Below are positions 1 through 64,000 of a stretch of 64,000 bases of DNA, in pieces. The notes under the pieces were generated by a model. That model was not told the DNA's origin. It saw only the letters and a list, made by a program, of their open reading frames with translations, and ran no database searches. The stretch's first letter is position 1. Each line of letters starts with the position of its first letter. Source of the stretch: Parvibaculaceae bacterium PLY_AMNH_Bact1. Its GTDB lineage: Bacteria; Pseudomonadota; Alphaproteobacteria; Parvibaculales; Parvibaculaceae. Location: positions 930,001-994,000 of the forward strand of contig CP126168.1 of assembly GCA_032881465.1 (NCBI GenBank). Reading direction: 5' to 3'. Position numbers and translations under genes: made by a program.

Positions 1-205
1 CAGACTCGACACCAATGACGTCGATCATCGATTGCCCAGCGCGCAGCTGCGTCAGTTGAAATTGGGGAACTTCACGCTCAACGGTCGCGCCCAGTACGTC
101 GACATAAAAGCCAGTCAGCGTTGCGGGATCTGGGGTCCGCAGAACGATATGGTCCAGGCCCTTGAGGGAAAAGGGACGGGTAACGGCATTGGATTGATGT
201 GTCAT
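1..205 (-). CDS. VOC (glyoxalase/bleomycin-resistance fold) family protein, N-terminal part
   Basis: The minus strand opens with ATG at 205 and reads MTHQSNAVTRPFSLKGLDHI..., then VLRTPDPATLTGFYVDVLGA, running off the left edge of the window. The pattern 'LDHIVLRTPD...FYVDVLG' is the first beta-alpha unit of the vicinal oxygen chelate fold, and the His in LDHI is the usual first metal ligand. The family contains glyoxalases, ring-cleavage dioxygenases and resistance proteins; 68 residues do not allow a substrate to be chosen. It is transcribed away from the tRNA and does not appear to belong to the polysaccharide locus. Confidence 0.75.
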   Translation of the reverse strand, partial: MTHQSNAVTRPFSLKGLDHIVLRTPDPATLTGFYVDVLGATVEREVPQFQLTQLRAGQSMIDVIGVES

Positions 206-333
206 AGGGATGTCCTGCGATCTTGATCAAAAAGACGTTTAAAACCGTCAGAAATGAGCGATTTAGCTCAATATATATTGCACGCCGCGTCGCTTCGAGC
301 TATGTGCATGTGCTGACAGTAAACGCTGTCTGT

Positions 334-408
334 TGGGGCGTGGCCAAGTGGTAAGGCACCGGTTTTTGGTATCGGCATGCGCAGGTTCGAATCCTGCCGC
401 CCCAGCCA
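334..408 (+). tRNA. tRNA-Gln (anticodon TTG)
   Basis: A full cloverleaf can be drawn. The acceptor arm TGGGGCG pairs with CGCCCCA, followed by discriminator G and an encoded CCA. The D arm is GCC...GGC, the anticodon stem CCGGT/ATCGG encloses a 7-nt loop with TTG at the anticodon position, and the T arm GCAGG-TTCGAAT-CCTGC is canonical. The anticodon TTG reads CAA, hence glutamine. It lies at the left border of the polysaccharide locus. tRNA 3' ends are common integration sites, and this one is followed by a tandem duplication of its own terminal sequence. Confidence 0.95.
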
Positions 409-434
409 TCCAGCAAACCCAGCCATCCAGCAAA
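401..434. repeat. 17-bp tandem direct repeat of the tRNA-Gln 3' end
   Basis: CCCAGCCATCCAGCAAA occurs at 401-417 and again, perfectly and with no spacer, at 418-434. The first copy contains the last acceptor-stem bases, the discriminator and the CCA of the tRNA. Such a duplication could be a scar of site-specific integration and excision at the tRNA, or simple slippage. No integrase is present in the window. Confidence 0.85.
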
Positions 435-452
435 AAGATAATGTTTCGCTGA

Positions 453-2363
453 TCAATCGATCGTGACGCCGTGTAGCCGTGCCCAGCGATCGAGAATGAA
501 CACACGAAAAACAGCATTTAGAGCCGCCCACGTCCAGGGCCCGCTTGTATCGAGAAGTGCCGCCGCCCCTGATGGGTTTACGAGCGATGCAAGCCTGAAA
601 TCGGAAGAAGCAAAAGCATTCGCGAATTCTGACCGCAACTCGCCCTGCATCCACACATGCATAGGCGTAACAAAGCCCATTTTATCGCGACGTTGCAGTA
701 TTTCGTCTGCGACCTGGCCCTTCAATGCCCCTCGCATAAGTGTTTTTGTGCGACCTCCGCGGACTTTCAGACTGGTAGGAAGCTCAAGCAGGAACTCAAT
801 CAATCGGTAGTCGAGAAACGGAACTCGACTCTCGATACTCCACGCCATGGAGTTGCGATCTTCGTATCTGAGAAGCGCTGGAACGCTAAAGCTGAGAAGG
901 TCATCAATCTGGCGTTCGCTTGACCGATATGTTGCCAGAGTGCTTCCTGGTCGGCTTGAGGCCCATTCGCCTGCGATGCCCGGTTGAACCAAATCGCGAA
1001 GAGGTTCGGCATCACCACGCCTCAAGAACTTCGGAAGGTATCTGACCCCCTGTGATAACTGCAGCAGACCCTTATCGCCGCCCCGCATCCAGCCGGTAAG
1101 ATCGCCCAAAAGATCAAACCATCGTCTTTCCTGGAAGCTTTCCAGAAAAGAGTATGCGACGTACTTGCGATAGCCACATAAGGCTTCATCCGCGCCCTGG
1201 CCATCAAGCAGCACCGGAATCTGTTCGTCCCGGGCTTTTTTCATGAGCAGGTATTGAGCGTAGATGCTTGCTGACGGGAACGGCTCTTCCTGGGTAAGCA
1301 CCAGATGATCAAGATCAGCCATAAACTCAGAAGCTTCGGGAAACACTGTATGAGGTGTGGTGTTGCAAGCCTGATTGACGAGATCTGACCATCTGCGCTC
1401 ATCAAAATCTGAGAGCGAGGAGGCGGACGTAAATGTTGAAATTCCGCCCCCGGAAGGCTGGCTGTGGGTGGCTTCATAGACTATAGCAGAACTGTCCAAT
1501 CCGCCGGACAAACAGGCGCCGACAGGAACATCGGAGCGGAGCCTTAGAGCAACAGCTGAGCTAAATAGAGACCGAAACTGAGCCTCGGCCTCATTCAAGG
1601 AAAGATTGCTGCTGGCTAACCTGCTGCTTGAAGGTTCCCAGAACTTTTGTGGCGAGACGACCGTTGGTCTCTGAGGGTCAATGACGCAAAAACACCCCGC
1701 TGGAAATGTTGAAATGTCGCGAAAAAAAGTATCGTTGGTGTGATTGACAATGCCCCACCGCAGAAAATCGGCCGCTATTTCCTTATCGAGTCTGGGTCGA
1801 TAGTCTTCCAGGCACAGGAGAGCCTTCAATTCCGACGAAAAATAGAGTGTTTGTCCGATGGAGAGGTAGTTTAGGGGTTTTATTCCGAATCTATCTCTAC
1901 TCAGGACGAGGCGTTTACGACGCTCATCCCAAATCGCCATTGCCCACATACCGTTGAAACGGGCAAAACAGTCAGTTCCCCAATATCTATAAGCCTCCAG
2001 AACAACCTCGGTATCTGACTGGGTACGGAAGCTTACACCTGCTCGTTCCAGCTCAGCTCTCAGCTCAAGGTAGTTATAGATCTCCCCATTGTAGGTCAGA
2101 ACAGTATCGTTGCACCGGCTGGCCATAGGTTGATGCCCACCATCGCTTGTATCAATAATCGACAAGCGTCGATGTCCAAGAGCCAGAGTTCCTGCCGGGT
2201 TGCTGGGTATTTCAGAGCGTTTGTAGTGGCTGCAATCCGCGTCAGCCCCTCGAATAGTGTATCCCTCGCCGTCAGGTCCCCTGTGGGCTAGCGATATTGT
2301 TAGGGGTTGGATGTCCGATAAGTCTTTGATTTCTTTGGAAAAAATACCGGCAATGCCGCACAT
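453..2363 (-). CDS. asnB: Glutamine-dependent asparagine-synthase-like amidotransferase (copy 1)
   Basis: This 636-residue protein has the two-domain AsnB layout. The N-terminal class II glutaminase domain starts MCGIAGIF (Cys2 is the nucleophile) with HRGPDGEGY near residue 28 and NGEIYNY near 95. The C-terminal synthetase domain has the PPi loop LSGGLDSS near 285 and LDGQGADEALCGY. AsnB homologues in O-antigen loci (for example P. aeruginosa WbpS) are thought to amidate uronic acids rather than make asparagine. It resembles the copy at 32493 more than the copy at 12437: both share SGGLDSSAIV, DGQGADE and 'YEDRNSMAWSIESRVPF'-like text. It stands alone, divergent from the glycosyltransferase gene at 2780. 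An in vivo acceptor is not deducible. Confidence 0.9.
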   Translation of the reverse strand: MCGIAGIFSKEIKDLSDIQPLTISLAHRGPDGEGYTIRGADADCSHYKRSEIPSNPAGTLALGHRRLSIIDTSDGGHQPMASRCNDTVLTYNGEIYNYLELRAELERAGVSFRTQSDTEVVLEAYRYWGTDCFARFNGMWAMAIWDERRKRLVLSRDRFGIKPLNYLSIGQTLYFSSELKALLCLEDYRPRLDKEIAADFLRWGIVNHTNDTFFRDISTFPAGCFCVIDPQRPTVVSPQKFWEPSSSRLASSNLSLNEAEAQFRSLFSSAVALRLRSDVPVGACLSGGLDSSAIVYEATHSQPSGGGISTFTSASSLSDFDERRWSDLVNQACNTTPHTVFPEASEFMADLDHLVLTQEEPFPSASIYAQYLLMKKARDEQIPVLLDGQGADEALCGYRKYVAYSFLESFQERRWFDLLGDLTGWMRGGDKGLLQLSQGVRYLPKFLRRGDAEPLRDLVQPGIAGEWASSRPGSTLATYRSSERQIDDLLSFSVPALLRYEDRNSMAWSIESRVPFLDYRLIEFLLELPTSLKVRGGRTKTLMRGALKGQVADEILQRRDKMGFVTPMHVWMQGELRSEFANAFASSDFRLASLVNPSGAAALLDTSGPWTWAALNAVFRVFILDRWARLHGVTID

Positions 2364-2779
2364 AAGAACCCCATATATTAGTGCATGCCCCGATAGATCA
2401 CCGCATTCAGATGGTTCGGAACTCTGGCCTCATGTTCGAGGTTGGGTGCAAGATATTCGTTCATTCTCTCAACATGCAACTGGTAGGAGGTGCGTGGTGC
2501 CTGCGACCTAGATTTCGGTATGACTTCGGTATGCAGGCGCACAATGCACAGATGGTCGCATAGGTGCTAGATTTCCGAGACAGTGCTTGCGGCGCAAGGG
2601 GGAACGTGTAAAACCATGATCTTGTCATGAGCGACACAAAGAAATGACTTTACCCCAGAGAATTTGAAAAAAAGTCGTGCGTGATGGCATTGCGACTGGG
2701 TATATGGTGCTTGCCCTGAAGCGCATGAATCTGCGGATTCTTACAAGCGGGGGGAAAAGTCTGGGGACCGATTAGCGCA
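2364..2779. other. Divergent intergenic region, asnB-like gene / glycosyltransferase
   Basis: These 416 bp separate two divergent genes and must hold both promoters. I see no convincing ORF. Only small dyads are visible, such as CTTGC-GGC-GCAAG at 2586-2598 and CATGA-N5-TCATG at 2615-2629, and a short direct repeat of TTCGGTATG near 2514-2533. No clear -35/-10 pair stands out. Confidence 0.4.
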
Positions 2780-4018
2780 ATGAATGTCTGGATAGTGAAC
2801 CATTTCGCGCTGACCCCTGATCAACCGGGTGGAACACGGCATTTTGAGCTGGCCAAAGAGCTCGGAAGCCGCGGGATTGACGTGACAATAATCGGTGCCA
2901 GCCGACAGCACATATCCAACAGAGACCACATCCCCAACGGCGCTAAGTGGGCTCGCGAGCAGATTGACGATGTCCGGTTTCACTGGATAAAGACACCTTC
3001 GTCCAGCTCCGGCTATTTCTCGCGTGTCTGGAACAACGTGGTGTTTGCCGCCTCAGTTGTTCGACGTCGAGGTTTGAGCGATCTGCAATCGCCAGAAATT
3101 GTTGTCGGAACATCTCCTGATCTAATTTCTGCTCTTTCAGCCTACGTTGTGGCGCGCTTTCTCAAGGTCCCGTTTGTCCTTGAAATCAGGGATGTGTGGC
3201 CGCTCTCGATTGTACAAATTGGTCTGCTTTCGGAGCGTCACCCGGTCGTCTTTTTATTGTCGCTCGTTGAACGTTTTCTCTATCGCAATGCAAGTTGGAT
3301 TGTGACGCTTCTACCCGGGGCGCATAAGCACATCATTGGGCTCGGTGGAAACGCGGACCATATCACGTGGATTCCAAATGGCATTACGATTGGGGAGCAA
3401 GAACCCGCGCGTGCTTCTGATATTGGGCCCAATGGTGATTTTGTCCTTATGTACGCTGGTTCTCACGGCAATGCGAACAATCTGGACTCCCTCATAGAAG
3501 CCGCCGCTTTGCTAAAGCAGGAAGGGAAGCATGAAGGGCTCAAAATCCGAATGGTTGGAGATGGACCTCAGAAAGAGGCCTTGATGCGTTCAGCGCGCAA
3601 ACTCGGATTGGATTTTATGGTGTTTGAGCCTGCAGTCCCCAAAAGTGAAATTGGTGGGGTGTTGGCAGAGGCTGATGCCTTCTGCTTGGTCTTCTATTCT
3701 CGCTCCATCTATGACCTTGGTATGAGCGCCAACAAGCTATTCGACTATTTTGCAGCAGGCCGGCCTATCCTTATGGCGTTTGATGCAAATTACAATCCAG
3801 TTAGGGAGGCCGATGCAGGCATCACCGTGCCTGCAGAAGATGCTGCCTCACTTGCCCAGGCGATCTGCGACCTACGAGAAACAAACGCGGAGCGGCGCAG
3901 AGAGATGGGGCAAAATGCGCAGGCATATGTGAATGAAAACCACAGTATGAAGATTCTTGGCGGCAAGTACGCTGAACTTGTGATGCGGGTGGTTTCGCGA
4001 TCCAAAGGGGAATCCTGA
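2780..4018 (+). CDS. Glycosyltransferase family 4, WbuB-like
   Basis: The 412-residue GT-B protein begins MNVWIVNHFALTPDQPGGTR, followed by HFELAKELGSRGIDVTIIGA. That N-terminus is typical of WbuB-type GT4 enzymes, which transfer N-acetylated deoxysugars in O-antigen synthesis. The C-terminal nucleotide-binding half carries 'FVLMYAGSHGNANNLDSLIE' and a region 'MSANKLFDYFAAGRPIL' with the conserved E/D-x-F-D-Y segment near residue 318. It is cytoplasmic or peripheral. It ends 2 bp before the 2-epimerase gene, so the two are almost certainly co-transcribed. By context the donor may be the diacetamido uronic acid made by the next genes; this is inference. Confidence 0.85.
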   Translation: MNVWIVNHFALTPDQPGGTRHFELAKELGSRGIDVTIIGASRQHISNRDHIPNGAKWAREQIDDVRFHWIKTPSSSSGYFSRVWNNVVFAASVVRRRGLSDLQSPEIVVGTSPDLISALSAYVVARFLKVPFVLEIRDVWPLSIVQIGLLSERHPVVFLLSLVERFLYRNASWIVTLLPGAHKHIIGLGGNADHITWIPNGITIGEQEPARASDIGPNGDFVLMYAGSHGNANNLDSLIEAAALLKQEGKHEGLKIRMVGDGPQKEALMRSARKLGLDFMVFEPAVPKSEIGGVLAEADAFCLVFYSRSIYDLGMSANKLFDYFAAGRPILMAFDANYNPVREADAGITVPAEDAASLAQAICDLRETNAERRREMGQNAQAYVNENHSMKILGGKYAELVMRVVSRSKGES

Positions 4019-4020
4019 CA

Positions 4021-5118
4021 ATGGCCTTTAAAGTTGTGTCCGTCGTCGGCGCGCGTCCGCAGTTTGTCAAAGCGGCAGTTGTAAGCCGTATTCTAGGCGA
4101 GGATGACGCGTTTTCAGAAGTGATGATCCACACCGGTCAGCACTATGATGATGACATGTCGGACATCTTCTTCCGTGAGCTGAATATCCCGGCGCCAAGC
4201 TACAATCTTTCGATTGGGTCTAGCTCCCACGGCGCGCAAACCGGGAGGATGTTGCAGGCGATTGAGGAAGTACTATTGGAAGAGAAGCCAGATTGGGTTC
4301 TCGTATATGGTGACACAAACTCAACACTTGCTGGAGCGCTGGCTGCTTCGAAAATTCACATACCTGTAGCGCATGTTGAAGCTGGGTTGCGTTCGTTCAA
4401 TAAGCGCATGCCCGAAGAACAGAATAGGATAGTTGCGGATCACTTATCGACGTTGCTCCTGACGCCGACAAAATCAGCAACTGAGAATTTGCTCAGCGAA
4501 GGTGTCGCGCAACAGCGGGTTGAGCAAATAGGTGATGTGATGTTTGACGCCACTTTGTTTGCTCAAGGACGTGCCAGGTCCGGATCAAGTGCGATCGAAC
4601 GACACGGTCTTGAACCCGGTGGGTATGTGCTTTCAACAATTCATCGCGCGGAAAACACGGATAGTTTGCCTCGTCTCGAGGCAATTCTTCATGGTCTGGC
4701 GTCTGTGGCGCAGCAGCTTCCCGTCGTATTGCCTCTGCACCCTAGGACACGAAAACTCATTCAAGAACGACCTGAGTTGGAGAAGGCTTCCCAGTGTTTG
4801 AGGCTTCTTGAGCCAGTCGGATATTTTGACATGGTGGATCTGGAAGCCGGAGCAGCGGTAATTGCAACCGACTCTGGGGGAGTCCAGAAGGAAGCGTATT
4901 TCAATGCGAAGCCCTGTGTGACGCTTCGCGACGAGACCGAATGGGTGGAGCTTGTTGAACTTGGATGGAATAGGCTGCAACCACCCGCGAGCGCCGAACT
5001 TGTCGAAGCTGCAATTCTGGGTGCCATTGGCACTGAAGGCACGAAGACTGGCACACCCTATGGGCAGGGGCAGAGTGGCGGCCTGGTCGCCGCTGCGATT
5101 AAGAAACACGCAGGTTAG
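4021..5118 (+). CDS. wbpI: UDP-N-acetylglucosamine 2-epimerase family, probably acting on UDP-GlcNAc3NAcA (WbpI/WlbD type)
   Basis: Non-hydrolysing UDP-sugar 2-epimerase of 365 residues, the usual length. It has 'VVGARPQFVKAA' at the N-terminus, 'IHTGQHYDDDMSDIFF' near 38, 'VYGDTNSTLAGALAA' near 100, 'HVEAGLRSFNKRMPEEQNR' near 124 and 'TDSGGVQKEAYF' near 283. WecB makes UDP-ManNAc; WbpI/WlbD are close relatives that epimerise UDP-GlcNAc3NAcA to UDP-ManNAc3NAcA. The genes for dehydrogenase, oxidase/acetyltransferase and aminotransferase lie immediately downstream, so the WbpI/WlbD role is favoured over WecB. A 188-bp gap separates it from the dehydrogenase gene. Confidence 0.85.
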   Translation: MAFKVVSVVGARPQFVKAAVVSRILGEDDAFSEVMIHTGQHYDDDMSDIFFRELNIPAPSYNLSIGSSSHGAQTGRMLQAIEEVLLEEKPDWVLVYGDTNSTLAGALAASKIHIPVAHVEAGLRSFNKRMPEEQNRIVADHLSTLLLTPTKSATENLLSEGVAQQRVEQIGDVMFDATLFAQGRARSGSSAIERHGLEPGGYVLSTIHRAENTDSLPRLEAILHGLASVAQQLPVVLPLHPRTRKLIQERPELEKASQCLRLLEPVGYFDMVDLEAGAAVIATDSGGVQKEAYFNAKPCVTLRDETEWVELVELGWNRLQPPASAELVEAAILGAIGTEGTKTGTPYGQGQSGGLVAAAIKKHAG

Positions 5119-5306
5119 ACGACAATAACAGTCTAAACGCTGACCAGTTCTAGCCGAAAACCCCGAGTTTCTGCCAAATATTGAGCAGAGTTCAGTCGAT
5201 GAAATTGATCTTGAAACACTGGTGGTGTTATTAGTAGCTCTGGGGTAACAGAGGCAATACAGATAGCTTGGGGCAACTAAGCGACGCAAATGGGGATTGA
5301 AGAGTA

Positions 5307-6677
5307 ATGGCTGTAAGTGAGAGCTATTCTGTGGAAAATTCAAGAGGCAGTCTAGCACGTGACTTGCTGCAAAAGATCAAGGATAGCTCAGCGAAAGTGG
5401 GGGTTATCGGCCTTGGATATGTTGGACTTCCCTTGGTCGAGCTTTTCTGTCGGCAGGAGTTCGGTGTCGTTGGGTTCGATATCGATGATACCAAGGTAGA
5501 CCGGCTGAATGCAGGCGAGAGCTATATTGGTCATATCCCGTCAGAATCTGTCGCTGCGCTCGTGAGCGATCACCAGTTTGAAGCCACCAACGATTTTGAT
5601 CGCCTTAAAGAAGTCGACATTATTGTCTGTTGCGTTCCAACACCCCTAACGCGCCATCGCGAGCCGGATTTGTCGGCGATTATAGCGACTGCACAGGCCA
5701 TTCTTCCAAGGTTGCAGCCTGGCCAGCTTGTGATCCTTGAATCGAGCACGTTTCCCGGAACAACCGATGAGATTGTTAGGCCGATTTTGGAGCAGAATAA
5801 TCTGAAGGCAGGCAAAGATTTCTTCCTGGCATACTCGCCAGAACGAGAAGACCCTGGAAACAAGACCCATACGGCGAAGACAACCCCAAAAGTTGTTGGC
5901 GCAGATGGTGATGACGCCTTGGCGGTTGCAAGTGCAATTTACGACAGGATCATTGATGCCACGGTCATGGTGTCTGACAGCCGAACAGCAGAAGCAGTAA
6001 AGCTGACCGAGAATATTTTCCGGTCAGTAAACATCGCCCTCGTCAATGAATTGAAGATCATCTACGACCGTATGGGCATTGATGTTTGGGAAGTTATTGA
6101 CGCTGCAGCCAGTAAGCCCTTTGGTTTCATGCCTTTCTATCCAGGCCCGGGGTTAGGTGGACATTGTATTCCTATCGACCCGTTTTACCTGACCTGGAAG
6201 GCTCGGGAATTCGATGTTCCGACCCGATTTATCGAGCTGGCCGGTGAAATCAATACGCAAATGCCCAACTATGTATTGAGAAAACTGGCTGATGCGTTAA
6301 ACGATAATTTTTCGCGGTCCGTCAAAGGGTCGCGAATTCTCATCCTGGGCATCGCCTATAAAAAGGATGTGGACGACATGCGTGAAAGCCCCTCACTGGT
6401 GCTCATTGAGCGGCTTGAGGAAGCCGGGGCTGTTGTTGATTTTCATGACCCCTTCATTCCTTCTGTGCCTCACACAAGAGAGCATGACGCGCTATCTGGC
6501 CGAGCGTCGGTGGACCTAACTCCAGAAACGCTCCAGTCATACGATGCGGTTCTCTTGTCCACCGATCACACGCCGGTGGACTACAAGATGATCTCCATGA
6601 ATGCTCCTTTGATTATTGACACTCGGAATAAAGCGTATCGAGGGTCAGATGCCAAAGCAGTTATTATTAAGGCTTGA
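5307..6677 (+). CDS. wbpA: UDP-N-acetyl-D-glucosamine 6-dehydrogenase (WbpA type)
   Basis: This 456-residue UDP-glucose/GDP-mannose dehydrogenase family enzyme oxidises C6 of a UDP-hexosamine to the acid with two NAD+. The Rossmann motif VGVIGLGYVGLPLVELF lies near residue 31. The active-site Cys is in GGHCIPIDPFYL near 285, and a C-terminal UDP-binding domain carries 'LGIAYKKDVDDMRESPS'. The WbpA/WbpO-like sequence and the neighbouring WbpB/D/E homologues indicate UDP-GlcNAc as substrate, the first committed step to UDP-GlcNAc3NAcA. The first ~30 residues (MAVSESYSVENSRG...) extend beyond the core. The fusion gene follows after 15 bp. Confidence 0.9.
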   Translation: MAVSESYSVENSRGSLARDLLQKIKDSSAKVGVIGLGYVGLPLVELFCRQEFGVVGFDIDDTKVDRLNAGESYIGHIPSESVAALVSDHQFEATNDFDRLKEVDIIVCCVPTPLTRHREPDLSAIIATAQAILPRLQPGQLVILESSTFPGTTDEIVRPILEQNNLKAGKDFFLAYSPEREDPGNKTHTAKTTPKVVGADGDDALAVASAIYDRIIDATVMVSDSRTAEAVKLTENIFRSVNIALVNELKIIYDRMGIDVWEVIDAAASKPFGFMPFYPGPGLGGHCIPIDPFYLTWKAREFDVPTRFIELAGEINTQMPNYVLRKLADALNDNFSRSVKGSRILILGIAYKKDVDDMRESPSLVLIERLEEAGAVVDFHDPFIPSVPHTREHDALSGRASVDLTPETLQSYDAVLLSTDHTPVDYKMISMNAPLIIDTRNKAYRGSDAKAVIIKA

Positions 6678-6692
6678 TTGAGTAATATCTAA

Positions 6693-8246
6693 ATGACAAT
6701 GGAAAAAGCGAGAGTAGTGGTTTGCGGTTGTGGCCACTGGGGCAAGAACCTTGTGCGCAACTTCGCAGCGCTGGATGTTTTGGCGGGCGTAAGCGATCCT
6801 AACGCAGAGACAGCAAAAAAATTCGCAGACGAGTTTTCAGTTCCGGCCTTGTCATGGAATGAAGTGCTCGAGTCAAAAGACGTTACTGCTGTCGCCATAG
6901 CAGCACCTGCTGAGCTTCATACCACTCTTGGCGTCGCAGCTATGCAGGCTGGGAAGCACGCCTATATCGAAAAACCGCTGGCGCTGACGCGGGAAGATGG
7001 CGAAAAGCTCATCCAGGCGTCCAAGGAAACAGGGCGGCAGCTGATGGTTGGGCATCTGTTGCAATATCATCCTGCCTTCCTTGAGCTTAAAAAGCTTGTT
7101 GGAACTGGTGAGCTGGGACGTTTGCAGTACGTTTATTCCAATCGTCTGAGTCTGGGAAAAATCAGACGGGAAGAAAACGTTCTGTGGAGTTTTGCTCCGC
7201 ATGATATTTCGATGATCCTGGGTCTGGTTGATGAGGAGCCTAGTGAGGTTCGCAGTACGTTTTCACCAATCCTGCACGATGAAATCTCCGACACTGTTCA
7301 AGTTCAGTTGGGTTTCCCCAGTGGTGTTCGCGGACATGTTTTTGCGTCCTGGTTGCACCCCTTCAAGGAGCAAAAACTTGTTGTGATCGGCGACCAGGGA
7401 ATGGCGGTCTTGGATGACAGGGCGCCTTGGGCGGAGAAACTGACTCTGTATAGACATCGGATAGATTGGCGTGATGGTATGCCAACGCCCAATGCTGCAG
7501 ATGCAGAACCCATTCCATTGCCGGAGTCAGAGCCGCTCAAGCTAGAGTGCCAGCACTTTATCGATTGTATTGAGAATGGGACCCAACCGAGAACAGACGG
7601 AAAAGAAGCCCTAAGGGTTCTCAATGTATTGCTTGCAGCAGATCCTGATGCAGACAGATCTGCCAGCCAGAACCGGTTCCCCGGTGTGCAAATTCACGAG
7701 AGCGCCTATGTCGATGAGCCTGTCTCAATCGGCGCGGGCACAAAGATTTGGCATTTCAGCCATCTGCTCGGCAATGTTGCGGTTGGAAAATCTTGTTCGT
7801 TAGGTCAAAACGTTGTCGTGGGGCCGAACGTGAAGGTCGGAGACAATTGTAAAATACAGAACAATGTCAGCCTCTATGAAGGTGTCGAACTGGAAGACGG
7901 TGTGTTCTGTGGGCCATCCTGTGTGTTCACAAATGTGAACAATCCCCGTTCTGAAATCGCGCGCAAAGATGAGTTTCGCAAAACGCTAGTGAAGCGCGGC
8001 GCAAGCATTGGTGCGAATGCAACGATTGTCTGCGGCAATTCGCTGGGCGAGTTTTCGTTTGTTGCAGCCGGTGCAACCATTACGAAAGATGTCCCCGCTT
8101 ACGCGTTAATGGCTGGTGTTCCGGCAAAACGTATCGGGTGGATGAGTAAAGCGGGCAGCCGTCTCGGCGAGGACTTGGTCTGTCCTCTCGATGGAACCAA
8201 ATATCGTGAAGTGGGGCCTAATCAGCTTCAGGAAATAGTGGAGTAG
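6693..8246 (+). CDS. Fused UDP-GlcNAcA 3-oxidase and UDP-GlcNAc3NA N-acetyltransferase (WbpB-WbpD / WlbA-WlbB type)
   Basis: A 517-residue two-domain protein. Residues ~1-320 are a Gfo/Idh/MocA NAD(P)-dependent oxidoreductase: '[20 protein letters not shown]' at the N-terminus, the EKPLALT motif near 91 and 'FAPHDISM' near 167. Residues ~330-517 are a left-handed beta-helix acyltransferase with repeated hexapeptides ([48 protein letters not shown]-like text). In Pseudomonas and Bordetella these are separate proteins (WlbA ~350 aa, WlbB ~190 aa) that oxidise C3 of UDP-GlcNAcA and acetylate the 3-amino group. The fused length nearly equals their sum. The aminotransferase that works between them is encoded 8 bp downstream. 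The first ATG is used here; a second ATG lies 6 bp later. Confidence 0.88.
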
Positions 8247-8254
8247 CCTCAACC

Positions 8255-9385
8255 ATGAGCAACCAACCAATACAGTTCATCGACCTTGCAGCCCAGCAGG
8301 CCAGAATACGAAAGAAGGTCGATGCAGGTATCGCGGGCGTCCTTGATCACGGGCAATACATTATGGGGCCCGAGGTAAAAGAGTTTGAACAACAGCTCGC
8401 AGACTTTACCGGTGCTGCTCATGCATTCGGATGTGCCAACGGTACGGACGCCTTGGCAGTTGTTCTGATGGCTTGGGACGTGGGGCCAGGAGATGCGGTA
8501 TTTGTTCCCTCCTTCACCTATGTGGCGAGTGCGGAAGTTGTTGCGATGTTGGGTGCCACACCGTTTTTTGTCGATGTGGACGAAGCGACCTTCAATATTG
8601 ATGTAGATAGTTTTGCGAAGGCCATCGGCGACGCGACCGATCAGGGTCTGTCTCCATCAGTTGTTGTGCCTGTGGATCTGTTTGGCCAGCCAGCCAATGT
8701 GCCAGAAATTCAGCGTGTAGCAGAAAAACACGGCATCAAGATACTTGTCGATGCAGCTCAGAGTTTTGGCGCAACGCTTCACAACAAGCGGGTGGGAACT
8801 TGGGGGCACGCAAGCACCACAAGCTTTTTTCCAGCAAAACCTTTGGGATGCTACGGCGACGGCGGTGCTATTTTTACCGATGATGATGACTTGGCTGTCG
8901 TCATTAACTCAATTCGCCTGCACGGGAAGGGCAGCCAGAAATACGACAATGTGCGTATTGGCATGAATTCTCGTTTGGACACTATCCAGGCCGCAATTTT
9001 GAAAGAGAAGCTTGCCATTTTCCCAGAGGAAGTGGAGGCACGCAATCGTGTCGCAGCTCGCTACACTGAAGGATTGAAGGGTGTTGCGCGAACCCCAAAA
9101 TTGATGGATGGAGCTACATCCGTTTGGGCTCAGTACACCTTGATTGTTGACGATAGAGAGAGCATTCAAGCTAGGTGCAAAGAAGCCGGTGTTCCAACGG
9201 TCGTGTACTACCCCATGGCTCTGTCACAGCAAACTGGATACAAGCACTTTCCAGCAGTATCCGGAGGGACGCCGGTGTCAGACGCTTTATCCGGCAAGGT
9301 GCTGAGCCTTCCTATGCATCCCTATCTTGGCGAAGCTGATCAGGACAGGGTCATCGACGCCGTGACAGGCGCCCTGAAGGGCTGA
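8255..9385 (+). CDS. wbpE: UDP-2-acetamido-2-deoxy-3-keto-glucuronate aminotransferase (WbpE/WlbC type, DegT family)
   Basis: PLP-dependent DegT/DnrJ/EryC1/StrS aminotransferase of 376 residues. It begins with the family signature QFIDLAAQQARIRKK. It has the cofactor region 'GCANGTDALAVVL' near 60, 'DAAQSFGA' near 166 and the PLP lysine in 'TTSFFPAKPLGCYGDGGA' near 194. WbpE/WlbC transfers an amino group from glutamate to the 3-keto sugar produced by the oxidase domain encoded just upstream. Regenerating 2-oxoglutarate for the oxidase couples the two. This closes the UDP-GlcNAc3NAcA pathway. The gene ends 12 bp from the convergent WbmF-like gene. Confidence 0.88.
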   Translation: MSNQPIQFIDLAAQQARIRKKVDAGIAGVLDHGQYIMGPEVKEFEQQLADFTGAAHAFGCANGTDALAVVLMAWDVGPGDAVFVPSFTYVASAEVVAMLGATPFFVDVDEATFNIDVDSFAKAIGDATDQGLSPSVVVPVDLFGQPANVPEIQRVAEKHGIKILVDAAQSFGATLHNKRVGTWGHASTTSFFPAKPLGCYGDGGAIFTDDDDLAVVINSIRLHGKGSQKYDNVRIGMNSRLDTIQAAILKEKLAIFPEEVEARNRVAARYTEGLKGVARTPKLMDGATSVWAQYTLIVDDRESIQARCKEAGVPTVVYYPMALSQQTGYKHFPAVSGGTPVSDALSGKVLSLPMHPYLGEADQDRVIDAVTGALKG

Positions 9386-9397
9386 GCTCGGCGCCTC

Positions 9398-10453
9398 CTA
9401 TAGGCGCGCCATGAAATAATCGTGTTGGGCAATACAGCGCTGAATGGTCGCCTCGTTCGCTCGTGTCCATTCAACAGTCTTCGTGATCCCCTCGCGAAGG
9501 CTGACTTGGGCCTGGAACCCAATTTTGTCTTTTGACTTTTCAGTTGACCCAAAACGTTTCCCAGACCGGTCCCAGTCTCGTGCGGGCTTAAGGTCGGCGG
9601 GGGTCGGATTCCCAGTGAGCTCGTTTATGACTTCGGCAAGCTCGAGGATGGTCGTTTCCACGCCCGATGCAAGGTTATAGATTTCGCCTGCTTCTCCATT
9701 CGCCGCACATGCCATCAGGCCTTTCGCCATGTCTTCAACAAAGATGAAGTCCCGGCTTGCATTCCCGCCATTGTCGAGCGGAAGAGCTTCGTGGTTGAGC
9801 GATTTCCAGATGAATGTGGGCGTGACATTTCTCCAGACAGTGTGATGCGTTCCGCGCCATCGGCCAGCACCCAGAATTTCCCGTGGTCCATAAACATTCT
9901 GAAAACGCGCTTTGACGATCGGTAGATCGTGGGTGCGCCAGAAATAATTCCCGTACAGCTCGCCGATCAACTTCGAAATGGAATACGGGCTGTCATGGTA
10001 AAGTGATACCGGCGCATCCTCGGTGGTTGCAACCGGGTCATCAAAGGTCTTCTCCGCGACGGCGCATCCCGCTGCCGCGTAGACCACTTTCTTGAGACCT
10101 TTGATATCTTTAAGTCGGTCAAAGAGCTTTAGCGATGTCAGCGTGTTGTTTTCATGATCAGCCATTGGATCATGAATTGATGACTGGTTTCCATGATAGC
10201 AAGACAGATGCCATGCATAGTCCAGATTATCCGGGAGTGCTTTGAGTATCGCATCATCCGTTATGCTGCCAAAAACGAACCGAACCGCAGGATGATCTGG
10301 AACATTGCTAATGTCTGACGAGAGCAGGTTGTCCACTATGGTGAGGCTTTGGGGCTCTGCTTTGAGAAGCTGCGCAGCCAGATTGCTGCCGACAAATCCA
10401 GCGCCGCCCACGATGAGAAGGTTTTTGTTTTTGAACGTAGGTAGATCAGTCAT
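9398..10453 (-). CDS. wbmF: WbmF-like extended short-chain dehydrogenase/epimerase
   Basis: A 351-residue extended SDR with the NAD-binding motif GGAGFVGSNL near residue 16 and a catalytic YSISK near 154. The segments 'CYHGNQSSIHDPMADHENNT', 'RFQNVYGPREILGAGRWRGT' and 'TPTFIWKSL' match, from memory, Bordetella WbmF (about 375 aa) very closely. WbmF/G/H act together on UDP-diacetamido-uronic acids in O-antigen synthesis and are linked to the L-galacto isomer. It is the last gene of the minus-strand operon asnB-wbmH-wbmG-wbmF. The precise epimerisation catalysed is from the family, not from the sequence. Confidence 0.88.
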   Translation of the reverse strand: MTDLPTFKNKNLLIVGGAGFVGSNLAAQLLKAEPQSLTIVDNLLSSDISNVPDHPAVRFVFGSITDDAILKALPDNLDYAWHLSCYHGNQSSIHDPMADHENNTLTSLKLFDRLKDIKGLKKVVYAAAGCAVAEKTFDDPVATTEDAPVSLYHDSPYSISKLIGELYGNYFWRTHDLPIVKARFQNVYGPREILGAGRWRGTHHTVWRNVTPTFIWKSLNHEALPLDNGGNASRDFIFVEDMAKGLMACAANGEAGEIYNLASGVETTILELAEVINELTGNPTPADLKPARDWDRSGKRFGSTEKSKDKIGFQAQVSLREGITKTVEWTRANEATIQRCIAQHDYFMARL

Positions 10454-10478
10454 AAAGCCTCACTGCACTGGCTTGCGA

Positions 10479-11417
10479 TTATTTGGTGGAAGGTGTGGAA
10501 AGGTGGCTATAAACAGCATCGATTCCATGCTCATCATACCATGTAAGCATGCGATGCATCATTGTCTTGAAATCAATCTGAGCGCTCCAATCAAAGGTGC
10601 GTTCGGTTAGCGATGGGTCCAATACAACGACGGGGACATCATCAGCTTCCGGGGCGACAATTGGCACAGGCTCGGAAAGACTGACACCCAGGTGGTCAAC
10701 GACACAGTCGAAAATCTCCTTGATGGAGTGTCCTGTACCTGTTGAGACGTTGAAGACCCCTACCGGTGCGTCGTCCTCTAGAGCTTTCTCCGCAAGAACA
10801 AGGAAGTCCTCTGCATCGATGAAGTCGCGAACTGTATCGCTGCAGAAGCAGGATTTTCCCTCTTTTAGACGCTGGTAGAATGTGGGGATAGGCCCGATTG
10901 AAAGACGGGGCCCTGTAACATTCGCCAACCGTAGAGATATGGAGTCAATCGTGGATTGAAGGATGTACTGTTCGCCAGCGGTCTTGCTCACGCCGTATGA
11001 GGTGAATGGTGCGACTGGCGCTGTCACCGGGATCGGAGTCTCTGAGGCACGCCCATAACAAAGGGCCGTCTGAAAATTGAGCAGTCGTTTGACGCCTGCT
11101 TTTTCCGCAGCCTTTACCAGTCGAATAGTGCCAACGACGTTCGTTTCGCTGTCCTCAAGCCAATCATCAGGATCTTTGTAGGATGCTGCCGAATGGATGA
11201 CATGGGTCGGAGAAAAATCAGCAAAGACCTTATCCAATAAGCGCTGATCGGCAATGCTTCCTTCGTGCTGAACCAAATTGGGCAGGCCGTCAGGAAGTGC
11301 ACCGCGATGCCCCGTCGCAAAATTGTCGATGACGCAGATATCGTGGCCTTTGGGGAGGAGCCGTTCTATCAGGCTCACTCCCAGACTTCCGGCACCGCCG
11401 GTGATCAGAATCCTCAT
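10479..11417 (-). CDS. wbmG: WbmG-like extended short-chain dehydrogenase/epimerase
   Basis: A 312-residue extended SDR: MRILITGGAGSLGVSLIE at the N-terminus (GxxGxxG), 'HSAASYKDPDDW' near 83, 'NFQTALCYGR' near 122, catalytic 'YGVSK' near 146, and 'SLRLANVTGPRLSIGPIPTF' near 164. The text matches what I recall of Bordetella WbmG. It is a paralogue of the downstream-strand neighbour at 11426: both share SAASYKDP-DW and NFQTALCYG / YFQTALCYG. It lies 25 bp from wbmF and 8 bp from wbmH, so an operon is certain in practice. Probable role: nucleotide-sugar epimerase/dehydratase step on the diacetamido uronic acid. Confidence 0.88.
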   Translation of the reverse strand: MRILITGGAGSLGVSLIERLLPKGHDICVIDNFATGHRGALPDGLPNLVQHEGSIADQRLLDKVFADFSPTHVIHSAASYKDPDDWLEDSETNVVGTIRLVKAAEKAGVKRLLNFQTALCYGRASETPIPVTAPVAPFTSYGVSKTAGEQYILQSTIDSISLRLANVTGPRLSIGPIPTFYQRLKEGKSCFCSDTVRDFIDAEDFLVLAEKALEDDAPVGVFNVSTGTGHSIKEIFDCVVDHLGVSLSEPVPIVAPEADDVPVVVLDPSLTERTFDWSAQIDFKTMMHRMLTWYDEHGIDAVYSHLSTPSTK

Positions 11418-11425
11418 TGTTTTTC

Positions 11426-12367
11426 CTAAGACTTGCTGTCGTGCTTCAAGTGAGTGTACCCGCCATGAACACCAAACTCTTCATAATAGTCGACCGCTGC
11501 TTTCACGAGCTCATTGAGAGGCGTGAACTCAACTTCACCAAAATCCTGAAATGTCTTTGAGGGGTCGAGAAGGATGCTGGCAGCATCATCTGGTCCCAAA
11601 GGCCGGACGTCGGGCTCCGGATAATCGTTGAGCTGCATTCCAGCAACGACAGCGTCATACAGTTCCTTAATGGCGATGTCCTTGCCTGACGAGAAGTGAT
11701 AGGGGCCAGAACCCTTTCCCTCGACTGCTTTCACTACGACGTTTGCCAGGTCCTTAACAAAAACAAAGTCACGCTTGGCCTCTGTGACAAAACATTGTTT
11801 GCCGGCTTTTAGCCGCTCATAGAAGATAGGCAGAGGGCCGGAGCAGTTCCGCGGGCCGATGACATTGGCAAGACGGAAAGTGACGTAGTCCAGACCCGAG
11901 ATTTCCAGATAGTCTTCCGTAGTTGTTTTGGAGATCGCATAACTTGAATTGGCCGGGTTCTTAGGATGATCTAGAGGGATCGGCTGAGTGATCGGGTGTA
12001 GGCCATAGCACAGCGCGGTTTGAAAATAGACAAACCGGCCAACGTCATTTTCTTTCGCAGCCTTGATGAGGTTTGCACCACCGACAGAGTTTGTCAGTGT
12101 GTCGGAATACCAATCTTCAGGGTCCTTGTAGGACGCCGCTGTGTGCACCAGAACGGATGGCTTGTGAGTGCTGACAATATCATTTACCAGATCGCGGTCA
12201 CTGATTGAGCCTTCAACAAAAGTAAGGTTGGGATGGCTATCTGGTAAGTGGAGGCGTCGGCCTGTTTCCATGTTGTCAATTGCGACAACGCTTTCGCCAG
12301 ATGCAAGGAGTAGTTCGGCGACGTGAGATCCTACTTGGCCACATCCACCTGTGATAAAAACTGTCAT
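11426..12367 (-). CDS. wbmH: WbmH-like extended short-chain dehydrogenase/epimerase
   Basis: A 313-residue extended SDR with MTVFITGGCGQVGSHVAELL at the N-terminus, 'HTAASYKDPEDWYSDTLTNS' near 85, 'YFQTALCYGLHPITQPI' near 123, catalytic 'YAISK' near 147 and 'VTFRLANVIGPRN' near 163. This is the WbmH pattern as I recall it from Bordetella. It is followed 8 bp later by its paralogue wbmG. A perfect hairpin lies in the 69-bp gap to the preceding amidotransferase gene. The three SDRs together probably remodel UDP-GlcNAc3NAcA or its 2-epimer to a galacto-configured sugar. Confidence 0.88.
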   Translation of the reverse strand: MTVFITGGCGQVGSHVAELLLASGESVVAIDNMETGRRLHLPDSHPNLTFVEGSISDRDLVNDIVSTHKPSVLVHTAASYKDPEDWYSDTLTNSVGGANLIKAAKENDVGRFVYFQTALCYGLHPITQPIPLDHPKNPANSSYAISKTTTEDYLEISGLDYVTFRLANVIGPRNCSGPLPIFYERLKAGKQCFVTEAKRDFVFVKDLANVVVKAVEGKGSGPYHFSSGKDIAIKELYDAVVAGMQLNDYPEPDVRPLGPDDAASILLDPSKTFQDFGEVEFTPLNELVKAAVDYYEEFGVHGGYTHLKHDSKS

Positions 12368-12396
12368 TGGTCGTCTTTCTCGTTCAGTAAACCTGC

Positions 12397-12420
12397 CGAC
12401 ATTTCAAAAGTGAAATGTCG
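12397..12420. repeat. Perfect 9-bp inverted repeat between asnB-like and wbmH genes
   Basis: CGACATTTC and GAAATGTCG are perfectly complementary and separated by 6 nt (AAAAGT). The hairpin lies inside the minus-strand operon, between the end of the amidotransferase gene and the start of wbmH. There is no T tract on the minus strand, so an intrinsic terminator is doubtful. An mRNA-processing or stabilising hairpin, or a binding site, is possible. Confidence 0.6.
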
Positions 12421-12436
12421 CCTGTGTATTAGCATT

Positions 12437-14353
12437 TTACAATGGGTTCATCTTCTTCCAGTGCGCAGCACGGTCGTGAAACTTTTGGTGCCAAATCTCT
12501 AGACTGAGCAAGCCCCAAGTTTTGCGGGAAAATTTGAGTTCGGCACCGACGCCTTCGGCAATCCGTTCGGTGTTCATGAACGGTCTATGCTGAGCGCTGT
12601 TCCTGGCAAACGTATCCGATACGAAGTCTTTGAGTTCGCCTCCGAACCATTCTTTGAGCGGGACAGGGAAGCCCATCTTATCGCGGCGGCTGGTAATCGA
12701 AGTCGGAAGCTTGTCTCCAAAAGATTGCTTTATAAGATGCTTCATATTTCCACCCTCAAACTTGACGTCTGCAGGGACCGTGGCGGCAAATTCAACCAGC
12801 GGGTGATCAAGGAACGGAACCCGAGACTCCAGCCCATGAGCCATCGCCATGCGATCTTCCACGTTCAGCAGGGCAGGGAGTAAGCACTTGAAGTCGAAAT
12901 GCGTCATCTTGTCGAAATAGGCTTCTTTCCCGACATTCGACTTGTTGAAAATCTGCCTGAAAGAGTCGAAAACCTGGCCCTTGTTCAGCTGATTCCAATC
13001 AACCTCATCCGTCATGTCATTCGAGCGGTCAATAAGGCGGAAGTAACGTGCGTCTAGGTCCTCAAACAAGCCTTCTTGCCAGAACATCTTGATCATCGGC
13101 TTGTATTCACGGAGCAGGCCTAGGTTCGGGATGATCGACTCGATAGTTACGACATAGTGACCATCGTGATAGCTGCCATCGAGCGCTGCCTTGATGCACT
13201 GTTCGAAGTAGGCAACGAGGTAGCGGGCATAGCCACCGAATATTTCGTCTCCGCCCTGCCCGCCAAGAACGACCTTGACTTTTGCAGCAGCCAACTTCGA
13301 CACCATATATTGCGGAAAGGACCCGGGGCCTGCGGTTGGAAAGTCCAGATGGTAGATGACATCTTCAATCGACTTCTCGAAGTCTTGTGCCGTGATGCTG
13401 GCCTGATGCAGGCTAGACCCAGAAAATTCTGCAGCGTCTACCGCATATTTGCTTTCGTCATATCCAGGAAACTGGGTGAACTTGCCATGAAAACAGTCTC
13501 TGTTCTGTTGGTCATGGTCAGCAGCCAGGATGGCCATCAGGCTCGAGTCGATCCCGCCAGACATGTAGCTTCCAACCGGCACATCGCTTCGTAGATGAAA
13601 CTTCATGGAGTCCATCAGAAGTTCGCGAAACCTGTTCTCGAAATACTTGGGTGAGTGGTCATAGTCGATGTTGTACTCGACGTCCCAGTACTTTTTCACC
13701 TGCACCTGCGAACCTGTTTCGACCGTGAGCATGTGCCCGGGCATAAGCTGCTTGATCCCTTTGAAGAGGGTCTGCTCACCAATGCAGTATTGGAATGTAA
13801 GGTACTCGGCAAAGGACTCCGTGTCGGTCTGGATGTCAGGAAGAAATGGAAGAAGTGCCTTCGCCTCGGAAGCGAAAAAGAGCATCCCCTTGTCGATCAT
13901 GTAGTAGAGAGGTTTGATGCCAAAGCGATCCCGCAACAAGGTGAGACGGTGGGACCGCTGGTCATAAATGGCGGTGGCAAACATTCCCCGAAGCTGCTGT
14001 GCGAAATCAGCACCGTAACGGTCATAAGCGGCCAAGACCGCTTCAGTGTCACTCGTGCTCTTAAAGCTCCAGCGGTCTTTGAGGCGATCATGCAACTCTA
14101 GGTAGTTATAGACTTCGCCATTATGAGCGATCACGGTGCCATTCTCGCCGACCATGGGTTGGTGGCCTGCAGTTGACAGGTCCAATATGCTTAACCGTCT
14201 GTGAGCAAATCCCACGCTGCCGTCCGGCGAAACCCACTGTCCTTCGTCATCGGGGCCCCGGTGCTCGAGAAGTTGGCCCATCACAGTAAGTGCTTCTGAC
14301 AGGCGGGGAATATCGTCCCCATTTAGGCTCACAATTCCCGCAATTCCACACAT
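12437..14353 (-). CDS. asnB: Glutamine-dependent asparagine-synthase-like amidotransferase (copy 2, WbmE-like by context)
   Basis: A 638-residue class II amidotransferase. It begins MCGIAGIV with Cys2 as glutaminase nucleophile, HRGPDDEGQW near residue 32, NGEVYNYLEL near 77 and the PPi loop MSGGIDSSLMA near 262. The synthetase domain has 'VVLGGQGGDEIFGGYARY', the more usual AsnB form, unlike the 'DGQGADE' of copies 1 and 3. It heads the minus-strand operon with wbmH, wbmG and wbmF. In Bordetella an AsnB-like gene neighbours wbmF-H and is associated with uronamides in the O antigen, so amidation of a diacetamido uronic acid carboxyl is the best guess. Genuine asparagine synthesis cannot be excluded. 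Confidence 0.9.
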   Translation of the reverse strand: MCGIAGIVSLNGDDIPRLSEALTVMGQLLEHRGPDDEGQWVSPDGSVGFAHRRLSILDLSTAGHQPMVGENGTVIAHNGEVYNYLELHDRLKDRWSFKSTSDTEAVLAAYDRYGADFAQQLRGMFATAIYDQRSHRLTLLRDRFGIKPLYYMIDKGMLFFASEAKALLPFLPDIQTDTESFAEYLTFQYCIGEQTLFKGIKQLMPGHMLTVETGSQVQVKKYWDVEYNIDYDHSPKYFENRFRELLMDSMKFHLRSDVPVGSYMSGGIDSSLMAILAADHDQQNRDCFHGKFTQFPGYDESKYAVDAAEFSGSSLHQASITAQDFEKSIEDVIYHLDFPTAGPGSFPQYMVSKLAAAKVKVVLGGQGGDEIFGGYARYLVAYFEQCIKAALDGSYHDGHYVVTIESIIPNLGLLREYKPMIKMFWQEGLFEDLDARYFRLIDRSNDMTDEVDWNQLNKGQVFDSFRQIFNKSNVGKEAYFDKMTHFDFKCLLPALLNVEDRMAMAHGLESRVPFLDHPLVEFAATVPADVKFEGGNMKHLIKQSFGDKLPTSITSRRDKMGFPVPLKEWFGGELKDFVSDTFARNSAQHRPFMNTERIAEGVGAELKFSRKTWGLLSLEIWHQKFHDRAAHWKKMNPL

Positions 14354-14709
14354 GTCGCTTTTTCTGTCGTCCCCTGGCGCCGATGCCCATTTAGCCAGCC
14401 TTCACGGCCATTTTTGTAAACCATGACCTCTCAGGCCCAACCAAGCTGGTGAGGCTGCATAAGGCACCTGCAGCGCCATATTGTGATCGAGGCCGAAAGT
14501 ATCTGAACCGATTTCAGCTGTCATAGCAGCAATCTGTGATCTCGTCAGCAACCAAAAAGCAGTTTCCGTGCGCCCATCCAAAGTGATAGTAAGGGGCTCG
14601 CTGGAGGCGGCGTATCCATCTTTTCTGACACCTTCAGACGGAATTGGCGGGCTACATTGATAGTGCCGCCTTAACCCTATGCTAAAGCCGAGTTGTTGGA
14701 GGCTGGATT
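14354..14709. other. Divergent intergenic region, asnB operon / wzm-wzt
   Basis: 356 bp between the minus-strand amidotransferase operon and wzm. A minus-strand open frame ending at 14402 has protein-like text over about 75 codons (for example GYAASSEPLTITLDGRTETA and 'TFGLDHNMALQVPYAASPAW') but no well-placed start codon, and its upstream part runs into wzm. It may be a remnant of a displaced gene or a chance frame. Promoters for both operons must lie here; none is obvious. Confidence 0.35.
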
Positions 14710-15525
14710 TTGTTGAACATGGCAACTGAGAATGCTGCTCTTGTTTTTGATGATCTGTATCGATCCGTCGCCCATAGGCGTCTCTGGTTAGCACTGGGGT
14801 GGCGCGACATCAGAGCACGTTATCGCAGAACCGTTCTCGGCCCGTTATGGACCAGCATGAGTGCAGCTGTTCTCATATTCGCCCTCGGCGCAGTGTATTC
14901 GATACTTTGGGGTGTCGATATCACCGATTTTCTCCCGTATTTCTCAGCTGGCTATCTGTCCTGGCAGTTCATTTTGCTGGTTACAAATGAAGGCTGTCAG
15001 GCACTTACAACCAACCAGGACGTCATCAAGTCGCTTCGGTTGCCATATGGCGTCCACATACTCAGGTTATTGTGGCGCAACGTCTTGGTTTTCGCGCATG
15101 GTCTAGTAGTACATTTGATTGTTCTGCTGGCACTGACAGACGGGCTGCAGTGGATCAATTTTCTGTTTTTTGCAGGACTCTTCTTAGCCCTCGTCAACGG
15201 GTTTTGGATTGCGCTGCTGTTGTCGATCGTTTGTGCGCGCTTCCGCGACGTGATGCAGGTGGTCGCCAGCATCATGCAGGTTATGTTTTTCATCACACCG
15301 ATATTCTGGCCTGCTGAAAGGGTTGCGTCCGAACCAATCGCGGAGTTCATTTTGGTGAAGATTAACCCACTTTTTCATCTGATTGACGTAATGCGCCAGC
15401 CGCTGATTGGGCAGGTTGCTGGTAGCGAATCGTACATCTATTTGAGCGTCTCTGCAGTTCTAGGGATTGCTGCGGTGACACTCTTCACCGGTCGTTTCTA
15501 CCGCCGGTTGGCATACTGGGTTTAG
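14710..15525 (+). CDS. wzm: ABC-2 type polysaccharide exporter, permease subunit (Wzm)
   Basis: A ~270-residue inner-membrane protein of the ABC-2 family. A cytoplasmic N-terminus contains the typical 'WLALGWRDIRARYRRTVLGPLW' text (IxxRYR...LGPLW is the family signature), followed by about six hydrophobic helices. It pairs with the ATPase gene 11 bp downstream to move a lipid-linked polysaccharide across the inner membrane. Start choice: GGAGG at 14698-14702 is 7 nt before TTG at 14710 but 16 nt before the first ATG at 14719, so TTG is preferred; the ATG alternative drops three residues. Confidence 0.9.
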   Translation: MLNMATENAALVFDDLYRSVAHRRLWLALGWRDIRARYRRTVLGPLWTSMSAAVLIFALGAVYSILWGVDITDFLPYFSAGYLSWQFILLVTNEGCQALTTNQDVIKSLRLPYGVHILRLLWRNVLVFAHGLVVHLIVLLALTDGLQWINFLFFAGLFLALVNGFWIALLLSIVCARFRDVMQVVASIMQVMFFITPIFWPAERVASEPIAEFILVKINPLFHLIDVMRQPLIGQVAGSESYIYLSVSAVLGIAAVTLFTGRFYRRLAYWV

Positions 15526-15536
15526 GGTTAAAGAGA

Positions 15537-16298
15537 ATGAAGAAACCGGCAATATCATTGCGAGGGCTAACGGTAGAGTTCCCTATCTATGACCCAGATC
15601 GGAGTCTACGCAGGATTATCCTGAAGAACACTGTCGGTGGAGATATTCGGAACGAAGCAGGTGAGAGCGGCCGAGCGGTCGTCATGGCCTTAAACGATAT
15701 AAATATCGACATACAACCCGGAGAGCGAGTGGGTCTGATCGGGCCAAATGGCGCTGGAAAGTCAACTCTACTCCAAGTCATCGCCGGTGGTTACTTTCCT
15801 ACCCGCGGTGCGGTCGAGATCAAAGGCCAGACGTCATCTCTGTTAACCCTGGGGGTGGGAGTTGATCCTGAGGAAACAGGGTACGAGAACATTTTTGCAG
15901 GCTGCCTTTATCGGGGGATGAGCAGGCCGCAGATCCGTGCCGCGATACCCGATATCGTCGAGTTCTGTGAGCTTGGGCAGTACTTGTACATGCCGGTAAG
16001 GACGTACTCGTCCGGTATGCTCGTTCGACTGTCATTTGCGATTGCGACCGCTGGGACAGCTGATGTCCTTGTCATTGATGAGATCATTGGCGTCGGCGAT
16101 GCCAAGTTTTCAGAAAAGGCAAACAAGCGAATGACAAACCTGATGGCATCCGCGAACACATTGCTGCTTGCATCGCATTCGAACGAGATGATCAAGTCTT
16201 TCTGCGACCGCGCGATTTACATGGAGGCGGGGAATGTCGTCTTTTTTGGGGATGTTGATGAGGCGATCGAGCGTTATACGATTGCGCTGAATGGCTAA
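15537..16298 (+). CDS. wzt: ABC-2 type polysaccharide exporter, ATPase subunit (Wzt)
   Basis: A 253-residue ABC ATPase: Walker A GPNGAGKST near 69, 'YMPVRTYSSGMLVRLSFAIA' (signature) near 157, Walker B VLVIDEIIGVGD near 177 and an H-loop 'LLLASHSNEM' near 208. It has the N-terminal extension with 'FPIYD' and the long stretch before Walker A typical of Wzt/TagH/KpsT. It ends right after the ATPase fold, so it lacks the C-terminal carbohydrate-binding domain that recognises the capped chain end in E. coli O8/O9a Wzt. Export is therefore probably coupled to synthesis without that check, or uses another cap reader. Confidence 0.9.
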   Translation: MKKPAISLRGLTVEFPIYDPDRSLRRIILKNTVGGDIRNEAGESGRAVVMALNDINIDIQPGERVGLIGPNGAGKSTLLQVIAGGYFPTRGAVEIKGQTSSLLTLGVGVDPEETGYENIFAGCLYRGMSRPQIRAAIPDIVEFCELGQYLYMPVRTYSSGMLVRLSFAIATAGTADVLVIDEIIGVGDAKFSEKANKRMTNLMASANTLLLASHSNEMIKSFCDRAIYMEAGNVVFFGDVDEAIERYTIALNG

Positions 16299-16310
16299 GG
16301 CCATCCTTTG

Positions 16311-17135
16311 CTAGTTCAGCAATTTTTCTAGCAGCCGTTCGTCCGCTCCGTAAGCTGGGCTCGTCAAAATGCGCAGGGCGTATGTGGTGTCATATGGGGC
16401 GCTGATTGCAGCATATGACAAGAGTTTCATCTCAATCACATCACTCGGGGCGTTAGGTATGCCCAATTCACCGATGTCCAGAATGACACGAGATGTCCTC
16501 TTTGAGCGGAGGTTGTCTTCAACCTGCGACCAGAAGGACGTCGCGTGAGTGTCCTTTGGGACGATGAAATCCATCTGTGTGATCGAGGGGTCATCAATCT
16601 GTTTGCAACAGAGTACGATATTATCATCGACCAGGTCGGCCGTCACATGGAAGAACGGCTCGCGGGACATGCCTGTTTGAGCAGCCCTCACGATGCCCAT
16701 AAGAAGAATGTCATTGGTAACATCGTTGAATGAGACGTGCGCGCGACCGCCTTGAAAGAACCAGGACCACAACAAAGCTCTGAGTTCAACCGTTCTGAGC
16801 GCGAGTTGCCAAAAGCGGCGCTTTACGGGTGCCTTGTAGTACGATGAGAACCATGCCTGTAACATGAATAGGCTTTCTGTTTCCGATGGGAAAAGGCTTT
16901 GTTCAGCCGGGATTGCGCCAGTTGTTATAGAGAAGGGGCGCTTGGTATTGCAAACATTGGTCGAAATAGGCTTGATTTCGACAATTGACGGGCTCCCGCA
17001 AGCTGTAGGCGTTGGGTGGATAGTCTGCACCTGGCTAGAGTGACAGCTGACGAATCGATGACGGTTAACAGGGGGATCTGCAATGCCTGTTTGTGGACTG
17101 GTCGCGACATGGGGGGACGACTTCCAAGGCTCCAA
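16311..17135 (-). CDS. Hypothetical protein of the polysaccharide locus
   Basis: A 274-residue open frame convergent with wzt (12-bp gap). I do not recognise the family. The C-terminal ~190 residues look like a folded soluble protein ('VSFNDVTNDILLMGIVRAAQ', 'FFHVTADLVDDNIVLCCKQI', 'SRVILDIGELGIPNAPSDVI'); the first ~80 are Pro/Ser/Thr-rich with several Cys and may be linker or over-extension. An internal ATG at the FMLQAWF position (about residue 92) could be the true start. No signal peptide or membrane helix is clear. Its position suggests a role in assembly or regulation of the polysaccharide, but that is only context. Confidence 0.55.
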   Translation of the reverse strand: MEPWKSSPHVATSPQTGIADPPVNRHRFVSCHSSQVQTIHPTPTACGSPSIVEIKPISTNVCNTKRPFSITTGAIPAEQSLFPSETESLFMLQAWFSSYYKAPVKRRFWQLALRTVELRALLWSWFFQGGRAHVSFNDVTNDILLMGIVRAAQTGMSREPFFHVTADLVDDNIVLCCKQIDDPSITQMDFIVPKDTHATSFWSQVEDNLRSKRTSRVILDIGELGIPNAPSDVIEMKLLSYAAISAPYDTTYALRILTSPAYGADERLLEKLLN

Positions 17136-17468
17136 TCCAGCCTCGGTGGGCTGAGACTCTGAGAAGTAGGTTAACCTGCCGCATGAGGACTAAAACTTGA
17201 ACAAAGCTGGCCTGCAAACAGGGGCAATGTCGGGAACAGTCAAAAGTCCAGTTGGTTTTGGGGGTGATAAACGCCCTAGGTTTACCAAAAGACCCTTGCC
17301 AAGGATCAACGATATAAGCTTAAAAAGACCTGAGGGGCAAAAACCCAAATTCTTCGTTGCCTAAATGAAGAGTTCACCTGAGCTGTGTGGGGGTGCGCGT
17401 AACATTTGGTTCTGAGGACCGGAAGATGCGCGCCGGTAAACACAAGAGAAACACGAATTGAGTAATCG
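17136..17468. other. Intergenic region upstream of rfbF
   Basis: 333 bp between the divergent hypothetical gene and rfbF. It contains no supported ORF on either strand. It should include the promoter of the rfbF transcript. I looked for a JUMPStart/ops element of the enteric type and saw none. Confidence 0.4.
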
Positions 17469-18245
17469 ATGAAAGCGGTAATATTAGCGGGCGGACGTGG
17501 AACCCGGATCTCCGAAGAAAGTCATCTTCGCCCCAAGCCTATGATTACTATTGGGGACAAACCGATCCTTTGGCACATCATGAAAATCTATGCCGCACAT
17601 GGCATCACCGATTTCATCGTGTGCTTGGGCTATCGCGGACACATGATAAAGGAGTATTTTCTCAACTACTCCCTTCATGCGACGACTGCAGTCACCTTCG
17701 ATCTTGCAAACAGAACGCAGACTTTTGAGGACAACTCCGCAGAGCCGTGGCGAGTGACGTTGGTCGAAACCGGCGCCGATACTCAAACGGGCGGGCGCGT
17801 TAAACGAGTGGCCAACTGGTTGGATGACGACGAGCCATTTTGCCTCACATATGGCGATGGACTTGCCGACATAGATATTAGTTCACAATTGAAATTCCAT
17901 AAGGCCCACGGAGGGCTCGCAACTGTTGCAGCTGTTGCCCCTGCAGCCAGATTTGGCGTCATCGAAACGCGGGATGATGGCAGGGTTGATCACTTCGCAG
18001 AAAAACCGAACACGGATGGTGGGCTAATTAACGGCGGCTTCTTTGTGTTGTCCAAATCGGTCATAGACCGAATTTCAGCAGACGACACTATTTGGGAGAG
18101 GGAACCGCTCGAGAGCCTCGCACAGTCCGGCGAACTTTTTGCCTATCCTCATACTGGGTTTTGGCAACCAATGGACACCCTTCGTGAACGAGAGCAGCTC
18201 GAGCTACTATGGGCCTCGGGCGATGCACCCTGGAAGGTTTGGTAG
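17469..18245 (+). CDS. rfbF: Glucose-1-phosphate cytidylyltransferase
   Basis: A 258-residue nucleotidyltransferase with the signature MKAVILAGGRGTRISEESHL and 'RPKPMITIGDKPILWHIMKI' at its N-terminus, and 'YGDGLADIDI' near 131 as the metal/sugar-phosphate site. 'GGFFVLSKSVID' and 'GFWQPMDTLREREQLELLW' near the C-terminus are characteristic of RfbF, which makes CDP-glucose from CTP and glucose-1-phosphate. The length matches the family. The enzyme feeding on CDP-glucose, RfbG, is encoded 7.6 kb downstream on the same strand, so both belong to one sugar pathway even though separated by other genes. Confidence 0.95.
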   Translation: MKAVILAGGRGTRISEESHLRPKPMITIGDKPILWHIMKIYAAHGITDFIVCLGYRGHMIKEYFLNYSLHATTAVTFDLANRTQTFEDNSAEPWRVTLVETGADTQTGGRVKRVANWLDDDEPFCLTYGDGLADIDISSQLKFHKAHGGLATVAAVAPAARFGVIETRDDGRVDHFAEKPNTDGGLINGGFFVLSKSVIDRISADDTIWEREPLESLAQSGELFAYPHTGFWQPMDTLREREQLELLWASGDAPWKVW

Positions 18246-18381
18246 CAACCTGTTTTTTGCTATGCAGGGTGTTGTGATTTGATTGATGGAAACGTCGGCG
18301 CGACCAGCCCGCTAGAGGCGGCATTGTGCTGCCGGGATGGGTAGCTTCGCGGCTCTCTCCAAATCGTAGGGGATTACCAGT

Positions 18382-20790
18382 ATGCTCGAGAAGAGTTTGA
18401 TTGCGCGCCGTCCATCGATCGCGGTCGACGATATTGCGGCAATTCTCTTGGTTTTTTTGTCCTTCACGCTACAAGCCACGGTTATTCTTGAGCTGCTGAT
18501 CGGCAACAGCAAATATTTTGATTTTCTTCTGTACGCGGCGATTACCGTTATTGTGCCGCCAGCCGTCGCGGCGGCCTTTTTATTGACCGAAGAACTAACA
18601 CCACGACGCGCTTACCGCACAGCGCTCACAGGCAGCGCCAGCCTGGCTGTTGTTGCAGCATCGTTAGCGCTCATAATCTTTAGTGTCATAATTTGGGTCT
18701 CGGGCTCCAACCCATCCACGTGGCTCCCAATTCTATATTTTGTCACCGCCTTCATAGGTTTGTCCCACTTCGTCTTCTTGGTCATTTTGAGTCTGGGCTT
18801 GATCGATCGTTGGAACCTGTCGTCGGTACTTTCGTTTTTGAAACTCGAATTCAACTCCCTCACCATAACTGAATTCGGTGCACTGTCGGTCGCGCTGGTG
18901 GCACTGCTCTTCGCCTTTCAATTAGACGGAAGGGTGCCGCTACTGGGAACTATTTGGGGACTGTTCGGCGGTCTCCAGCCATCCCCAGGAGTGGGCACTT
19001 TCATTTTCGCAGTCCTGGTCGGCGTTCTTGTTGTTCTAGGGGCGGTTTTTCTGATTCACTACGCCTCACTGCTTCCCTCCGCAAAGCGCCAAAGGATGGA
19101 AACGAAAACCCTTTTTGCCTCACTGGTAGCGGTTTTTGTTGTCTACTTCGATGTCCGCTTCAACAGTGACGTCTTGCATTTCTTGACCAATGCCGGACCG
19201 GCCAACCAACTGCTAAATTCGGGTGGTATCCCGATGGTCGATACGTTCTCCCAATACGGTCTCGGCCCAATGTTAATGACATGGGTCGCGTTTGTTTTCG
19301 GTGGGCCAAACCTTCATGCGGCCAACGCCATGGCTCAGTTGCATTCGCTGGTCCTCTATTGTTGTTTGCTGGTCTGTCTATACCGAATGACAGAGCACAA
19401 ACTCGCTGCCGTCTGGATTGGCTTCTTTGCGATATCGGTACTTCTGTCTGGATGGTGGTATGGCAACTACAGCCTTAACAGTGTGCCTTCATCGATGGGT
19501 CTGAGATATCTTCCCTGCGCTCTCGTTGTTTTATCGATATCGTTACTCGGGGAGCATCGGCGCAGCTCTTTGCTCCTAACGGTTTCCGTTACGCTTTGTG
19601 CTTTGTGGAGTTCCGAGATTTTGCTGGGCGGCTGCGCAATTGTCTCCCTCTTCATTTGCCTTGAGTTCTCCAAAAATAGAAAGTGGACACAGCTATTCTC
19701 TTCCACTTTTTGCTCTCTATTGCTTCCTCTGTTTTTGGCAGCATCAATCGTTTCGACATTTACAGTTCTGACCGTCAACCAACTCCCGAACTTGCAGCCC
19801 AATCTCGACTTCTTGATGATCTACAATATGGCTTCTGAGTTTTGGTCGATTGCGGCAACCGGTCAGTTTCTCGGCTGGGTGGCGATTGCAGCCGCAATTG
19901 GTCTTTGTCTATCCATTGCTTGGTATTTGTCATTGCAGGGTGCTTTTTCAGGGTCACAGCCCCGGTCCGACAATGATCCTGTTCAGGACGAAACCGGACT
20001 CACGTCTACAGTGATGATACGTCGCTATGCGCCGGTCGCTGGGCTGACAATTGTGATGAGCAGTTACTATGTCGGGCGCTCAGTGGATTTCACACTGATA
20101 ATCGCATTCTTGCCATTTGCAGTGCTGGTCATCCCCGCTTTCCTGTCATTGCTTGCGCAACCGAACCAGGACAACTCCGCGCGACGGTTTCTCACCGCGG
20201 CATTGGGCGTGGTCATTGCCACATCAATAGCCTTTTCGATCCCGGCGGTGTTCCGAGCGGACGGGCCATACAAACCGCTGATTATCTCATTGATCTCAGG
20301 TGATTTCCCTGCGGCAATGAACCGGTTCAATCTTCAACCAATGATTGACCAAGAGGCCAACCCCAACTTCTTTGATACGACGGGGCTTGCTGCGGACGCG
20401 GTGCGCGCCATAAAGACATTTTCTCGCGATGGTGCCCGCCCATCACTGCTACTTGGAGAGCACCCAACAACACCGTGGTCTGTTCACACAGACATGGTTC
20501 TTTTGTTGGCAAATGTTGGAAATCGATGGCCTATTTCATATGTGCTGAGTGATGAATTGTCTCCAACAAGAACACAGCAAATCCTTAGCGCAAAAGTAGA
20601 TCTGAAACCTCAAGAGCTGGTCGTGGTGCGTGCAGACGAAACCTTCCTCGGGTCGCTTGAAGCTGCAATTTTAAAGAGGATCCAAGAGGAATATGTCCTC
20701 TGCAGGCAGTCTTTTGAGAGCGATCTCGTGAACGTCTTTACCATTTCGACCGCGGGACAATGTCCTGAGGCATCGCCGAAATTGGATTAA
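18382..20790 (+). CDS. Large polytopic membrane protein, possible GT-C glycosyltransferase
   Basis: An 802-residue protein with many hydrophobic segments (roughly a dozen or more, starting at residue ~20) and a soluble C-terminal region of about 150 residues ('DTTGLAADAVRAIKTFSRDG'...). A segment near 285-305, 'GGIPMVDTFSQYGLGPMLM', resembles the 'G-P-x-x-D-x-x-S-Q-Y-G' loop of GT-C-like membrane glycosyltransferases that use polyprenyl-phosphate sugars. I cannot assign a family. An AGGGG sequence sits 9 nt before the ATG. It lies between rfbF and the GtrA/GtrB genes, consistent with attaching a lipid-linked sugar in the periplasm. Confidence 0.6.
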   Translation: MLEKSLIARRPSIAVDDIAAILLVFLSFTLQATVILELLIGNSKYFDFLLYAAITVIVPPAVAAAFLLTEELTPRRAYRTALTGSASLAVVAASLALIIFSVIIWVSGSNPSTWLPILYFVTAFIGLSHFVFLVILSLGLIDRWNLSSVLSFLKLEFNSLTITEFGALSVALVALLFAFQLDGRVPLLGTIWGLFGGLQPSPGVGTFIFAVLVGVLVVLGAVFLIHYASLLPSAKRQRMETKTLFASLVAVFVVYFDVRFNSDVLHFLTNAGPANQLLNSGGIPMVDTFSQYGLGPMLMTWVAFVFGGPNLHAANAMAQLHSLVLYCCLLVCLYRMTEHKLAAVWIGFFAISVLLSGWWYGNYSLNSVPSSMGLRYLPCALVVLSISLLGEHRRSSLLLTVSVTLCALWSSEILLGGCAIVSLFICLEFSKNRKWTQLFSSTFCSLLLPLFLAASIVSTFTVLTVNQLPNLQPNLDFLMIYNMASEFWSIAATGQFLGWVAIAAAIGLCLSIAWYLSLQGAFSGSQPRSDNDPVQDETGLTSTVMIRRYAPVAGLTIVMSSYYVGRSVDFTLIIAFLPFAVLVIPAFLSLLAQPNQDNSARRFLTAALGVVIATSIAFSIPAVFRADGPYKPLIISLISGDFPAAMNRFNLQPMIDQEANPNFFDTTGLAADAVRAIKTFSRDGARPSLLLGEHPTTPWSVHTDMVLLLANVGNRWPISYVLSDELSPTRTQQILSAKVDLKPQELVVVRADETFLGSLEAAILKRIQEEYVLCRQSFESDLVNVFTISTAGQCPEASPKLD

Positions 20791-20900
20791 GTTTCTCCTA
20801 ACTCTCACCCTTTGAAGTCAATAGTCAGGGAGCCGCCGACGAGCGAAATCAGCGATATCGTCGGATGCAACATATAGACTGAGCTTACGCGCAACTTGGA

Positions 20901-21914
20901 CTAGTTCCCCAGAACCCGTCGATAGTGCCGCAGTTCATCTTGAAGATCGAGTAAGGGGGCAGCAGCACTCACCAGCGGACAGGGATTGCTTGGATTTTCC
21001 GTTGCCAGAAGAAATGCCCCCAATTCCAATCGCAATGTGCTGTCGAGGGAGAGATAATCTCTTGGAACCTGAAGCTTCTGCGTACCTTGTTCCACAAACG
21101 GTTGGGCTGACGCGAAATCGAGCTGGAGCAGCGGACCATCAGTCTCTATCTGAAGGAGCCGCTGTCGTCCTTCAGCCGTCTTAGTGCATTCAACTAAGAT
21201 TTTCCTGTTGGTTTCATCCGTAAGCGTCATGTCGTTGCCAGTCTCAGACTCATTTGCCGACACAATCCTTAGCGACGCTGTGGGCAGCAGGGTGCGAATG
21301 AGTGAGTAGGCATGTGGCAGAATGTCTTCCAGGAGGCCTATCTCGGGATGTGATCGTTTCGCTGCACCGTGCCGCGACTCGTTTAAAGGGTCGGCCCACA
21401 ATATGCGGATGTTCCCAATCTTACTGTCGTCCTCTAGCGATGTTTGTCCAAGGTAATGCAGGACGGTCAAGTATGAGAATTCTGTGCCGACTCCAATCAG
21501 GCGCTCTTTGGACTCCGCCAACTTCAGGAGCTCGCGTGCAGCATCTGTCGTGTCGCTCATTGGTTTTTCGACGAGCGTATGTGCGCCGATATTGAGTGTT
21601 GCGATGCTGTCTCTCACATGATCTCGAGGACGGCTCGCGATGATGGCAATGTTGGGTTGGCCTATTGCGTCAATGCCGCCGGGGAGGCAGTCAGAAATAG
21701 CGACATCCTTGAGAGCGGGATTTTGGGCGCGCCACTGTTCCAGGTCATCGCTATGCTGCCTGGACACGATTGCGATGCCTTCACCACTTCCTCGGGCGGC
21801 CGCCGCCACACCGGCCCAGACGCGTCCCCATCTTCCTCCACCAACAATCAAGAGCGGTGCAGGCGAGGCTGCTGCCCGCCAAAAAGCCTTCAAATGATCA
21901 AGGTCATATTTCAC
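20901..21914 (-). CDS. Gfo/Idh/MocA family oxidoreductase
   Basis: A 337-residue NAD(P)-dependent sugar oxidoreductase: Rossmann motif 'LLIVGGGRWGRVWAGVAAAA' near 21, 'IIASRPRDHV' near 92 and the EKP motif in 'GAHTLVEKPMSDT' near 114, followed by an alpha/beta substrate domain. Family members reduce or oxidise keto-sugars and their nucleotide derivatives. It is the last gene of a three-gene minus-strand operon with a methyltransferase and a GtrA protein. By context it could be the 4-ketoreductase of the CDP-6-deoxyhexose pathway, since no other reductase for RfbG's product is obvious in the locus; that is a hypothesis. Confidence 0.8.
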   Translation of the reverse strand: MKYDLDHLKAFWRAAASPAPLLIVGGGRWGRVWAGVAAAARGSGEGIAIVSRQHSDDLEQWRAQNPALKDVAISDCLPGGIDAIGQPNIAIIASRPRDHVRDSIATLNIGAHTLVEKPMSDTTDAARELLKLAESKERLIGVGTEFSYLTVLHYLGQTSLEDDSKIGNIRILWADPLNESRHGAAKRSHPEIGLLEDILPHAYSLIRTLLPTASLRIVSANESETGNDMTLTDETNRKILVECTKTAEGRQRLLQIETDGPLLQLDFASAQPFVEQGTQKLQVPRDYLSLDSTLRLELGAFLLATENPSNPCPLVSAAAPLLDLQDELRHYRRVLGN

Positions 21915-21931
21915 GTGATTGATACTGCAGG

Positions 21932-22654
21932 CTATTTCCTGGCGCTGAGATAGTATTGAGCGCCAAATGGAAGTGCACCTAGCCAGGTGTCCAGTTTCGA
22001 CAACAACCCACCTTTTGGTGGAACAGAAATGATTGTACGGGTCCTGACATCTTGGAAATGGGAATCTCGAAACATTTTCCGGAGGTGGGCTGGTTTGAGT
22101 AGAACAGCGTCCTTATCGATATCGCAGCTTTTGACGACATACTGAGTTGCTGGATTGTAAGGGTTGTGTTCGAAAATGAGGGCCATACCACCATCCACAA
22201 GGACGCGATGTATTTCGTCTATGAACTCAGTCCATTGGGGGGGAGGCACGTGGTGCATCACACAAACTGCGAAAACGACTGAAAATTGTCCATCTGGGTA
22301 GGGCAAAGTTCTTCCGTCATAGTGTGCGTATTGCACCCACGGATGTAGCTCTTTGGCGACAGAGAGGCTCTTTGCAGAGATTTCCGCGCCATGCAGTTGT
22401 CGAAAACATCCCTCAAGACCAGCGTGATAAGCACCGATTCCGCACCCCAGATCGAGAACATTCTGAGTTGCAGGTGAGCCAAGCTCTTCCTCCACCAGTC
22501 GTAGAATATGACGTCGCTTCACATCAATATAGAAACTGTGTTCGCTTCCACCAAAAGAAATGGCGTCGTTGATTGTCTGGCTATAGTCCTGAGTGACCCG
22601 ATCAAAGTCGTCAGCTACTTGCTCTTGTGTTGGATGAGGTCGCTGTCTTTTCAT
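21932..22654 (-). CDS. Class I SAM-dependent methyltransferase
   Basis: A 240-residue methyltransferase with motif I 'VLDLGCGIGAYHAGL' near 65, 'LHGAEISAKSLSVAKE' (motif II acidic end) near 86 and 'FSVVFAVCVMHHVPP' (post-motif/motif IV) near 123. This is the Methyltransf_11 pattern. The substrate is unknown; in a polysaccharide locus O-methylation of a sugar or a chain end is likely. It lies 17 bp upstream (in transcription order) of the oxidoreductase and 30 bp downstream of the GtrA gene, forming one operon. Confidence 0.82.
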   Translation of the reverse strand: MKRQRPHPTQEQVADDFDRVTQDYSQTINDAISFGGSEHSFYIDVKRRHILRLVEEELGSPATQNVLDLGCGIGAYHAGLEGCFRQLHGAEISAKSLSVAKELHPWVQYAHYDGRTLPYPDGQFSVVFAVCVMHHVPPPQWTEFIDEIHRVLVDGGMALIFEHNPYNPATQYVVKSCDIDKDAVLLKPAHLRKMFRDSHFQDVRTRTIISVPPKGGLLSKLDTWLGALPFGAQYYLSARK

Positions 22655-22684
22655 GTGTTTTCTATTTGAGTTTAGCGGAACTAC

Positions 22685-23236
22685 TCACTCTGGAGGGTTT
22701 TTCGCAGGAGGAGAAGTGACTGTTGTAAACACAATTCGTTTTAACACGATGTAGTTAACAGCGGGAATGATAATGCAAATGGCGATCGCGACACCAAAGG
22801 CTGAGAAACCTAGCCACAGGTGGAATATCCACATCATGGCATAGGATATGCTCAAACCCACCAGCGACACCGCCAGAAAAGTACCAATTTGCCGTGGAGA
22901 ATCTTCGCTCGACCTGAACGTAAACCTGCTCTGCAGGACATAGGAGAAGACGATGGCGAGCAGGTATGAGAGCGCTGAAACCAGATCGGGCCGAATGCTT
23001 GTATAAGTTAAGAACACCGCCACGAAGATGGCATATAGAATGGTTGCCGCAATCCCAGACAGAGCGAACCGGAACAGGCGCAATCCTTCCGAGTGCACAT
23101 AATCGACGGCAGATCTGACTATTGCTACCAAGTGAGAAAATAGACGGATGAGGATAACCCTTATGTTTTCCGTTCTTGAGGCCCAAGAACCGGGCTGGCT
23201 TAAGTGCACCCACTCAAATGTCGGGCGATAGCTCAA
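22685..23236 (-). CDS. GtrA family protein, putative polyprenyl-phosphate-sugar flippase
   Basis: A 183-residue membrane protein. From about residue 50 it shows the GtrA fold: 'LRLFRFALSGIAATILYAIF', then 'LSYLLAIVFSYVLQSRFTF' and two further helices ending 'AVNYIVLKRIVF', a strong family C-terminus. GtrA proteins are thought to flip undecaprenyl-phosphate-linked sugars made by GtrB partners; a GtrB-like gene lies at 24760. The TTG start at 23236 gives an unusually long N-terminal tail. A GTG near residue 47 (YVHSEGLRLFRF) is an alternative that gives the common ~130-residue size, but I see no strong ribosome site for it. Confidence 0.82.
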   Translation of the reverse strand: MSYRPTFEWVHLSQPGSWASRTENIRVILIRLFSHLVAIVRSAVDYVHSEGLRLFRFALSGIAATILYAIFVAVFLTYTSIRPDLVSALSYLLAIVFSYVLQSRFTFRSSEDSPRQIGTFLAVSLVGLSISYAMMWIFHLWLGFSAFGVAIAICIIIPAVNYIVLKRIVFTTVTSPPAKNPPE

Positions 23237-23537
23237 TAGCCTTTTGTTTCAGAAAAGGGTAGGCGAAACCAGGCGGCCTGTGAACGAGCTAGTAGGGCCT
23301 TAGTCCCGGGAAATTTCGAGTGGGCAATGTGGTGTCTCACAGATTGTCCCAGGGAACCTCAGAAATCGTGGTTGACGGGTGTGGGTGTTTTGCTCAATGC
23401 CGGGGGGGGCGATTTGTCCAGTAGGCGATTAATGGCTTTAAGTTCCTGGCGCATAGAATTAAGATTGCGGCTTGAGGCGCAGGGTTTAGCTGCGTGTTTT
23501 AGAAGCGCCTAGTGCCTGAATTCTGAAGGACCATCAA
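23237..23537. other. Divergent intergenic region, gtrA-like operon / C-methyltransferase operon
   Basis: About 300 bp with no supported gene on either strand. It separates two divergent operons of the same sugar pathway, so shared regulation from this region is plausible. I see no strong palindrome or promoter consensus. Confidence 0.4.
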
Positions 23538-24752
23538 TTGAATAAGATTTCGAGCTGCGAAGTATGCGGCGAATCAACGCTTGAACAAGTCATCGATCTT
23601 GGATTGCATCCCCTTTGTGACGACCTAATTGAAATCGGCGATGAGAGATCGTCTGAAGAATATCCAATTGAGCTGTCGTTCTGTCGCGTTTGCCTTACGG
23701 TCCATCAGAATTGGCAGATCCCAAAGAAAACGCTCTTCCCCAAGACCTATCACTACCGAGCGCGCCATACAGCCGACGTGCTGAGCGGTATGCGGCAACT
23801 TGTAGAGCGTTGTCAGACCGAATTGGGTCCGCTGGATCAGAAGACGGTCCTTGATATTGGCTGCAACGATGGAAGTCTGCTGTCGATTTTTGCTGAGCAT
23901 GGCGCCGCGACCATCGGCATTGAGCCGACTGGCGCCGCTGCTGACGCCGCCGATAGGGGGCATAAGGTTTACAGTGATTTTCTAACTCCCGATCTTGCAA
24001 AAAGGCTTGTGGAGGAAAACGGTCAGCCACAGATTGTGACGTTTACCAATGTTTTCGCTCATATTGAAAATCTGTCTGAGGTTCTGGATTCGCTCCGGAT
24101 ATTGCTTGCAGAGGACACTTTGCTGGTGATCGAAAATCACTATCTGGGCGCTGTGTTGGACAAGTACCAGTTCGATACTTTCTACCACGAGCATCCCCGT
24201 ACCTATAGCAAGGCGTCATTTGACCATATCGCGAAGTCCCTCGGTCTGCAGATTGTCGCAACTGAATTTCCATCTCGCTATGGCGGGAACATCCGCGTTT
24301 TGATGAGCAAATCTGGAACACAGGCCGAAACCGGGAACATGCCGGTCGAAACCGGCTTTGAGGAACGCTTGAAAGATATGAACCAGCGTATTCCCCGCTG
24401 GCGCGAAGCAAAAAAGGCCGAGCTTGACCGTTTGGTTGAGCGTCACGGCCCTCTCCCTGCAAAGGCTTTTCCGGGGCGCGCGGCCATTCTGGTGCGGTTG
24501 CTGGAGCTGGACCACACGATGGTGAGTGCGGTTTACGAAAAACCGGGATCAATGAAGCTTGGACACTACGTGCCAGGGACGCGAATTCCGATTGTCTCTG
24601 ACGAAGAATTTGGAGCTCGTGCTAACAAGGATGCGCCATTGATTAACTTTGCATGGCATATCTCCACGGAGATTCACAAATACATGAGATCTAGCGGGTT
24701 TGAAGGGGAGATTATTGATCTCTTCTCACAAAGCGAGTTCGAGGCGGTTTGA
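23538..24752 (+). CDS. Nucleotide-sugar C-methyltransferase with N-terminal zinc-binding domain
   Basis: A 404-residue three-domain SAM enzyme. The N-terminal putative zinc domain has C-x2-C pairs at CEVC (residue 7) and FCRVC (~48). A central methyltransferase has 'TVLDIGCNDGSLLSIFAEHG' near 104. The C-terminal domain has 'EFPSRYGGNIRVLM' and ends in a Rossmann-like segment. This architecture (Methyltransf_13 / C-methyltransferase C-terminal) is that of TylC3-type enzymes, which add a methyl branch at C3 of 4-keto-deoxysugars. With rfbF and rfbG in the locus the substrate may be CDP-4-keto-6-deoxyglucose. It is followed by a GtrB-like gene 7 bp later. Confidence 0.85.
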   Translation: MNKISSCEVCGESTLEQVIDLGLHPLCDDLIEIGDERSSEEYPIELSFCRVCLTVHQNWQIPKKTLFPKTYHYRARHTADVLSGMRQLVERCQTELGPLDQKTVLDIGCNDGSLLSIFAEHGAATIGIEPTGAAADAADRGHKVYSDFLTPDLAKRLVEENGQPQIVTFTNVFAHIENLSEVLDSLRILLAEDTLLVIENHYLGAVLDKYQFDTFYHEHPRTYSKASFDHIAKSLGLQIVATEFPSRYGGNIRVLMSKSGTQAETGNMPVETGFEERLKDMNQRIPRWREAKKAELDRLVERHGPLPAKAFPGRAAILVRLLELDHTMVSAVYEKPGSMKLGHYVPGTRIPIVSDEEFGARANKDAPLINFAWHISTEIHKYMRSSGFEGEIIDLFSQSEFEAV

Positions 24753-24759
24753 GGACGAA

Positions 24760-25779
24760 ATGCAGGACGCGCCTTCGAGTACGGTAGAGGCTGATAGTGG
24801 TGAACGACCGCTGATTTCAATTGTTGTTCCTGTCTACAATGAGCAAGACAACATCCCGCGCACCTATAAGAAGCTGAAGGAAGAAACCGATAATCTCGGT
24901 GACTATAAGTTCGAGTTTATTTTCATAGATAATCGCTCGACTGATAACAGCTTTATGACGCTGGTGGACTTAGCAGAAGAAGACAAAGATCTCCGTGTCG
25001 TGCGTTTTGCGCGCAATTTTGGTTTTCAAAAATCCGTACTGACCGGCTACAGATTGGCGCGCGGCGAGGCAGCAATCCAGATCGACGCGGACCTGCAGGA
25101 CCCCCCTGCCATGTTTGGGCCATTTCTCAAGAAATGGCAGGAAGGACACGATGTCGTCGTCGGTGTTCGACGGCTGAGGAAAGAAAGCCGGTTTCTTCAC
25201 TCCATGCGCCGCATGTATTATTGGCTGATGGCTCGTTTAGAGGGAGAGCACCTCGTTCAGAATGCAGGGGATTTTCGGCTTATTGATAAATCGCTGATTG
25301 CCCGGCTACGGCGTATCCATGAGCCGCATATGTATCTTAGAGGCATGATTTCCTCCCTTAGCAGAAACCAGGTGGGAATAGAGTACGATCGCGAGAAAAG
25401 AGAGTTTGGCGAAAGCAAATACGGTCTGTTGCCACTGCTTGCCCTTGCGATGGATGGGATTTTAACACACTCCAGTTTTCCGCTGCGCATCTCTTTCTAT
25501 CTTGGCATATCTATTGCTTTTTTGGCCGCGCTACTGTCTGCATTCTACCTGGTGCTGTTTCTGGTATGGCCAACGCAAAGCCCGCCGGGTTTTACAACCA
25601 CTCAATTGCTGATCCTCTTTGGGATCGGCATCAACAGTTCGTTTCTGGGCGTGGTGGGGATCTATGTCGGCCGGATTTATGATCAGGTCCGGATCCGTCC
25701 ACTGACAATTATTTCTGATTTGGTCAACTTTGAAGAGTCTATTGAAGTGGTCGAACGGTCTCTCGTGGACGAAAAGTGA
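24760..25779 (+). CDS. GtrB/DPM1-like polyprenyl-phosphate glycosyltransferase (GT2)
   Basis: A GT-A glycosyltransferase, 339 residues from this start. It has 'ISIVVPVYNEQDNIPRTYKK' near residue 20, 'FIDNRSTDNSF' near 56, and 'QIDADLQDPPAMFGPFLKKW' near 106 with the DAD metal motif and QDPP typical of DPM1/GtrB. Two C-terminal membrane helices begin near 235. These enzymes load a sugar from a nucleotide donor onto undecaprenyl phosphate. Start choice: an upstream in-frame TTG at 24700 would overlap the previous gene by 53 bp. ATG at 24760 has GAGGA five bases before it and begins MQDAPSS. It probably works with the GtrA protein encoded at 22685. Confidence 0.88.
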   Translation: MQDAPSSTVEADSGERPLISIVVPVYNEQDNIPRTYKKLKEETDNLGDYKFEFIFIDNRSTDNSFMTLVDLAEEDKDLRVVRFARNFGFQKSVLTGYRLARGEAAIQIDADLQDPPAMFGPFLKKWQEGHDVVVGVRRLRKESRFLHSMRRMYYWLMARLEGEHLVQNAGDFRLIDKSLIARLRRIHEPHMYLRGMISSLSRNQVGIEYDREKREFGESKYGLLPLLALAMDGILTHSSFPLRISFYLGISIAFLAALLSAFYLVLFLVWPTQSPPGFTTTQLLILFGIGINSSFLGVVGIYVGRIYDQVRIRPLTIISDLVNFEESIEVVERSLVDEK

Positions 25780-25827
25780 TCGACAACTGATGAAGACCCA
25801 ACAATTTCGGCTAAGTGACGGCTCTCA

Positions 25828-26895
25828 ATGACAAACATCAATGTTCCAAGAACAGATTATTGGCAGGGGCGCCGTGTGGCGGTGACCGGTCATATGGGGT
25901 TTAAAGGCTCCTGGCTATGCATGCTCCTGGCCAGGCTGGGTGCCCGCAGTTTCGGCTATGGCCAAGATGACCGGACGCCGCTGCTCTATCCTCATCTCAA
26001 AATAGCGAACCATGAGGGGCGACAAGGAAACGTAACCGATACGTCAGGTGTTCGCAGCTGGCTGATGGATACGGAACCTGAATTCCTTATCCACCTTGCG
26101 GCGCAGCCAATTGTCCTGGACTCCTACGATGATCCAATGACGACGTTTCAGGACAACATTATGGGCACCGCTGCTGTTCTCGAAGCAGCCCGCAGCGCGC
26201 CCACGCTGAAGGTTGTTCTGGTGATAACCAGTGACAAAGTTTACCGCAATGCGGATGAAGGAGCGGCATTTATAGAGGATGACACCCTTGGTGGCGATGA
26301 TCCCTATAGTGCCTCCAAAGCGGCTGCCGAGATTGTTACTCACGCAATGGCCAAGTCCTTTTTCGGCGATGACGACGCAGCAAAGGTTGCAACAGCTCGA
26401 GCCGGTAATGTCATTGGCGGCGGGGATTGGGCGGCTCATCGTCTCTTGCCCGATGCTGCTCGGTCTGCAGCGGCGGGCGTGCCTCTTGTTGTCCGAAATC
26501 CCGGATCTGTTCGCCCTTGGCAGCATGTGCTTGATCCACTGTCGGGGTATCTGCTCTTTTGTGAAAAATTGGAGCGGGAGGGAAATGTCTCGGCACTGAA
26601 TTTCGGACCCGACTCCGGCGAAGCGCGGTCTGTTGGCGAAGTCGTTAACTTGTTTTCGAAAGCGTGGGGTAACGATACAACGCAGACGGTTGGGGCGGGC
26701 AGTCAGGAGAAAAAAGAGGCTCTTCTGCTGTCGGTCGACTCTACCAGAGCCAAGGAGTTCCTCGACTGGTCGCCAAGATGGAAAGTGGATGAGGCGGTTA
26801 CTCGCACGGCGAGTTGGTACCGGCAATATTCCGACAAAAAAGATCCGACAGACTTGGTTAACAATGACCTAGACGCTTTCTTCGAGGAAAGCTGA
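25828..26895 (+). CDS. rfbG: CDP-glucose 4,6-dehydratase
   Basis: A 355-residue extended SDR. It begins 'DYWQGRRVAVTGHMGFKGSW' with the GHMGFKGSWL cofactor motif specific to RfbG near residue 20. It has 'LIHLAAQPIVLDSYDDP' near 86, catalytic 'PYSASKAAAE' near 152, and 'ARAGNVIGGGDWAAHRLLPD' near 190. It converts CDP-glucose to CDP-4-keto-6-deoxy-D-glucose, the common precursor of CDP-linked dideoxy and branched sugars. RfbF (17469) supplies the substrate. RfbH, which performs 3-deoxygenation for abequose-type sugars, is not in the window, so the 3-OH is probably kept or C3 is methylated. Confidence 0.95.
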   Translation: MTNINVPRTDYWQGRRVAVTGHMGFKGSWLCMLLARLGARSFGYGQDDRTPLLYPHLKIANHEGRQGNVTDTSGVRSWLMDTEPEFLIHLAAQPIVLDSYDDPMTTFQDNIMGTAAVLEAARSAPTLKVVLVITSDKVYRNADEGAAFIEDDTLGGDDPYSASKAAAEIVTHAMAKSFFGDDDAAKVATARAGNVIGGGDWAAHRLLPDAARSAAAGVPLVVRNPGSVRPWQHVLDPLSGYLLFCEKLEREGNVSALNFGPDSGEARSVGEVVNLFSKAWGNDTTQTVGAGSQEKKEALLLSVDSTRAKEFLDWSPRWKVDEAVTRTASWYRQYSDKKDPTDLVNNDLDAFFEES

Positions 26896-27123
26896 ACTGG
26901 GCCACTAGACGCGGAGGAATCTGTTGATCGACCAACTCTTCTAGGATGAGGCATCGAACAGGGGGCACAGTCGGGTGCTGCCGGCGGCTTGCGGGCTGGG
27001 TCGGGCTTTGAACGTGCGGAGAGTCGCCACGAAGATCAGGGAGAATTGGCTATGCCCCAATTCCCGCTCATGTTAGTTATCTCGTTCACGAAATGATCTC
27101 CATATCAAATTTGGCATTGCGGC

Positions 27124-29007
27124 TTGAGTACAAAGAAACTTTTCCTCGGCGCTGACCGTCACTCGCTTCAAGCGATATGTGGTTTCGCACTGATATGTGC
27201 TCTTCTAGGGGCATTCCCGCACATCCTCTTCGGCTATCATCTGGATGTTGATACGTTCTACCAAGGGGCCTGGGACGAAGGCTTTTATCTGCTGACCCTC
27301 TTTGGCGATATCCCAAGCTGGAACGACTATCCAATCAAGCGGGCTTTTGCCGCACTAATTTCCTTGTTTGAGCCCTCGGCGCGTACGTTAGCGATGGTTT
27401 CAGACTTTCTGTTGCCTGCAATTGTTGTCCTGTCTGCAGGCCTGCTCGCGCTCAGCGTACTTCGGTCTCCAGCGGCTGTTCTGGCGCTCGCTTTCTTTTT
27501 TGTATTCGGCTCTGACATACTCGAATTCAATTCGTCGGTCGCGTTCCTTCCTGGTGTGTCTTTGAACGCGTGGCTAAGAGATATGTCGCTGTTTCAGCGG
27601 CAGTTTTTCGTCGACGCGTTTGCAACCTTCTTGAGTGTGTTCAGAACACCAGAGCCACAGCTGAGCATCTCGGCTTTGTATCTTCATTTGGCAGTCCTGA
27701 TAGCGTTCGTCTCACGACCATTACTCAGACCCAAATTGCTGGTTCCCCTATTGGTCACGGCAGCCTTGAGCTCGATAATCTATTCTTTCTTTTCCCTAGC
27801 TGCGCTTGCATTTACCTGCGCTGCGCTGATCGCCTTGCTGATCAGTGGGGATCGTAAGAACTTGGTCTTGTTGGCGGCGGCAGCGTTCGTTGGACTGGTG
27901 GGAACAGCGATTGTCATATCAACCGAGTACACGAATGAAGCCGGCTCAATGTTGTTTGAGTCCAGACTCCCGATGATGTCCCCAGCTGCGATCTACGGTT
28001 TGATTGGGTGCGCTTGGGTACTCCTGCACTTCCGTTTCGAGGTGTTTCGCAATCCTTTGTTGCTTTTCTCAGTTGCCCTGCTTTTGTTTCCGCTCTCCGC
28101 GCTGAATCAGCAGGTGGTATCGGGAGTGATGGTGCAGACGCTGAACTGGGAGAGGTATGTCAATATACCTGTTGTTATTCTTGGGATTGTCAGTGCTGTT
28201 CGCCTGACGCAGCCCGCTGGGATGGCTCTCACAATACTAAAGAACCCGTTCATATTGGGTATTGTGAACGCAGGCCGTGGATCGCCGCGCATCGTCCTGG
28301 GTGTTCAGTTGGCCTTGATTTTCTACTTTGTAGGTCAGGCGCAGTGGCGCACATACCAGCAGTTTCTCTCCTACAACGTTATGACCTACGCCTATGCTAG
28401 CGCGGCGGACCAGGCCTCGCAGGGCAGCGACGGCGAGCAGCATGTCGTAATTGACAATATGCATTTCGATTCAGCCATTCGGGTTCGAAGCAGCACCATT
28501 GGAAACCGGTTGCCCGGATATACCTGGGTTGTGTCGAGTGCGTTGGAAGATGAGGGAGTAGATGCCTCACCTGCTGAGCTGGCCCTGCAGGGCTTTGATG
28601 CAGCGGCACGGTTGGGACTGTCGGCGGATGGATACCGGGAAAAACTGAGGATGGAGATGGACGGTGCTTATTGCTGGCCGCATCTGATGTACCTGGCACC
28701 GTTCTTGGAGTGCGCTCCCTATGTTTCCGATTTTCGTTTGTACGATCCCTCAAAATTGTCGGCAGTCGTGGAAAAGAGTGTAACGGACTACGCCGCATTT
28801 CTGGCTGATCCCTCGCGATCTGCCGATGTGCCGGGGATTATCGTGACTTCCGCTCCACTCGAATCTGAGAATGGCAATGCAATATGGGAATCAGAGCTTC
28901 TATCCGTCACGGAAGTTGAAACCGGGTTGCATTGGCTGATGGCTCCGACTTCTGCAAAGGTTTACACCTACCGGCAGAGCGCACGGGGTCGCTCATCAAA
29001 CCCATGA
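27124..29007 (+). CDS. Polytopic membrane protein, probable GT-C glycosyltransferase
   Basis: A 627-residue protein with about ten hydrophobic helices and a C-terminal soluble region of ~200 residues. Just after the first helix comes 'YHLDVDTFYQGAWDEGFYLL' (residues ~40-60). An acidic DE pair in the first periplasmic loop followed by an aromatic is the hallmark of GT-C transferases (ArnT, PMT, GT39-like), which take sugars from polyprenyl phosphate. I do not recognise a named family. The start is a TTG at 27124, 228 bp after rfbG; no better start is visible. A role downstream of the GtrA/GtrB pair is the natural inference. Confidence 0.65.
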   Translation: MSTKKLFLGADRHSLQAICGFALICALLGAFPHILFGYHLDVDTFYQGAWDEGFYLLTLFGDIPSWNDYPIKRAFAALISLFEPSARTLAMVSDFLLPAIVVLSAGLLALSVLRSPAAVLALAFFFVFGSDILEFNSSVAFLPGVSLNAWLRDMSLFQRQFFVDAFATFLSVFRTPEPQLSISALYLHLAVLIAFVSRPLLRPKLLVPLLVTAALSSIIYSFFSLAALAFTCAALIALLISGDRKNLVLLAAAAFVGLVGTAIVISTEYTNEAGSMLFESRLPMMSPAAIYGLIGCAWVLLHFRFEVFRNPLLLFSVALLLFPLSALNQQVVSGVMVQTLNWERYVNIPVVILGIVSAVRLTQPAGMALTILKNPFILGIVNAGRGSPRIVLGVQLALIFYFVGQAQWRTYQQFLSYNVMTYAYASAADQASQGSDGEQHVVIDNMHFDSAIRVRSSTIGNRLPGYTWVVSSALEDEGVDASPAELALQGFDAAARLGLSADGYREKLRMEMDGAYCWPHLMYLAPFLECAPYVSDFRLYDPSKLSAVVEKSVTDYAAFLADPSRSADVPGIIVTSAPLESENGNAIWESELLSVTEVETGLHWLMAPTSAKVYTYRQSARGRSSNP

Positions 29008-29550
29008 TCAACCTTCAATATGTGCCTGGGGTGTTGTTTCACCCTTCCTTCCACCCCACGGAATTGCCGAGTTTCACGAAGAGCAAGGGCATGGGATCAG
29101 AATATTAAGCGGATGCTGCTTTTGCTGAATAAGCAGAGATTTTAGCGAACTTGGTCGGTTCAGGTAGTATCTCAGGACTAGAAAGGTGTTCTGGAATCTA
29201 TACAACTACTACCATGATAGAACTACAGTTGCGGGCAGCATTTTTCCTAGATATAGACAGTGTCAGCGGTTGGCGAAAAAGGTACACACCAGCGTGTAGC
29301 GGATGATTTCCAGAGATGTTGGCCTAGGGTGGCTTGTGAAGCCAAATTTCGCGGATGCACTTCTAGAAGACCAGACACACCAGATATTCTATGATGCGCG
29401 TCGGTCTGCGATGAGGTTAGCGGCCGCCATGCTCTCAAGGCCAACCCAAGCAAAAAGATGAAAGTTGTCAGGATGCGTATGAAATTGGAGGTCGCGAAGC
29501 TTTGGAATATGCGACAGGGCACTGGCAGCGGTACTACGGAAACAAAATAG
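29008..29550. other. Long intergenic region with possible gene remnant
   Basis: 543 bp between the GT-C-like gene and the next glycosyltransferase. The left 290 bp hold nothing I can support. The right part shows protein-like text in two plus-strand frames (see the separate entry at 29303). A minus-strand open frame across this stretch has no plausible start and looks like a shadow. Confidence 0.4.
29303..29550 (+). pseudogene. Possible frameshifted remnant of a glycosyltransferase-like gene
   Basis: From ATG 29303 one frame reads 'DVGLGWLVKPNFADALLEDQ' and 'DARRSAMRLAAAMLSRPTQ' to TGA at 29459. Overlapping this, a second frame continues 'DAYEIGGREALEYATGHWQR' up to and past the start of the next gene. 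The first part vaguely resembles the GW-V-P...AL segment near the end of GT4 enzymes. A decayed C-terminus split by a frameshift is one reading; a chance ORF of 52 codons is another. Low confidence. Confidence 0.25.
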
Positions 29551-31005
29551 ATGCAAAAAAAGATGCTTGTCGCGTACTCCGCGTCGTCGACATTCACGTC
29601 GACAATCGTTGAATATTTGGTCGGCCTAAAGAAGTACGTTCATTTCGATATTGACTATTTGCACGTGACGCACGATGCGATTCCTGATTTTGATCTAAAC
29701 GACTATGACGTTGTATTTCATAACTTTTGTGCAAGATTGTGCTTCGAAGGATACGTCAGCGAAGCGTATAGAGAAGAGCTCAAAAATTTTCGTGGTCTTA
29801 AGATTGTATCGGTGCAGGATGATTATGACCGCACCTCGGTTTTACATCGTCAAATTAGAGAACTTGGATTTCACGTCGTCGTCACGTGTATCCAGCCTGA
29901 ATTCTGGCACCTTGCCTATCCAGAGGCGGAAATTCCTGGCGTAACGCTAGTCCAGGCATTAACCGGCTATGTGCCTGAAGACCTTTCCGACGCGCATGTC
30001 ACACCAAAACCACTAGCCGAACGCACTGTGACAGTTAGCTATCGTGGCGGTCACCTTCCGGCAAAATATGGCAGGCTCGGGTGGGAGAAGTGCGAGATTG
30101 GTCGCTACGTACGGGAAGAATGCGAGCGGCGAGGTGTTAGTCACGATATTTCGACGGAAGTAGAGGACCGCGTCTATGGGGACGACTGGTATGCGCTTCT
30201 TGCAAACAGTCGAGCGGTTCTTGGCGCGGAGTCTGGCAGCAATGCATTTGATTTTGATGGCTCGATTGAACGCAGGGAAGCTGAGCTGTCCAAAGAGTTA
30301 CAGCGAGAGGCAACCTATTCTGACCTAAAAGAAGAGCTCGACAGGGTTGAAGAGCATTTTAACGTTGGTCAGATTTCGCCTCGGGTTTTTGAGTGCGCTC
30401 TACTCAAATCTCCCATGGTGCTTTTTCGAGGGAGCTATTCCGACGCACTTGAACCAGATGTTGATTACATCTGCTTGGAAAAAGACTTTTCTAATCTTGA
30501 TGACGTCTTTGCTCAGCTCCAGGATTTAGATCACTTAGAGAGAGTGGCAAATAACGCCTACAGAAATCTCATTGAATCAGGGCAGTACAATCTTTCGGTG
30601 CTCGGAAAAATTGTGACCGATGCGGCAAATGCTGGGCTCAGTAAGTACATTTCTACCGACCGAAATGATCTGATGCGCTGTGTTACAGCCCCTTGGGCTG
30701 TAAGAGTCGAGCGCGCACGAGAAAACTCGCTGCGTTCCCAGGCGATGACGGCGGTCCTGTCCGAACGGGCTACTGAGAAACCATTGAGTGTTTCAGACTT
30801 TGAAGAAAAATTGATCGGTGTACTCGCCGCCCGAGCAGAGGACGAGAGACATAAGCTGAAAGCGCATATTCGGCAGGTGTTCAAGGACCTTAGGCGTGTC
30901 TTCGTGTTGGCCATCGGGCGCGCCGTTGGACGTCTGTTCGGAAGAGGGATCGTTGTGGCAATCGGGCGCAACCCGATCGTCCGGCGTGTGGTTCGCAGAA
31001 TGTGA
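29551..31005 (+). CDS. Glycosyltransferase-like protein (GT-B type, CgeB/DUF3880-like C-terminus)
   Basis: A 484-residue soluble protein starting MQKKMLVAYSASSTFTSTIV. The middle and C-terminal parts resemble GT-B transferases: 'LLANSRAVLGAESGSNAFDF' near 214 and 'GQISPRVFECALLKSPMVLF' near 273, where the RVFE-x-A pattern matches the nucleotide-binding region of CgeB-like/Glyco_trans_1_2 proteins. Between them is an acidic, helix-prone stretch (residues ~235-268) absent from the standard fold. The last ~60 residues are basic and hydrophobic ('FVLAIGRAVGRLFGRGIVVA') and could be a membrane-binding helix. It precedes another glycosyltransferase by 98 bp. Donor and acceptor unknown. Confidence 0.65.
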   Translation: MQKKMLVAYSASSTFTSTIVEYLVGLKKYVHFDIDYLHVTHDAIPDFDLNDYDVVFHNFCARLCFEGYVSEAYREELKNFRGLKIVSVQDDYDRTSVLHRQIRELGFHVVVTCIQPEFWHLAYPEAEIPGVTLVQALTGYVPEDLSDAHVTPKPLAERTVTVSYRGGHLPAKYGRLGWEKCEIGRYVREECERRGVSHDISTEVEDRVYGDDWYALLANSRAVLGAESGSNAFDFDGSIERREAELSKELQREATYSDLKEELDRVEEHFNVGQISPRVFECALLKSPMVLFRGSYSDALEPDVDYICLEKDFSNLDDVFAQLQDLDHLERVANNAYRNLIESGQYNLSVLGKIVTDAANAGLSKYISTDRNDLMRCVTAPWAVRVERARENSLRSQAMTAVLSERATEKPLSVSDFEEKLIGVLAARAEDERHKLKAHIRQVFKDLRRVFVLAIGRAVGRLFGRGIVVAIGRNPIVRRVVRRM

Positions 31006-31103
31006 ACTGCTGGCCGGAGAACTGCCAGGCACAGCAAGTGCAGAAGTGGTATGGGCGAATTCTTTCATGCTGATTGTCGACCAACTCACTTGGAGAGAGT
31101 ATT

Positions 31104-32411
31104 TTGACGGACAAGAGCAATAGAATTTGCCTCCTTGTATATTCGGCCGTGCCAGATGACCCGAGGGTCCGCCGTCAAGGAGAAGCGTTTCTCGCCGCGG
31201 GTTGGAAAGTAAGAGCAGTCGGGCTGCCTGGGGGCAGGTCAAAGCGGCTGCCTTGGATGCTCGACTACTCCAACAAAAAGGCGCCCGCTGATCTGTCTGC
31301 ACATGAGAACCGCGCGGTAGTTGAAAGTCGTTGTGGGGCCGCTCGTGGCGACCGAACCACGGAGGTGAGCGCTCAAAGGTCATTCTTACAACGAGCATAT
31401 GCTGTCGCCGCTGCATTGCCGCAGGCCGTGCGCCGCTCGTTCGGTGCCCTGTCGATAAAGATCGTCGGCTGGGCATATTGGAAAGTGCTCCCGCAGTCTG
31501 AAAATATTTACAGCCTCGCTGCCAAAGAACCTGCGGATGTTTGGTTGGCCAACGATTGGTATGTGATTCCGGTCGCGGCCCGGCTTGCTCGGGAGCATGG
31601 AGGGATCGTCGGGTACGATACCCACGAATTCGCACTCAATGAGTATTCACATAATCTGGCTTGGAAGTTTCTAAAGAGACCTTTTGTATCGCGGATAGAA
31701 AAGTCCCTCATTCAGACGGCGCCCGTTTGCTCGACGGTCTCCCAGGGAATAGCTGATGCGCTGCAAGGAGTGTACGATCTGAACGAATGTCCGCTGGTTG
31801 TTCGCAATGTCCCGAACTATCAACAGGTCCAGCCGGCTGAACGATCCGGCCGCCTGAGAGTCCTCTATCACGGGATCGTGGCCCCGGGGAGAGGGTTGGA
31901 GGCTTGTATCGACAGTGTGCTGAACTGGCGCGAGGAGTTCACCCTAACGATACGTGGTCCCGCAAAGGACCCTTATCACAAAGCCCTGGTTGCGCGTATT
32001 GAGGGTTTGGGACTCAGCGATAGAGTACGCATGGTGCCGCCGGTCCCCATGACAGACTTAGTCAATGAAGCTGCTGCATTTGACATCGGACTATTTGCCT
32101 TACCTGATCACTCAATGCACAATCATTTTGCGCTGCCTAACAAGATATTCGAGTACATCATGGCGGGCTTGGCAGTTTGTGTAAGCGACCTTCCGGAAAT
32201 GGAAAATATTGTCGACACGTATGGTGTTGGGACGACCTTTCATGGCATGGAACCAGAAACCATTGCGGCTGCAATCAATAAATTTGATGAGGAAAAAGTG
32301 AACTTCTTTCGTGAGAAATCGCTGACCGCTGCGCAAGAACTCTGTTGGGAGAAAGAGGCGAAAATAATGGTAAACGCCTATAGCAATGCTGTCAGCAAGG
32401 CCCGTGCCTAG
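31104..32411 (+). CDS. Glycosyltransferase family 4
   Basis: A 435-residue GT-B enzyme. The N-terminus 'RICLLVYSAVPDDPRVRRQG' is the typical GT4 opening ('D-P-R-V-R-x-x'). 'DTHEFALNEYSHNLAWKFL' lies near 173, 'LRVLYHGIVAPGRGLEACID' near 258 and 'NHFALPNKIFEYIMAGLAVC' near 340 (LPNK-x-FEYxxAG is the nucleotide-sugar-binding EX7E region). Start choice: an upstream in-frame TTG at 31074 exists, but GGAGAG at 31092-31097 sits 6 nt before TTG 31104 (MTDKSNRICLL), which is therefore preferred. Cytoplasmic or membrane-peripheral. It builds one linkage of the repeat unit; specificity cannot be read. Confidence 0.85.
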   Translation: MTDKSNRICLLVYSAVPDDPRVRRQGEAFLAAGWKVRAVGLPGGRSKRLPWMLDYSNKKAPADLSAHENRAVVESRCGAARGDRTTEVSAQRSFLQRAYAVAAALPQAVRRSFGALSIKIVGWAYWKVLPQSENIYSLAAKEPADVWLANDWYVIPVAARLAREHGGIVGYDTHEFALNEYSHNLAWKFLKRPFVSRIEKSLIQTAPVCSTVSQGIADALQGVYDLNECPLVVRNVPNYQQVQPAERSGRLRVLYHGIVAPGRGLEACIDSVLNWREEFTLTIRGPAKDPYHKALVARIEGLGLSDRVRMVPPVPMTDLVNEAAAFDIGLFALPDHSMHNHFALPNKIFEYIMAGLAVCVSDLPEMENIVDTYGVGTTFHGMEPETIAAAINKFDEEKVNFFREKSLTAAQELCWEKEAKIMVNAYSNAVSKARA

Positions 32412-32444
32412 CCTTGGTCTAGCAACTCCTATAAACAGTTAATG

Positions 32445-32464
32445 TCCCGCTGCCGTTGGCGGGA
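32445..32464. repeat. Small GC-rich hairpin
   Basis: TCCCGC and GCGGGA form a perfect 6-bp stem with an 8-nt loop in the short gap between a glycosyltransferase gene and the third amidotransferase gene. There is no following T tract on either strand, so it is not a convincing intrinsic terminator. Confidence 0.45.
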
Positions 32465-32492
32465 TGCCGTAAGTGACAAGGAAATTCGGTGA

Positions 32493-34397
32493 ATGTGCGG
32501 ACTGTTTTTTTCTCTCGGCCTGGCGGTCGACAAGTCGCGCATTGATATGATCGCTCACCGCGGGCCCGATGGTGAGGGATGGCAGAATTGGTCTACTGAA
32601 CAAGGCCCATTGTTTCTAGGGCATCGTCGCCTGTCAGTTATCGATGTTAGCGAAGCAGCCGCGCAGCCCTTCGCCTACCGGGATGGTCGTTACCATCTGA
32701 TCTTCAACGGTGAGATCTACAACTATGTGGAGCTGCGAGAGGAGCTGGGTGCTAAGGGCCATACATTTAGGACACAATCTGACAGCGAAGTCCTCGTAGC
32801 AGCTTATGCGGAGTGGGGTGAAGAATGTCTTGACCATCTCCTCGGCATGTTTGCGTTTATTGTGTGGGACGAGCGAGAGAAAACAATTTTTGCAGCGAGG
32901 GATCGGTTCGGAATCAAACCCCTTTATTATGTCGCGAACAATTCCGGTGTCGCGATGGCATCAGAAATAAAGCAATTGCTCGATCTTCCCGGTGCTGAAC
33001 GTCGTATGAACCGTGACAGAGTGATCGATTTTCTGTCAGAGGGGTTATTGAACCACACCGAAGGAACGCTGTTTGTCGGGGTTCAACAGATCCGCCGTGG
33101 CGAGGCGGTCTTGTTAGATCTAAAGAAATGGCAAGCCGGCGACCCCTTGCCTATTCGACGTTGGTATCAATTGCCGCCTGTCGGATCACTTACATTGACG
33201 ACAGAAGACGCTGCTGATCGGTTTTTCCAGCTTATGGCGGATTCGGTTAGGTTGCATTTGCGCTCAGACGTGCCTGTAGGGTCGTGCCTTTCGGGCGGCC
33301 TGGATAGCTCCGCAATTGTCTGTCTGATGAATATCGCTCTTCACGACGAAGGCGCTGAAGACAAGTTGAATACGATCAGTGCCTGTTTCGACGAGGCCTA
33401 TGTTGATGAGCGTCCTTACATTGAAGCGGTGAATGAGCAAACAGCGGCGACGTCGCATTTAGTGTTCCCTGATGCACAGAGTGTTTTTGATGATGCAGAG
33501 AAAATCACGTGGCACCAGGACGAGCCTTATGGGAGTTCAAGCATTTATGCTCAATGGAGCGTTTTTCAGGAAGCAAAACGTCAAGGAATCAAGGTGATGC
33601 TTGATGGGCAAGGCGCTGATGAACAGATGGCCGGGTACCACGGCGCTTTCGGACAACGCACGGCTGATCTTTTGCGGCAACACCGGTACGGAGAGCTTCT
33701 AAGGATGTTCCGGGAACGCAAAAAAATGCATGGATTGTCCATGCGGGAACAGGTGATAGCGACTTTCCTGCCTGTTGTGCCACGTCCAGTACGTGCACTT
33801 GCCTTGTCGATGCGAAGGCAGGTTGCCCAACATGGATGGTTGGACTCACCGGTCTTCAAGTCGTTGGGACGGCAGACGAGTGCGTTCGCTGCAGGTTTGG
33901 AAAGCAACCAACTTGCTGACGTAAATACGGTCGGGAACCTCAGTATGGCGTTGACCGATAGTATGAACTTGCAAATGCTGCTCCATTGGGAAGATCGCAA
34001 CAGTATGGCGCACAGCATCGAGTCTCGAGTGCCGTTTCTTGATCATCGCCTTGTCGAGTTGAATATAGCGTTGGGCTCGGAACACAAGATTGTTGGTGCA
34101 GAGACGAAGAGTATTCTGCGGCGCGCTATGAAGGACACAATGCCTGCGAAAATCACGAACAGGCAGGATAAGTTGGGGTTTGCGACACCGGAAGAGGTGT
34201 GGTTCAAATCTGTTTTGCGTAAGCAAGTTGAGGAGGGGGTGGAAGACACACTTCGTCTCTACCCCGATGTGCTCAACGCAGATGGGACAAGGAGGTTAGT
34301 GAAGGGCATGTTGAATGGTGATGCTGGCTTCAATTTCATTCCTTGGAGGATCGTGAGTTTGGGCATTTGGGGAAGAAGGTTTGGCGTGTCTCTATGA
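32493..34397 (+). CDS. asnB: Glutamine-dependent asparagine-synthase-like amidotransferase (copy 3)
   Basis: A 634-residue class II amidotransferase. It starts MCGLFFSLGLAVDKSRID (Cys2 nucleophile) and has AHRGPDGEGW near 23, FNGEIYNYVELREEL near 71, the PPi loop CLSGGLDSSAIV near 264, and 'VMLDGQGADEQMAGYHGAFG' near 365. It is more like copy 1 than copy 2 in the SGGLDSS/DGQGADE blocks and 'HWEDRNSMAHSIESRVPFLD'. AAGGA lies nine bases before the ATG. It sits between a GT4 gene and an O-antigen-ligase-like gene, so amidation of a sugar acid in the repeat unit is likely, perhaps on a different residue from copy 2. Confidence 0.9.
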   Translation: MCGLFFSLGLAVDKSRIDMIAHRGPDGEGWQNWSTEQGPLFLGHRRLSVIDVSEAAAQPFAYRDGRYHLIFNGEIYNYVELREELGAKGHTFRTQSDSEVLVAAYAEWGEECLDHLLGMFAFIVWDEREKTIFAARDRFGIKPLYYVANNSGVAMASEIKQLLDLPGAERRMNRDRVIDFLSEGLLNHTEGTLFVGVQQIRRGEAVLLDLKKWQAGDPLPIRRWYQLPPVGSLTLTTEDAADRFFQLMADSVRLHLRSDVPVGSCLSGGLDSSAIVCLMNIALHDEGAEDKLNTISACFDEAYVDERPYIEAVNEQTAATSHLVFPDAQSVFDDAEKITWHQDEPYGSSSIYAQWSVFQEAKRQGIKVMLDGQGADEQMAGYHGAFGQRTADLLRQHRYGELLRMFRERKKMHGLSMREQVIATFLPVVPRPVRALALSMRRQVAQHGWLDSPVFKSLGRQTSAFAAGLESNQLADVNTVGNLSMALTDSMNLQMLLHWEDRNSMAHSIESRVPFLDHRLVELNIALGSEHKIVGAETKSILRRAMKDTMPAKITNRQDKLGFATPEEVWFKSVLRKQVEEGVEDTLRLYPDVLNADGTRRLVKGMLNGDAGFNFIPWRIVSLGIWGRRFGVSL

Positions 34398-34416
34398 TGT
34401 CGGTTAGCAGCGCACC

Positions 34417-35652
34417 ATGTTGAGCTTAGGAAAATCCGGTGACGTGAAAAGTGTCGGAGGGGCTTCTTACTGGGGAATGATCCTTTTGGCAGCCCTTTTT
34501 CCATGGGTTGCTTTTATCGCGCCGCGGGCCGCGGGGTTAGTCGTGCCCCTGATTGCCCTGATCGTCGTCGGAGAAACAATTTTGCGTCGTCGACATCTCT
34601 CGGATCTAAAATCGTCTTGCTGGCAATACATTGCCGCAATCTTGCTTCTGTGCCTTCTAAGCATTTTCTGGTCGCCGGACCTCTCCATTGGATTGGAGCG
34701 GTTCTTCAAACTGGCGCTCTTCCTTCCGTTGGGTACTGCCTTGGTATTGTTGATCGCTCAGGGGACTGTCGCCGTTGACAGCCGTTTTTATGTGGCTGTG
34801 TCGACCGGCGTTTTCATCTCTGTCTGTCTGTTGGGTTTTCATATTTTTGCCGATGGTGGTGTCTATGCGTTGTTGAACTCAACTGAGGCGGAAAAGGCGG
34901 TGCTGAACGCCGCAAACCGGCCGGCGGTGGTGTTGGTCCTTTGCTTCAGTGCAGGAGTGGTGGCGCTCCAGAAGATCGGGCGGCTTCAACTAGCGGTTCC
35001 CCTCGGGCTCATCCTGCTGGGGGTTCTCTTTTTCTCAACCAGCCAAACCGCCCTTTTTGGAGCTGGGGTGTGGCTCCTGACGTATAGTGCTTTTGCGCTG
35101 GCCCCCATGGTCTCCCATAGGTTTCTGGTCTGGGGAGGCGCCTTATTTGTCCTCACGCAGCCCGCGCTGGTTATCGGCTTTCAGCAGTTCGATGTAGAGA
35201 GGGACGTTAACTACGGAGCGGGTTCAGTTGGGGCACGGCTGGATATATGGTACGCGGTGAGCCATAAAATTCTTGAATCACCCATCTACGGTCATGGTCT
35301 CGAAGCGGCACGTTCCATCACAGATTGGTCTGTTGAGTTCGTCTATTATCACGGCAACTCTATGCTGCATCCGCACAATGGAATTCTGCAGATCTGGCTT
35401 GAATTTGGTGTGATCGGAGCATTGGTCGCAGCGTTCTGTTGGGTTTGGGGATCGCGCAGCGTTTTGCGTCTCACAGGTGAGGCGACGCCAGCAGTCGCTG
35501 CGCTCTTGGCGACATCTCTATTTGTTCTTACCGTTTCCCACGGGCTTTGGCAGAGTTGGTGGCTGTGGTCGCTCATCGGTGTGGCAGCTTTGACGACCCT
35601 GGTGGTGCAAGGAAAAAGACCTGTGTCTGAGATGGAAGGTGCCCCAACATAG
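34417..35652 (+). CDS. O-antigen ligase/polymerase family membrane protein (WaaL/Wzy_C type)
   Basis: A 411-residue protein with about ten to twelve membrane helices and one large periplasmic loop. The loop holds the diagnostic 'HPHNGILQIWLEFGVIGALV' near residue 317. An H-N-x-x-L-Q/x-x-x-E-x-G motif defines the Wzy_C domain shared by O-antigen ligases and some polymerases. Loop arginines (for example in 'SVGARLDIWYAVSHKI') are also typical. In an ABC-export locus a ligase that joins the finished chain to lipid A-core or another acceptor is expected, but a Wzy polymerase cannot be excluded. It is 19 bp after the amidotransferase gene. Confidence 0.85.
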   Translation: MLSLGKSGDVKSVGGASYWGMILLAALFPWVAFIAPRAAGLVVPLIALIVVGETILRRRHLSDLKSSCWQYIAAILLLCLLSIFWSPDLSIGLERFFKLALFLPLGTALVLLIAQGTVAVDSRFYVAVSTGVFISVCLLGFHIFADGGVYALLNSTEAEKAVLNAANRPAVVLVLCFSAGVVALQKIGRLQLAVPLGLILLGVLFFSTSQTALFGAGVWLLTYSAFALAPMVSHRFLVWGGALFVLTQPALVIGFQQFDVERDVNYGAGSVGARLDIWYAVSHKILESPIYGHGLEAARSITDWSVEFVYYHGNSMLHPHNGILQIWLEFGVIGALVAAFCWVWGSRSVLRLTGEATPAVAALLATSLFVLTVSHGLWQSWWLWSLIGVAALTTLVVQGKRPVSEMEGAPT

Positions 35653-35780
35653 GTCCTGTCGGAGGTCAAGTCGGCCCAAAATAAGCTTTAAGGCGTGTTG
35701 TGCTTTCGTGATAAAAACTCCCTGTGAACAACCAGGAAGGCAGGCCCAGCCTCAAGCCTGGTGTCCACCTAAGAAGGCGA

Positions 35781-35798
35781 GGGGAGAGGAGAGGGTAG
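35781..35798 (+). promoter_or_regulatory. Strong purine-rich ribosome binding site deciding a non-standard start
   Basis: GGGGAGAGGAGAGGG at 35781-35795 is an extended Shine-Dalgarno tract. The next in-frame stop is TAG at 35796-35798, so translation of the sugar transferase must begin after it: at ATT 35799, ATC 35805, or TTG 35817. AGGAG to ATT spacing is 7 nt, to TTG 25 nt. Confidence 0.6.
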
Positions 35799-36428
35799 AT
35801 TCCTATCTGGAAACGTTTGTTTGACATCATTGTAGCTGCAAGTGCCCTTGTCTTGCTGATGGGGGTATACGGTGTCGTTGCGATAGCGATCCTCGTGGAC
35901 GTGGGAAGACCGATCTTCTTCAAACAGACGCGAACGGGTTTCGCGGGTGTGCCGTTCGAAATTATCAAGTTTCGCACGATGAGAAATGCGATAGCCGCAG
36001 ACGGCAGTCTTTTGCCTGATGGCGAAAGGTTAACACCTTTAGGGCGTTTCCTCAGATCGACAAGCCTGGACGAGCTACCAGAGCTTTGGAATGTTCTGAA
36101 AGGCAATATGAGCTTGGTCGGCCCACGCCCGCTTTTGCCAGAATACCTGCCGCATTATTCTGTCGATGAAAAACGCCGACTCGAAGTGCGGCCAGGATTG
36201 ACCGGATTGGCTCAAGTTCGTGGCCGCAATTCGACGACCTGGGAGCGGCGCTTTGAACTTGATGTGGAGTATGTTGAGAACATGAGTTTTCTTAGCGATC
36301 TGAAAATACTTTTTCTCACAGTGTGGCGAGTTGCCTCCCGTGAAGGGATTAGCGCTGAGGGGCATGCGACCATGCCGCGGTTCGATGATTATGTACGATC
36401 AGGTCGCAGGACGGACGGAAATCCATGA
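35799..36428 (+). CDS. Initiating phosphoglycosyltransferase, small (PglC) type
   Basis: A ~209-residue bacterial sugar transferase. It has an N-terminal re-entrant helix following 'WKRLFDIIVAASALVL', then 'FFKQTRTGFAGVPFEIIKFR' and 'TMRNA' near 47, 'RSTSLDELPELWNVLKGNMS' near 87 (catalytic DE) and 'LVGPRPLLPEYLPHY' near 106. This domain-only form, without the extra helices of WbaP/WcaJ, is the PglC type that moves a phospho-sugar from UDP-diNAcBac or similar onto undecaprenyl phosphate. The conserved KRxFD requires a start upstream of TTG 35817; ATT 35799 or ATC 35805 fits the ribosome site. The stop overlaps the next gene (ATGA). PglD- and PglE-like genes follow. Confidence 0.88.
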   Translation: MPIWKRLFDIIVAASALVLLMGVYGVVAIAILVDVGRPIFFKQTRTGFAGVPFEIIKFRTMRNAIAADGSLLPDGERLTPLGRFLRSTSLDELPELWNVLKGNMSLVGPRPLLPEYLPHYSVDEKRRLEVRPGLTGLAQVRGRNSTTWERRFELDVEYVENMSFLSDLKILFLTVWRVASREGISAEGHATMPRFDDYVRSGRRTDGNP

Positions 36429-37045
36429 GCGCTGGTATGTATGTTTTAGGTGGCGGCGGGCATGCAAAAGTTGCGGTCGCAACGCTACAGTCTATGGGAG
36501 AGATTGTTAGCGCAATTTTCGATGATGATGCTGCAAAGATCGGCCAGCAGCTGCTCGACATTAACATCGAATGCGCCACGCCGTCGTCAGGCTGGTGGCG
36601 GGAAAAAGGGCGCCGTGCCTTCATTGCCATAGGAAACAATGCAATCCGGGCAGAGCTGAGCGCATTAGATGCTAAATGGGTGGTGGCAAAGCATACCGAT
36701 AGCGCGGTGCATGCGAGCGTTGAGGTGGGGGACGGAACACTCATCTGTGCGGGTGTTGTTATTCAACCCGATACCACACTGGGGCAGCACACCATAGCCA
36801 ATACCTCATGCAGTATAGACCACGATTGCAAGGTGGGAGATTTCGCACATGTAGGACCAGGTGCTGTGCTAGCAGGGGGCGTTCACGTTGGGGCTAGCGC
36901 CTTCATTGGAGCAGGGGCGACAATCATGCCTGGGGTCTGCGTCGGTTCGGGCGCGGTGGTTGGCGCTGGCGCTGTGGTCACAAGAAATGTTGGTGAGGGA
37001 CAGACCGTCGTCGGGGTGCCAGCCAAGGAGTTAAGGCATGAGTGA
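36425..37045 (+). CDS. PglD/NeuD-like sugar O/N-acetyltransferase
   Basis: A 206-residue acetyltransferase. The N-terminal Rossmann-like domain carries 'MYVLGGGGHAKVAVATLQSM' (the G-G-G-x-H UDP-sugar-binding motif of PglD/NeuD). The C-terminal left-handed beta-helix has hexapeptide repeats from ~100, catalytic-type 'SCSIDHDCKVGDFAHVGPGA' near 125, and 'GVPAKELRHE' at the end. PglD acetylates the 4-amino group of UDP-4-amino-4,6-dideoxy-GlcNAc to give UDP-diNAcBac. Overlaps of 4 bp with the PglC-like gene and 8 bp with the aminotransferase gene imply translational coupling and a shared pathway. Confidence 0.88.
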   Translation: MSAGMYVLGGGGHAKVAVATLQSMGEIVSAIFDDDAAKIGQQLLDINIECATPSSGWWREKGRRAFIAIGNNAIRAELSALDAKWVVAKHTDSAVHASVEVGDGTLICAGVVIQPDTTLGQHTIANTSCSIDHDCKVGDFAHVGPGAVLAGGVHVGASAFIGAGATIMPGVCVGSGAVVGAGAVVTRNVGEGQTVVGVPAKELRHE

Positions 37046-38171
37046 GCAGCCAAAAATTCTTCTCTCCCCACCACATATGTCTGGGCGAGAGCGGGAACTG
37101 GTTTCAGAAGTTTTTGACAGCAATTTCTTGGCACCTGCTGGACCGATGATTGACAGGTTTGAGCAGGAGTTCTGTTCATTTACGGGCCACACAGCTGCGG
37201 TTGCGTTATCAAGCGGTACTGGCGCGATGGATATCGCCCTTCGATTGTTAGGTGTCGGGGCGGATGATGAAGTTTGGGTGTCTGATCTGACGTTTATCGG
37301 TGGCGTCTCCCCTATCATTTACCGAGGGGCGAAGCCGGTCTTCCTTGATGTATCGAGGGATACATGGACTCTCGATGTGGCGCTTCTGACCGCAGAGTTG
37401 GAAAAAGCAAATCAGAATGGACGATTGCCGAAGGCAGTTATTCCGGTCGATCTATATGGGCAGTCCTGCGATCTCGATCCTATTGTGAGTATCTGTGCAA
37501 AATACGACGTGCCTGTGGTTGTCGATTCTGCCGAGGCCATGGGCGCCACCTATAAAGACCGTCATGCGGGCATAGGCGCGGCATTGGCCGTGTATTCGTT
37601 TAACGGCAACAAAATAATGACCACCGCTGGCGGTGGCATGTTGGCCGGTCCAGATGAAGAATTGATAAGCCGGGCGCGCTATTTGGCGCAGCAGGCGCGG
37701 CAACCTGTGGCCCACTACGAACACACCGAAACAGGTTACAATTATCGGATGCCGAGTCTTTGTGCAGCAGTCGGGGTGGGACAGTTGGAAGTACTGAGGG
37801 ATCGAGTGGCTCGACGCCGAGAGATTTTCGAGGTCTACGCAGGCAGACTCAGCGGACGTGACGGCATTGAAATGATGCCCGAGGCCTCATATGGACAAGC
37901 AAACAGATGGTTATCGGTTCTGACCATGTCCTCGAACGATGTTTCAGTCTCTCCAGAGGAAGTGTGTCAAATCTCAGCGCAGCAAGGTGTGGAGTGTCGC
38001 CCGGTTTGGAAGCCAATGAGCCAACAACCGGTCTTCAAAAACGCGCGGTCCGTCTCAAAGGGCGTGAGTGACAACTTGTATCGCACTGGCCTGTGCCTTC
38101 CTTCTGGGTCTGCCATGTCAGATGCAGATCTTGAGCGTGCTGTATCGGTGATAGAAAGTGCGATGGGGTGA
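37038..38171 (+). CDS. PglE-like DegT aminotransferase (UDP-4-keto-6-deoxy-GlcNAc aminotransferase)
   Basis: A 377-residue DegT/DnrJ/EryC1 enzyme. The start 'ILLSPPHMSGRERELV' and 'FDSNFLAPAGPMIDRFEQEF' are PglE-like. 'AVALSSGTGAMDIALRLLGV' lies near 55, 'VVVDSAEAMGATYKDRHAGI' near 160, and the PLP lysine is in 'SFNGNKIMTTAGGGML' near 191, a text characteristic of PglE. It installs the 4-amino group in UDP-bacillosamine synthesis. The required 4,6-dehydratase (PglF) is not in the window. It ends 14 bp from a convergent ABC exporter gene, marking the right border of the polysaccharide locus. Confidence 0.88.
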   Translation: MSEQPKILLSPPHMSGRERELVSEVFDSNFLAPAGPMIDRFEQEFCSFTGHTAAVALSSGTGAMDIALRLLGVGADDEVWVSDLTFIGGVSPIIYRGAKPVFLDVSRDTWTLDVALLTAELEKANQNGRLPKAVIPVDLYGQSCDLDPIVSICAKYDVPVVVDSAEAMGATYKDRHAGIGAALAVYSFNGNKIMTTAGGGMLAGPDEELISRARYLAQQARQPVAHYEHTETGYNYRMPSLCAAVGVGQLEVLRDRVARRREIFEVYAGRLSGRDGIEMMPEASYGQANRWLSVLTMSSNDVSVSPEEVCQISAQQGVECRPVWKPMSQQPVFKNARSVSKGVSDNLYRTGLCLPSGSAMSDADLERAVSVIESAMG

Positions 38172-38185
38172 GCTAACTTTATCGC

Positions 38186-40051
38186 TCAGACGGTCTCCTG
38201 AACCTGCAGCTCATAGAGTGTTGCATAGAGCCCCCCTTGGGTCATGAGCGTGTCATGAGGGCCAATCTCTCGAACCTCCCCTTGAGCCAGCACGACAATC
38301 CGGTCTGCTTCTCGAATGGTCTGCAACCTATGGGCAATGATGATTGACGTACGTCCCTCTGTCAGTTTCCGCAAGGCATCCTGAATGACGAGCTCGGTTT
38401 CCGTGTCCACGCTCGCCGTTGCTTCGTCCAGAATGAGGATGTCCGGATCAACCGCGAGCACCCGCGCGAAGGCCAGGAGCTGTCTTTGGCCGTGGCTCAA
38501 ATTCCGGCCGCGTTCCACCAGCGGTGTGTCATATCCCATCGGCAATTGGCGGATAAAGGCATCTGCATTTACTGTTTTTGCCGCTTCAATAGCGGCCTCT
38601 CGTGAGATCGTCGGATCGCCCAGCGCGATATTGTCGTAGATGCTGCCGGAAAAGATATGAAAGTCCTGCAGCACGACGCCCACTTTGCGACGAACCTCTT
38701 GCGGCGCCACATCCATAATGTCGACACCATCAATGATGATCTCGCCCGGTGCGACGTCGTAGAAGCGACAGAGCAGGCGAATGAGCGTCGTTTTGCCGGA
38801 CCCGGTCGGGCCCACAATTGCGATCTTCTCCCCCGGCGCTATGTCGAAGCTCACATCTTTGAGTATCGGAATTCCCGACCGATATTCAAAATTCAGATTG
38901 TCGAATGTGACCGCGCCACTGAGTTGCGCTGGAAGCGCTTTGGGCGTTGCGGGCTCAGTCAGCGCTTCTTTCCAATCAAGCGCTTGAAATATCCGTTCGC
39001 AGCTTGCCATGGCGCGGAAGAGGACATTCCACTGTTCGCCCATGGCCACAATTGGCCGGAAGAGCATCTCCGTAAAGCTTGCGAACAGAATGATGCTACC
39101 AAGCGAGACCTCTGCACCCACCACTTGTGCGCCGCCAAACCAGATGATTGTCGCCATTGCCAGGAAGATCAGGCTGTCCATCGCGGGGCCGTATAGGCTT
39201 TCAATGACAACCGCACGGTTCTCCTGATGACGGTTCTCTGAATTGATGTCTGAATAGCGCTTAAAGTTGAGCTCTTCGCGCTGATAGAGCTGAACAACTT
39301 CCATGCCCGACAGGTTTTCCTGGAGGTTTTCATTGAGGCGGGACAGACTTGAGCGGATGTCGCGATAGATCTTGCGGCTCGCCATTCGGAAAATGTAGGT
39401 CGCGACCGCTGCTATCGGCATCAGCACTAACAGCATGCCGGTCAACTCCGGATTGATGGATACCATGATGGTCATAGCGACAAAGAAAGGCACGAACTCT
39501 CCCATCAGCACACCAAAGCCGGACAGGAGCTCGAACAGGGTCTCAATGTCATTGGTGACACGGGTCATGACCCGACCCACCGCGACCCGGTCGTAGAACG
39601 TCGCGGGCAACCTCTCTAGATGCGCGAAAACATCTTTTCTCAGGTCCTTAAGACCTGAGAGGACTGATCCGGCCAGCAGGATGCGGAACAGATGCGCGAA
39701 CAGACCAGCCATCAAGACCCAGCCACCATAGATCACACAGGCAGCAAGAAGTGCATCAAGCGAGGCAACATCTGAAAACCAGGAAACAAGAGCGGTCTGC
39801 CCCATGTCCGGGGCTTCCATACCTTCGCCGGGGAGCAGCATCCCATCAATCACAACACGGGTGACAATGACAGGGGCAAGAACGGTCGCCGTCGCAGCCA
39901 TAAGCACGCAGGCCACTGCAAGCAATGCGCGCGCGCGGTAAGGTTTCAGCCAGCTAAAGAGTCGGCGCAAAAGCTGAAAATCGAAGCGCTTCCCCTCAAT
40001 GTCATTGTCAAAGACTGCATAGTCTCGTTCTTTTTCTGGAGGGCCACTCAT
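38186..40051 (-). CDS. ABC exporter half-transporter with canonical Walker B (heterodimer subunit)
   Basis: A 621-residue type IV ABC exporter. Six helices span residues ~30-330, followed by an ATPase with Walker A GPTGSGKTTL near 404, a signature reading LSHGQRQ instead of LSGGQ, and Walker B 'DILILDEATASVDTE' with the catalytic Glu present. Its start overlaps the end of the partner gene (ATGA), so the two subunits are translated together. The pair resembles MdlA/MdlB, BmrC/BmrD or TM287/288 heterodimers that export drugs or lipids. Though next to the polysaccharide locus it is on the opposite strand and not obviously part of it. Confidence 0.9.
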   Translation of the reverse strand: MSGPPEKERDYAVFDNDIEGKRFDFQLLRRLFSWLKPYRARALLAVACVLMAATATVLAPVIVTRVVIDGMLLPGEGMEAPDMGQTALVSWFSDVASLDALLAACVIYGGWVLMAGLFAHLFRILLAGSVLSGLKDLRKDVFAHLERLPATFYDRVAVGRVMTRVTNDIETLFELLSGFGVLMGEFVPFFVAMTIMVSINPELTGMLLVLMPIAAVATYIFRMASRKIYRDIRSSLSRLNENLQENLSGMEVVQLYQREELNFKRYSDINSENRHQENRAVVIESLYGPAMDSLIFLAMATIIWFGGAQVVGAEVSLGSIILFASFTEMLFRPIVAMGEQWNVLFRAMASCERIFQALDWKEALTEPATPKALPAQLSGAVTFDNLNFEYRSGIPILKDVSFDIAPGEKIAIVGPTGSGKTTLIRLLCRFYDVAPGEIIIDGVDIMDVAPQEVRRKVGVVLQDFHIFSGSIYDNIALGDPTISREAAIEAAKTVNADAFIRQLPMGYDTPLVERGRNLSHGQRQLLAFARVLAVDPDILILDEATASVDTETELVIQDALRKLTEGRTSIIIAHRLQTIREADRIVVLAQGEVREIGPHDTLMTQGGLYATLYELQVQETV

Positions 40052-41868
40052 GAGCCGCCTCCCGATACGTTTTGCGCGTCGAGGTCCGACTTAAGCGCGT
40101 CCCTTCTACTCTGTAGGTGAGCAAGGTCTGCATAAGAACCACCCGCAGCCATTAGGCTCGCATGTGTCCCAGCCTCAACAATCCGCCCCTGGTCCAACAT
40201 GAAAATCCTGTCTGCATGCTGTGCGGTCGAGACACGGTGAGAGACGAGCAAAGTCGTGCGGCCCGCACGCAGTTTTCTCAGCTGCCTAAGAATTTTGTCT
40301 TCGGTCTCTGTATCCACGGCGGAAAAACAATCATCCAGGAGCAGCACGGGTGCGCCGCGTATGAGACCGCGGGCAAGGCTCGTGCGTTGCTTCTGACCGC
40401 CTGAGAGTGTGACACCTCGTTCGCCAACCGCCGTATCGAGCTGCGCGGGAAAAGTGCCGATGGTCTCGCCCAGATCGGCAGCTTCTGCTGCGTCCCACAC
40501 CTCTTCAACAGTTCTCTCTGGATTGTCATACGTGATATTTTGCCCCAGTCGATCCGCAAACAGGAATGGGTCCTGTGGCACGAAAGAAATTTCCTGGCGC
40601 ACCTGCGCAAGGGGCAACATCCTTACATCCTGTCCGTCGAGATAGACCGTACCGGGAGGCGGGTCGAGCAGCCGAACCAACAGTCGGAGCAAAGTGGACT
40701 TTCCAGAGCCAACACGCCCCAGTATGGCAACGGTTTGGCCTTTCTCCACATCGAAACTCACATCGTTGAGAGCGGGCCAGGCATCCTCTGCAACTTCCTG
40801 GTCAGGGTGCAGATATGAGAGATGTTTGATGGTAAGCGCTCCGCCAACTCCGTCCAAAGGCGCAGCATCTTCTGCATCTCGGATCTCTGGCCTGTGATCT
40901 AGGATCGCGTGAATGCGCGCAGATGCAGAGGCAGCCCTTTGAAATAGCGTGACCATGACACCAGCTTCCTTTACCGGCGATAGCATCATGGCGAGGTAAA
41001 ATATGAAGGCCGTGAATGTTCCAATGCTGATCTCGCCAGCCAGGACGAGAGATCCGCCGAAACCGACAATGATAATCGTCGCAGCTCCCGTCATCACAAA
41101 CATGGTGGAGGTGAGCGCTGAGTTGAAGAACATGAGGCGCTGAAACTCGCCTGCGTAATCACTGCTTTTCTTCTCAAGCCGGTCAATCTCGCGGGCTTCC
41201 TGAGCATGGGTCTGGATCGTGCGGATGCCGTTCAGGTTTTCCTGCACTTGGGCGGAGAGTTCTGAGAAGCCTTCCTGAACCGCGGTCGACTGAACAAAAA
41301 TCTTCCGCGCGATCAACCAGCCAAAAAAGGCAATGAAGGGCAAAAGAGGTAGAAGCATCAACGCAAGTGTGGACGACAAAGTCAGCATCACACCAAAAGC
41401 GATGATGCCAGAGGCACCCAGCACCAGCAGTAGGCGCGATCCCAGACCAATCATCATTCGGATGAGCTGAAGGTCGTTGATAGCGCGCGCCATCAGGTCG
41501 CCGGTCGAATATTCAGCGAAAAAGCGCGGTCCTTGAAGTTGAAGATGCCAATAGAGTTTTTGGCGGAGGTCAAAGGCCACCTCAACGCCAACTTGTCGAA
41601 CAAAACGGCGGCCAAAGGAGAAAGAAATATACCGCGCGCTCATGAGTGCCAGAATGCCAAGGGCAGGCCAGACGAGTGTAGGTGTATCGGTATTGAGTGA
41701 ATCGACGGCGCCCGCGAGCAAGAGGGGCATGCCGGCTTCCAGAAAACGCCCATTGATGATCAGCGCCATCCCACCCCAGAACGTCCGGGCGTGCGCTTGG
41801 ATCAGGGGAAACAGGCGCCAAAGAGGACCTTGGCGCTGGACTCCGGGGCTGTCTGCGCCGGTCGACAT
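40048..41868 (-). CDS. ABC exporter half-transporter with degenerate catalytic site (heterodimer subunit)
   Basis: A 606-residue ABC exporter half from ATG 41868 (MSTGADSPGV). A TTG at 41910 would add 14 unlikely residues. Six helices are followed by an ATPase with Walker A GRVGSGKSTL, signature LSGGQKQRTSLARG and Walker B 'PVLLLDDCFSAVDTETE'. The second Asp replaces the catalytic Glu, as in the degenerate site of asymmetric heterodimers. The partner at 38186 keeps the Glu but has LSHGQ. In such pairs Walker A/B of one subunit meets the signature of the other, so this subunit's poor Walker B joins the partner's altered signature in one degenerate site, leaving one good site. Confidence 0.9.
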   Translation of the reverse strand: MSTGADSPGVQRQGPLWRLFPLIQAHARTFWGGMALIINGRFLEAGMPLLLAGAVDSLNTDTPTLVWPALGILALMSARYISFSFGRRFVRQVGVEVAFDLRQKLYWHLQLQGPRFFAEYSTGDLMARAINDLQLIRMMIGLGSRLLLVLGASGIIAFGVMLTLSSTLALMLLPLLPFIAFFGWLIARKIFVQSTAVQEGFSELSAQVQENLNGIRTIQTHAQEAREIDRLEKKSSDYAGEFQRLMFFNSALTSTMFVMTGAATIIIVGFGGSLVLAGEISIGTFTAFIFYLAMMLSPVKEAGVMVTLFQRAASASARIHAILDHRPEIRDAEDAAPLDGVGGALTIKHLSYLHPDQEVAEDAWPALNDVSFDVEKGQTVAILGRVGSGKSTLLRLLVRLLDPPPGTVYLDGQDVRMLPLAQVRQEISFVPQDPFLFADRLGQNITYDNPERTVEEVWDAAEAADLGETIGTFPAQLDTAVGERGVTLSGGQKQRTSLARGLIRGAPVLLLDDCFSAVDTETEDKILRQLRKLRAGRTTLLVSHRVSTAQHADRIFMLDQGRIVEAGTHASLMAAGGSYADLAHLQSRRDALKSDLDAQNVSGGGS

Positions 41869-42014
41869 GGCATGGACCTTTGGGTCAGCGGCCTCAAGCT
41901 CTCCCCCCAAACGACACCTGGGACCAGAGGCGCAAACGGCGCGACCTGGAGTTTTCCGGGCCGCGCCTGAGTCGTTTGAAAAGTGTAGACCCGTGCCGTG
42001 AACGGCGGAAGGGG

Positions 42015-42731
42015 TCAGACGTTTTTGAGGGAGGTTTTTCTGACCGTTGGGACATCAGTTTCAAGCGTCACCCGCATCGCATAGTCCGGAGGGTCCATGG
42101 CAAGCACGTGCACCATATCGGTTGCGGGAAAATCAGGCTGTGTTGGATCTAGAAATTTGCCCGCAGCTTCTGACGCCTGGGTCCGGTCAAATGCCTCGTC
42201 ATGGCTGATGCCCCCCTCCTGCCCAAGAAGCGTCAGGAGCAGGTCACCGCAGGCGACATCCTCGTCTCCCGTGGGGTGTGTTGCTACCAGAAGGAGCTTC
42301 GTGGCGCCGCCTTCGGCAAGGTCAGCGATTTCCTGGGCCGTCGCCTGGGCGTTGCTGAGGCCTGTTACCAGCACATGAGACGCGCATTCCAGCGCCTTGA
42401 TCGCCATCTGAGTCCCATTGGTGGTGCGGTGCACGAGCGTGCGGCCCGTGAGGTTGAGCCCCGCGATCTGAGCGGGTGAATTCCCGAAATCAAAACCCTC
42501 AATGGGGCGTGCGTCAACTTCACCCGCCAGAAGACTTTCTGGATGAGCTGCGGCAAGTGCGTGTGCGGTGTCGACGTCCTCAGCCAGCAGGATGCGCTCC
42601 GCGCCATTGTCGAAGGCGGTCTTGGCAAAAGTGAAAGCGCGGATGACGTCGATCACGACCGCTATGTCGTGCGTGCCATCAATGTCGCCATGGCCTTTAT
42701 GGCGGGAAACGCTCAGATCAGAGGAGGCCAT
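42015..42731 (-). CDS. comB: 2-phosphosulfolactate phosphatase family protein (ComB-like)
   Basis: A 238-residue protein with the ComB pattern: 'VVIDVIRAFTFAKTAFDNGA' near 24, 'LLAGEVDARPIEGFDFGNSP' near 66 and 'GRTLVHRTTNGTQMAIKA' near 94. ComB is Mg-dependent and dephosphorylates 2-phosphosulfolactate in coenzyme M synthesis of methanogens. Bacterial homologues outside that pathway are widespread and their true substrate is often unknown. No sulfolactate gene is nearby. The gene is 6 bp from the acyl-CoA dehydrogenase gene upstream, so the two are probably co-transcribed by chance or convenience. Confidence 0.8.
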   Translation of the reverse strand: MASSDLSVSRHKGHGDIDGTHDIAVVIDVIRAFTFAKTAFDNGAERILLAEDVDTAHALAAAHPESLLAGEVDARPIEGFDFGNSPAQIAGLNLTGRTLVHRTTNGTQMAIKALECASHVLVTGLSNAQATAQEIADLAEGGATKLLLVATHPTGDEDVACGDLLLTLLGQEGGISHDEAFDRTQASEAAGKFLDPTQPDFPATDMVHVLAMDPPDYAMRVTLETDVPTVRKTSLKNV

Positions 42732-42737
42732 GCGGGT

Positions 42738-43961
42738 TCAGAAGAATGCCTGAATGCCAGTCTGGGCACGGCCTAGGATCAGCGCATGAATATCGTGTGT
42801 ACCTTCATATGTGTTCACCGTTTCCAGGTTCATTGTATGGCGGATCACATGATATTCGTCGGAAATGCCGTTGCCCCCATGCATGTCGCGGGCAACGCGA
42901 GCGATGTCGAGTGCTTTGCCGCAATTGTTCCGCTTCATCAGAGAAATGGACTCAGGTGCTGCCGTATTGGCGTCAAAGTTCCGACCGAGCTGCAGGCAGG
43001 AGTGAAGACCAAGGGTGATCTCTGTCTGCATGTCCGCCAGTTTCTTCTGGATGAGCTGATTGGCGGCAAGTGGCCGACCAAATTGGTTGCGCTCCAGCGT
43101 GTAGGTGCGCGCCGCGTGCCAGCAGAATTCGGCGGCGCCCAGAACACCCCAGGCAATGCCATAGCGGGCGCGATTGAGACAACCGAACGGGCCGGCAAGG
43201 CCTCGAACATTGGGAAGCAGGTTCTCTTCCGGCACGAAGCACTCGTCCAGCATGATGCCGCCAGTGATGGAGGCGCGGAGAGACATTTTTCCTTCGATCT
43301 TTGGCGTTTCGAAGCCCTTAAAGCCACGCTCCACAATGAACCCGCGAATGACATCGTCTTCTGTTTTCGCCCAAACGACGGCGAGGTCGGCGATAGGCGA
43401 ATTGGTGATCCAGAGCTTGGAGCCGGAAAGAGAATAGCCGCCATCGACCTTTTTCGCTCGGGTCTTCATGGAACCCGGATCTGAGCCATGGTCTGGTTCG
43501 GTGAGACCAAAGCAACCGACCCATTCACCCGTCGCGAGTTTGGGTAGATATTTCATCCGTTGCTCTTCGCTGCCATAGGCATAAATCGGATGCATGACGA
43601 GGCTTGACTGCACACTCATGGCGGAGCGATACCCGCTATCGACCCGCTCAACTTCCCGAGCTACAAGGCCGTAGCAGACATAGTTGAGACCCGCACAACC
43701 GTATTTTTCCGGAATCGTTGACCCAAGCAGGCCCTGCTCGCCCATCTGATTCATGATTGAACGGTCGAATTTTTCGTGCCGGTTGGCCTCTATGATGCCG
43801 GGCATTAGCTTGTCTTCAGCAAAGGCAGCGGCGCTGTCGCGCACCAGCCGTTCTTCTTCACTCAGCTGATCGTCAAAGCCCAGAGCGTCCTCCCAGTTAA
43901 AAGGGGGAAGCTTGGGGTTGGCGACGGGCTGCGTGTCACCGGAGGCAGCGGCCTGAGACAT
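42738..43961 (-). CDS. gcdH: Acyl-CoA dehydrogenase, probable glutaryl-CoA dehydrogenase
   Basis: A 407-residue FAD enzyme from ATG 43961 ([12 protein letters not shown]), which has GGAG seven bases upstream; a longer reading to 44024 is unlikely. Signatures: '[20 protein letters not shown]' near 150 (flavin-binding), '[16 protein letters not shown]' near 187, '[18 protein letters not shown]' near 360 and '[19 protein letters not shown]' at the end with the catalytic-base Glu. This is the GCDH subfamily pattern: oxidative decarboxylation of glutaryl-CoA to crotonyl-CoA in lysine/tryptophan degradation. A LysR gene lies just upstream on the same strand. Confidence 0.9.
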
Positions 43962-44043
43962 AAGGAGGCTCCAATCAATAAAGAAACTTTGGGGTGATAT
44001 AGCACTTTGGGCGCTCAAGGCCAAAGCGAGGACATGGTGTCAG

Positions 44044-44946
44044 TTAAAGGGCATTTTCCTCGGCATAGCCTTGAAGCTCAACCGCTAGAAAGTCGACGAG
44101 GAGCCGGATGCGTCTGCTGGTTCTCAGGTCCTCGTGATAGGCAAGCCACATTTCCATGGTGAATTCGAATTGGTCATGAAAAACCGGCTGCAGATCAGCG
44201 TCCCGTCGCGCAATGCCGGCCTGACACCCCCCAATTCCCGCCCCGGCCCGCAAAAGGGCAAGTTGAGCGAGTTCGGAGTCACTGCGGAGCGTAAACGTGT
44301 TCGGTGGAACTGAAAGCTGCCCGATCCGGATGAGATCCAATATCCGAGAATTATCGTCATATCCGATGATAGACATGCCGGTGATTTCTGATAGGGAGCC
44401 AGGCAAGGGGTGGTCGGCAAGATAGGACCTATGGGCATACAGATTGACCCGCGCATCTCCGACATGTTTTGCCACCAATGCAGTCTGAGTTGGCCGCGCC
44501 ATTCGAAGAGCTACGTCCGCATCGCGCCTCAGCAGATCCTGCTGGCGATCATCCAGGTTCAGTTCAATGTCTATGTGGGGATATTGCATGTGGAAGCGGG
44601 CGAGCATTTCCGGCAGCACTTCCGCACCCATAATTTCACTTGAGGTAATCCGCACCGTTCCGCGTTCCTCCGCAGCTTCACCGCTTGATGTGCGCAGAAG
44701 GGCAGCGGCTGCGGCTTCCATCACCTCCACATGGGGGAGAAGCTCAAGGGCTGCGTCCGTTGGGGCGAGCCCCATGCGCGACCGAGTGAAGAGCGCTGTC
44801 TCAAGCACCGCCTCAAGGCCGTCAATATGGCGCCCGAGTGTTGGCTGGGTGAGCTTCAGCGACGTGGCGGCGGCTGAAAGACTGCCCTTGCGCATGACCG
44901 CGAGAAAGGAGCGATAGAGTGCCCAGTCTGGTTCAATTTCAACCAT
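44044..44946 (-). CDS. LysR-type transcriptional regulator
   Basis: A 300-residue LTTR with an N-terminal winged helix-turn-helix ('FLAVMRKGSLSAAATSLKLT', 'QPTLGRHIDGLEAVLETALF', residues ~12-60) and a periplasmic-binding-like effector domain. It is divergent from the SDR gene at 45040 across 93 AT-rich bp containing two short palindromes, the usual layout for an LTTR and its target. It may also influence the downstream co-directional gcdH and comB genes. The effector is unknown. Confidence 0.9.
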   Translation of the reverse strand: MVEIEPDWALYRSFLAVMRKGSLSAAATSLKLTQPTLGRHIDGLEAVLETALFTRSRMGLAPTDAALELLPHVEVMEAAAAALLRTSSGEAAEERGTVRITSSEIMGAEVLPEMLARFHMQYPHIDIELNLDDRQQDLLRRDADVALRMARPTQTALVAKHVGDARVNLYAHRSYLADHPLPGSLSEITGMSIIGYDDNSRILDLIRIGQLSVPPNTFTLRSDSELAQLALLRAGAGIGGCQAGIARRDADLQPVFHDQFEFTMEMWLAYHEDLRTSRRIRLLVDFLAVELQGYAEENAL

Positions 44947-45009
44947 ACAAAAAAGTATAGATAACCCACATTAATAGGCAATTTATATTCATATATATTG
45001 GACATATAT
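44945..45009. promoter_or_regulatory. Candidate LysR-type operator region
   Basis: Two AT-rich dyads lie between the divergent LysR and SDR genes. ATAC-N6-GTAT (44945-44958) overlaps the regulator start codon, as for autoregulation. ATATAT-TGGAC-ATATAT (44993-45009) lies 31 bp before the SDR gene. Both contain the T-N11-A pattern of LTTR boxes. Low sequence complexity makes them weaker evidence than GC-rich dyads. Confidence 0.4.
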
Positions 45010-45039
45010 CGGGGTGGTAACTGAAACGGAGCTCGCCTT

Positions 45040-46053
45040 ATGACCCAAGCAATCCAGTCCTCGTCAAAGACTCTTCTCATCATCGGTGCCACCGGTGGCA
45101 TAGGTGGTGAGGTCGCACAAGCCTTTGCCCGCGGCGGCTGGACTGTACGGGCGCTTGCTCGAAAGCCAAAAGAGGCCGCAAAAAAGTTCAAACATCTGGG
45201 CGTGGCTGAATGGCAGAAGGGCGATGCTTTGAAATCCAAAGATGTGCTGAAAGCCGTCAGAGGCGTGGACGCGATCTTCCACGGTGCCAATCCACCCGGA
45301 TATCAGAAATGGCGTGAGCGTGCAGTACCGATGCTTGCCAACGCCATTGCTGCAGCGAAAGCTGAAAACGTCCGGCTGCTCTTCCCTGGCAATGTCTATA
45401 ATTTTGGTCCAGATGCCTGGCCCTTGTTGTCTGAAGCGTCTCCACAAAATCCTCTGACCAACAAGGGCGCTATCCGGGTAGAGATGGAGCAGATGATGGC
45501 GGATGCGGGCGTCAAGTCGCTCACTGTTAGGGCCGGAGACTTCTTCGGTTCACACGCACCTGGCTCCTGGTTGCCGAATGCGATCGTGAAGCCCGGGAAA
45601 GAAATTAAATCCGTTACCTATCCGGGTGTGCATAGCAAAGGGCACGCCTGGGCCTATCTGCCGGACCTAGCCGAAACATTTCGACAGCTGATGGAACAGG
45701 AAAACCGTTTGGCAGAGAACGACATTTTCCATTTCCGCGGGCACTTCTTTGAGAGAGGTGTCGATATGGCAAAAGCCATTGCCCGGGTGGCAGGTGATGA
45801 GACCATGAAGGTTAAAAAAATGCCTTGGGGCATGATCCGCCTCGCTTCACCTGTCGTGCGCATGCTGCGCGAACTGCGTGAGATGCGATATCTCTGGCAA
45901 GAAACAGTCGAGCTCGATAACGCAAAGCTCGTCGCCTTCTTAGGCGAAGAGCCGCACACGTCACTTGACCTGGCGCTGTCCCAATCTCTTGAAGACATGG
46001 GGTGCCTTAACGGGACATCTTCTGACATTACAGGCAGGAAAGTGGCGGTTTAG
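45040..46053 (+). CDS. NAD(P)-dependent extended SDR / NmrA-like oxidoreductase
   Basis: A 337-residue Rossmann protein with 'LLIIGATGGIGGEVAQAFAR' near residue 12 (GATGGIG). Then come 'RALARKPKEAAKKFKHLGVA', a 'VDAIFHGANPPGYQKW' segment near 77, and 'RAGDFFGSHAPGSWLPNAIV' near 167. It belongs to the epimerase/NmrA-like extended SDRs. The usual Y-x3-K is not obvious, so catalysis may be atypical or it could act as a redox sensor. GGAG lies 8 bases before ATG. The divergent LysR regulator probably controls it. Substrate unknown. Confidence 0.75.
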   Translation: MTQAIQSSSKTLLIIGATGGIGGEVAQAFARGGWTVRALARKPKEAAKKFKHLGVAEWQKGDALKSKDVLKAVRGVDAIFHGANPPGYQKWRERAVPMLANAIAAAKAENVRLLFPGNVYNFGPDAWPLLSEASPQNPLTNKGAIRVEMEQMMADAGVKSLTVRAGDFFGSHAPGSWLPNAIVKPGKEIKSVTYPGVHSKGHAWAYLPDLAETFRQLMEQENRLAENDIFHFRGHFFERGVDMAKAIARVAGDETMKVKKMPWGMIRLASPVVRMLRELREMRYLWQETVELDNAKLVAFLGEEPHTSLDLALSQSLEDMGCLNGTSSDITGRKVAV

Positions 46054-46062
46054 ACGCAGTTC

Positions 46063-47247
46063 TTAACCGGCTTCATTTTGGAGTACCTGTACGTCTTCCA
46101 GGTCGCTGTCGGCGTCCTTGGAAGAGAGCAGGGGATTGTCGATGCATACAAGGCCGGGCTTGCCGCTGCCTTTGTTCCGCTGCTTGGCCCTGTACATGCT
46201 CTGGTCTGCTTGGGTGACCAGCTCCTCGACAGTGCAAAACTGTGTCGGTCCTGTCGTCGCAATGCCCACACTGGCGCCGCAGGGCGAACTGGCTTCTTCA
46301 TACATGAGTTCCGCAAACCGTTCGGCGATGTCGAGTGCGGAGGAGGCGGGGGCATCCGGCATGAGAATGCAAAACTCATCGCCACCGAGACGGCAGACAA
46401 TATCGCTCGCCCGCGAAGCGCCTTGAAGGTGACGCGCGACCTTGACCAGCAGATCGTCGCCCACCTGATGTCCAAGCGTGTCGTTGAGGAGTTTGAAATC
46501 GTTGATATCGATGTAGAGCAGGGACAGCTCGCGATTGGCACGCTGTGCGCTAGTCATCTTCCGCTTGGCGTGTTTGCCAAAAGCGCGCTTATTGTTCACG
46601 CCGGTGAGTTCGTCGGTAAGGGTAAGCTCTTTCATTTGGTGAGTGCGGCGCGCTACCTCTTCTTCTAGGCCGCGCGCATAGGCTGCCGTTTCGTCTTTCG
46701 CTGCCGTAACTTCACCGCTGAGCGCGTTGATGTACGTGTCAAAAACAAGCTGCGAGTCGAAGAAGAGAATTTTTTGGACCGCCTCTTTCCGCGCATGAAG
46801 TTCGATCGGCGTATCAGAGATTTCGTCCATGATGGCACACAGAACCACATTCAGGCGCCTCAACGCCGAGAGGAAGAACTTTGGCGTCACGCCGATGCGC
46901 CAATGGACTTTGCCAACACGCAGGCGGGAATTCACATAGTCATTGTCATAAATACCGCCAAACAGTTCGACGATGTAGTTCCGCATGGCGCCTTTAAGTC
47001 GTGAGAGTGTTTCAGAATCACCAATAATCAGGGCGATTTCCGGGTCGTCGATTTGCCTGGCGTAGAACTCGTCAATCGCCCAATCCAAACGTTCAACGAC
47101 TGCAGTCTTGCAGGACCGTAATATGGCGACATCTTCACCCTTGAGATCAAACAGCTGTTTGCGTTTTGCGATCTCTCGATCGGAAAATTTCATCTGCTCA
47201 GCAAGTGTTTGTTCAACAATCCTCATGCCACTAGTCCCCAAACTCAT
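46063..47247 (-). CDS. Globin-coupled sensor diguanylate cyclase
   Basis: A 394-residue cytoplasmic sensor. Residues ~10-175 form a protoglobin/globin-coupled sensor domain with a likely proximal heme His in 'RVGKVHWRIGVTPKFFLSAL' near 114. A short coiled helix (~180-215) leads to a GGDEF domain with 'LTDELTGVNNKRAF' and the active RLGGDEF near 287. An inhibitory I-site RxxD (RASD) sits exactly five residues upstream. It should make cyclic di-GMP from two GTP in response to oxygen or another heme ligand, with product feedback. C-di-GMP often regulates exopolysaccharide, but no physical link to the polysaccharide locus is shown. Confidence 0.9.
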   Translation of the reverse strand: MSLGTSGMRIVEQTLAEQMKFSDREIAKRKQLFDLKGEDVAILRSCKTAVVERLDWAIDEFYARQIDDPEIALIIGDSETLSRLKGAMRNYIVELFGGIYDNDYVNSRLRVGKVHWRIGVTPKFFLSALRRLNVVLCAIMDEISDTPIELHARKEAVQKILFFDSQLVFDTYINALSGEVTAAKDETAAYARGLEEEVARRTHQMKELTLTDELTGVNNKRAFGKHAKRKMTSAQRANRELSLLYIDINDFKLLNDTLGHQVGDDLLVKVARHLQGASRASDIVCRLGGDEFCILMPDAPASSALDIAERFAELMYEEASSPCGASVGIATTGPTQFCTVEELVTQADQSMYRAKQRNKGSGKPGLVCIDNPLLSSKDADSDLEDVQVLQNEAG

Positions 47248-47397
47248 GGTCCAACTGGTTTGACGGGAAGCCTAGTCCGATAGTCTTAAAAGAAATAAAA
47301 GTGGTGTTTCACAAAAAGGCAATCGCGTCATTTTGCGTAAGCACGCTGCGGCCGGGGGCATTCATGGTTAATTTTTGGTTGCGACGCTGGAAGACGC

Positions 47398-47432
47398 AAA
47401 AAAAGAGCCCCGCAAAGTGTTCCCCGCGAGGC
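47398..47432 (-). terminator. Intrinsic terminator of the 47459 flavoprotein gene
   Basis: On the minus strand GCCTCGC pairs with GCGGGGC (7 bp, one U-G) around a 12-nt loop and is followed by TC and seven T residues. It lies 27 bp after the stop codon of the nitronate-monooxygenase-like gene. Confidence 0.8.
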
Positions 47433-47458
47433 CCTGTAACTCAAAAAAGTGGGAGCCG

Positions 47459-48430
47459 TTAGCTCGCCTTCGCGTTGAACTGTTCGCGGGCTTCGTCGAA
47501 CTCTGCCTTCATACGAGCAACGAGATCTGCCACAGGCGGCGCATCGTCAATAAGGCCAATGCCCTGACCGCAGCCCCAAATGTCTTTCCAGGCTTTCTGC
47601 TTCATGTTGCCGCCAGATCCAAAGTTCATTTTGGATTTGTCCGCAGTGGGCAGATTGTTCGGGTCGAGGCCTGAATCCGCGATGGAGGGAGCAAGGTAAT
47701 TGCCGTGCACGCCGGTGAAGAGGTTCGAGTAGATAATGTCATCAGCGGCGTATTTCTGCAGGGCCTCTTTGTAGGCCTGATCCGCATTTGCTTCTTCCGT
47801 CGAGATGAAGCGCGATCCGATATAGGCAAGATCTGCGCCGAGCGCCAAAGCTGAAGCGACAGAAAAGCCGTCAGAGATTGCCCCGGACAAGAGGATTGTG
47901 CCGTCGAACCATTCCTTCACTTCACGGACGAGCGCGAAGGGGGAGAGCGTACCGGCATGACCACCGGCACCGGCGCATACCAGGATCAAGCCATCAACGC
48001 CTTGTTCAGCTGCTTTCTTGGCATGTTTCACATTGATGACATCGTGGAACACTTTGCCACCGTACGAGTGCGCAGCTTCAACAATCTCCGCAGGCGGACG
48101 AAGAGACGTGATGATGATCGGCACTTCGTGCTTCGTGCAAACCTCCATGTCATGCATCAAACGGTTATTGGAGGAATGGCAAATCTGATTGACAGCGAAA
48201 GGCGCGACCTTCTTGTCAGGGTTCGCCGCCTGATATTCTGCCAGCTCAGTCTTGATGCGAATGATCCACTCTTCCAGCACAGGTTCTGGACGCGCGTTCA
48301 GCGCTGGGAAGGACCCAACAATTCCAGCCTTACATTGAGCGATGACGAGTTCTGGTCCCGACACGATGAAGAGTGGCGAGCCCACCACCGGGATTTCCAG
48401 TGAATTCTGTAGGACGGGAGGTAGCGACAT
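47459..48430 (-). CDS. Nitronate monooxygenase family FMN protein (copy 1)
   Basis: A 323-residue TIM-barrel flavoprotein: 'IPVVGSPLFIVSGPELVIAQ' near 13, 'FAVNQICHSSNNRLMHDMEV' near 77, 'LILVCAGAGGHAGTLSPFAL' near 150 and 'ALALGADLAYIGSRFISTEE' near 190. This is the 2-nitropropane dioxygenase/NMO family, which oxidises alkyl nitronates with FMN; many members have unknown real substrates, and enoyl-reductase relatives share the fold. It is distantly related to the copy at 49683 (A-G-G-H-A-G versus E-C-A-G-H-P-G). It has its own terminator and lies 128 bp from a LysR gene on the same strand. Confidence 0.85.
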   Translation of the reverse strand: MSLPPVLQNSLEIPVVGSPLFIVSGPELVIAQCKAGIVGSFPALNARPEPVLEEWIIRIKTELAEYQAANPDKKVAPFAVNQICHSSNNRLMHDMEVCTKHEVPIIITSLRPPAEIVEAAHSYGGKVFHDVINVKHAKKAAEQGVDGLILVCAGAGGHAGTLSPFALVREVKEWFDGTILLSGAISDGFSVASALALGADLAYIGSRFISTEEANADQAYKEALQKYAADDIIYSNLFTGVHGNYLAPSIADSGLDPNNLPTADKSKMNFGSGGNMKQKAWKDIWGCGQGIGLIDDAPPVADLVARMKAEFDEAREQFNAKAS

Positions 48431-48558
48431 GGATCAGTCTCCGAGCGATCTGGTTCAACTTTGTTGAGCCGGAATATAGAGCGGTTCCGGCCCAGTGACA
48501 GGTTCGTTTATGATCAGGAAGGCGTTCTTTTTTGAACAGATTGTGTCTGATCCTCTAT

Positions 48559-49467
48559 TTAGGAGACCCGACCAAGCAGGTGATCCCGGTCCTGTTTGCC
48601 ACGCTGGGCGATAAAGTCGAAAACCGTTGAAACGGGTTCTGTTTGGCGAAGGTCTGGATGGGCAAGCAGCCAGACATCTGTTGAGCTGAACAGCTTCTCA
48701 GGCGCAATGCGCACAAGGTCGGGATGCTGGTCGCCAATAAGGCAGGTGAGCACCGTAATGCCCACACCATTCCGCACAGCGCGTAGCTGATCGGCGATCG
48801 ACGAGCAGCGCAGCCAGGTAGGTGCGTCGCGGGTCACATGGTTCGACCATTTGTGAAGCTCGGTTTCTGCAGCTGCGCCCGCAAACCCGATGACGGTATG
48901 CGACGCCCATTCCTCCCTAGAAGAGGGTACCCCATGCGCCTCCACATAGTCCTTGGACGCGTAGAAAGCGACACCGACGCGGGCGATCTTCTTTCCCACA
49001 AGGTTTTCCTGCCCCGGACCATAGAGCCGAATGACGATATCTGCCTCTCTGCGACGCACGCTGGCAGGCCAGGCATCGGTCATATATTCAATTTCGATTT
49101 CCGGGAATGTTGCATGGAAGTCCTTCATATGCGGCATCAGCCAATATCCAGCCAGGGTTGCAGCGGTGGAAACCCGAACAACGCCTTTGGGGCTCTCCCC
49201 TTCTGCTGCTGCAATGCGTTCAGCGCGCAGAGCTGCTGATGCCATGAGATCTGCTTCATGCTTCAAATGTTCACCGGCGGGTGTGAGAGCGTAGCCGTCT
49301 GCGTCACGGACAAAGAGTTTCTGGCCGAGATGCCGTTCCAACTCGGCAATATGACGGCCCACCGTGGCGTGGCTGAGCTTGAGCCGACGGCCCGCAGCCG
49401 AGTGCGACCCCGCGTCGGCAACGGCCAGGAAGGTGCGGAAGAGGTTCCAATCAGCGCCCGTGTTCAT
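48559..49467 (-). CDS. LysR-type transcriptional regulator
   Basis: A 302-residue LTTR from ATG 49467 (MNTGADWNLFRTFLAVADAG). A TTG at 49488 would add seven residues before the usual LTTR start. The helix-turn-helix reads 'SHSAAGRRLKLSHATVGRHI' near 20-40, followed by the effector-binding domain. It is divergent from the nitronate-monooxygenase-like gene at 49683 with ~215 bp between them, and upstream of the paralogous gene at 47459, so it probably controls one or both flavoproteins. Confidence 0.88.
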   Translation of the reverse strand: MNTGADWNLFRTFLAVADAGSHSAAGRRLKLSHATVGRHIAELERHLGQKLFVRDADGYALTPAGEHLKHEADLMASAALRAERIAAAEGESPKGVVRVSTAATLAGYWLMPHMKDFHATFPEIEIEYMTDAWPASVRRREADIVIRLYGPGQENLVGKKIARVGVAFYASKDYVEAHGVPSSREEWASHTVIGFAGAAAETELHKWSNHVTRDAPTWLRCSSIADQLRAVRNGVGITVLTCLIGDQHPDLVRIAPEKLFSSTDVWLLAHPDLRQTEPVSTVFDFIAQRGKQDRDHLLGRVS

Positions 49468-49646
49468 ATGCGATCTCTTCTTGTGCAATTATGAACGGTA
49501 ATGTGGAACGCCCCGGCGGAAAATTCAAGGTGCAGCTATCCAGAAGGCCCGAGAATGGGAAGGAAAATGAGGAGGGATGCATCAGCGGCCTCTATTTGCT
49601 AAATCTGAGGCATCGATTTTTATGGGGCGGCCTGAAGCAGACATAA

Positions 49647-50681
<1,035 letters not shown>

Positions 50682-50702
50682 TCTGAGCAAGTGGTTGAGG
50701 AA

Positions 50703-50730
50703 GGGCTCGGCAGAAATGCCGGGCCCTTTT
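50703..50730 (+). terminator. Intrinsic terminator after the 49683 flavoprotein gene
   Basis: GGGCTCGGCA pairs with TGCCGGGCCC (10 bp with one G-U) around a GAAA tetraloop, followed by TTTT. It starts 22 bp after the stop codon and reaches the stop codon of the convergent AraC gene. Confidence 0.9.
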
Positions 50731-51751
50731 ATGCACCGGCGAGCGACTTGGCATTCTCGCGCAGAGCCGACGGGCGCATGCCGTACCAATTGAAGATGGC
50801 ACGCGAAAAGGAGCTGGGTTCTGAATATCCAAGTCGGTGGGCAATTTCAGTGACGGGCATGTCTGTCTGTTGAAGAAGACGCTCTACTTCTTCCATAGAG
50901 GCTTCTTCACAAAGACGTCGAAAGGTGGTGCCTGCCTCGGCGAGGCGGCGTTGTAAGGTACGCACGCCCAGACCCAGGTCATCTGCAACCTCAGCGCAGG
51001 TCACGCGATGGGACCCTCGCGCGGTGATCGCGGTGCGGACGGTGAACCCTAGCTGATCGAGTCTCTGTTGTGCTTTGAGAAGCGTGTCTCCATGCGCTTG
51101 CAGCGCAGCCAGTAGAGCGGCGTCCGCATGGGGGACTTCGCGTTTGAGGTTTTTATTGGACAAGACATAGCCAGGCTCGCTACTGCCCATTTCAACCGGA
51201 CAGCGGAAGAAGGTCTCATATGCTGATTGAAGCGAGCGATCAGGCGCCGTGACGCGAACAAATTCTGGACGAATTTCGGGAAGACCAGCGTGATGCATAA
51301 GAGACAGGGTGACAGACAGAATTGAGTCTATTTGAAGTGGGTGTGACAGGATCGCTGCAGGTTCTGCTCGGTAAACCGTATCTAGTCCGTCTTTGACCGT
51401 GCGGGCGGAATAAAAACCGTTATTGCTGACCAATCCCTGATAGGTACGGGCGTTGCTGATCATGTCGGTGACTGTTGGACTGTGCAACATCACAAGTGAG
51501 ACGATGTTGGTTGCTTGCAGCGGAAGTGCCGCCCCAACCTTCAGGCCGAGCAACCGATCATCGTTGAGATCTGCCACCAGATGCCAAAGACGCCGCGCAA
51601 GGTTTAGCTGCAATTGCCGGTTTGGCAGACCGGATGCCGTGGGGAGTTCGCCCAGTTCTGCAACAAGGGCCGTCCGATCAAGTCCATGGGCAACAAGCTG
51701 ATCAATCGCCGCGCTCATCCACCCCACAGATATTGTCTGAGGGTTTACCAT
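50729..51751 (-). CDS. AraC-family transcriptional regulator (arabinose-binding-like N-terminal domain)
   Basis: A 340-residue regulator. The N-terminal ~200 residues match the Arabinose_bd-type ligand domain found in OruR/ArgR-like and catabolic AraC proteins ('LARRLWHLVADLNDDRLLGL'). The C-terminal double helix-turn-helix spans ~235-330 ('DLGLGVRTLQRRLAEAGTTF' and 'EIAHRLGYSEPSSFSRAIFN'). The second HTH with 'GYSEPSSFSRAF/I' is the family signature. It is divergent from the TauD-type dioxygenase gene at 51882, and the gap contains paired TGAC-N7-GTCA sites, so it most likely activates that gene. Confidence 0.9.
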   Translation of the reverse strand: MVNPQTISVGWMSAAIDQLVAHGLDRTALVAELGELPTASGLPNRQLQLNLARRLWHLVADLNDDRLLGLKVGAALPLQATNIVSLVMLHSPTVTDMISNARTYQGLVSNNGFYSARTVKDGLDTVYRAEPAAILSHPLQIDSILSVTLSLMHHAGLPEIRPEFVRVTAPDRSLQSAYETFFRCPVEMGSSEPGYVLSNKNLKREVPHADAALLAALQAHGDTLLKAQQRLDQLGFTVRTAITARGSHRVTCAEVADDLGLGVRTLQRRLAEAGTTFRRLCEEASMEEVERLLQQTDMPVTEIAHRLGYSEPSSFSRAIFNWYGMRPSALRENAKSLAGA

Positions 51752-51779
51752 GGACCCACTGAATAGGTAGGAACAGAAA

Positions 51780-51828
51780 ACGTCAAGGGTAATGACGCTT
51801 TATGTCATTATCTTGACGTGCTTTGTCA
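51780..51828. promoter_or_regulatory. Tandem palindromic sites, probable AraC-type operator
   Basis: Two TGAC-N7-GTCA palindromes occur at 51793-51807 and 51814-51828, with starts exactly 21 bp apart, that is, on the same helix face. The first is also the core of a larger dyad whose outer arms ACGTCAAG (51780-51787) and CTTGACGT (51812-51819) are perfect. It lies in the 130-bp gap between the divergent AraC and dioxygenase genes, which fits cooperative binding by the AraC protein. Confidence 0.7.
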
Positions 51829-51881
51829 CTGACGGCGCGATCTGAACGTGCACACTGGCATGGATCAAGAGGGAGGGTCTT

Positions 51882-52754
51882 ATGGCGCAAACACAGGTTT
51901 CAGATTTTCAATCGATCCGGGTAGACGCAAATCCAGATGGGTTTGGCGCCGGTATCACAGACCTTGATATCTCAAAGCCCCTGCCGCCGGAGACACTGCA
52001 GGAGGTGAAAGATGCCTGGGCGGCCCACGGCGTGATCTATTTTCCTGATCAGCCCCTCACCTTGGATGAGCTGGAAGCCTTTACGCTGCAGTTTGGCGAG
52101 TTTGGCGAAGACCCGTTCATCAAATCCATGGAAGGCCGCCCGCACGTGCTCGAATTGCGGCGCGAGCCAGATGAAAAAGCGACCAATTTCGGCGCGGGTT
52201 GGCATTCCGACTGGAGCTTTCAGGAGACACCTCCTGCAGGCACAATCTTGCACTCTGAAGTCACTCCACCTGTTGGCGGCGACACGCTCTACGCGGATGG
52301 CAGGCGCGCCTATGACGATTTGTCCGACGAGATGAAAGCGCGGCTCGAGGGTCTGATGGCCATCCACAGTGCAATCCTCCCGTACGGGTCGAAAGGGCTC
52401 TTCGCTCAGGAGACCGAAAAGCGCACGATGAAAATCATTTCATCGACCAAGGCGGAAACGAAGCAGCTTCACCCCCTTGTGCGCACGCACCCGGTGACAG
52501 GCCGCAAGGCCCTCTTTGTCAGCCCCACCTATACAATCGGTATTGATGGGATGGACGAAGCTGAGGCACAGAAACTGCTGGGCGAGCTTTTTGTCCATAT
52601 GGTTCAAGACAAATATGTCTACCGCCACAAGTGGCAACAGAACATGCTCACCCTCTGGGATAACCGATGCTGTCTGCATCTTGCCGATGGCGGCTATGAC
52701 GGACATTTGCGGGTCATGCATCGCACCACCATCGCCGGAGATGTACCTGTTTAA
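51882..52754 (+). CDS. TauD/TfdA family Fe(II)/2-oxoglutarate dioxygenase
   Basis: A 290-residue jelly-roll dioxygenase. Iron ligands: H-x-D in 'FGAGWHSDWSFQETPPAG' near 108-110, and the distal His in 'WDNRCCLHLADGGYDGH' near 266. The 2-oxoglutarate-binding Arg is in 'VMHRTTIAGDVPV' at the end. 'GDTLYADGRRAYDDLSDEMK' is conserved in the family. Members oxidise taurine, alkylsulfates, phenoxyacetates or other acids, so the substrate here is open. AGGGAGGG lies upstream of the ATG. The AraC regulator and paired operator sites sit directly upstream. Confidence 0.9.
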   Translation: MAQTQVSDFQSIRVDANPDGFGAGITDLDISKPLPPETLQEVKDAWAAHGVIYFPDQPLTLDELEAFTLQFGEFGEDPFIKSMEGRPHVLELRREPDEKATNFGAGWHSDWSFQETPPAGTILHSEVTPPVGGDTLYADGRRAYDDLSDEMKARLEGLMAIHSAILPYGSKGLFAQETEKRTMKIISSTKAETKQLHPLVRTHPVTGRKALFVSPTYTIGIDGMDEAEAQKLLGELFVHMVQDKYVYRHKWQQNMLTLWDNRCCLHLADGGYDGHLRVMHRTTIAGDVPV

Positions 52755-52755
52755 G

Positions 52756-53661
52756 CTAGGTTCCCAGAACCAATACAATAAGGCCAACGATAATCAACAA
52801 CACGCCTGCCGCTTCCTTTGCATTCGCCTGTTCCCGAAACCAGAACCAGGACACCGCAAAAGTGAAGACAAGTTCAATCTGGCCGAGTGCGCGGACATAA
52901 GCGGCGTTCTGGAGTGTCATCGCGGTAAACCAGCCAATGGATCCCAGCGCGCCTGAGATACCGATGGCAAGCGAGGCGGGCCAGTTCTTCAACGTCGCGA
53001 CGAGCGAAGCGCGGTCTTTCCACAACAACCAGCCCGTCATGAGCAAGGTTTGGATTGTGAGAACGACCGTAAGGGTGATCGCAGCCGGGACCAGGAACCC
53101 GTCCATACCAAGAGAGAGGGAGCCCGCCCGGTAACAGACCGCTGCCACGCCATAGGCAGCGCCGGACCCGATCCCCATCAGCGCCGCTCGCTCGGTGAGC
53201 GACGTGATAAGCGCCGACGGAGAGGCTTCTGTTCGTGCCATTGAGATGGCAATCACACCAACAAGGCTCACAGCAATGCCGATGCCTGCACCAAGCGTGA
53301 TGGTTTCGCCGAAGACGAAAATACCAAACAGCGCGGTCTGGACTGTTTCCGTTTTGGAATAGGTGGTGCCCACGACAAAGTTGCGGTGCGCGAACAGGGC
53401 GACGAGCAGGACGGTTCCGATAATCTGCGCAACGCCGCCGACCGTCGCATAGAGAAAAAAGTCAGGCGCTGGCGTGGGGAGGCTGACCTTCGAGGTTGCA
53501 AGCAAGATCCACAAATAGACGATGGCCACGGGCAGACCGAAGAGAAAGCGGACATAAGTGGCGCTGGTGGCGGTGAGATCCTGCGCCAATTGTCGCTGAA
53601 GGGCTGAGCGCAAATTCTGCAGGAAGGCAGCTGCGATGGTGATGGGGATCCATAAAGGCAT
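52756..53661 (-). CDS. EamA/DMT-superfamily permease
   Basis: A 301-residue inner-membrane protein with about ten hydrophobic helices in two EamA repeats. The N-terminal half includes 'YVRFLFGLPVAIVYLWILLA'. The second repeat ends 'GQIELVFTFAVSWFWFREQA' and 'GVLLIIVGLIVLVLG', the usual closing helix. DMT permeases move amino acids, nucleosides or small metabolites; the substrate is unknown. Its start codon overlaps the stop of the GrpB gene (TAATG), so the two are translationally coupled. It converges with the dioxygenase gene, 1 bp apart. Confidence 0.88.
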   Translation of the reverse strand: MPLWIPITIAAAFLQNLRSALQRQLAQDLTATSATYVRFLFGLPVAIVYLWILLATSKVSLPTPAPDFFLYATVGGVAQIIGTVLLVALFAHRNFVVGTTYSKTETVQTALFGIFVFGETITLGAGIGIAVSLVGVIAISMARTEASPSALITSLTERAALMGIGSGAAYGVAAVCYRAGSLSLGMDGFLVPAAITLTVVLTIQTLLMTGWLLWKDRASLVATLKNWPASLAIGISGALGSIGWFTAMTLQNAAYVRALGQIELVFTFAVSWFWFREQANAKEAAGVLLIIVGLIVLVLGT

Positions 53662-54239
53662 TACTTATCTGGTCCGCCGGGCCGTTCTGGCGCACCAAGC
53701 TCGCGAAGGACACTTTCAATGAAGTCACTCTTCGACCGGGCATAACTATCCACATCATTGGGAAAACGCGCAGCCAACTCTTCTTTCAAGGCTTGATAGG
53801 CTTCCAGCAGTTTTGTGTCGGATCTGAGCGCATCACGAAAAACCACATGCCGTTCGATCTCAATATGGCCTGTCTCAAACATATGCACATTCACATCCAC
53901 ATCGCCTTTTCGGCGAAAAAAGTGCCGCCCGTCGATCCCATAGGCACCGAAATAAATGAACCCCAATGGTTCCAGTAAGGGAGCGAGCGCGGGCCCTTCT
54001 TCGTGGTGGCGGAGTTCCGGCATCATGTCGATCAATGGCTTGGCGGCAAGCCCCGGCACGCTCGTGCTGCCAATATGATGAATGGTAACGAGCTTATCGC
54101 CACAGGCAGTCTTCATTTGCAATGCCAGTTTCTCAAACTGGTCCGCCCATGCGTTGTCATGCGCGGCAAGCGCCACAGGATCAGCCGCATGTTTATTAAG
54201 CGATGCCTGCGCCGCATCGCTTAAGGTTTTATCTGCCAT
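53661..54239 (-). CDS. GrpB family protein (nucleotidyltransferase-like fold)
   Basis: A 192-residue protein with the GrpB/UPF0157 core: 'TIHHIGSTSVPGLAAKPLID' near 55, then 'IYFGAYGIDGRHFFRRKGDV' and 'VNVHMFETGHIEIERHVVFR'. The GST-x-VPG-x-x-AKP block is the nucleotidyltransferase-like signature. Biochemical role is poorly known; some related domains are fused to dephospho-CoA kinase. The first ~20 residues extend beyond the core. It is the first gene of a two-gene unit with the DMT permease. Confidence 0.88.
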   Translation of the reverse strand: MADKTLSDAAQASLNKHAADPVALAAHDNAWADQFEKLALQMKTACGDKLVTIHHIGSTSVPGLAAKPLIDMMPELRHHEEGPALAPLLEPLGFIYFGAYGIDGRHFFRRKGDVDVNVHMFETGHIEIERHVVFRDALRSDTKLLEAYQALKEELAARFPNDVDSYARSKSDFIESVLRELGAPERPGGPDK

Positions 54240-54260
54240 GACGTCTCGCTTACGGTCGGT

Positions 54261-55505
54261 CTAATCGACAAGCGCCCCATAAACCAGCTGCTGCATCTGT
54301 GGTCGCAGCGGATATGCTCGCGATGGCATAAGCTGGGTCATTAAGATGCCGATCAGGTCTTCCTGCGGGTCAATCCAGAAATAGGTAGACGCCGCGCCGC
54401 CCCAGGAGTGATTGCCCTCTGATGTCACGGCCTGCGCCTCGGCAGCATCAATGATGACAGAGAATCCGAGGCCGAAGCCGGTGCCCTCAGAGCCCGTCTC
54501 AGAGAACGCGGATTGATCCATTTCCGGCATGGTCTTGCCACCCGGCAGGTGGTTGAGGGTCATATAGTCGACTGTCTTCGGCGAGAGTATACGGACCCCG
54601 TCCAGCTCTCCGCCGTTCAGGAACATCTGACAGAAACGCCAATAGTCGGTCATTGTCGACGTGAGCCCGCCACCGCCGGAGAAGAAGGGTTTCGGTGTGG
54701 CATAGGTACTTTTGTCGCTGCCAGGATCAAAGAGGCGAACCTCGCGGGTCTTTGGGTCTTTCTCGTAGTTTGCCGCGAAACGCGAAAGCTTGTCCGCAGG
54801 CACCATAAAGCCCGTATCGACCATGCCGAGCGGGCCGAAGATATGTTCCTGCAGAAATTTGTCGAGCGGCTGACCAGAGAGGACTTCTACCAATCGACCA
54901 CAAACATCTGTTGCGACGGAATAGCTCCACTGTGTGCCAGGAGAGAAGAGCAGGGGAATGTCCGCAAGCGCATCACAGAATTCTTCCAGGTTCATGCCAT
55001 TGGCGGTGGCCGCACCCTCAATACCGTTCTTCCTGTAGATCTTGTCGACAGGATGCACATGCATGAAACCATAGGTGAGACCGGATGTGTGCGTCAGAAG
55101 ATCCCGGATCGTCATCGCCCGTTCGCAGGGTTTGGTGCGGTAATCGTCAAACGTGCCGCCGTCCCAGACCTGCAATTTCTTGAAGGAAGGAATGTAGCGA
55201 TGCACCTCATGGGAAAGCTGAAAGAGTCCGCGCTCATAGAGCATCATTAAGGCAACAGAGGTGATGGGCTTCGACATGGAATAGATACGGAAGATCGTGT
55301 CTTTTTCCATCGCAAGTGAGTTCTCGCGGTCCCGCTCGCCGACTGTTTCGAAATGTGCAATCTTGCCGCCTCGCGCCACAAGCGTTGAGACGCCAGCCAG
55401 CTTGCCCGTCTCCACATAAGAACCGAAATAGCTGGGAATGTTCGAAAGCTTGGAACTGTCGAGCCCGACATCTTCAGGTGTTGTAAAAGGTGTTTCCGCG
55501 TTCAT
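54261..55505 (-). CDS. Serine hydrolase, class C beta-lactamase fold (esterase EstB-like)
   Basis: A 414-residue serine hydrolase. The catalytic S-x-x-K is in 'IFRIYSMSKPITSVALMMLY' near 74. The second motif Y-x-x is in 'WSYSVATDVCGRLVEVLSG' near 200. The third, with 'EGNHSWGGAASTYFWIDPQE' near 363, has the W-G-G form seen in family VIII carboxylesterases rather than KTG of true beta-lactamases. No signal peptide is evident, so it is probably a cytoplasmic esterase or transesterase. It is 71 bp upstream, in gene order, of a related-fold hydrolase on the same strand. Confidence 0.88.
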   Translation of the reverse strand: MNAETPFTTPEDVGLDSSKLSNIPSYFGSYVETGKLAGVSTLVARGGKIAHFETVGERDRENSLAMEKDTIFRIYSMSKPITSVALMMLYERGLFQLSHEVHRYIPSFKKLQVWDGGTFDDYRTKPCERAMTIRDLLTHTSGLTYGFMHVHPVDKIYRKNGIEGAATANGMNLEEFCDALADIPLLFSPGTQWSYSVATDVCGRLVEVLSGQPLDKFLQEHIFGPLGMVDTGFMVPADKLSRFAANYEKDPKTREVRLFDPGSDKSTYATPKPFFSGGGGLTSTMTDYWRFCQMFLNGGELDGVRILSPKTVDYMTLNHLPGGKTMPEMDQSAFSETGSEGTGFGLGFSVIIDAAEAQAVTSEGNHSWGGAASTYFWIDPQEDLIGILMTQLMPSRAYPLRPQMQQLVYGALVD

Positions 55506-55576
55506 GAGAGTTCCCCGCTGTGAATTCTGGTTGGGGTGATCTTAAACGTTTGCGGCAATAGGGGAAGCGCTCTCCT

Positions 55577-56632
55577 TCAACTCCGAAAACAATCGACCAC
55601 ATCGGCCATCCAGGCTTTCATATTGGGGCCGAGGCTTGCATCTGTTTTGCCGTGGCGCACCAGGACAAGGTCGCAATCAGGCACGACAATGGTGAATTGT
55701 CCTTCAAACCCGTTGGCGGAGAAGCTCCCCGGCCCACCCCGTTCCAGCCACCAGTGCGCGCCATAGGGTCCGTCATCTGTCAGCATTTGCGGTGTTTGAG
55801 CCGTGGGTGTGCGGGCATAGTCCACCCAACCTTCCGGCAGAATGCGTTTTCCGTCCCAGACGCCATCTCGCAGATAAAGCGTCCCGAACTTTGCGAAATC
55901 CCGTGCAGTTGCGAAACAGAAGGATGAGCCGATAAAGGTGCCTGCATCGTCAAACTTTGGTTCAGCACTCTTCATGCCGATCTGATCAAGAAGTTCATCC
56001 CGCATGAATTTCTCGAACTCAGGGCCCGTTGCACCAAGTGTTCGCGCCGCACACCGCGCGACAATGTTGGTCGTGCCACTGGAATAGGACCAGTAAGAAT
56101 CAACGGGGTGTTCAAGATCAAAGGAGGCAGCAAATGCGCCCGTATCTTCTTTGCCCGCGCCCCAAAGCATTTCGATCACATCGGACGGTGCCTGGTCTGT
56201 ATATTCTTCTCGAAAGGCCAAGCCACTGGACATGCGCAGCAACTGATCCAGCGTGATTGAGTGCCGCGGGTCTGAAGGGTCTTCCCATTCGGGCACATCG
56301 GCCTTTGCGTGAATATCGATCTTGCCGTCCCGCACCAGAATCCCGACCAACGCTTGCGTGATGCTTTTTGCTTTTGACCAGGAAGGAAAGGTTGAGGTGG
56401 CGGTGAAGTCTTGTGCGTAGTGCTCAGCAACAATCTTGCCATGTTGGACGACCAGCAGCGCATGCGTCTCACCCATGTCAGGGCCGTTTTGGGCGCCAAA
56501 TCCATCATCGACAAGAGCGTCGAGTCTTGCCCGATCGACCCCAGCCTTTGGTTCTGCACTTGCCCAGTCATTGGTGGGCCAGGCAACCCCGTCAGGGTGT
56601 GCGGGCAAGGGAAGAAGGGACGCGTTGCTCAT
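55577..56632 (-). CDS. Serine hydrolase, 6-aminohexanoate-dimer-hydrolase-like (beta-lactamase fold)
   Basis: 351 residues from ATG 56632 (MSNASLLPLPAHPDG); a longer reading to 56752 adds 40 residues that overlap the divergent gene and look non-coding. Catalytic S-x-x-K is in 'TFPSWSKAKSITQALVGILV' near 100. 'YWSYSSGTTNIVARCAARTL' holds the Tyr of the second motif near 180. 'ANGFEGQFTIVVPDCDLVLV' near the C-terminus is typical of NylB-type amidases and esterases. It shares the fold with the neighbour at 54261 but little sequence. No export signal seen. Confidence 0.88.
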   Translation of the reverse strand: MSNASLLPLPAHPDGVAWPTNDWASAEPKAGVDRARLDALVDDGFGAQNGPDMGETHALLVVQHGKIVAEHYAQDFTATSTFPSWSKAKSITQALVGILVRDGKIDIHAKADVPEWEDPSDPRHSITLDQLLRMSSGLAFREEYTDQAPSDVIEMLWGAGKEDTGAFAASFDLEHPVDSYWSYSSGTTNIVARCAARTLGATGPEFEKFMRDELLDQIGMKSAEPKFDDAGTFIGSSFCFATARDFAKFGTLYLRDGVWDGKRILPEGWVDYARTPTAQTPQMLTDDGPYGAHWWLERGGPGSFSANGFEGQFTIVVPDCDLVLVRHGKTDASLGPNMKAWMADVVDCFRS

Positions 56633-56776
56633 GGAAAACCACCTGCTGAAATAGTAAGGGCCGCAGAATGGGTGACTGACGGGCGATTGACAAGTCACAG
56701 TTACGATTGCGGCGCGGGCATCTTTCCTGTTTGATGCGTGCCAACAAAACAAAAACCGTATGACGGGAGACAGAGG

Positions 56777-58756
56777 GTGGCATTACCAAGAATCGGCATT
56801 GACGGGTCATGGTTCATCGATGCGGAGGGGCGCAAAGTTATTTTGCGTGGGGTCAATCTCGGCGGTGACTGCAAAATGCCGTACCCCGACGGCGGTACCA
56901 ATCATCCAACAGATTTCTCAGATCATCGTACCGTGTCTTTTGTTGGCCGGCCGTTCCCCATGGACGAAGCCGATGAGCATTTCTCACGCCTTGCAGCTTG
57001 GGGCTTCAACTGCCTTCGACTGCTGACAACCTGGGAAGCTGTGGAGCATGCAGGCCCCCGCGACTATGACACGGACTATCTCGACTACTACGCAGAACTC
57101 TGTCGCCGGGCAGGCGAGTATGGTCTCTATGTCTTTGTCGACTTTCATCAGGATGTCTGGAGCCGGATGACCGGTGGCGATGGCGCGCCTGCCTGGATCT
57201 TTGAAAAGGTGGGTCTCGACTTCACAAAATTCCATGAGGCAGGCGCTGCCCATGTCATGCAATACAAATATGATTATGCGCGCGGTGGTCGTCAGGAAGA
57301 CAATTACCCCACCATGACCTGGGCGCAAAACTATCGTCTGCCTGCCAACGGCATCATGTGGACATTGTTTTTTGCAGGCCGTGACTTCGCCCCCGACATG
57401 ATCATTGATGGTCAGAACGTACAGGACTATTTGCAGGCGCATTATGCGGGCTGTCTGGTGGAGATCGCGAAACGGGTAAAGGATCTGCCCAATGTAATCG
57501 GCTTTGACACGCTGAATGAGCCGGGCACTGGCTTTGTAGGGCAGCGTCTCTCCTACCAGCATGTGGGGAAGACGGAGGAGAACCCACGCATTGCAACGCC
57601 AGGACCTGCTTGGTCAGCCCTCGACGGTCTGGCTGTTGCGCGCGGTGTCACCCGCTCCGTCCCCCAGCTTGAGTTTTCACTGGAGCACATGGCGTCTGTT
57701 GTCACAGAAGACAGGCAGGTCAATCCGGGCAATGTCAATTGTTGGCTTCCCGGTGCAGAAGACCCGTTTGAAAAGGCAGGGGCTTATCGCCGTACCAATG
57801 AAGGTGTTGAACCTCTCAGAGAGGACTTCTTCCAATCTGTCGATGGACGTAAAGTCGATCTGGAAGATGACTATATGGCGCCGTTTTTCGACAAGGTCGC
57901 AAAGGAAGTCCGCGCCGTGCGTGATGACTGGCTGATCTTTGCAGAACTCGATCCCTTCACGGGTTTGCTAGGAGGTGCCTTCCCAGTAGACACACCGGAT
58001 CGCACGGTGAACGCATCGCACTGGTATGACATTGCGCTCCTCTCAACCAAAGAGTTTATGTTTCCGACCGCCGTCAACCCATTTTCCGGCAAGACATTGA
58101 ACGGTCGAGAGGAGATTGAAGCGCATTATCGCCGCCAGCTCTCCAACATTCAAAACGCGGGACGTACCCTGAACAGTGGCACTGGCGCACCTACGCTGAT
58201 TGGCGAATGCGGCACGCCCTATGATCTGGCGGGGGCCGCGGCGTATCAAGCCTGGGCAGAGGGAGATCGCTCAGAGGAACCGTGGAAGCCTCACATCATG
58301 GCGCTGGAGTTCCTCTACAATGCGTTAGATGCAATGCATCTCAGTTCAACTCAATGGAACTATACGGCATCAAACTCCAACGATTTGGCCGTTGGCGACG
58401 GCTGGAACCAGGAAGACCTGTCGATCTTCAGCCGGGATCAGCAAGATGATCCGACGGATATCAATTCCGGTGGCCGCGCGCTGAAAGGGTTTGTAAGGCC
58501 CTATCTTCAGGCATGTAAGGGCACCCCTTTGGAAACCAAATTCACGCTTGATACGGGAGAATTTGTCTCGCGCTACCAGCCTGAAGGAAGCGGGGAGGCG
58601 ACAGTATTTGTGCCGGTCCTGCAATACCCGGACGGCTACAGCCTTTCTGTGGATGGCGGTACAGCGGACTATGACGCCATCGCTCAGAAAGTCACTGTGA
58701 CACCGGAAGGGCCAGGCGAAGTGAGCATCACCATCACACCGGTTGAGGAGGGTTAG
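56777..58756 (+). CDS. Glycoside hydrolase family 5, endoglycoceramidase/glucosylceramidase-like
   Basis: A ~659-residue GH5 enzyme. 'GSWFIDAEGRKVILRGVNLG' is at the N-terminus, the acid/base Glu is in 'GFDTLNEPGTG' near 247, and the nucleophile Glu is in 'LIGECGTPYD' near 475. The last ~100 residues form a beta-rich domain. The text around 'STQWNYTASNSNDL' resembles glycosphingolipid-cleaving GH5 enzymes (EGCase/EGCrP). No signal peptide is visible, so it may act inside the cell on glycolipids. Start choice: GGGAGA at 56765-56770 is 6 nt before GTG 56777; a GTG at 56738 is possible. Confidence 0.85.
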   Translation: MALPRIGIDGSWFIDAEGRKVILRGVNLGGDCKMPYPDGGTNHPTDFSDHRTVSFVGRPFPMDEADEHFSRLAAWGFNCLRLLTTWEAVEHAGPRDYDTDYLDYYAELCRRAGEYGLYVFVDFHQDVWSRMTGGDGAPAWIFEKVGLDFTKFHEAGAAHVMQYKYDYARGGRQEDNYPTMTWAQNYRLPANGIMWTLFFAGRDFAPDMIIDGQNVQDYLQAHYAGCLVEIAKRVKDLPNVIGFDTLNEPGTGFVGQRLSYQHVGKTEENPRIATPGPAWSALDGLAVARGVTRSVPQLEFSLEHMASVVTEDRQVNPGNVNCWLPGAEDPFEKAGAYRRTNEGVEPLREDFFQSVDGRKVDLEDDYMAPFFDKVAKEVRAVRDDWLIFAELDPFTGLLGGAFPVDTPDRTVNASHWYDIALLSTKEFMFPTAVNPFSGKTLNGREEIEAHYRRQLSNIQNAGRTLNSGTGAPTLIGECGTPYDLAGAAAYQAWAEGDRSEEPWKPHIMALEFLYNALDAMHLSSTQWNYTASNSNDLAVGDGWNQEDLSIFSRDQQDDPTDINSGGRALKGFVRPYLQACKGTPLETKFTLDTGEFVSRYQPEGSGEATVFVPVLQYPDGYSLSVDGGTADYDAIAQKVTVTPEGPGEVSITITPVEEG

Positions 58757-58759
58757 TTA

Positions 58760-58802
58760 GCGTTTTCAATAAAAGTTGCAGACTTTTATGGTTCGAAAAC
58801 GC
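58760..58802. repeat. Nested palindrome between convergent genes (unit A)
   Basis: Outer arms GCGTTTTC (58760-58767) and GAAAACGC (58795-58802) enclose inner arms ATAAAAGT (58769-58776) and ACTTTTAT (58782-58789), all perfect. It lies 4 bp after the GH5 stop codon and before the convergent IclR gene, so it can act as a bidirectional terminator. Its outer arms match those of the unit at 60576. Confidence 0.75.
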
Positions 58803-58823
58803 GGCAAAGCAAGGCCTCCAGCG

Positions 58824-59579
58824 TCAGATTTCAGCTGCTATGGCGCGTGCCGTATCCCGCAGAATGGGGATGAACTGTTTGGCGGCATCTGCAGGGGTGA
58901 TCGCGGAGCGGATAAAGCGCATGGTAATGGCTGCTTGCGCTTCGCCATCTTTTAAAACCGGCACCGCGAGGCCAAAGGCGCGATCATCCTGAACCGGGCC
59001 GGACACGGCATATCCATCGCTGCGCACGGTTTCTATCAGTCGCGTGATGTATTTTTCGTCCAATGCAGCGCGGTCTGTCTCTCGTCCCGTCCCTTGTAAC
59101 GTCGCCAGCAAGAGTGTGCGTGTCTCCTCAGAAGAGAAAGCGAAATAGGCGCGCCCCATAGCGGAGATGAGTAGAGGAATGCGGCGACCAATGTAAATAC
59201 GGTCGAGCGCGAAGGGCGAATGGGAGAGCGTGCTATAGCGCGCCTGCATGGCATCCCCATCAAGCGTGGCAATGGCAAGCGGCCATTTGTGGTCACGTGT
59301 CACAGCTCTAAGATGAGCGCGCGAGGCTTCCACAATCTGGTCGGAGCTTTGAAACCCTCCGGCGAGCAGGGTTACTCGGTCTGTCAGGCAGTAGCCTGCA
59401 CTCCTGGATATCCGCCGGGCGTAGCCAGCTGAGATCAGCGTGTCGAGCAAACGCACGAGGGTGGATTTTGGGAGGTCCGTATCGTCATGAAGCTCCGCAA
59501 GCGTTGTATAGGCGCGCCGATTAAGGGCCTCGACGACGGTGAGGCCACGCGTCAGTGATTCAATATTTCTTTCTGCCAT
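58824..59579 (-). CDS. IclR-family transcriptional regulator
   Basis: 251 residues from ATG 59579 (MAERNIESLTRGLTVVEALN), the standard IclR opening; an upstream start would extend into the operator. The N-terminal winged helix ('TTLAELHDDTDLPKSTLVRL', ~30-50) precedes the GAF-like effector domain, which carries 'RRIPLLISAMGRAYFAFSSE' near 130. The divergent dioxygenase gene at 59712 and a perfect AATTCCAC-TAT-GTGGAATT palindrome 17 bp upstream of its own start suggest that it controls both itself and the dioxygenase. Confidence 0.92.
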   Translation of the reverse strand: MAERNIESLTRGLTVVEALNRRAYTTLAELHDDTDLPKSTLVRLLDTLISAGYARRISRSAGYCLTDRVTLLAGGFQSSDQIVEASRAHLRAVTRDHKWPLAIATLDGDAMQARYSTLSHSPFALDRIYIGRRIPLLISAMGRAYFAFSSEETRTLLLATLQGTGRETDRAALDEKYITRLIETVRSDGYAVSGPVQDDRAFGLAVPVLKDGEAQAAITMRFIRSAITPADAAKQFIPILRDTARAIAAEI

Positions 59580-59595
59580 GTGCGACCAGTTTAAG

Positions 59596-59614
59596 AATTC
59601 CACTATGTGGAATT
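59596..59614. promoter_or_regulatory. Probable IclR-type operator
   Basis: AATTCCAC (59596-59603) and GTGGAATT (59607-59614) form a perfect 8-bp inverted repeat around TAT. IclR-family proteins commonly bind TTCCA...TGGAA-like dyads. It lies just upstream of the regulator start in the gap to the divergent dioxygenase gene, the position expected for autorepression and control of the target. Confidence 0.75.
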
Positions 59615-59711
59615 AGTAAATCATTTTAGAGCAGCATCCGTCAACGCGCGGCAGACTGAGATTTGAAATTGATCAGTGCCAATGAGCTAGATCCTGGGGA
59701 GGACACCGGCA

Positions 59712-60575
59712 ATGAATGCACCAGCGGCAATTAGAGATGCAGAAGCCTTAGGGCTGACATTTGATCCGTTGAGCCCCAACATTGGGGCCACCGTTTACGG
59801 GGTCGATTTGACGAAGCCTGTCAGCGATGAATTGTCTGCAGCACTGCGCGCGGCACTCGTTGATTATAAGGTGCTTTTCTTCCGTGATCAGGAGATCACG
59901 ACGGACCAGCATCTGGACTTCGCCAGAAAGTTTGGCGATTTGGAAGTCCATCCTTTCGGGCCGCAGAATGCAGAGAACCCGGAAGTCCTGAAGATCTTCC
60001 ACAACAAAGACAATAAGGGACGGGAGAACACCTGGCACTCTGACGTGACCTGGCGCTTGGAACCGTCTCTTGGGTCTATTCTGCGGGCCCGCGAAGTCCC
60101 GGAAAGAGGAGGAGACACGCTCTTTGCCAATATGGAAATGGCCTACGACGACCTTTCCGATGACCTGAAGGAAAAGCTTGATGGCGCCATCGCGGTGCAC
60201 GACTTTGCAAATTTCCGCGCAGGGCTTCGAAAGAAAGGCCTCTCTGACGAGGAAATCGAGGTCTACAATAAAAAATACCCGAACCCACATCATCCGGTGA
60301 TCCGTACACATCCCGAAAGCGGACGTAAATCCATCTATGTGAACATCGCCTTCACCCAGTACATTGAAGGCTGGGACCGCGCTGAGTCAGACGCCATGTT
60401 GCAGTTCCTCTATGCCCGCGCGGCCATCCCGGAATATCAGTGCCGATTCAAATGGGAAAACAACTCCATTGCCTTTTGGGACAATCGCTCCGCACAGCAC
60501 TATGCCGTCTCCGACTATTGGCCGGCTGAACGGCGCATGGAGCGGGTGACGATTATTGGCGACAAGCCTGTCTAA
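59712..60575 (+). CDS. TauD/TfdA family Fe(II)/2-oxoglutarate dioxygenase
   Basis: A 287-residue dioxygenase. The iron ligands are H-x-D in 'NTWHSDVTWRLEPSLGSILR' near 109-111 and the distal His in 'WDNRSAQHYAVSDYWPAERR' near 262. The 2-oxoglutarate Arg follows in 'RMERVTIIGDKPV'. 'GATVYGVDLTKPVSDELSAA' near 25 and 'RGGDTLFANMEMAYDDLSDD' near 135 are closer to bona fide TauD/AtsK than those of the dioxygenase at 51882. Taurine, alkylsulfates or related acids are candidate substrates. The IclR gene and operator upstream suggest catabolic induction. Confidence 0.9.
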   Translation: MNAPAAIRDAEALGLTFDPLSPNIGATVYGVDLTKPVSDELSAALRAALVDYKVLFFRDQEITTDQHLDFARKFGDLEVHPFGPQNAENPEVLKIFHNKDNKGRENTWHSDVTWRLEPSLGSILRAREVPERGGDTLFANMEMAYDDLSDDLKEKLDGAIAVHDFANFRAGLRKKGLSDEEIEVYNKKYPNPHHPVIRTHPESGRKSIYVNIAFTQYIEGWDRAESDAMLQFLYARAAIPEYQCRFKWENNSIAFWDNRSAQHYAVSDYWPAERRMERVTIIGDKPV

Positions 60576-60619
60576 GCGTTTCCAGGTGAAGTGTTTAACG
60601 GTTCACCGTCCGGAAACGC
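60576..60619. repeat. Nested palindrome between convergent genes (unit B)
   Basis: Outer arms GCGTTTCC (60576-60583) and GGAAACGC (60612-60619) enclose inner arms GGTGAA (60585-60590) and TTCACC (60602-60607). It begins at the base after the dioxygenase stop codon and precedes the convergent oligopeptidase gene. Architecture and outer arms match the unit at 58760. The sequence looks like palindromic units I associate with Rhizobiales-type genomes. Confidence 0.75.
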
Positions 60620-60637
60620 GTTGAATGTGCAGGCCTC

Positions 60638-62737
60638 TCACGTCAATCCGTGGATGGCGAGGGCAAACGCATAGACAAGAGCGGTTTCCTTGAGCCGCTC
60701 AAAGCGCCCGGCAGCGCCTCCATGGCCTGCATCCATATTGGTCTTGAACAGAATGGCATTGCCGCTGGTTGAATGCGCGCGCAGTTTGGCAACCCACTTT
60801 GCCGGTTCCCAATAGGTCACCCGTGGGTCGGTCAGGCCTGCGAGTGCCAGGATGTTTGGATAGGCTTGGGCGGTGACATTGTCATAAGGCGAGTAGGCCG
60901 CAATCGCCTCATAAGCTGATTTGTCCTCAATCGGGTTTCCCCATTCCAACCATTCCGGCGGCGTGAGCGGCAAACTGTCGTCCAGCATGGTGTTAAGCAC
61001 ATCGACGAAAGCCACTTCTGCGACAATACCTTTAAAGAGATCTGGAGCGAGGTTTGCAACCGCGCCCATCAGCATGCCGCCCGCGCTGCCACCGTGAGCG
61101 GTGATGTTACCTCTAGACGTATAGCCTTGCGCAGCAAGGTGTTCGCCTGCGGCAATAAAGTCCGTGAAGGTGTTTTGTTTCTTCTCGAGCTTGCCGTCTT
61201 TGTACCAGCCATAGCCGCGTTCTTTTCCGCCCCGAATATGGGCAATGGCATAGATGAAGCCGCGATCAATGAGGCTCAGACGACTGACTGAGAAAGATGC
61301 TGGCATAGAGATGCCATAGGCGCCATAGCCATAGAGCAGGCAGGGCGCTGATCCATCGAGTTGTGTTCCCGCACGATAAACAAGAGAAATAGGAACCTGC
61401 GCGCCATCTTTGGCTGTCGCAAAAATACGCTCCGTCACATAATCTTTGGGCTCATGGCCGCTCGGCACTTCCTGTTCTTTCAGAAGCGTTCGCGCTCGCG
61501 AGCCCATGTCATAGTCGAAAATCTGTTCCGGCGTGGTCATGGAAGAATAGGCAAAGCGCACCTGAGATGTCTCATATTCAAGGCCGGCCATGAAACCAAG
61601 ATCAAACGCCTCTTCTTCAAAGGAGATCGCGTGTTCACTGTCATCGTCGAGTGCCCGGACGACAATTTTGTTCAGGCCGTCTTCCCGTTCTAAGCGGACA
61701 TGAAAATCCCTATAAGCACACTGATCGAGCAGCAGTGTTCCGGGGCGATGGGGGATGACATCGCGCCAGGTGCTCCGGTCTGGTGACCCGGTCGGTGCTT
61801 CTACCAGTTTGAAGTCTTCTGCATCATCGGCATTCGTGACGATCAGAAAACGATTTCTTGGCGCGTCATGCTCCAGGTCATATTCAACACCGGATTCGCG
61901 CGCAGCCACAAGCTGCGGCTCTGCGTTGGGCGTGGTCGCGTCGATCAGATGGCTTTCACTGGTTTGGTGGTCATGGGCGCTGATCACGATAAAGCGACCG
62001 CTTTGTACCGTGCCCACACTCACGAAGAAGCCGGGGTCTGCTTCTTCATAGATACAGACATCATTTGCCGGGTCTTCCCCTAATCGGTGGCGGAACACTT
62101 TGCTGGGGCGATGGTTCTCATCAACCCGCACATAAAAGAAGGTGGCATTGTCGAGTGCCCAGGCTGCCCCGCCTCTGGTATCAGGAATGGTGTCGGCGAG
62201 GTCAGTGCTTGTTTTGATGTCGCGGATCTTAAGCGTGAAATATTCTGATCCTTTAACGTCACAGCTCCAGGCGAAGAGCGCATCGTCGGGACTGCGCGAT
62301 GCACCGCCAATTTTGAAATAGGCTTGCGCTTCGGCTTCTTTGTTGCCATCGAGGATCACCGTCTCGCTTTCGTCGCCCGAGCGGGGTTTGCGACAGAAGA
62401 GCGGGTGCTGCGCGCCGGTTTCATATTTCGAATAATAGAGCCAACGCCCGTGAGGGGCGGGGACAGAACTGTCATCCTCCTTGATCCGCCCTTTAATCTC
62501 CGCGAAAAGCGTTCCACGGAGTTCCTCCAGTGGTTCGAAGGCCGCGTCCGCATACGTGTTTTCTGCTTCCAGATACGCCCGAATATTCTGTTGGAGGACA
62601 CTTGGGTCCTTCATCAGTGTTTGCCAGTCCGGGTCTCTGAGCCAGTCATAACGGTCAGATCGGGTAATGCCGTGGCGTGTGTCTTCAACAGGGCGTTCAT
62701 CGGCAATAGGCGTGGTCGGAGGAAGCGAGAGAGGCAT
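60638..62737 (-). CDS. ptrB: Prolyl oligopeptidase family serine peptidase (oligopeptidase B)
   Basis: A 699-residue S9A peptidase: an N-terminal beta-propeller (~70-410) and a C-terminal alpha/beta-hydrolase. The nucleophile Ser is in 'ITAHGGSAGGMLMGAVANLA' near 548. Family text includes 'YGYGAYGISMPASFSVSRLS' near 470 and 'FIYAIAHIRGGKERGYGWYK' near 498. The catalytic His is in 'NMDAGHGGAAGRFERLKETA' near 669. Oligopeptidase B cuts short peptides after Arg/Lys in the cytoplasm. The length is standard. No signal peptide. Confidence 0.93.
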   Translation of the reverse strand: MPLSLPPTTPIADERPVEDTRHGITRSDRYDWLRDPDWQTLMKDPSVLQQNIRAYLEAENTYADAAFEPLEELRGTLFAEIKGRIKEDDSSVPAPHGRWLYYSKYETGAQHPLFCRKPRSGDESETVILDGNKEAEAQAYFKIGGASRSPDDALFAWSCDVKGSEYFTLKIRDIKTSTDLADTIPDTRGGAAWALDNATFFYVRVDENHRPSKVFRHRLGEDPANDVCIYEEADPGFFVSVGTVQSGRFIVISAHDHQTSESHLIDATTPNAEPQLVAARESGVEYDLEHDAPRNRFLIVTNADDAEDFKLVEAPTGSPDRSTWRDVIPHRPGTLLLDQCAYRDFHVRLEREDGLNKIVVRALDDDSEHAISFEEEAFDLGFMAGLEYETSQVRFAYSSMTTPEQIFDYDMGSRARTLLKEQEVPSGHEPKDYVTERIFATAKDGAQVPISLVYRAGTQLDGSAPCLLYGYGAYGISMPASFSVSRLSLIDRGFIYAIAHIRGGKERGYGWYKDGKLEKKQNTFTDFIAAGEHLAAQGYTSRGNITAHGGSAGGMLMGAVANLAPDLFKGIVAEVAFVDVLNTMLDDSLPLTPPEWLEWGNPIEDKSAYEAIAAYSPYDNVTAQAYPNILALAGLTDPRVTYWEPAKWVAKLRAHSTSGNAILFKTNMDAGHGGAAGRFERLKETALVYAFALAIHGLT

Positions 62738-62755
62738 GACGGTCTTTCAAATGTG

Positions 62756-62790
62756 AAAAAGCCTCCGGCAGGAAAACCCGCCGAAGGCTT
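62756..62790 (-). terminator. Intrinsic terminator of the MaoC-like gene
   Basis: On the minus strand AAGCCTTCGGCGGG pairs with CCTGCCGGAGGCTT (14 bp with wobbles) around TTTT and is followed by TTTC. It lies 21 bp after the stop codon of the MaoC-like gene and insulates it from the oligopeptidase gene. Confidence 0.88.
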
Positions 62791-62811
62791 CATAAGATAG
62801 GGATGAAACGC

Positions 62812-63264
62812 CTATTCGAAAAGAAGTGTGATCGTTTCAGCGATCAGCGCGGGGCGTTCCTGGCCTTCGATCTCAATGGCGACTTCATTGATGATCTGCG
62901 TGCCACCGCTCTTTGGCGACGCGTCTTTCAACGTTAGTCGGCCACGGACCCGAGAGCCAACCGGCACCATGTTGGTGAAGCGGACGCTGTTAGAACCGTA
63001 ATTGATCCCGCGGGTCACACTCTTCACACCGCTGATTTCGCCCATGAGCTTTGGCAGCAGTGAAAGGGTCAGGTAGCCGTGCGCAATGGTCGGCATACCC
63101 AGTTCTTTCTGGGTGCGTTCAGGATCAATGTGGATCCACTGATGGTCGCCAGTTGCTTCGGCAAACATGTTGATGCGGTCCTGATCGATTTCGACCCAGT
63201 CGCTGACGCCGATTTCTTTTCCTTTTTCCGCCGCGTAGTCAGCAACGGTGTCAAAAATGCGCAT
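62812..63264 (-). CDS. MaoC-like hotdog-fold hydratase (NodN type)
   Basis: A 150-residue single hotdog domain with the hydratase-2 motif 'MFAEATGDHQWIHIDPERTQ' near 33, where Asp and His are the catalytic pair. 'PTIAHGYLTLSLLPKLMGEI' near 58 and 'GINYGSNSVRFTNMVPVGSR' near 88 follow. Relatives hydrate (R)-specific enoyl-CoAs; the NodN/Rv0130-like subgroup has this length. The acyl substrate is unknown. A strong terminator follows it. Confidence 0.9.
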   Translation of the reverse strand: MRIFDTVADYAAEKGKEIGVSDWVEIDQDRINMFAEATGDHQWIHIDPERTQKELGMPTIAHGYLTLSLLPKLMGEISGVKSVTRGINYGSNSVRFTNMVPVGSRVRGRLTLKDASPKSGGTQIINEVAIEIEGQERPALIAETITLLFE

Positions 63265-63320
63265 AAAAATGCCTCCAGTTGTGTTTTTGATATTGGGGAC
63301 GGTGCCCTGAAAAAGCTGGC

Positions 63321-63638
63321 CTAAAGGTAGCGGCCCCGTTCGAGAATTTCCAAGACATAATCGCGATAAGAAAGACCAAGCGACTGTGCTTTTTTGAACC
63401 GACGAATGGCTGTTTCCTGGGACGGACCAGCCCAGGCCGCCATATGGGCTTCTTTCATCTGGCGCCGTTCCAGGCGGTCCCAGTCAAAAAGGCCCGGACC
63501 CAGATTGTGCCCGATCATGGGATGGAGTGGAATTACGTAGCCCTGATATTCCAGCCGTTCCGTCTGTTGCGACCGCATTTTCGCGAGGCGCTCACCGGGT
63601 TTAGCGCGACGTTTTCTGACGGGTCGGGCAGCCAACAT
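63321..63638 (-). CDS. Conserved-looking hypothetical protein
   Basis: 105 residues, Arg/Lys-rich N-terminus (MLAARPVRKRRAKPGERLAK), then 'YQGYVIPLHPMIGHNLGPGL' and 'YRDYVLEILERGRYL' at the end. I do not recognise a family. No membrane helix or signal peptide. It starts 17 bp after the OmpA-domain gene stop on the same strand, so co-transcription is likely. Confidence 0.6.
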   Translation of the reverse strand: MLAARPVRKRRAKPGERLAKMRSQQTERLEYQGYVIPLHPMIGHNLGPGLFDWDRLERRQMKEAHMAAWAGPSQETAIRRFKKAQSLGLSYRDYVLEILERGRYL

Positions 63639-63655
63639 CTCAGGACATCTCCCTC

Positions 63656-64000
63656 CTATTTCGACAGTCTGATACGGACGCGCCGATCTTCTCCGGCTTC
63701 CCAGGTGAGATCTTCAAGCCAGCCCCAGGTTTCGCCTTCCGGCTCTATTGCAATCCGGCCGCGTTCCCATCCCAGACGCCGCAACTCTGTTGCCACTGCT
63801 TCAGACCGTCCACGGGCCAAAGCTGCATTGGAAGCCGGATCGCCGGTCTTGCTTGCTTTACCGAACAGGCAGATCTGAACAGCGTGCTGTCCTTCCGCGC
63901 GTTCATAGACTTCGCGAATGATGGCTTTGTCATCATTGTCCAGTGCTGTGGAGCTTACATCGAAAAACACGAAAAACTCACGGTCGAACTTGCCCCCAAC
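63656..64000 (-). CDS. OmpA-family C-terminal peptidoglycan-binding domain protein, partial
   Basis: The minus-strand frame enters from the right edge as 'FDREFFVFFDVSSTALDNDD' and ends at 63656 after 115 codons. The F-F-D-x-x-S-x-x-L opening, 'NAALARGRSEAVATELRRLG' and the closing 'RRVRIRLSK' are the OmpA/MotB C-terminal domain, where an Asp and an Arg grip diaminopimelate of peptidoglycan. The N-terminal part lies outside the window, so membrane-barrel or lipoprotein class cannot be told. A GTG at 63970 is internal, not the start. Confidence 0.85.
   Translation of the reverse strand, partial: VGGKFDREFFVFFDVSSTALDNDDKAIIREVYERAEGQHAVQICLFGKASKTGDPASNAALARGRSEAVATELRRLGWERGRIAIEPEGETWGWLEDLTWEAGEDRRVRIRLSK

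Follow-up and report, generated by a model that had tools for sequence, protein, structure and literature searches.

The activated uronic acid UDP-D-ManNAc3NAcA is the product of a five-enzyme pathway (WbpA, WbpB, WbpE, WbpD and WbpI), the enzymes of which are named WlbA-D in Bordetella. In work from 2023, UDP-GlcNAc3NAcA was used with a Thermus WbpI, and the crystal showed UDP-ManNAc3NAcA as the bound product (PMC10622841). For the Bordetella wbm locus, a scheme of C4 oxidation, 3,5-epimerisation and reduction has been proposed from structures and mutants; wbmF, wbmG and wbmH mutants have lost or reduced O antigen, UDP-D-ManNAc3NAcA has been derived as the stereochemically fitting substrate and the polymer is reported as L-galacto (King 2007, PMC2279256). 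Loss of the O antigen in one Bordetella strain has been ascribed to frameshifts in wbmO and wbmI (PMC12243275; PMC4497623). WbmE is described as a periplasmic transglutaminase-like deamidase (PMC3507681). Outside Bordetella, a wbmF/G/H/I/K set, likened here by its published gene names, is on record for Laribacter hongkongensis of another bacterial family, the Neisseriaceae (PMC2652115; PMC3125207). The proposed amidation of uronic acids has a precedent in WbpS, which is said to belong to TIGR03108 (PMC7468200).

The window considered here comprises 64,000 nucleotides from Parvibaculaceae bacterium PLY_AMNH_Bact1, an alphaproteobacterium. As judged from sequence, its locus probably (at roughly 0.7 by our own estimate) provides UDP-L-GalNAc3NAcA and the corresponding uronamide for a surface polysaccharide exported by an ABC transporter. 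The module of the window joins a known type of gene set; the novel part is a form of the set that lacks wbmG.

Gene content and the Wbp enzymes

The genes named in the earlier note are present as open frames at the positions and on the strands given there (Table 1), with the Wbp genes (4021-9385, plus strand) facing asnB-wbmH-wbmG-wbmF (9398-14353, minus strand). The GC content of the region covered by the earlier note is 51.7% versus 53.4% for the window, a difference that is given no weight as a sign of transfer. By Pfam, a Wzm/Wzt-like pair as in ABC-exported O antigen loci is present at the locus, and no WbmE-type transglutaminase occurs among those locus proteins, part of all frames, that were scanned. 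The stretch covered by the earlier note also holds a GT4 gene (2780-4018) that it left unmentioned.

Table 1. Features of the locus, with positions in the window and the basis of each assignment
Feature	Position	Strand	Basis
Second AsnB-type amidotransferase, outside the module clade	453..2363	-	Pfam Asn_synthase; tree
GT4-type glycosyltransferase	2780..4018	+	Pfam Glyco_trans_1_4, Glyco_trans_4_4
wbpI, WbpI/WlbD-type UDP-GlcNAc3NAcA 2-epimerase	4021..5118	+	PDB match; specificity residues
wbpA, WbpA-type UDP-GlcNAc 6-dehydrogenase	5307..6677	+	NDP-sugDHase TIGR03026, 427 bits
WbpB-WbpD fusion: Gfo/Idh/MocA 3-dehydrogenase and left-handed beta-helix N-acetyltransferase	6693..8246	+	Pfam; PDB
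wbpE, WbpE-type 3-aminotransferase	8255..9385	+	PDB 4qgr 438 bits, WbpE 3nyu 377 bits
wbmF, proposed non-redox 3,5-epimerase	9398..10453	-	63% to 2pzj chain; residues
wbmG, TYK oxidoreductase	10479..11417	-	64% to 2pzk chain
wbmH, TYK oxidoreductase, wbmG-associated subclade	11426..12367	-	72% to 2q1w chain; tree
Module asnB (wbmI position), probable uronamide-forming amidotransferase	12437..14353	-	Pfam; clade of 16
ABC-2 transporter membrane subunit (Wzm-like)	14710..15525	+	Pfam ABC2_membrane
ABC transporter ATPase (Wzt-like)	15537..16298	+	Pfam ABC_tran
Unnamed GT-B glycosyltransferase family member	29551..31005	+	Recurrence with module; GT-B model

Gene order and strand arrangement had been said to differ from Bordetella, which does not hold, as the order asnB(wbmI)-wbmH-wbmG-wbmF is the same in Bordetella pseudohinzii (L011), in Microvirga (L008 and L009) and in a Burkholderiales MAG (L017). 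What sets the window apart from L011, over the 21 kb compared, is the adjacent Wbp operon and, from the Bordetella wbm locus in general, that its Wbp genes are adjacent and convergent, that wbpB and wbpD are fused and that its WbmF falls in a different clade.

Each of the five Wbp-type steps leading to UDP-D-ManNAc3NAcA has a matching gene at 4021-9385, with B and D fused in one frame in contrast to the five-enzyme pathway. WbpI matches 8sxv best in the PDB (439 bits; next enzyme 4neq, 296) and retains Gln14, Lys17, Ala18, Tyr96, Asp98 and Glu120, together with a Trp characteristic of UDP-GlcNAc3NAcA 2-epimerases at the site where UDP-GlcNAc epimerases carry Arg; this Trp, Ala18 and Tyr96 are the residues of specificity. 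The fusion protein has Pfam domains at residues 7-315 and 331-413, and its C-terminal part has 3mqg as the best PDB match (211 bits, next 121). The WbpB half possesses the Gfo/Idh/MocA domains and stays below the cut-off of the archaeal model NF040723 (162 versus 450 bits). WbpA shows no specific family match beyond TIGR03026; UDP-GlcNAc as its exact substrate is inferred from context. The same fusion occurs in loci L007, L032 and L030, and separate genes in G002, of the same genus as the window. A fusion of WbpI with a glycosyltransferase in L030 was ruled out, the frames being separate.

WbmF, WbmG and WbmH and the proposed route

In a search of PDB sequences, each of the three SDRs scores against its Bordetella structure about twice the bits of the next-best structure, the wbmF product matching 2pzj (483 bits, next sequence 235), the wbmG product 2pzk (459, next 234) and the wbmH product 2q1w (512, next 239), which are the WbmF, WbmG and WbmH entries according to King 2007 (PMC2279256). 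With identities to the crystallised Bordetella proteins of 63, 64 and 72%, respectively, the enzyme names given earlier stand, and both motifs that had been quoted for them are present in the window proteins, which read RFQNVYGPREILGAGRWRGT where the Bordetella counterpart has RFQNVYGPGEILGAGRWRGT. Clustering with generic UDP-glucose epimerases had been named as an outcome that would refute this reading, and the comparison made did not refute it; the SDRs match the Wbm proteins far above the GalE entries of the PDB, and in an IQ-TREE tree WbmF, WbmG and WbmH are apart from an outgroup composed of three other SDRs of these loci, with no characterised GalE included.

The proposed catalytic residues are common to the window and Bordetella bronchiseptica. 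His87, Ala128, Cys130 and Asn209 of the window WbmF align with His90, Ala131, Cys133 and Asn213 in Bordetella, Ala131 standing where Ser or Thr is otherwise expected, and these four are among ten positions up to residue 213 that are invariant in 23/23 WbmF rows. WbmG and WbmH carry the TYK triad and have the crystallised proteins as closest match; the Thr, Tyr and Lys are assigned from the alignment, PMC2279256 giving no residue numbers for the triad.

Homology, residue conservation, gene order and co-occurrence are what these genomes display directly, and from them each chemical step, the stereochemistry, the amidation and the polymerisation of the following route are inferred. WbpA would oxidise C6 of UDP-GlcNAc, the WbpB half would oxidise C3, WbpE would aminate C3, the WbpD half would acetylate, and WbpI would invert C2 to give UDP-D-ManNAc3NAcA. 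WbmH, WbmG or both TYK oxidoreductases may then oxidise C4, upon which WbmF, acting without redox chemistry, would exchange the C3 and C5 protons, and C4 would be reduced back to yield UDP-L-GalNAc3NAcA. The carboxylate would be turned into the amide by AsnB, polymerisation would fall to glycosyltransferases, among them perhaps the unnamed GT-B protein (29551-31005), and the adjacent ABC transporter would export the chain. The pathway reading of the earlier note is supported, as are its identities for WbmF, WbmG and WbmH.

The same genes might lead to another isomer, e.g. L-gulo by inversion of C5 only, or D-galacto, as stereochemistry is unreadable from sequence and a revision from galacto to gulo has been advised for the 2,3-diacetamido-hexuronic acid of Listonella anguillarum and Vibrio ordalii (PMC3210612). 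This is rather unlikely, with SDRs 63-72% identical to enzymes of a Bordetella with the L-galacto polymer (PMC2279256), and sets without wbmG would be the likelier makers of such isomers. Still less probable is that the Wbp and wbm operons serve two separate sugars with the WbpI product unused by WbmF, WbmG and WbmH. In its favour, G002 combines wbpA-B-D-E-I with an ABC transporter and the unnamed glycosyltransferase but gives no WbmF match, so that this genome presumably uses the Wbp product by itself. Against it, six further loci (L026-L031) have wbpI directly 3' of wbmF, in keeping with a WbmF pathway that starts from UDP-D-ManNAc3NAcA, and King 2007 derived this compound as the stereochemically fitting substrate (PMC2279256). 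A point against this substrate is that, within the locus stretch examined, wbpI is present in only 11/22 WbmF loci.

The module amidotransferase

The earlier note equated asnB with WbmE, which has to be corrected, as WbmE is the transglutaminase-like deamidase, while the window protein combines Asn_synthase and GATase domains and is encoded at the wbmI position. Like the WbpS-type uronamide amidotransferases, it is an AsnB fold in a Wbp-type locus with proposed uronic acid amidation; in contrast to them, it stays below the curated cut-off of TIGR03108 (412 versus 816.9 bits). It does pass the general asparagine synthase model TIGR01536 (482 bits, cut-off 267), as would an asparagine synthetase of the usual kind that happens to sit in the locus. 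Such a bystander is, however, very unlikely, as the module AsnB adjoins wbmH or wbmF in 20/20 genomes where it is found, and as 16 of these 20 AsnBs form one clade in a quick tree (SH-aLRT 100, the only support measure; stem 1.06 changes per column, with a long-branch warning), with a further 11 AsnBs from these loci outside. The clade spans five groups, namely Alphaproteobacteria, Betaproteobacteria, Chloroflexota, Lachnospiraceae and the phylum of L014; the module AsnBs of L014, L015 and L017 (partial or split) and of G181 were left out of the tree. The module AsnB is a probable uronamide-forming enzyme.

Sets without WbmG, distribution and origin

Among 22 WbmF genomes, wbmH is found in 21 and module asnB in 20, the misses being on cut contigs. 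These counts leave aside L013 (3.5 kb, Lachnospiraceae, wbmH-wbmF-asnB), L018 (23% identity), the weak SDR matches L002-L004 and the second SDRs of L010 and of L027. With wbmF and wbmH but no wbmG in half of the genomes (11/22), a scheme of two oxidoreductases does not apply throughout; these sets come from four groups, Alphaproteobacteria, Chloroflexota, Lachnospiraceae and the phylum of L014 (Myxococcota). For L031, the idea that its gap hides a wbmG was rejected, since the frame there resembles a methyltransferase by eye.

WbmH proteins from genomes with wbmG group as a clade of their own, and the weakly rooted WbmG/WbmH tree (H side 0.46) gives no firm order of duplication. The WbmG/WbmH trees are quick ones with SH-aLRT as their sole support measure; they do not include G181, the wbmH of L016 and the wbmG of L029 (both partial) or the wbmG of L032 (interrupted), and one WbmH analysis also leaves out the L015 row.

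The protein at 29551-31005 has no Pfam or NCBIfam match and fits a GT-B model. Its family is rare and present in 18/22 wbmF genomes, with none found in plasmids. The idea that it is specific for L-sugars was dropped, as G002 has two copies without WbmF.

Tentatively, and at less than even odds, we suggest an older and wider pathway without WbmG, with an asnB-wbmH-wbmF core in which one WbmH-type enzyme would perform both C4 oxidation and re-reduction around the non-redox WbmF; WbmG would later have split the work in Alpha- and Betaproteobacteria, WbmH changing alongside, and the unnamed GT-B family may transfer the diacetamido uronic acid.

The module is present in 3/7 genomes of the window genus and in 0/33 others of the order, and in a quick tree Bordetella WbmH is nested among alphaproteobacterial WbmH. 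The earlier note suggested transfer of the module; this patchy presence and the nesting are what a transfer into the genus from Bordetella or close kin could appeal to. Yet the AU test rejects a WbmF clade made up of the window genus and Bordetella (p-AU 1.2e-5), the window WbmF groups with other alphaproteobacterial sequences (nine rows in all, support 100/99), and searches of 72,556 plasmids and 50,697 phage records gave nothing for the module at the limits used, all of which makes such a transfer extremely improbable; neither was WbmF found in viral contigs. An alphaproteobacterial origin of the DNA is supported, the nearest named locus being that of Alpha proteobacterium Mf 1.05b.01 (L007, 97% in WbmF). 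A single clade of all wbmG-bearing WbmF is not rejected (p-AU 0.062), so that a mosaic Bordetella cassette is no more than a suggestion. L017, with a frameshift in wbmF, was for that reason not included in the careful WbmF tree.

With a WbmF site invariant across phyla and natural sets with one TYK enzyme, an old pathway question becomes open to simple assays, for which the sugar UDP-ManNAc3NAcA is nearer to hand after the Thermus WbpI study (PMC10622841). The module also serves as a marker of a rare surface sugar in unexpected bacteria, including Lachnospiraceae and a bacterium from a coral-alga culture.

Gene set and setting in the window

The window covers bases 930001-994000 of a single-contig genome of 3.74 Mb, and the genes claimed in the earlier note are present as open frames at the positions named there, with domain scans consistent with the assignments at the Wbp and wbm genes (Table). 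Together they add a further, well-supported example of the Bordetella WbmF/G/H pathway. An ABC transporter adjoins the module, and Hester (2013) describes the Bordetella genes wbmL-N as an ABC exporter. By analogy with Parvibaculaceae Mf 1.05b.01, the nearest named relative, which according to the accessible part of PMC10915500 originates from a culture of the coral alga Breviolum, we infer that the genome is likewise that of a marine Parvibaculaceae member.

Table. Features in and around the module, coordinates within the window
Feature	Position	Strand	Remark
tRNA-Gln gene	334-408		beside the first AsnB
AsnB-type amidotransferase, first	453-2363		
GT4 glycosyltransferase	2780-4018	+	open frame, domain scan
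wbpI, wbpA, wbpB-wbpD fusion (517 residues), wbpE	after GT4, wbpE end 9385	+	open frames
asnB (middle AsnB), wbmH, wbmG, wbmF	asnB 14353-12437, wbmF end 9398	-	operon-like, convergent on the plus-strand genes
ABC-2 permease and ATPase	14710-16298		adjoining the module
Polysaccharide-locus protein, 802 aa	18382-20790		no Pfam match; hydrophobic-looking by eye
Polysaccharide-locus protein, 627 aa	27124-29007		no Pfam match; hydrophobic-looking by eye
Unnamed glycosyltransferase family member	29551-31005		
AsnB-type amidotransferase, third	32493-34397		

In a PDB sequence search the best matches of the three SDRs are the WbmF (483 bits), WbmG (459 bits) and WbmH (512 bits) of King et al. (2007), with the next distinct sequence at 235, 234 and 239 bits, respectively. 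The runner-up is the WbmH entry for wbmG, the WbmG entry for wbmH and the Methanothermobacter SDR Mth375 (6pmh) for wbmF, the last carrying Ser129 and Phe89 at the places of WbmF Ala131 and His90 (PMC12820599, available text). Alignment to the Bordetella chains and tree building, the check proposed at the outset, gave 63% (WbmF), 64% (WbmG) and 72% (WbmH) identity, and the Wbm proteins stay together in a tree with an outgroup of three other SDRs from these loci; judged by sequence, the three are genuine Wbm proteins. In the accessible part of King et al. (2007; PMC2279256), WbmF is proposed to be a non-redox 3,5-epimerase employing Cys133 with His90 or Asn213, with Ala131 replacing the SDR Ser/Thr. 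Positions 90, 91, 92, 131, 132, 133, 161, 165, 190 and 213 are identical in 23 of 23 WbmF rows, the window and B. bronchiseptica included, so that Ala131 is no Bordetella peculiarity; Arg296 is also conserved, with the row of L017, a Burkholderiales metagenome locus, out of frame there.

On the substrate side, WbpI scores 439 bits against the Thermus thermophilus UDP-GlcNAc3NAcA 2-epimerase and 296 against the next enzyme. Of the Thermus residues named in the available text of PMC10622841, the window protein has R12, Q14, K17, A18, H41, D43, Y96, D98, E120, H208, R209, H240 and R242 when matched by raw position number instead of by structural alignment, while Trp307 is found at 308; Asp and Lys at the raw numbers of Ser284 and Glu290 fit the same one-residue shift. 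WbpE and the acetyltransferase (WbpD) half have specific matches, and WbpA and the WbpB half are putatively assigned from fold and context.

Nine of the 11 wbmG-bearing genomes share an uninterrupted, single-strand run asnB-wbmH-wbmG-wbmF: the window, Mf 1.05b.01 (L007), the congeneric G006 (L032), two Microvirga (L008, L009), Bordetella pseudohinzii (L011), L017, G333 (L026) and G342 (L027). The earlier statement that gene order differs from Bordetella is thus wrong for the core. In G181 some 17 kb separate asnB-wbmH-wbmG from wbmF, and in G395 a contig end interrupts the module. In L032, wbmG (10237-11166) has an in-frame TAG, with wbmF, wbmH and asnB open, and L017 (6056-11033) has a frameshift in wbmF and in asnB which may be assembly error. 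Contig C1 of G342 carries equal-score WbmH and glycosyltransferase matches and a cut WbmG match near both ends (1548-11860 and 3323811-3333913), probably an untrimmed circular overlap.

The module AsnB and a recurring glycosyltransferase family

The designation of asnB as WbmE was not borne out, as WbmE is a periplasmic transglutaminase acting as a deamidase on uronamide-rich O chains (PMC3507681). The Bordetella order wbmI, wbmH, wbmG, wbmF, wbmE, as given in the accessible part of Hester (2013), places asnB at the wbmI position, an identification made from position in B. pseudohinzii and the published grouping of wbmF/G/H/I/K as 'epimerases/dehydratases and amidotransferase'. Deamidation by WbmE presupposes a chain synthesised in amidated form, consistent with an amidotransferase encoded at the wbmI position; against this reading counts that under curated cut-offs the window AsnB passes as asparagine synthase only. 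Convergent with wbmF of B. pseudohinzii lies a further AsnB gene and no transglutaminase gene. A quick tree, which carries a long-branch warning, joins 16 module AsnBs in one clade (SH-aLRT 100, stem 1.06) and leaves outside it 11 other AsnBs of the same loci, among them the second of B. pseudohinzii. The surface-polysaccharide locus of the window encodes three AsnB-type amidotransferases, of which the middle one alone belongs to the module clade.

Clustering of the genes neighbouring the module yielded an unnamed glycosyltransferase family, the window member of which has no match in Pfam or NCBIfam; some other members match Pfam Glyco_trans_1_2 weakly. Its AlphaFold model (mean pLDDT 79.5) resembles GT-B enzymes such as HepE, PimB' and BshA, with TM scores near 0.5 (normalised to target length) and 0.4 (query length), pointing to a GT-B glycosyltransferase. 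Rare overall, the family has a member in 18 of the 22 WbmF genomes, from several phyla, with none detected in G395, G067, G071 and G1320; it directly follows wbmF-wbpI in L026, L027, L030 and L031, and in Bordetella L011 forms part of an 886-residue protein. Within the window's class it occurs in eight of 270 genomes, five of them WbmF-positive (5/5 versus 3/265, p 5e-9, taking the rest of the draw as WbmF-negative; 2/2 versus 3/265, p 3e-4, without the profile-building genomes), an association to be read with the family having been picked from these same loci and with G395, WbmF-positive and lacking the family, possibly within the draw. The congeneric genome G002 (L047) has wbpA-wbpB-wbpD-wbpE-wbpI with B and D separate, an ABC transporter and two unnamed glycosyltransferases; as WbmF was not found in this genome, the locus is a Wbp-only version, and the family may have a general role with diacetamido uronic acids.

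Distribution of WbmF and the wbmG-less form

Few genomes encode WbmF. At E 1e-80, the limit for all of these counts, three of 40 genomes of the window's own order have it, all in its own genus (3/7). Elsewhere, where the best few first-look candidates per genome were scored and a miss is possible, it was detected in 8/386 genomes of the class, 1/349 of the Bordetella order (the centre genome itself) and, centre genomes included, 2/298 of the class of the Anaerolineales genome, 3/250 Lachnospiraceae and 2/297 of the phylum of G070 (the genome of L014). A scan of named genomes with two short peptide patterns gave 12 loci, of which L018 (23%) is not WbmF, and plasmids, phages and viral contigs gave no match at the limits used. 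The comparison set of 22 WbmF genomes comprises the window, ten loci of that scan (L007-L012, L014-L017) and G006, G333, G342, G181, G395, G197, G114, G1051, G1320, G1088 and G1392. All except G395 have wbmH and all except G395 and G1320 the module asnB, the contigs of these two ending beside wbmF or inside wbmG.

Eleven of the 22 show no wbmG: G197 and G114 of the window's class, L010 and G1051 of the Anaerolineales class (Chloroflexota), L014 (Myxococcota by the taxonomy read) and G1392 of one phylum, and five Lachnospiraceae (L012, L015, L016, G1320, G1088). A WbmG query retrieved no WbmG in these genomes, only one WbmH-like match each (43-48% identity). As several are drafts, wbmG may lie in an unassembled part, yet wbmH and wbmF adjoin; the order is asnB-wbmH-wbmF in six and wbmH-wbmF-asnB in four, with a contig end after wbmF in one. 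In the alphaproteobacterium G114, wbmH and wbmF are separated by a frame (L031:8474-9340) that is methyltransferase-like by eye.

In a quick WbmH tree, a single clade (100, stem 0.67) unites the 10 rows from wbmG-bearing organisms (nine genomes, without G181 and G395, plus the B. bronchiseptica chain), and all 10 rows from wbmG-less genomes (without G072/L016) fall outside it. The TYK region and Ser176 are conserved in both kinds. Twenty-six columns are close to invariant within each of three groups, WbmG, wbmG-associated WbmH and wbmG-less WbmH, yet vary among the groups; in 11 of these columns the two WbmH groups differ from each other. In the wbmG-less genomes, either the single WbmH would perform both redox steps, or another reductase would help, or the product would be different.

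Movement of the module between lineages

In the careful WbmF tree (22 rows, without L017), the clade of the window holds eight further rows, all alphaproteobacterial (100/99); Bordetella falls in another, together with Chloroflexota, Lachnospiraceae and G1392 (96/90). A constraint uniting all wbmG-bearing rows was not rejected (p-AU 0.062), and the quick WbmH tree nests Bordetella among the alphaproteobacteria. A single WbmF clade of the window's genus and Bordetella was rejected (p-AU 1.2e-5). Broadly speaking, the module has moved between lineages, but not by recent export from Bordetella.

In open-licence full texts, no description of the wbmG-less core, the module-specific AsnB or the unnamed glycosyltransferase family was found by searches that did not single out these points; it is these three features that merit a second look.
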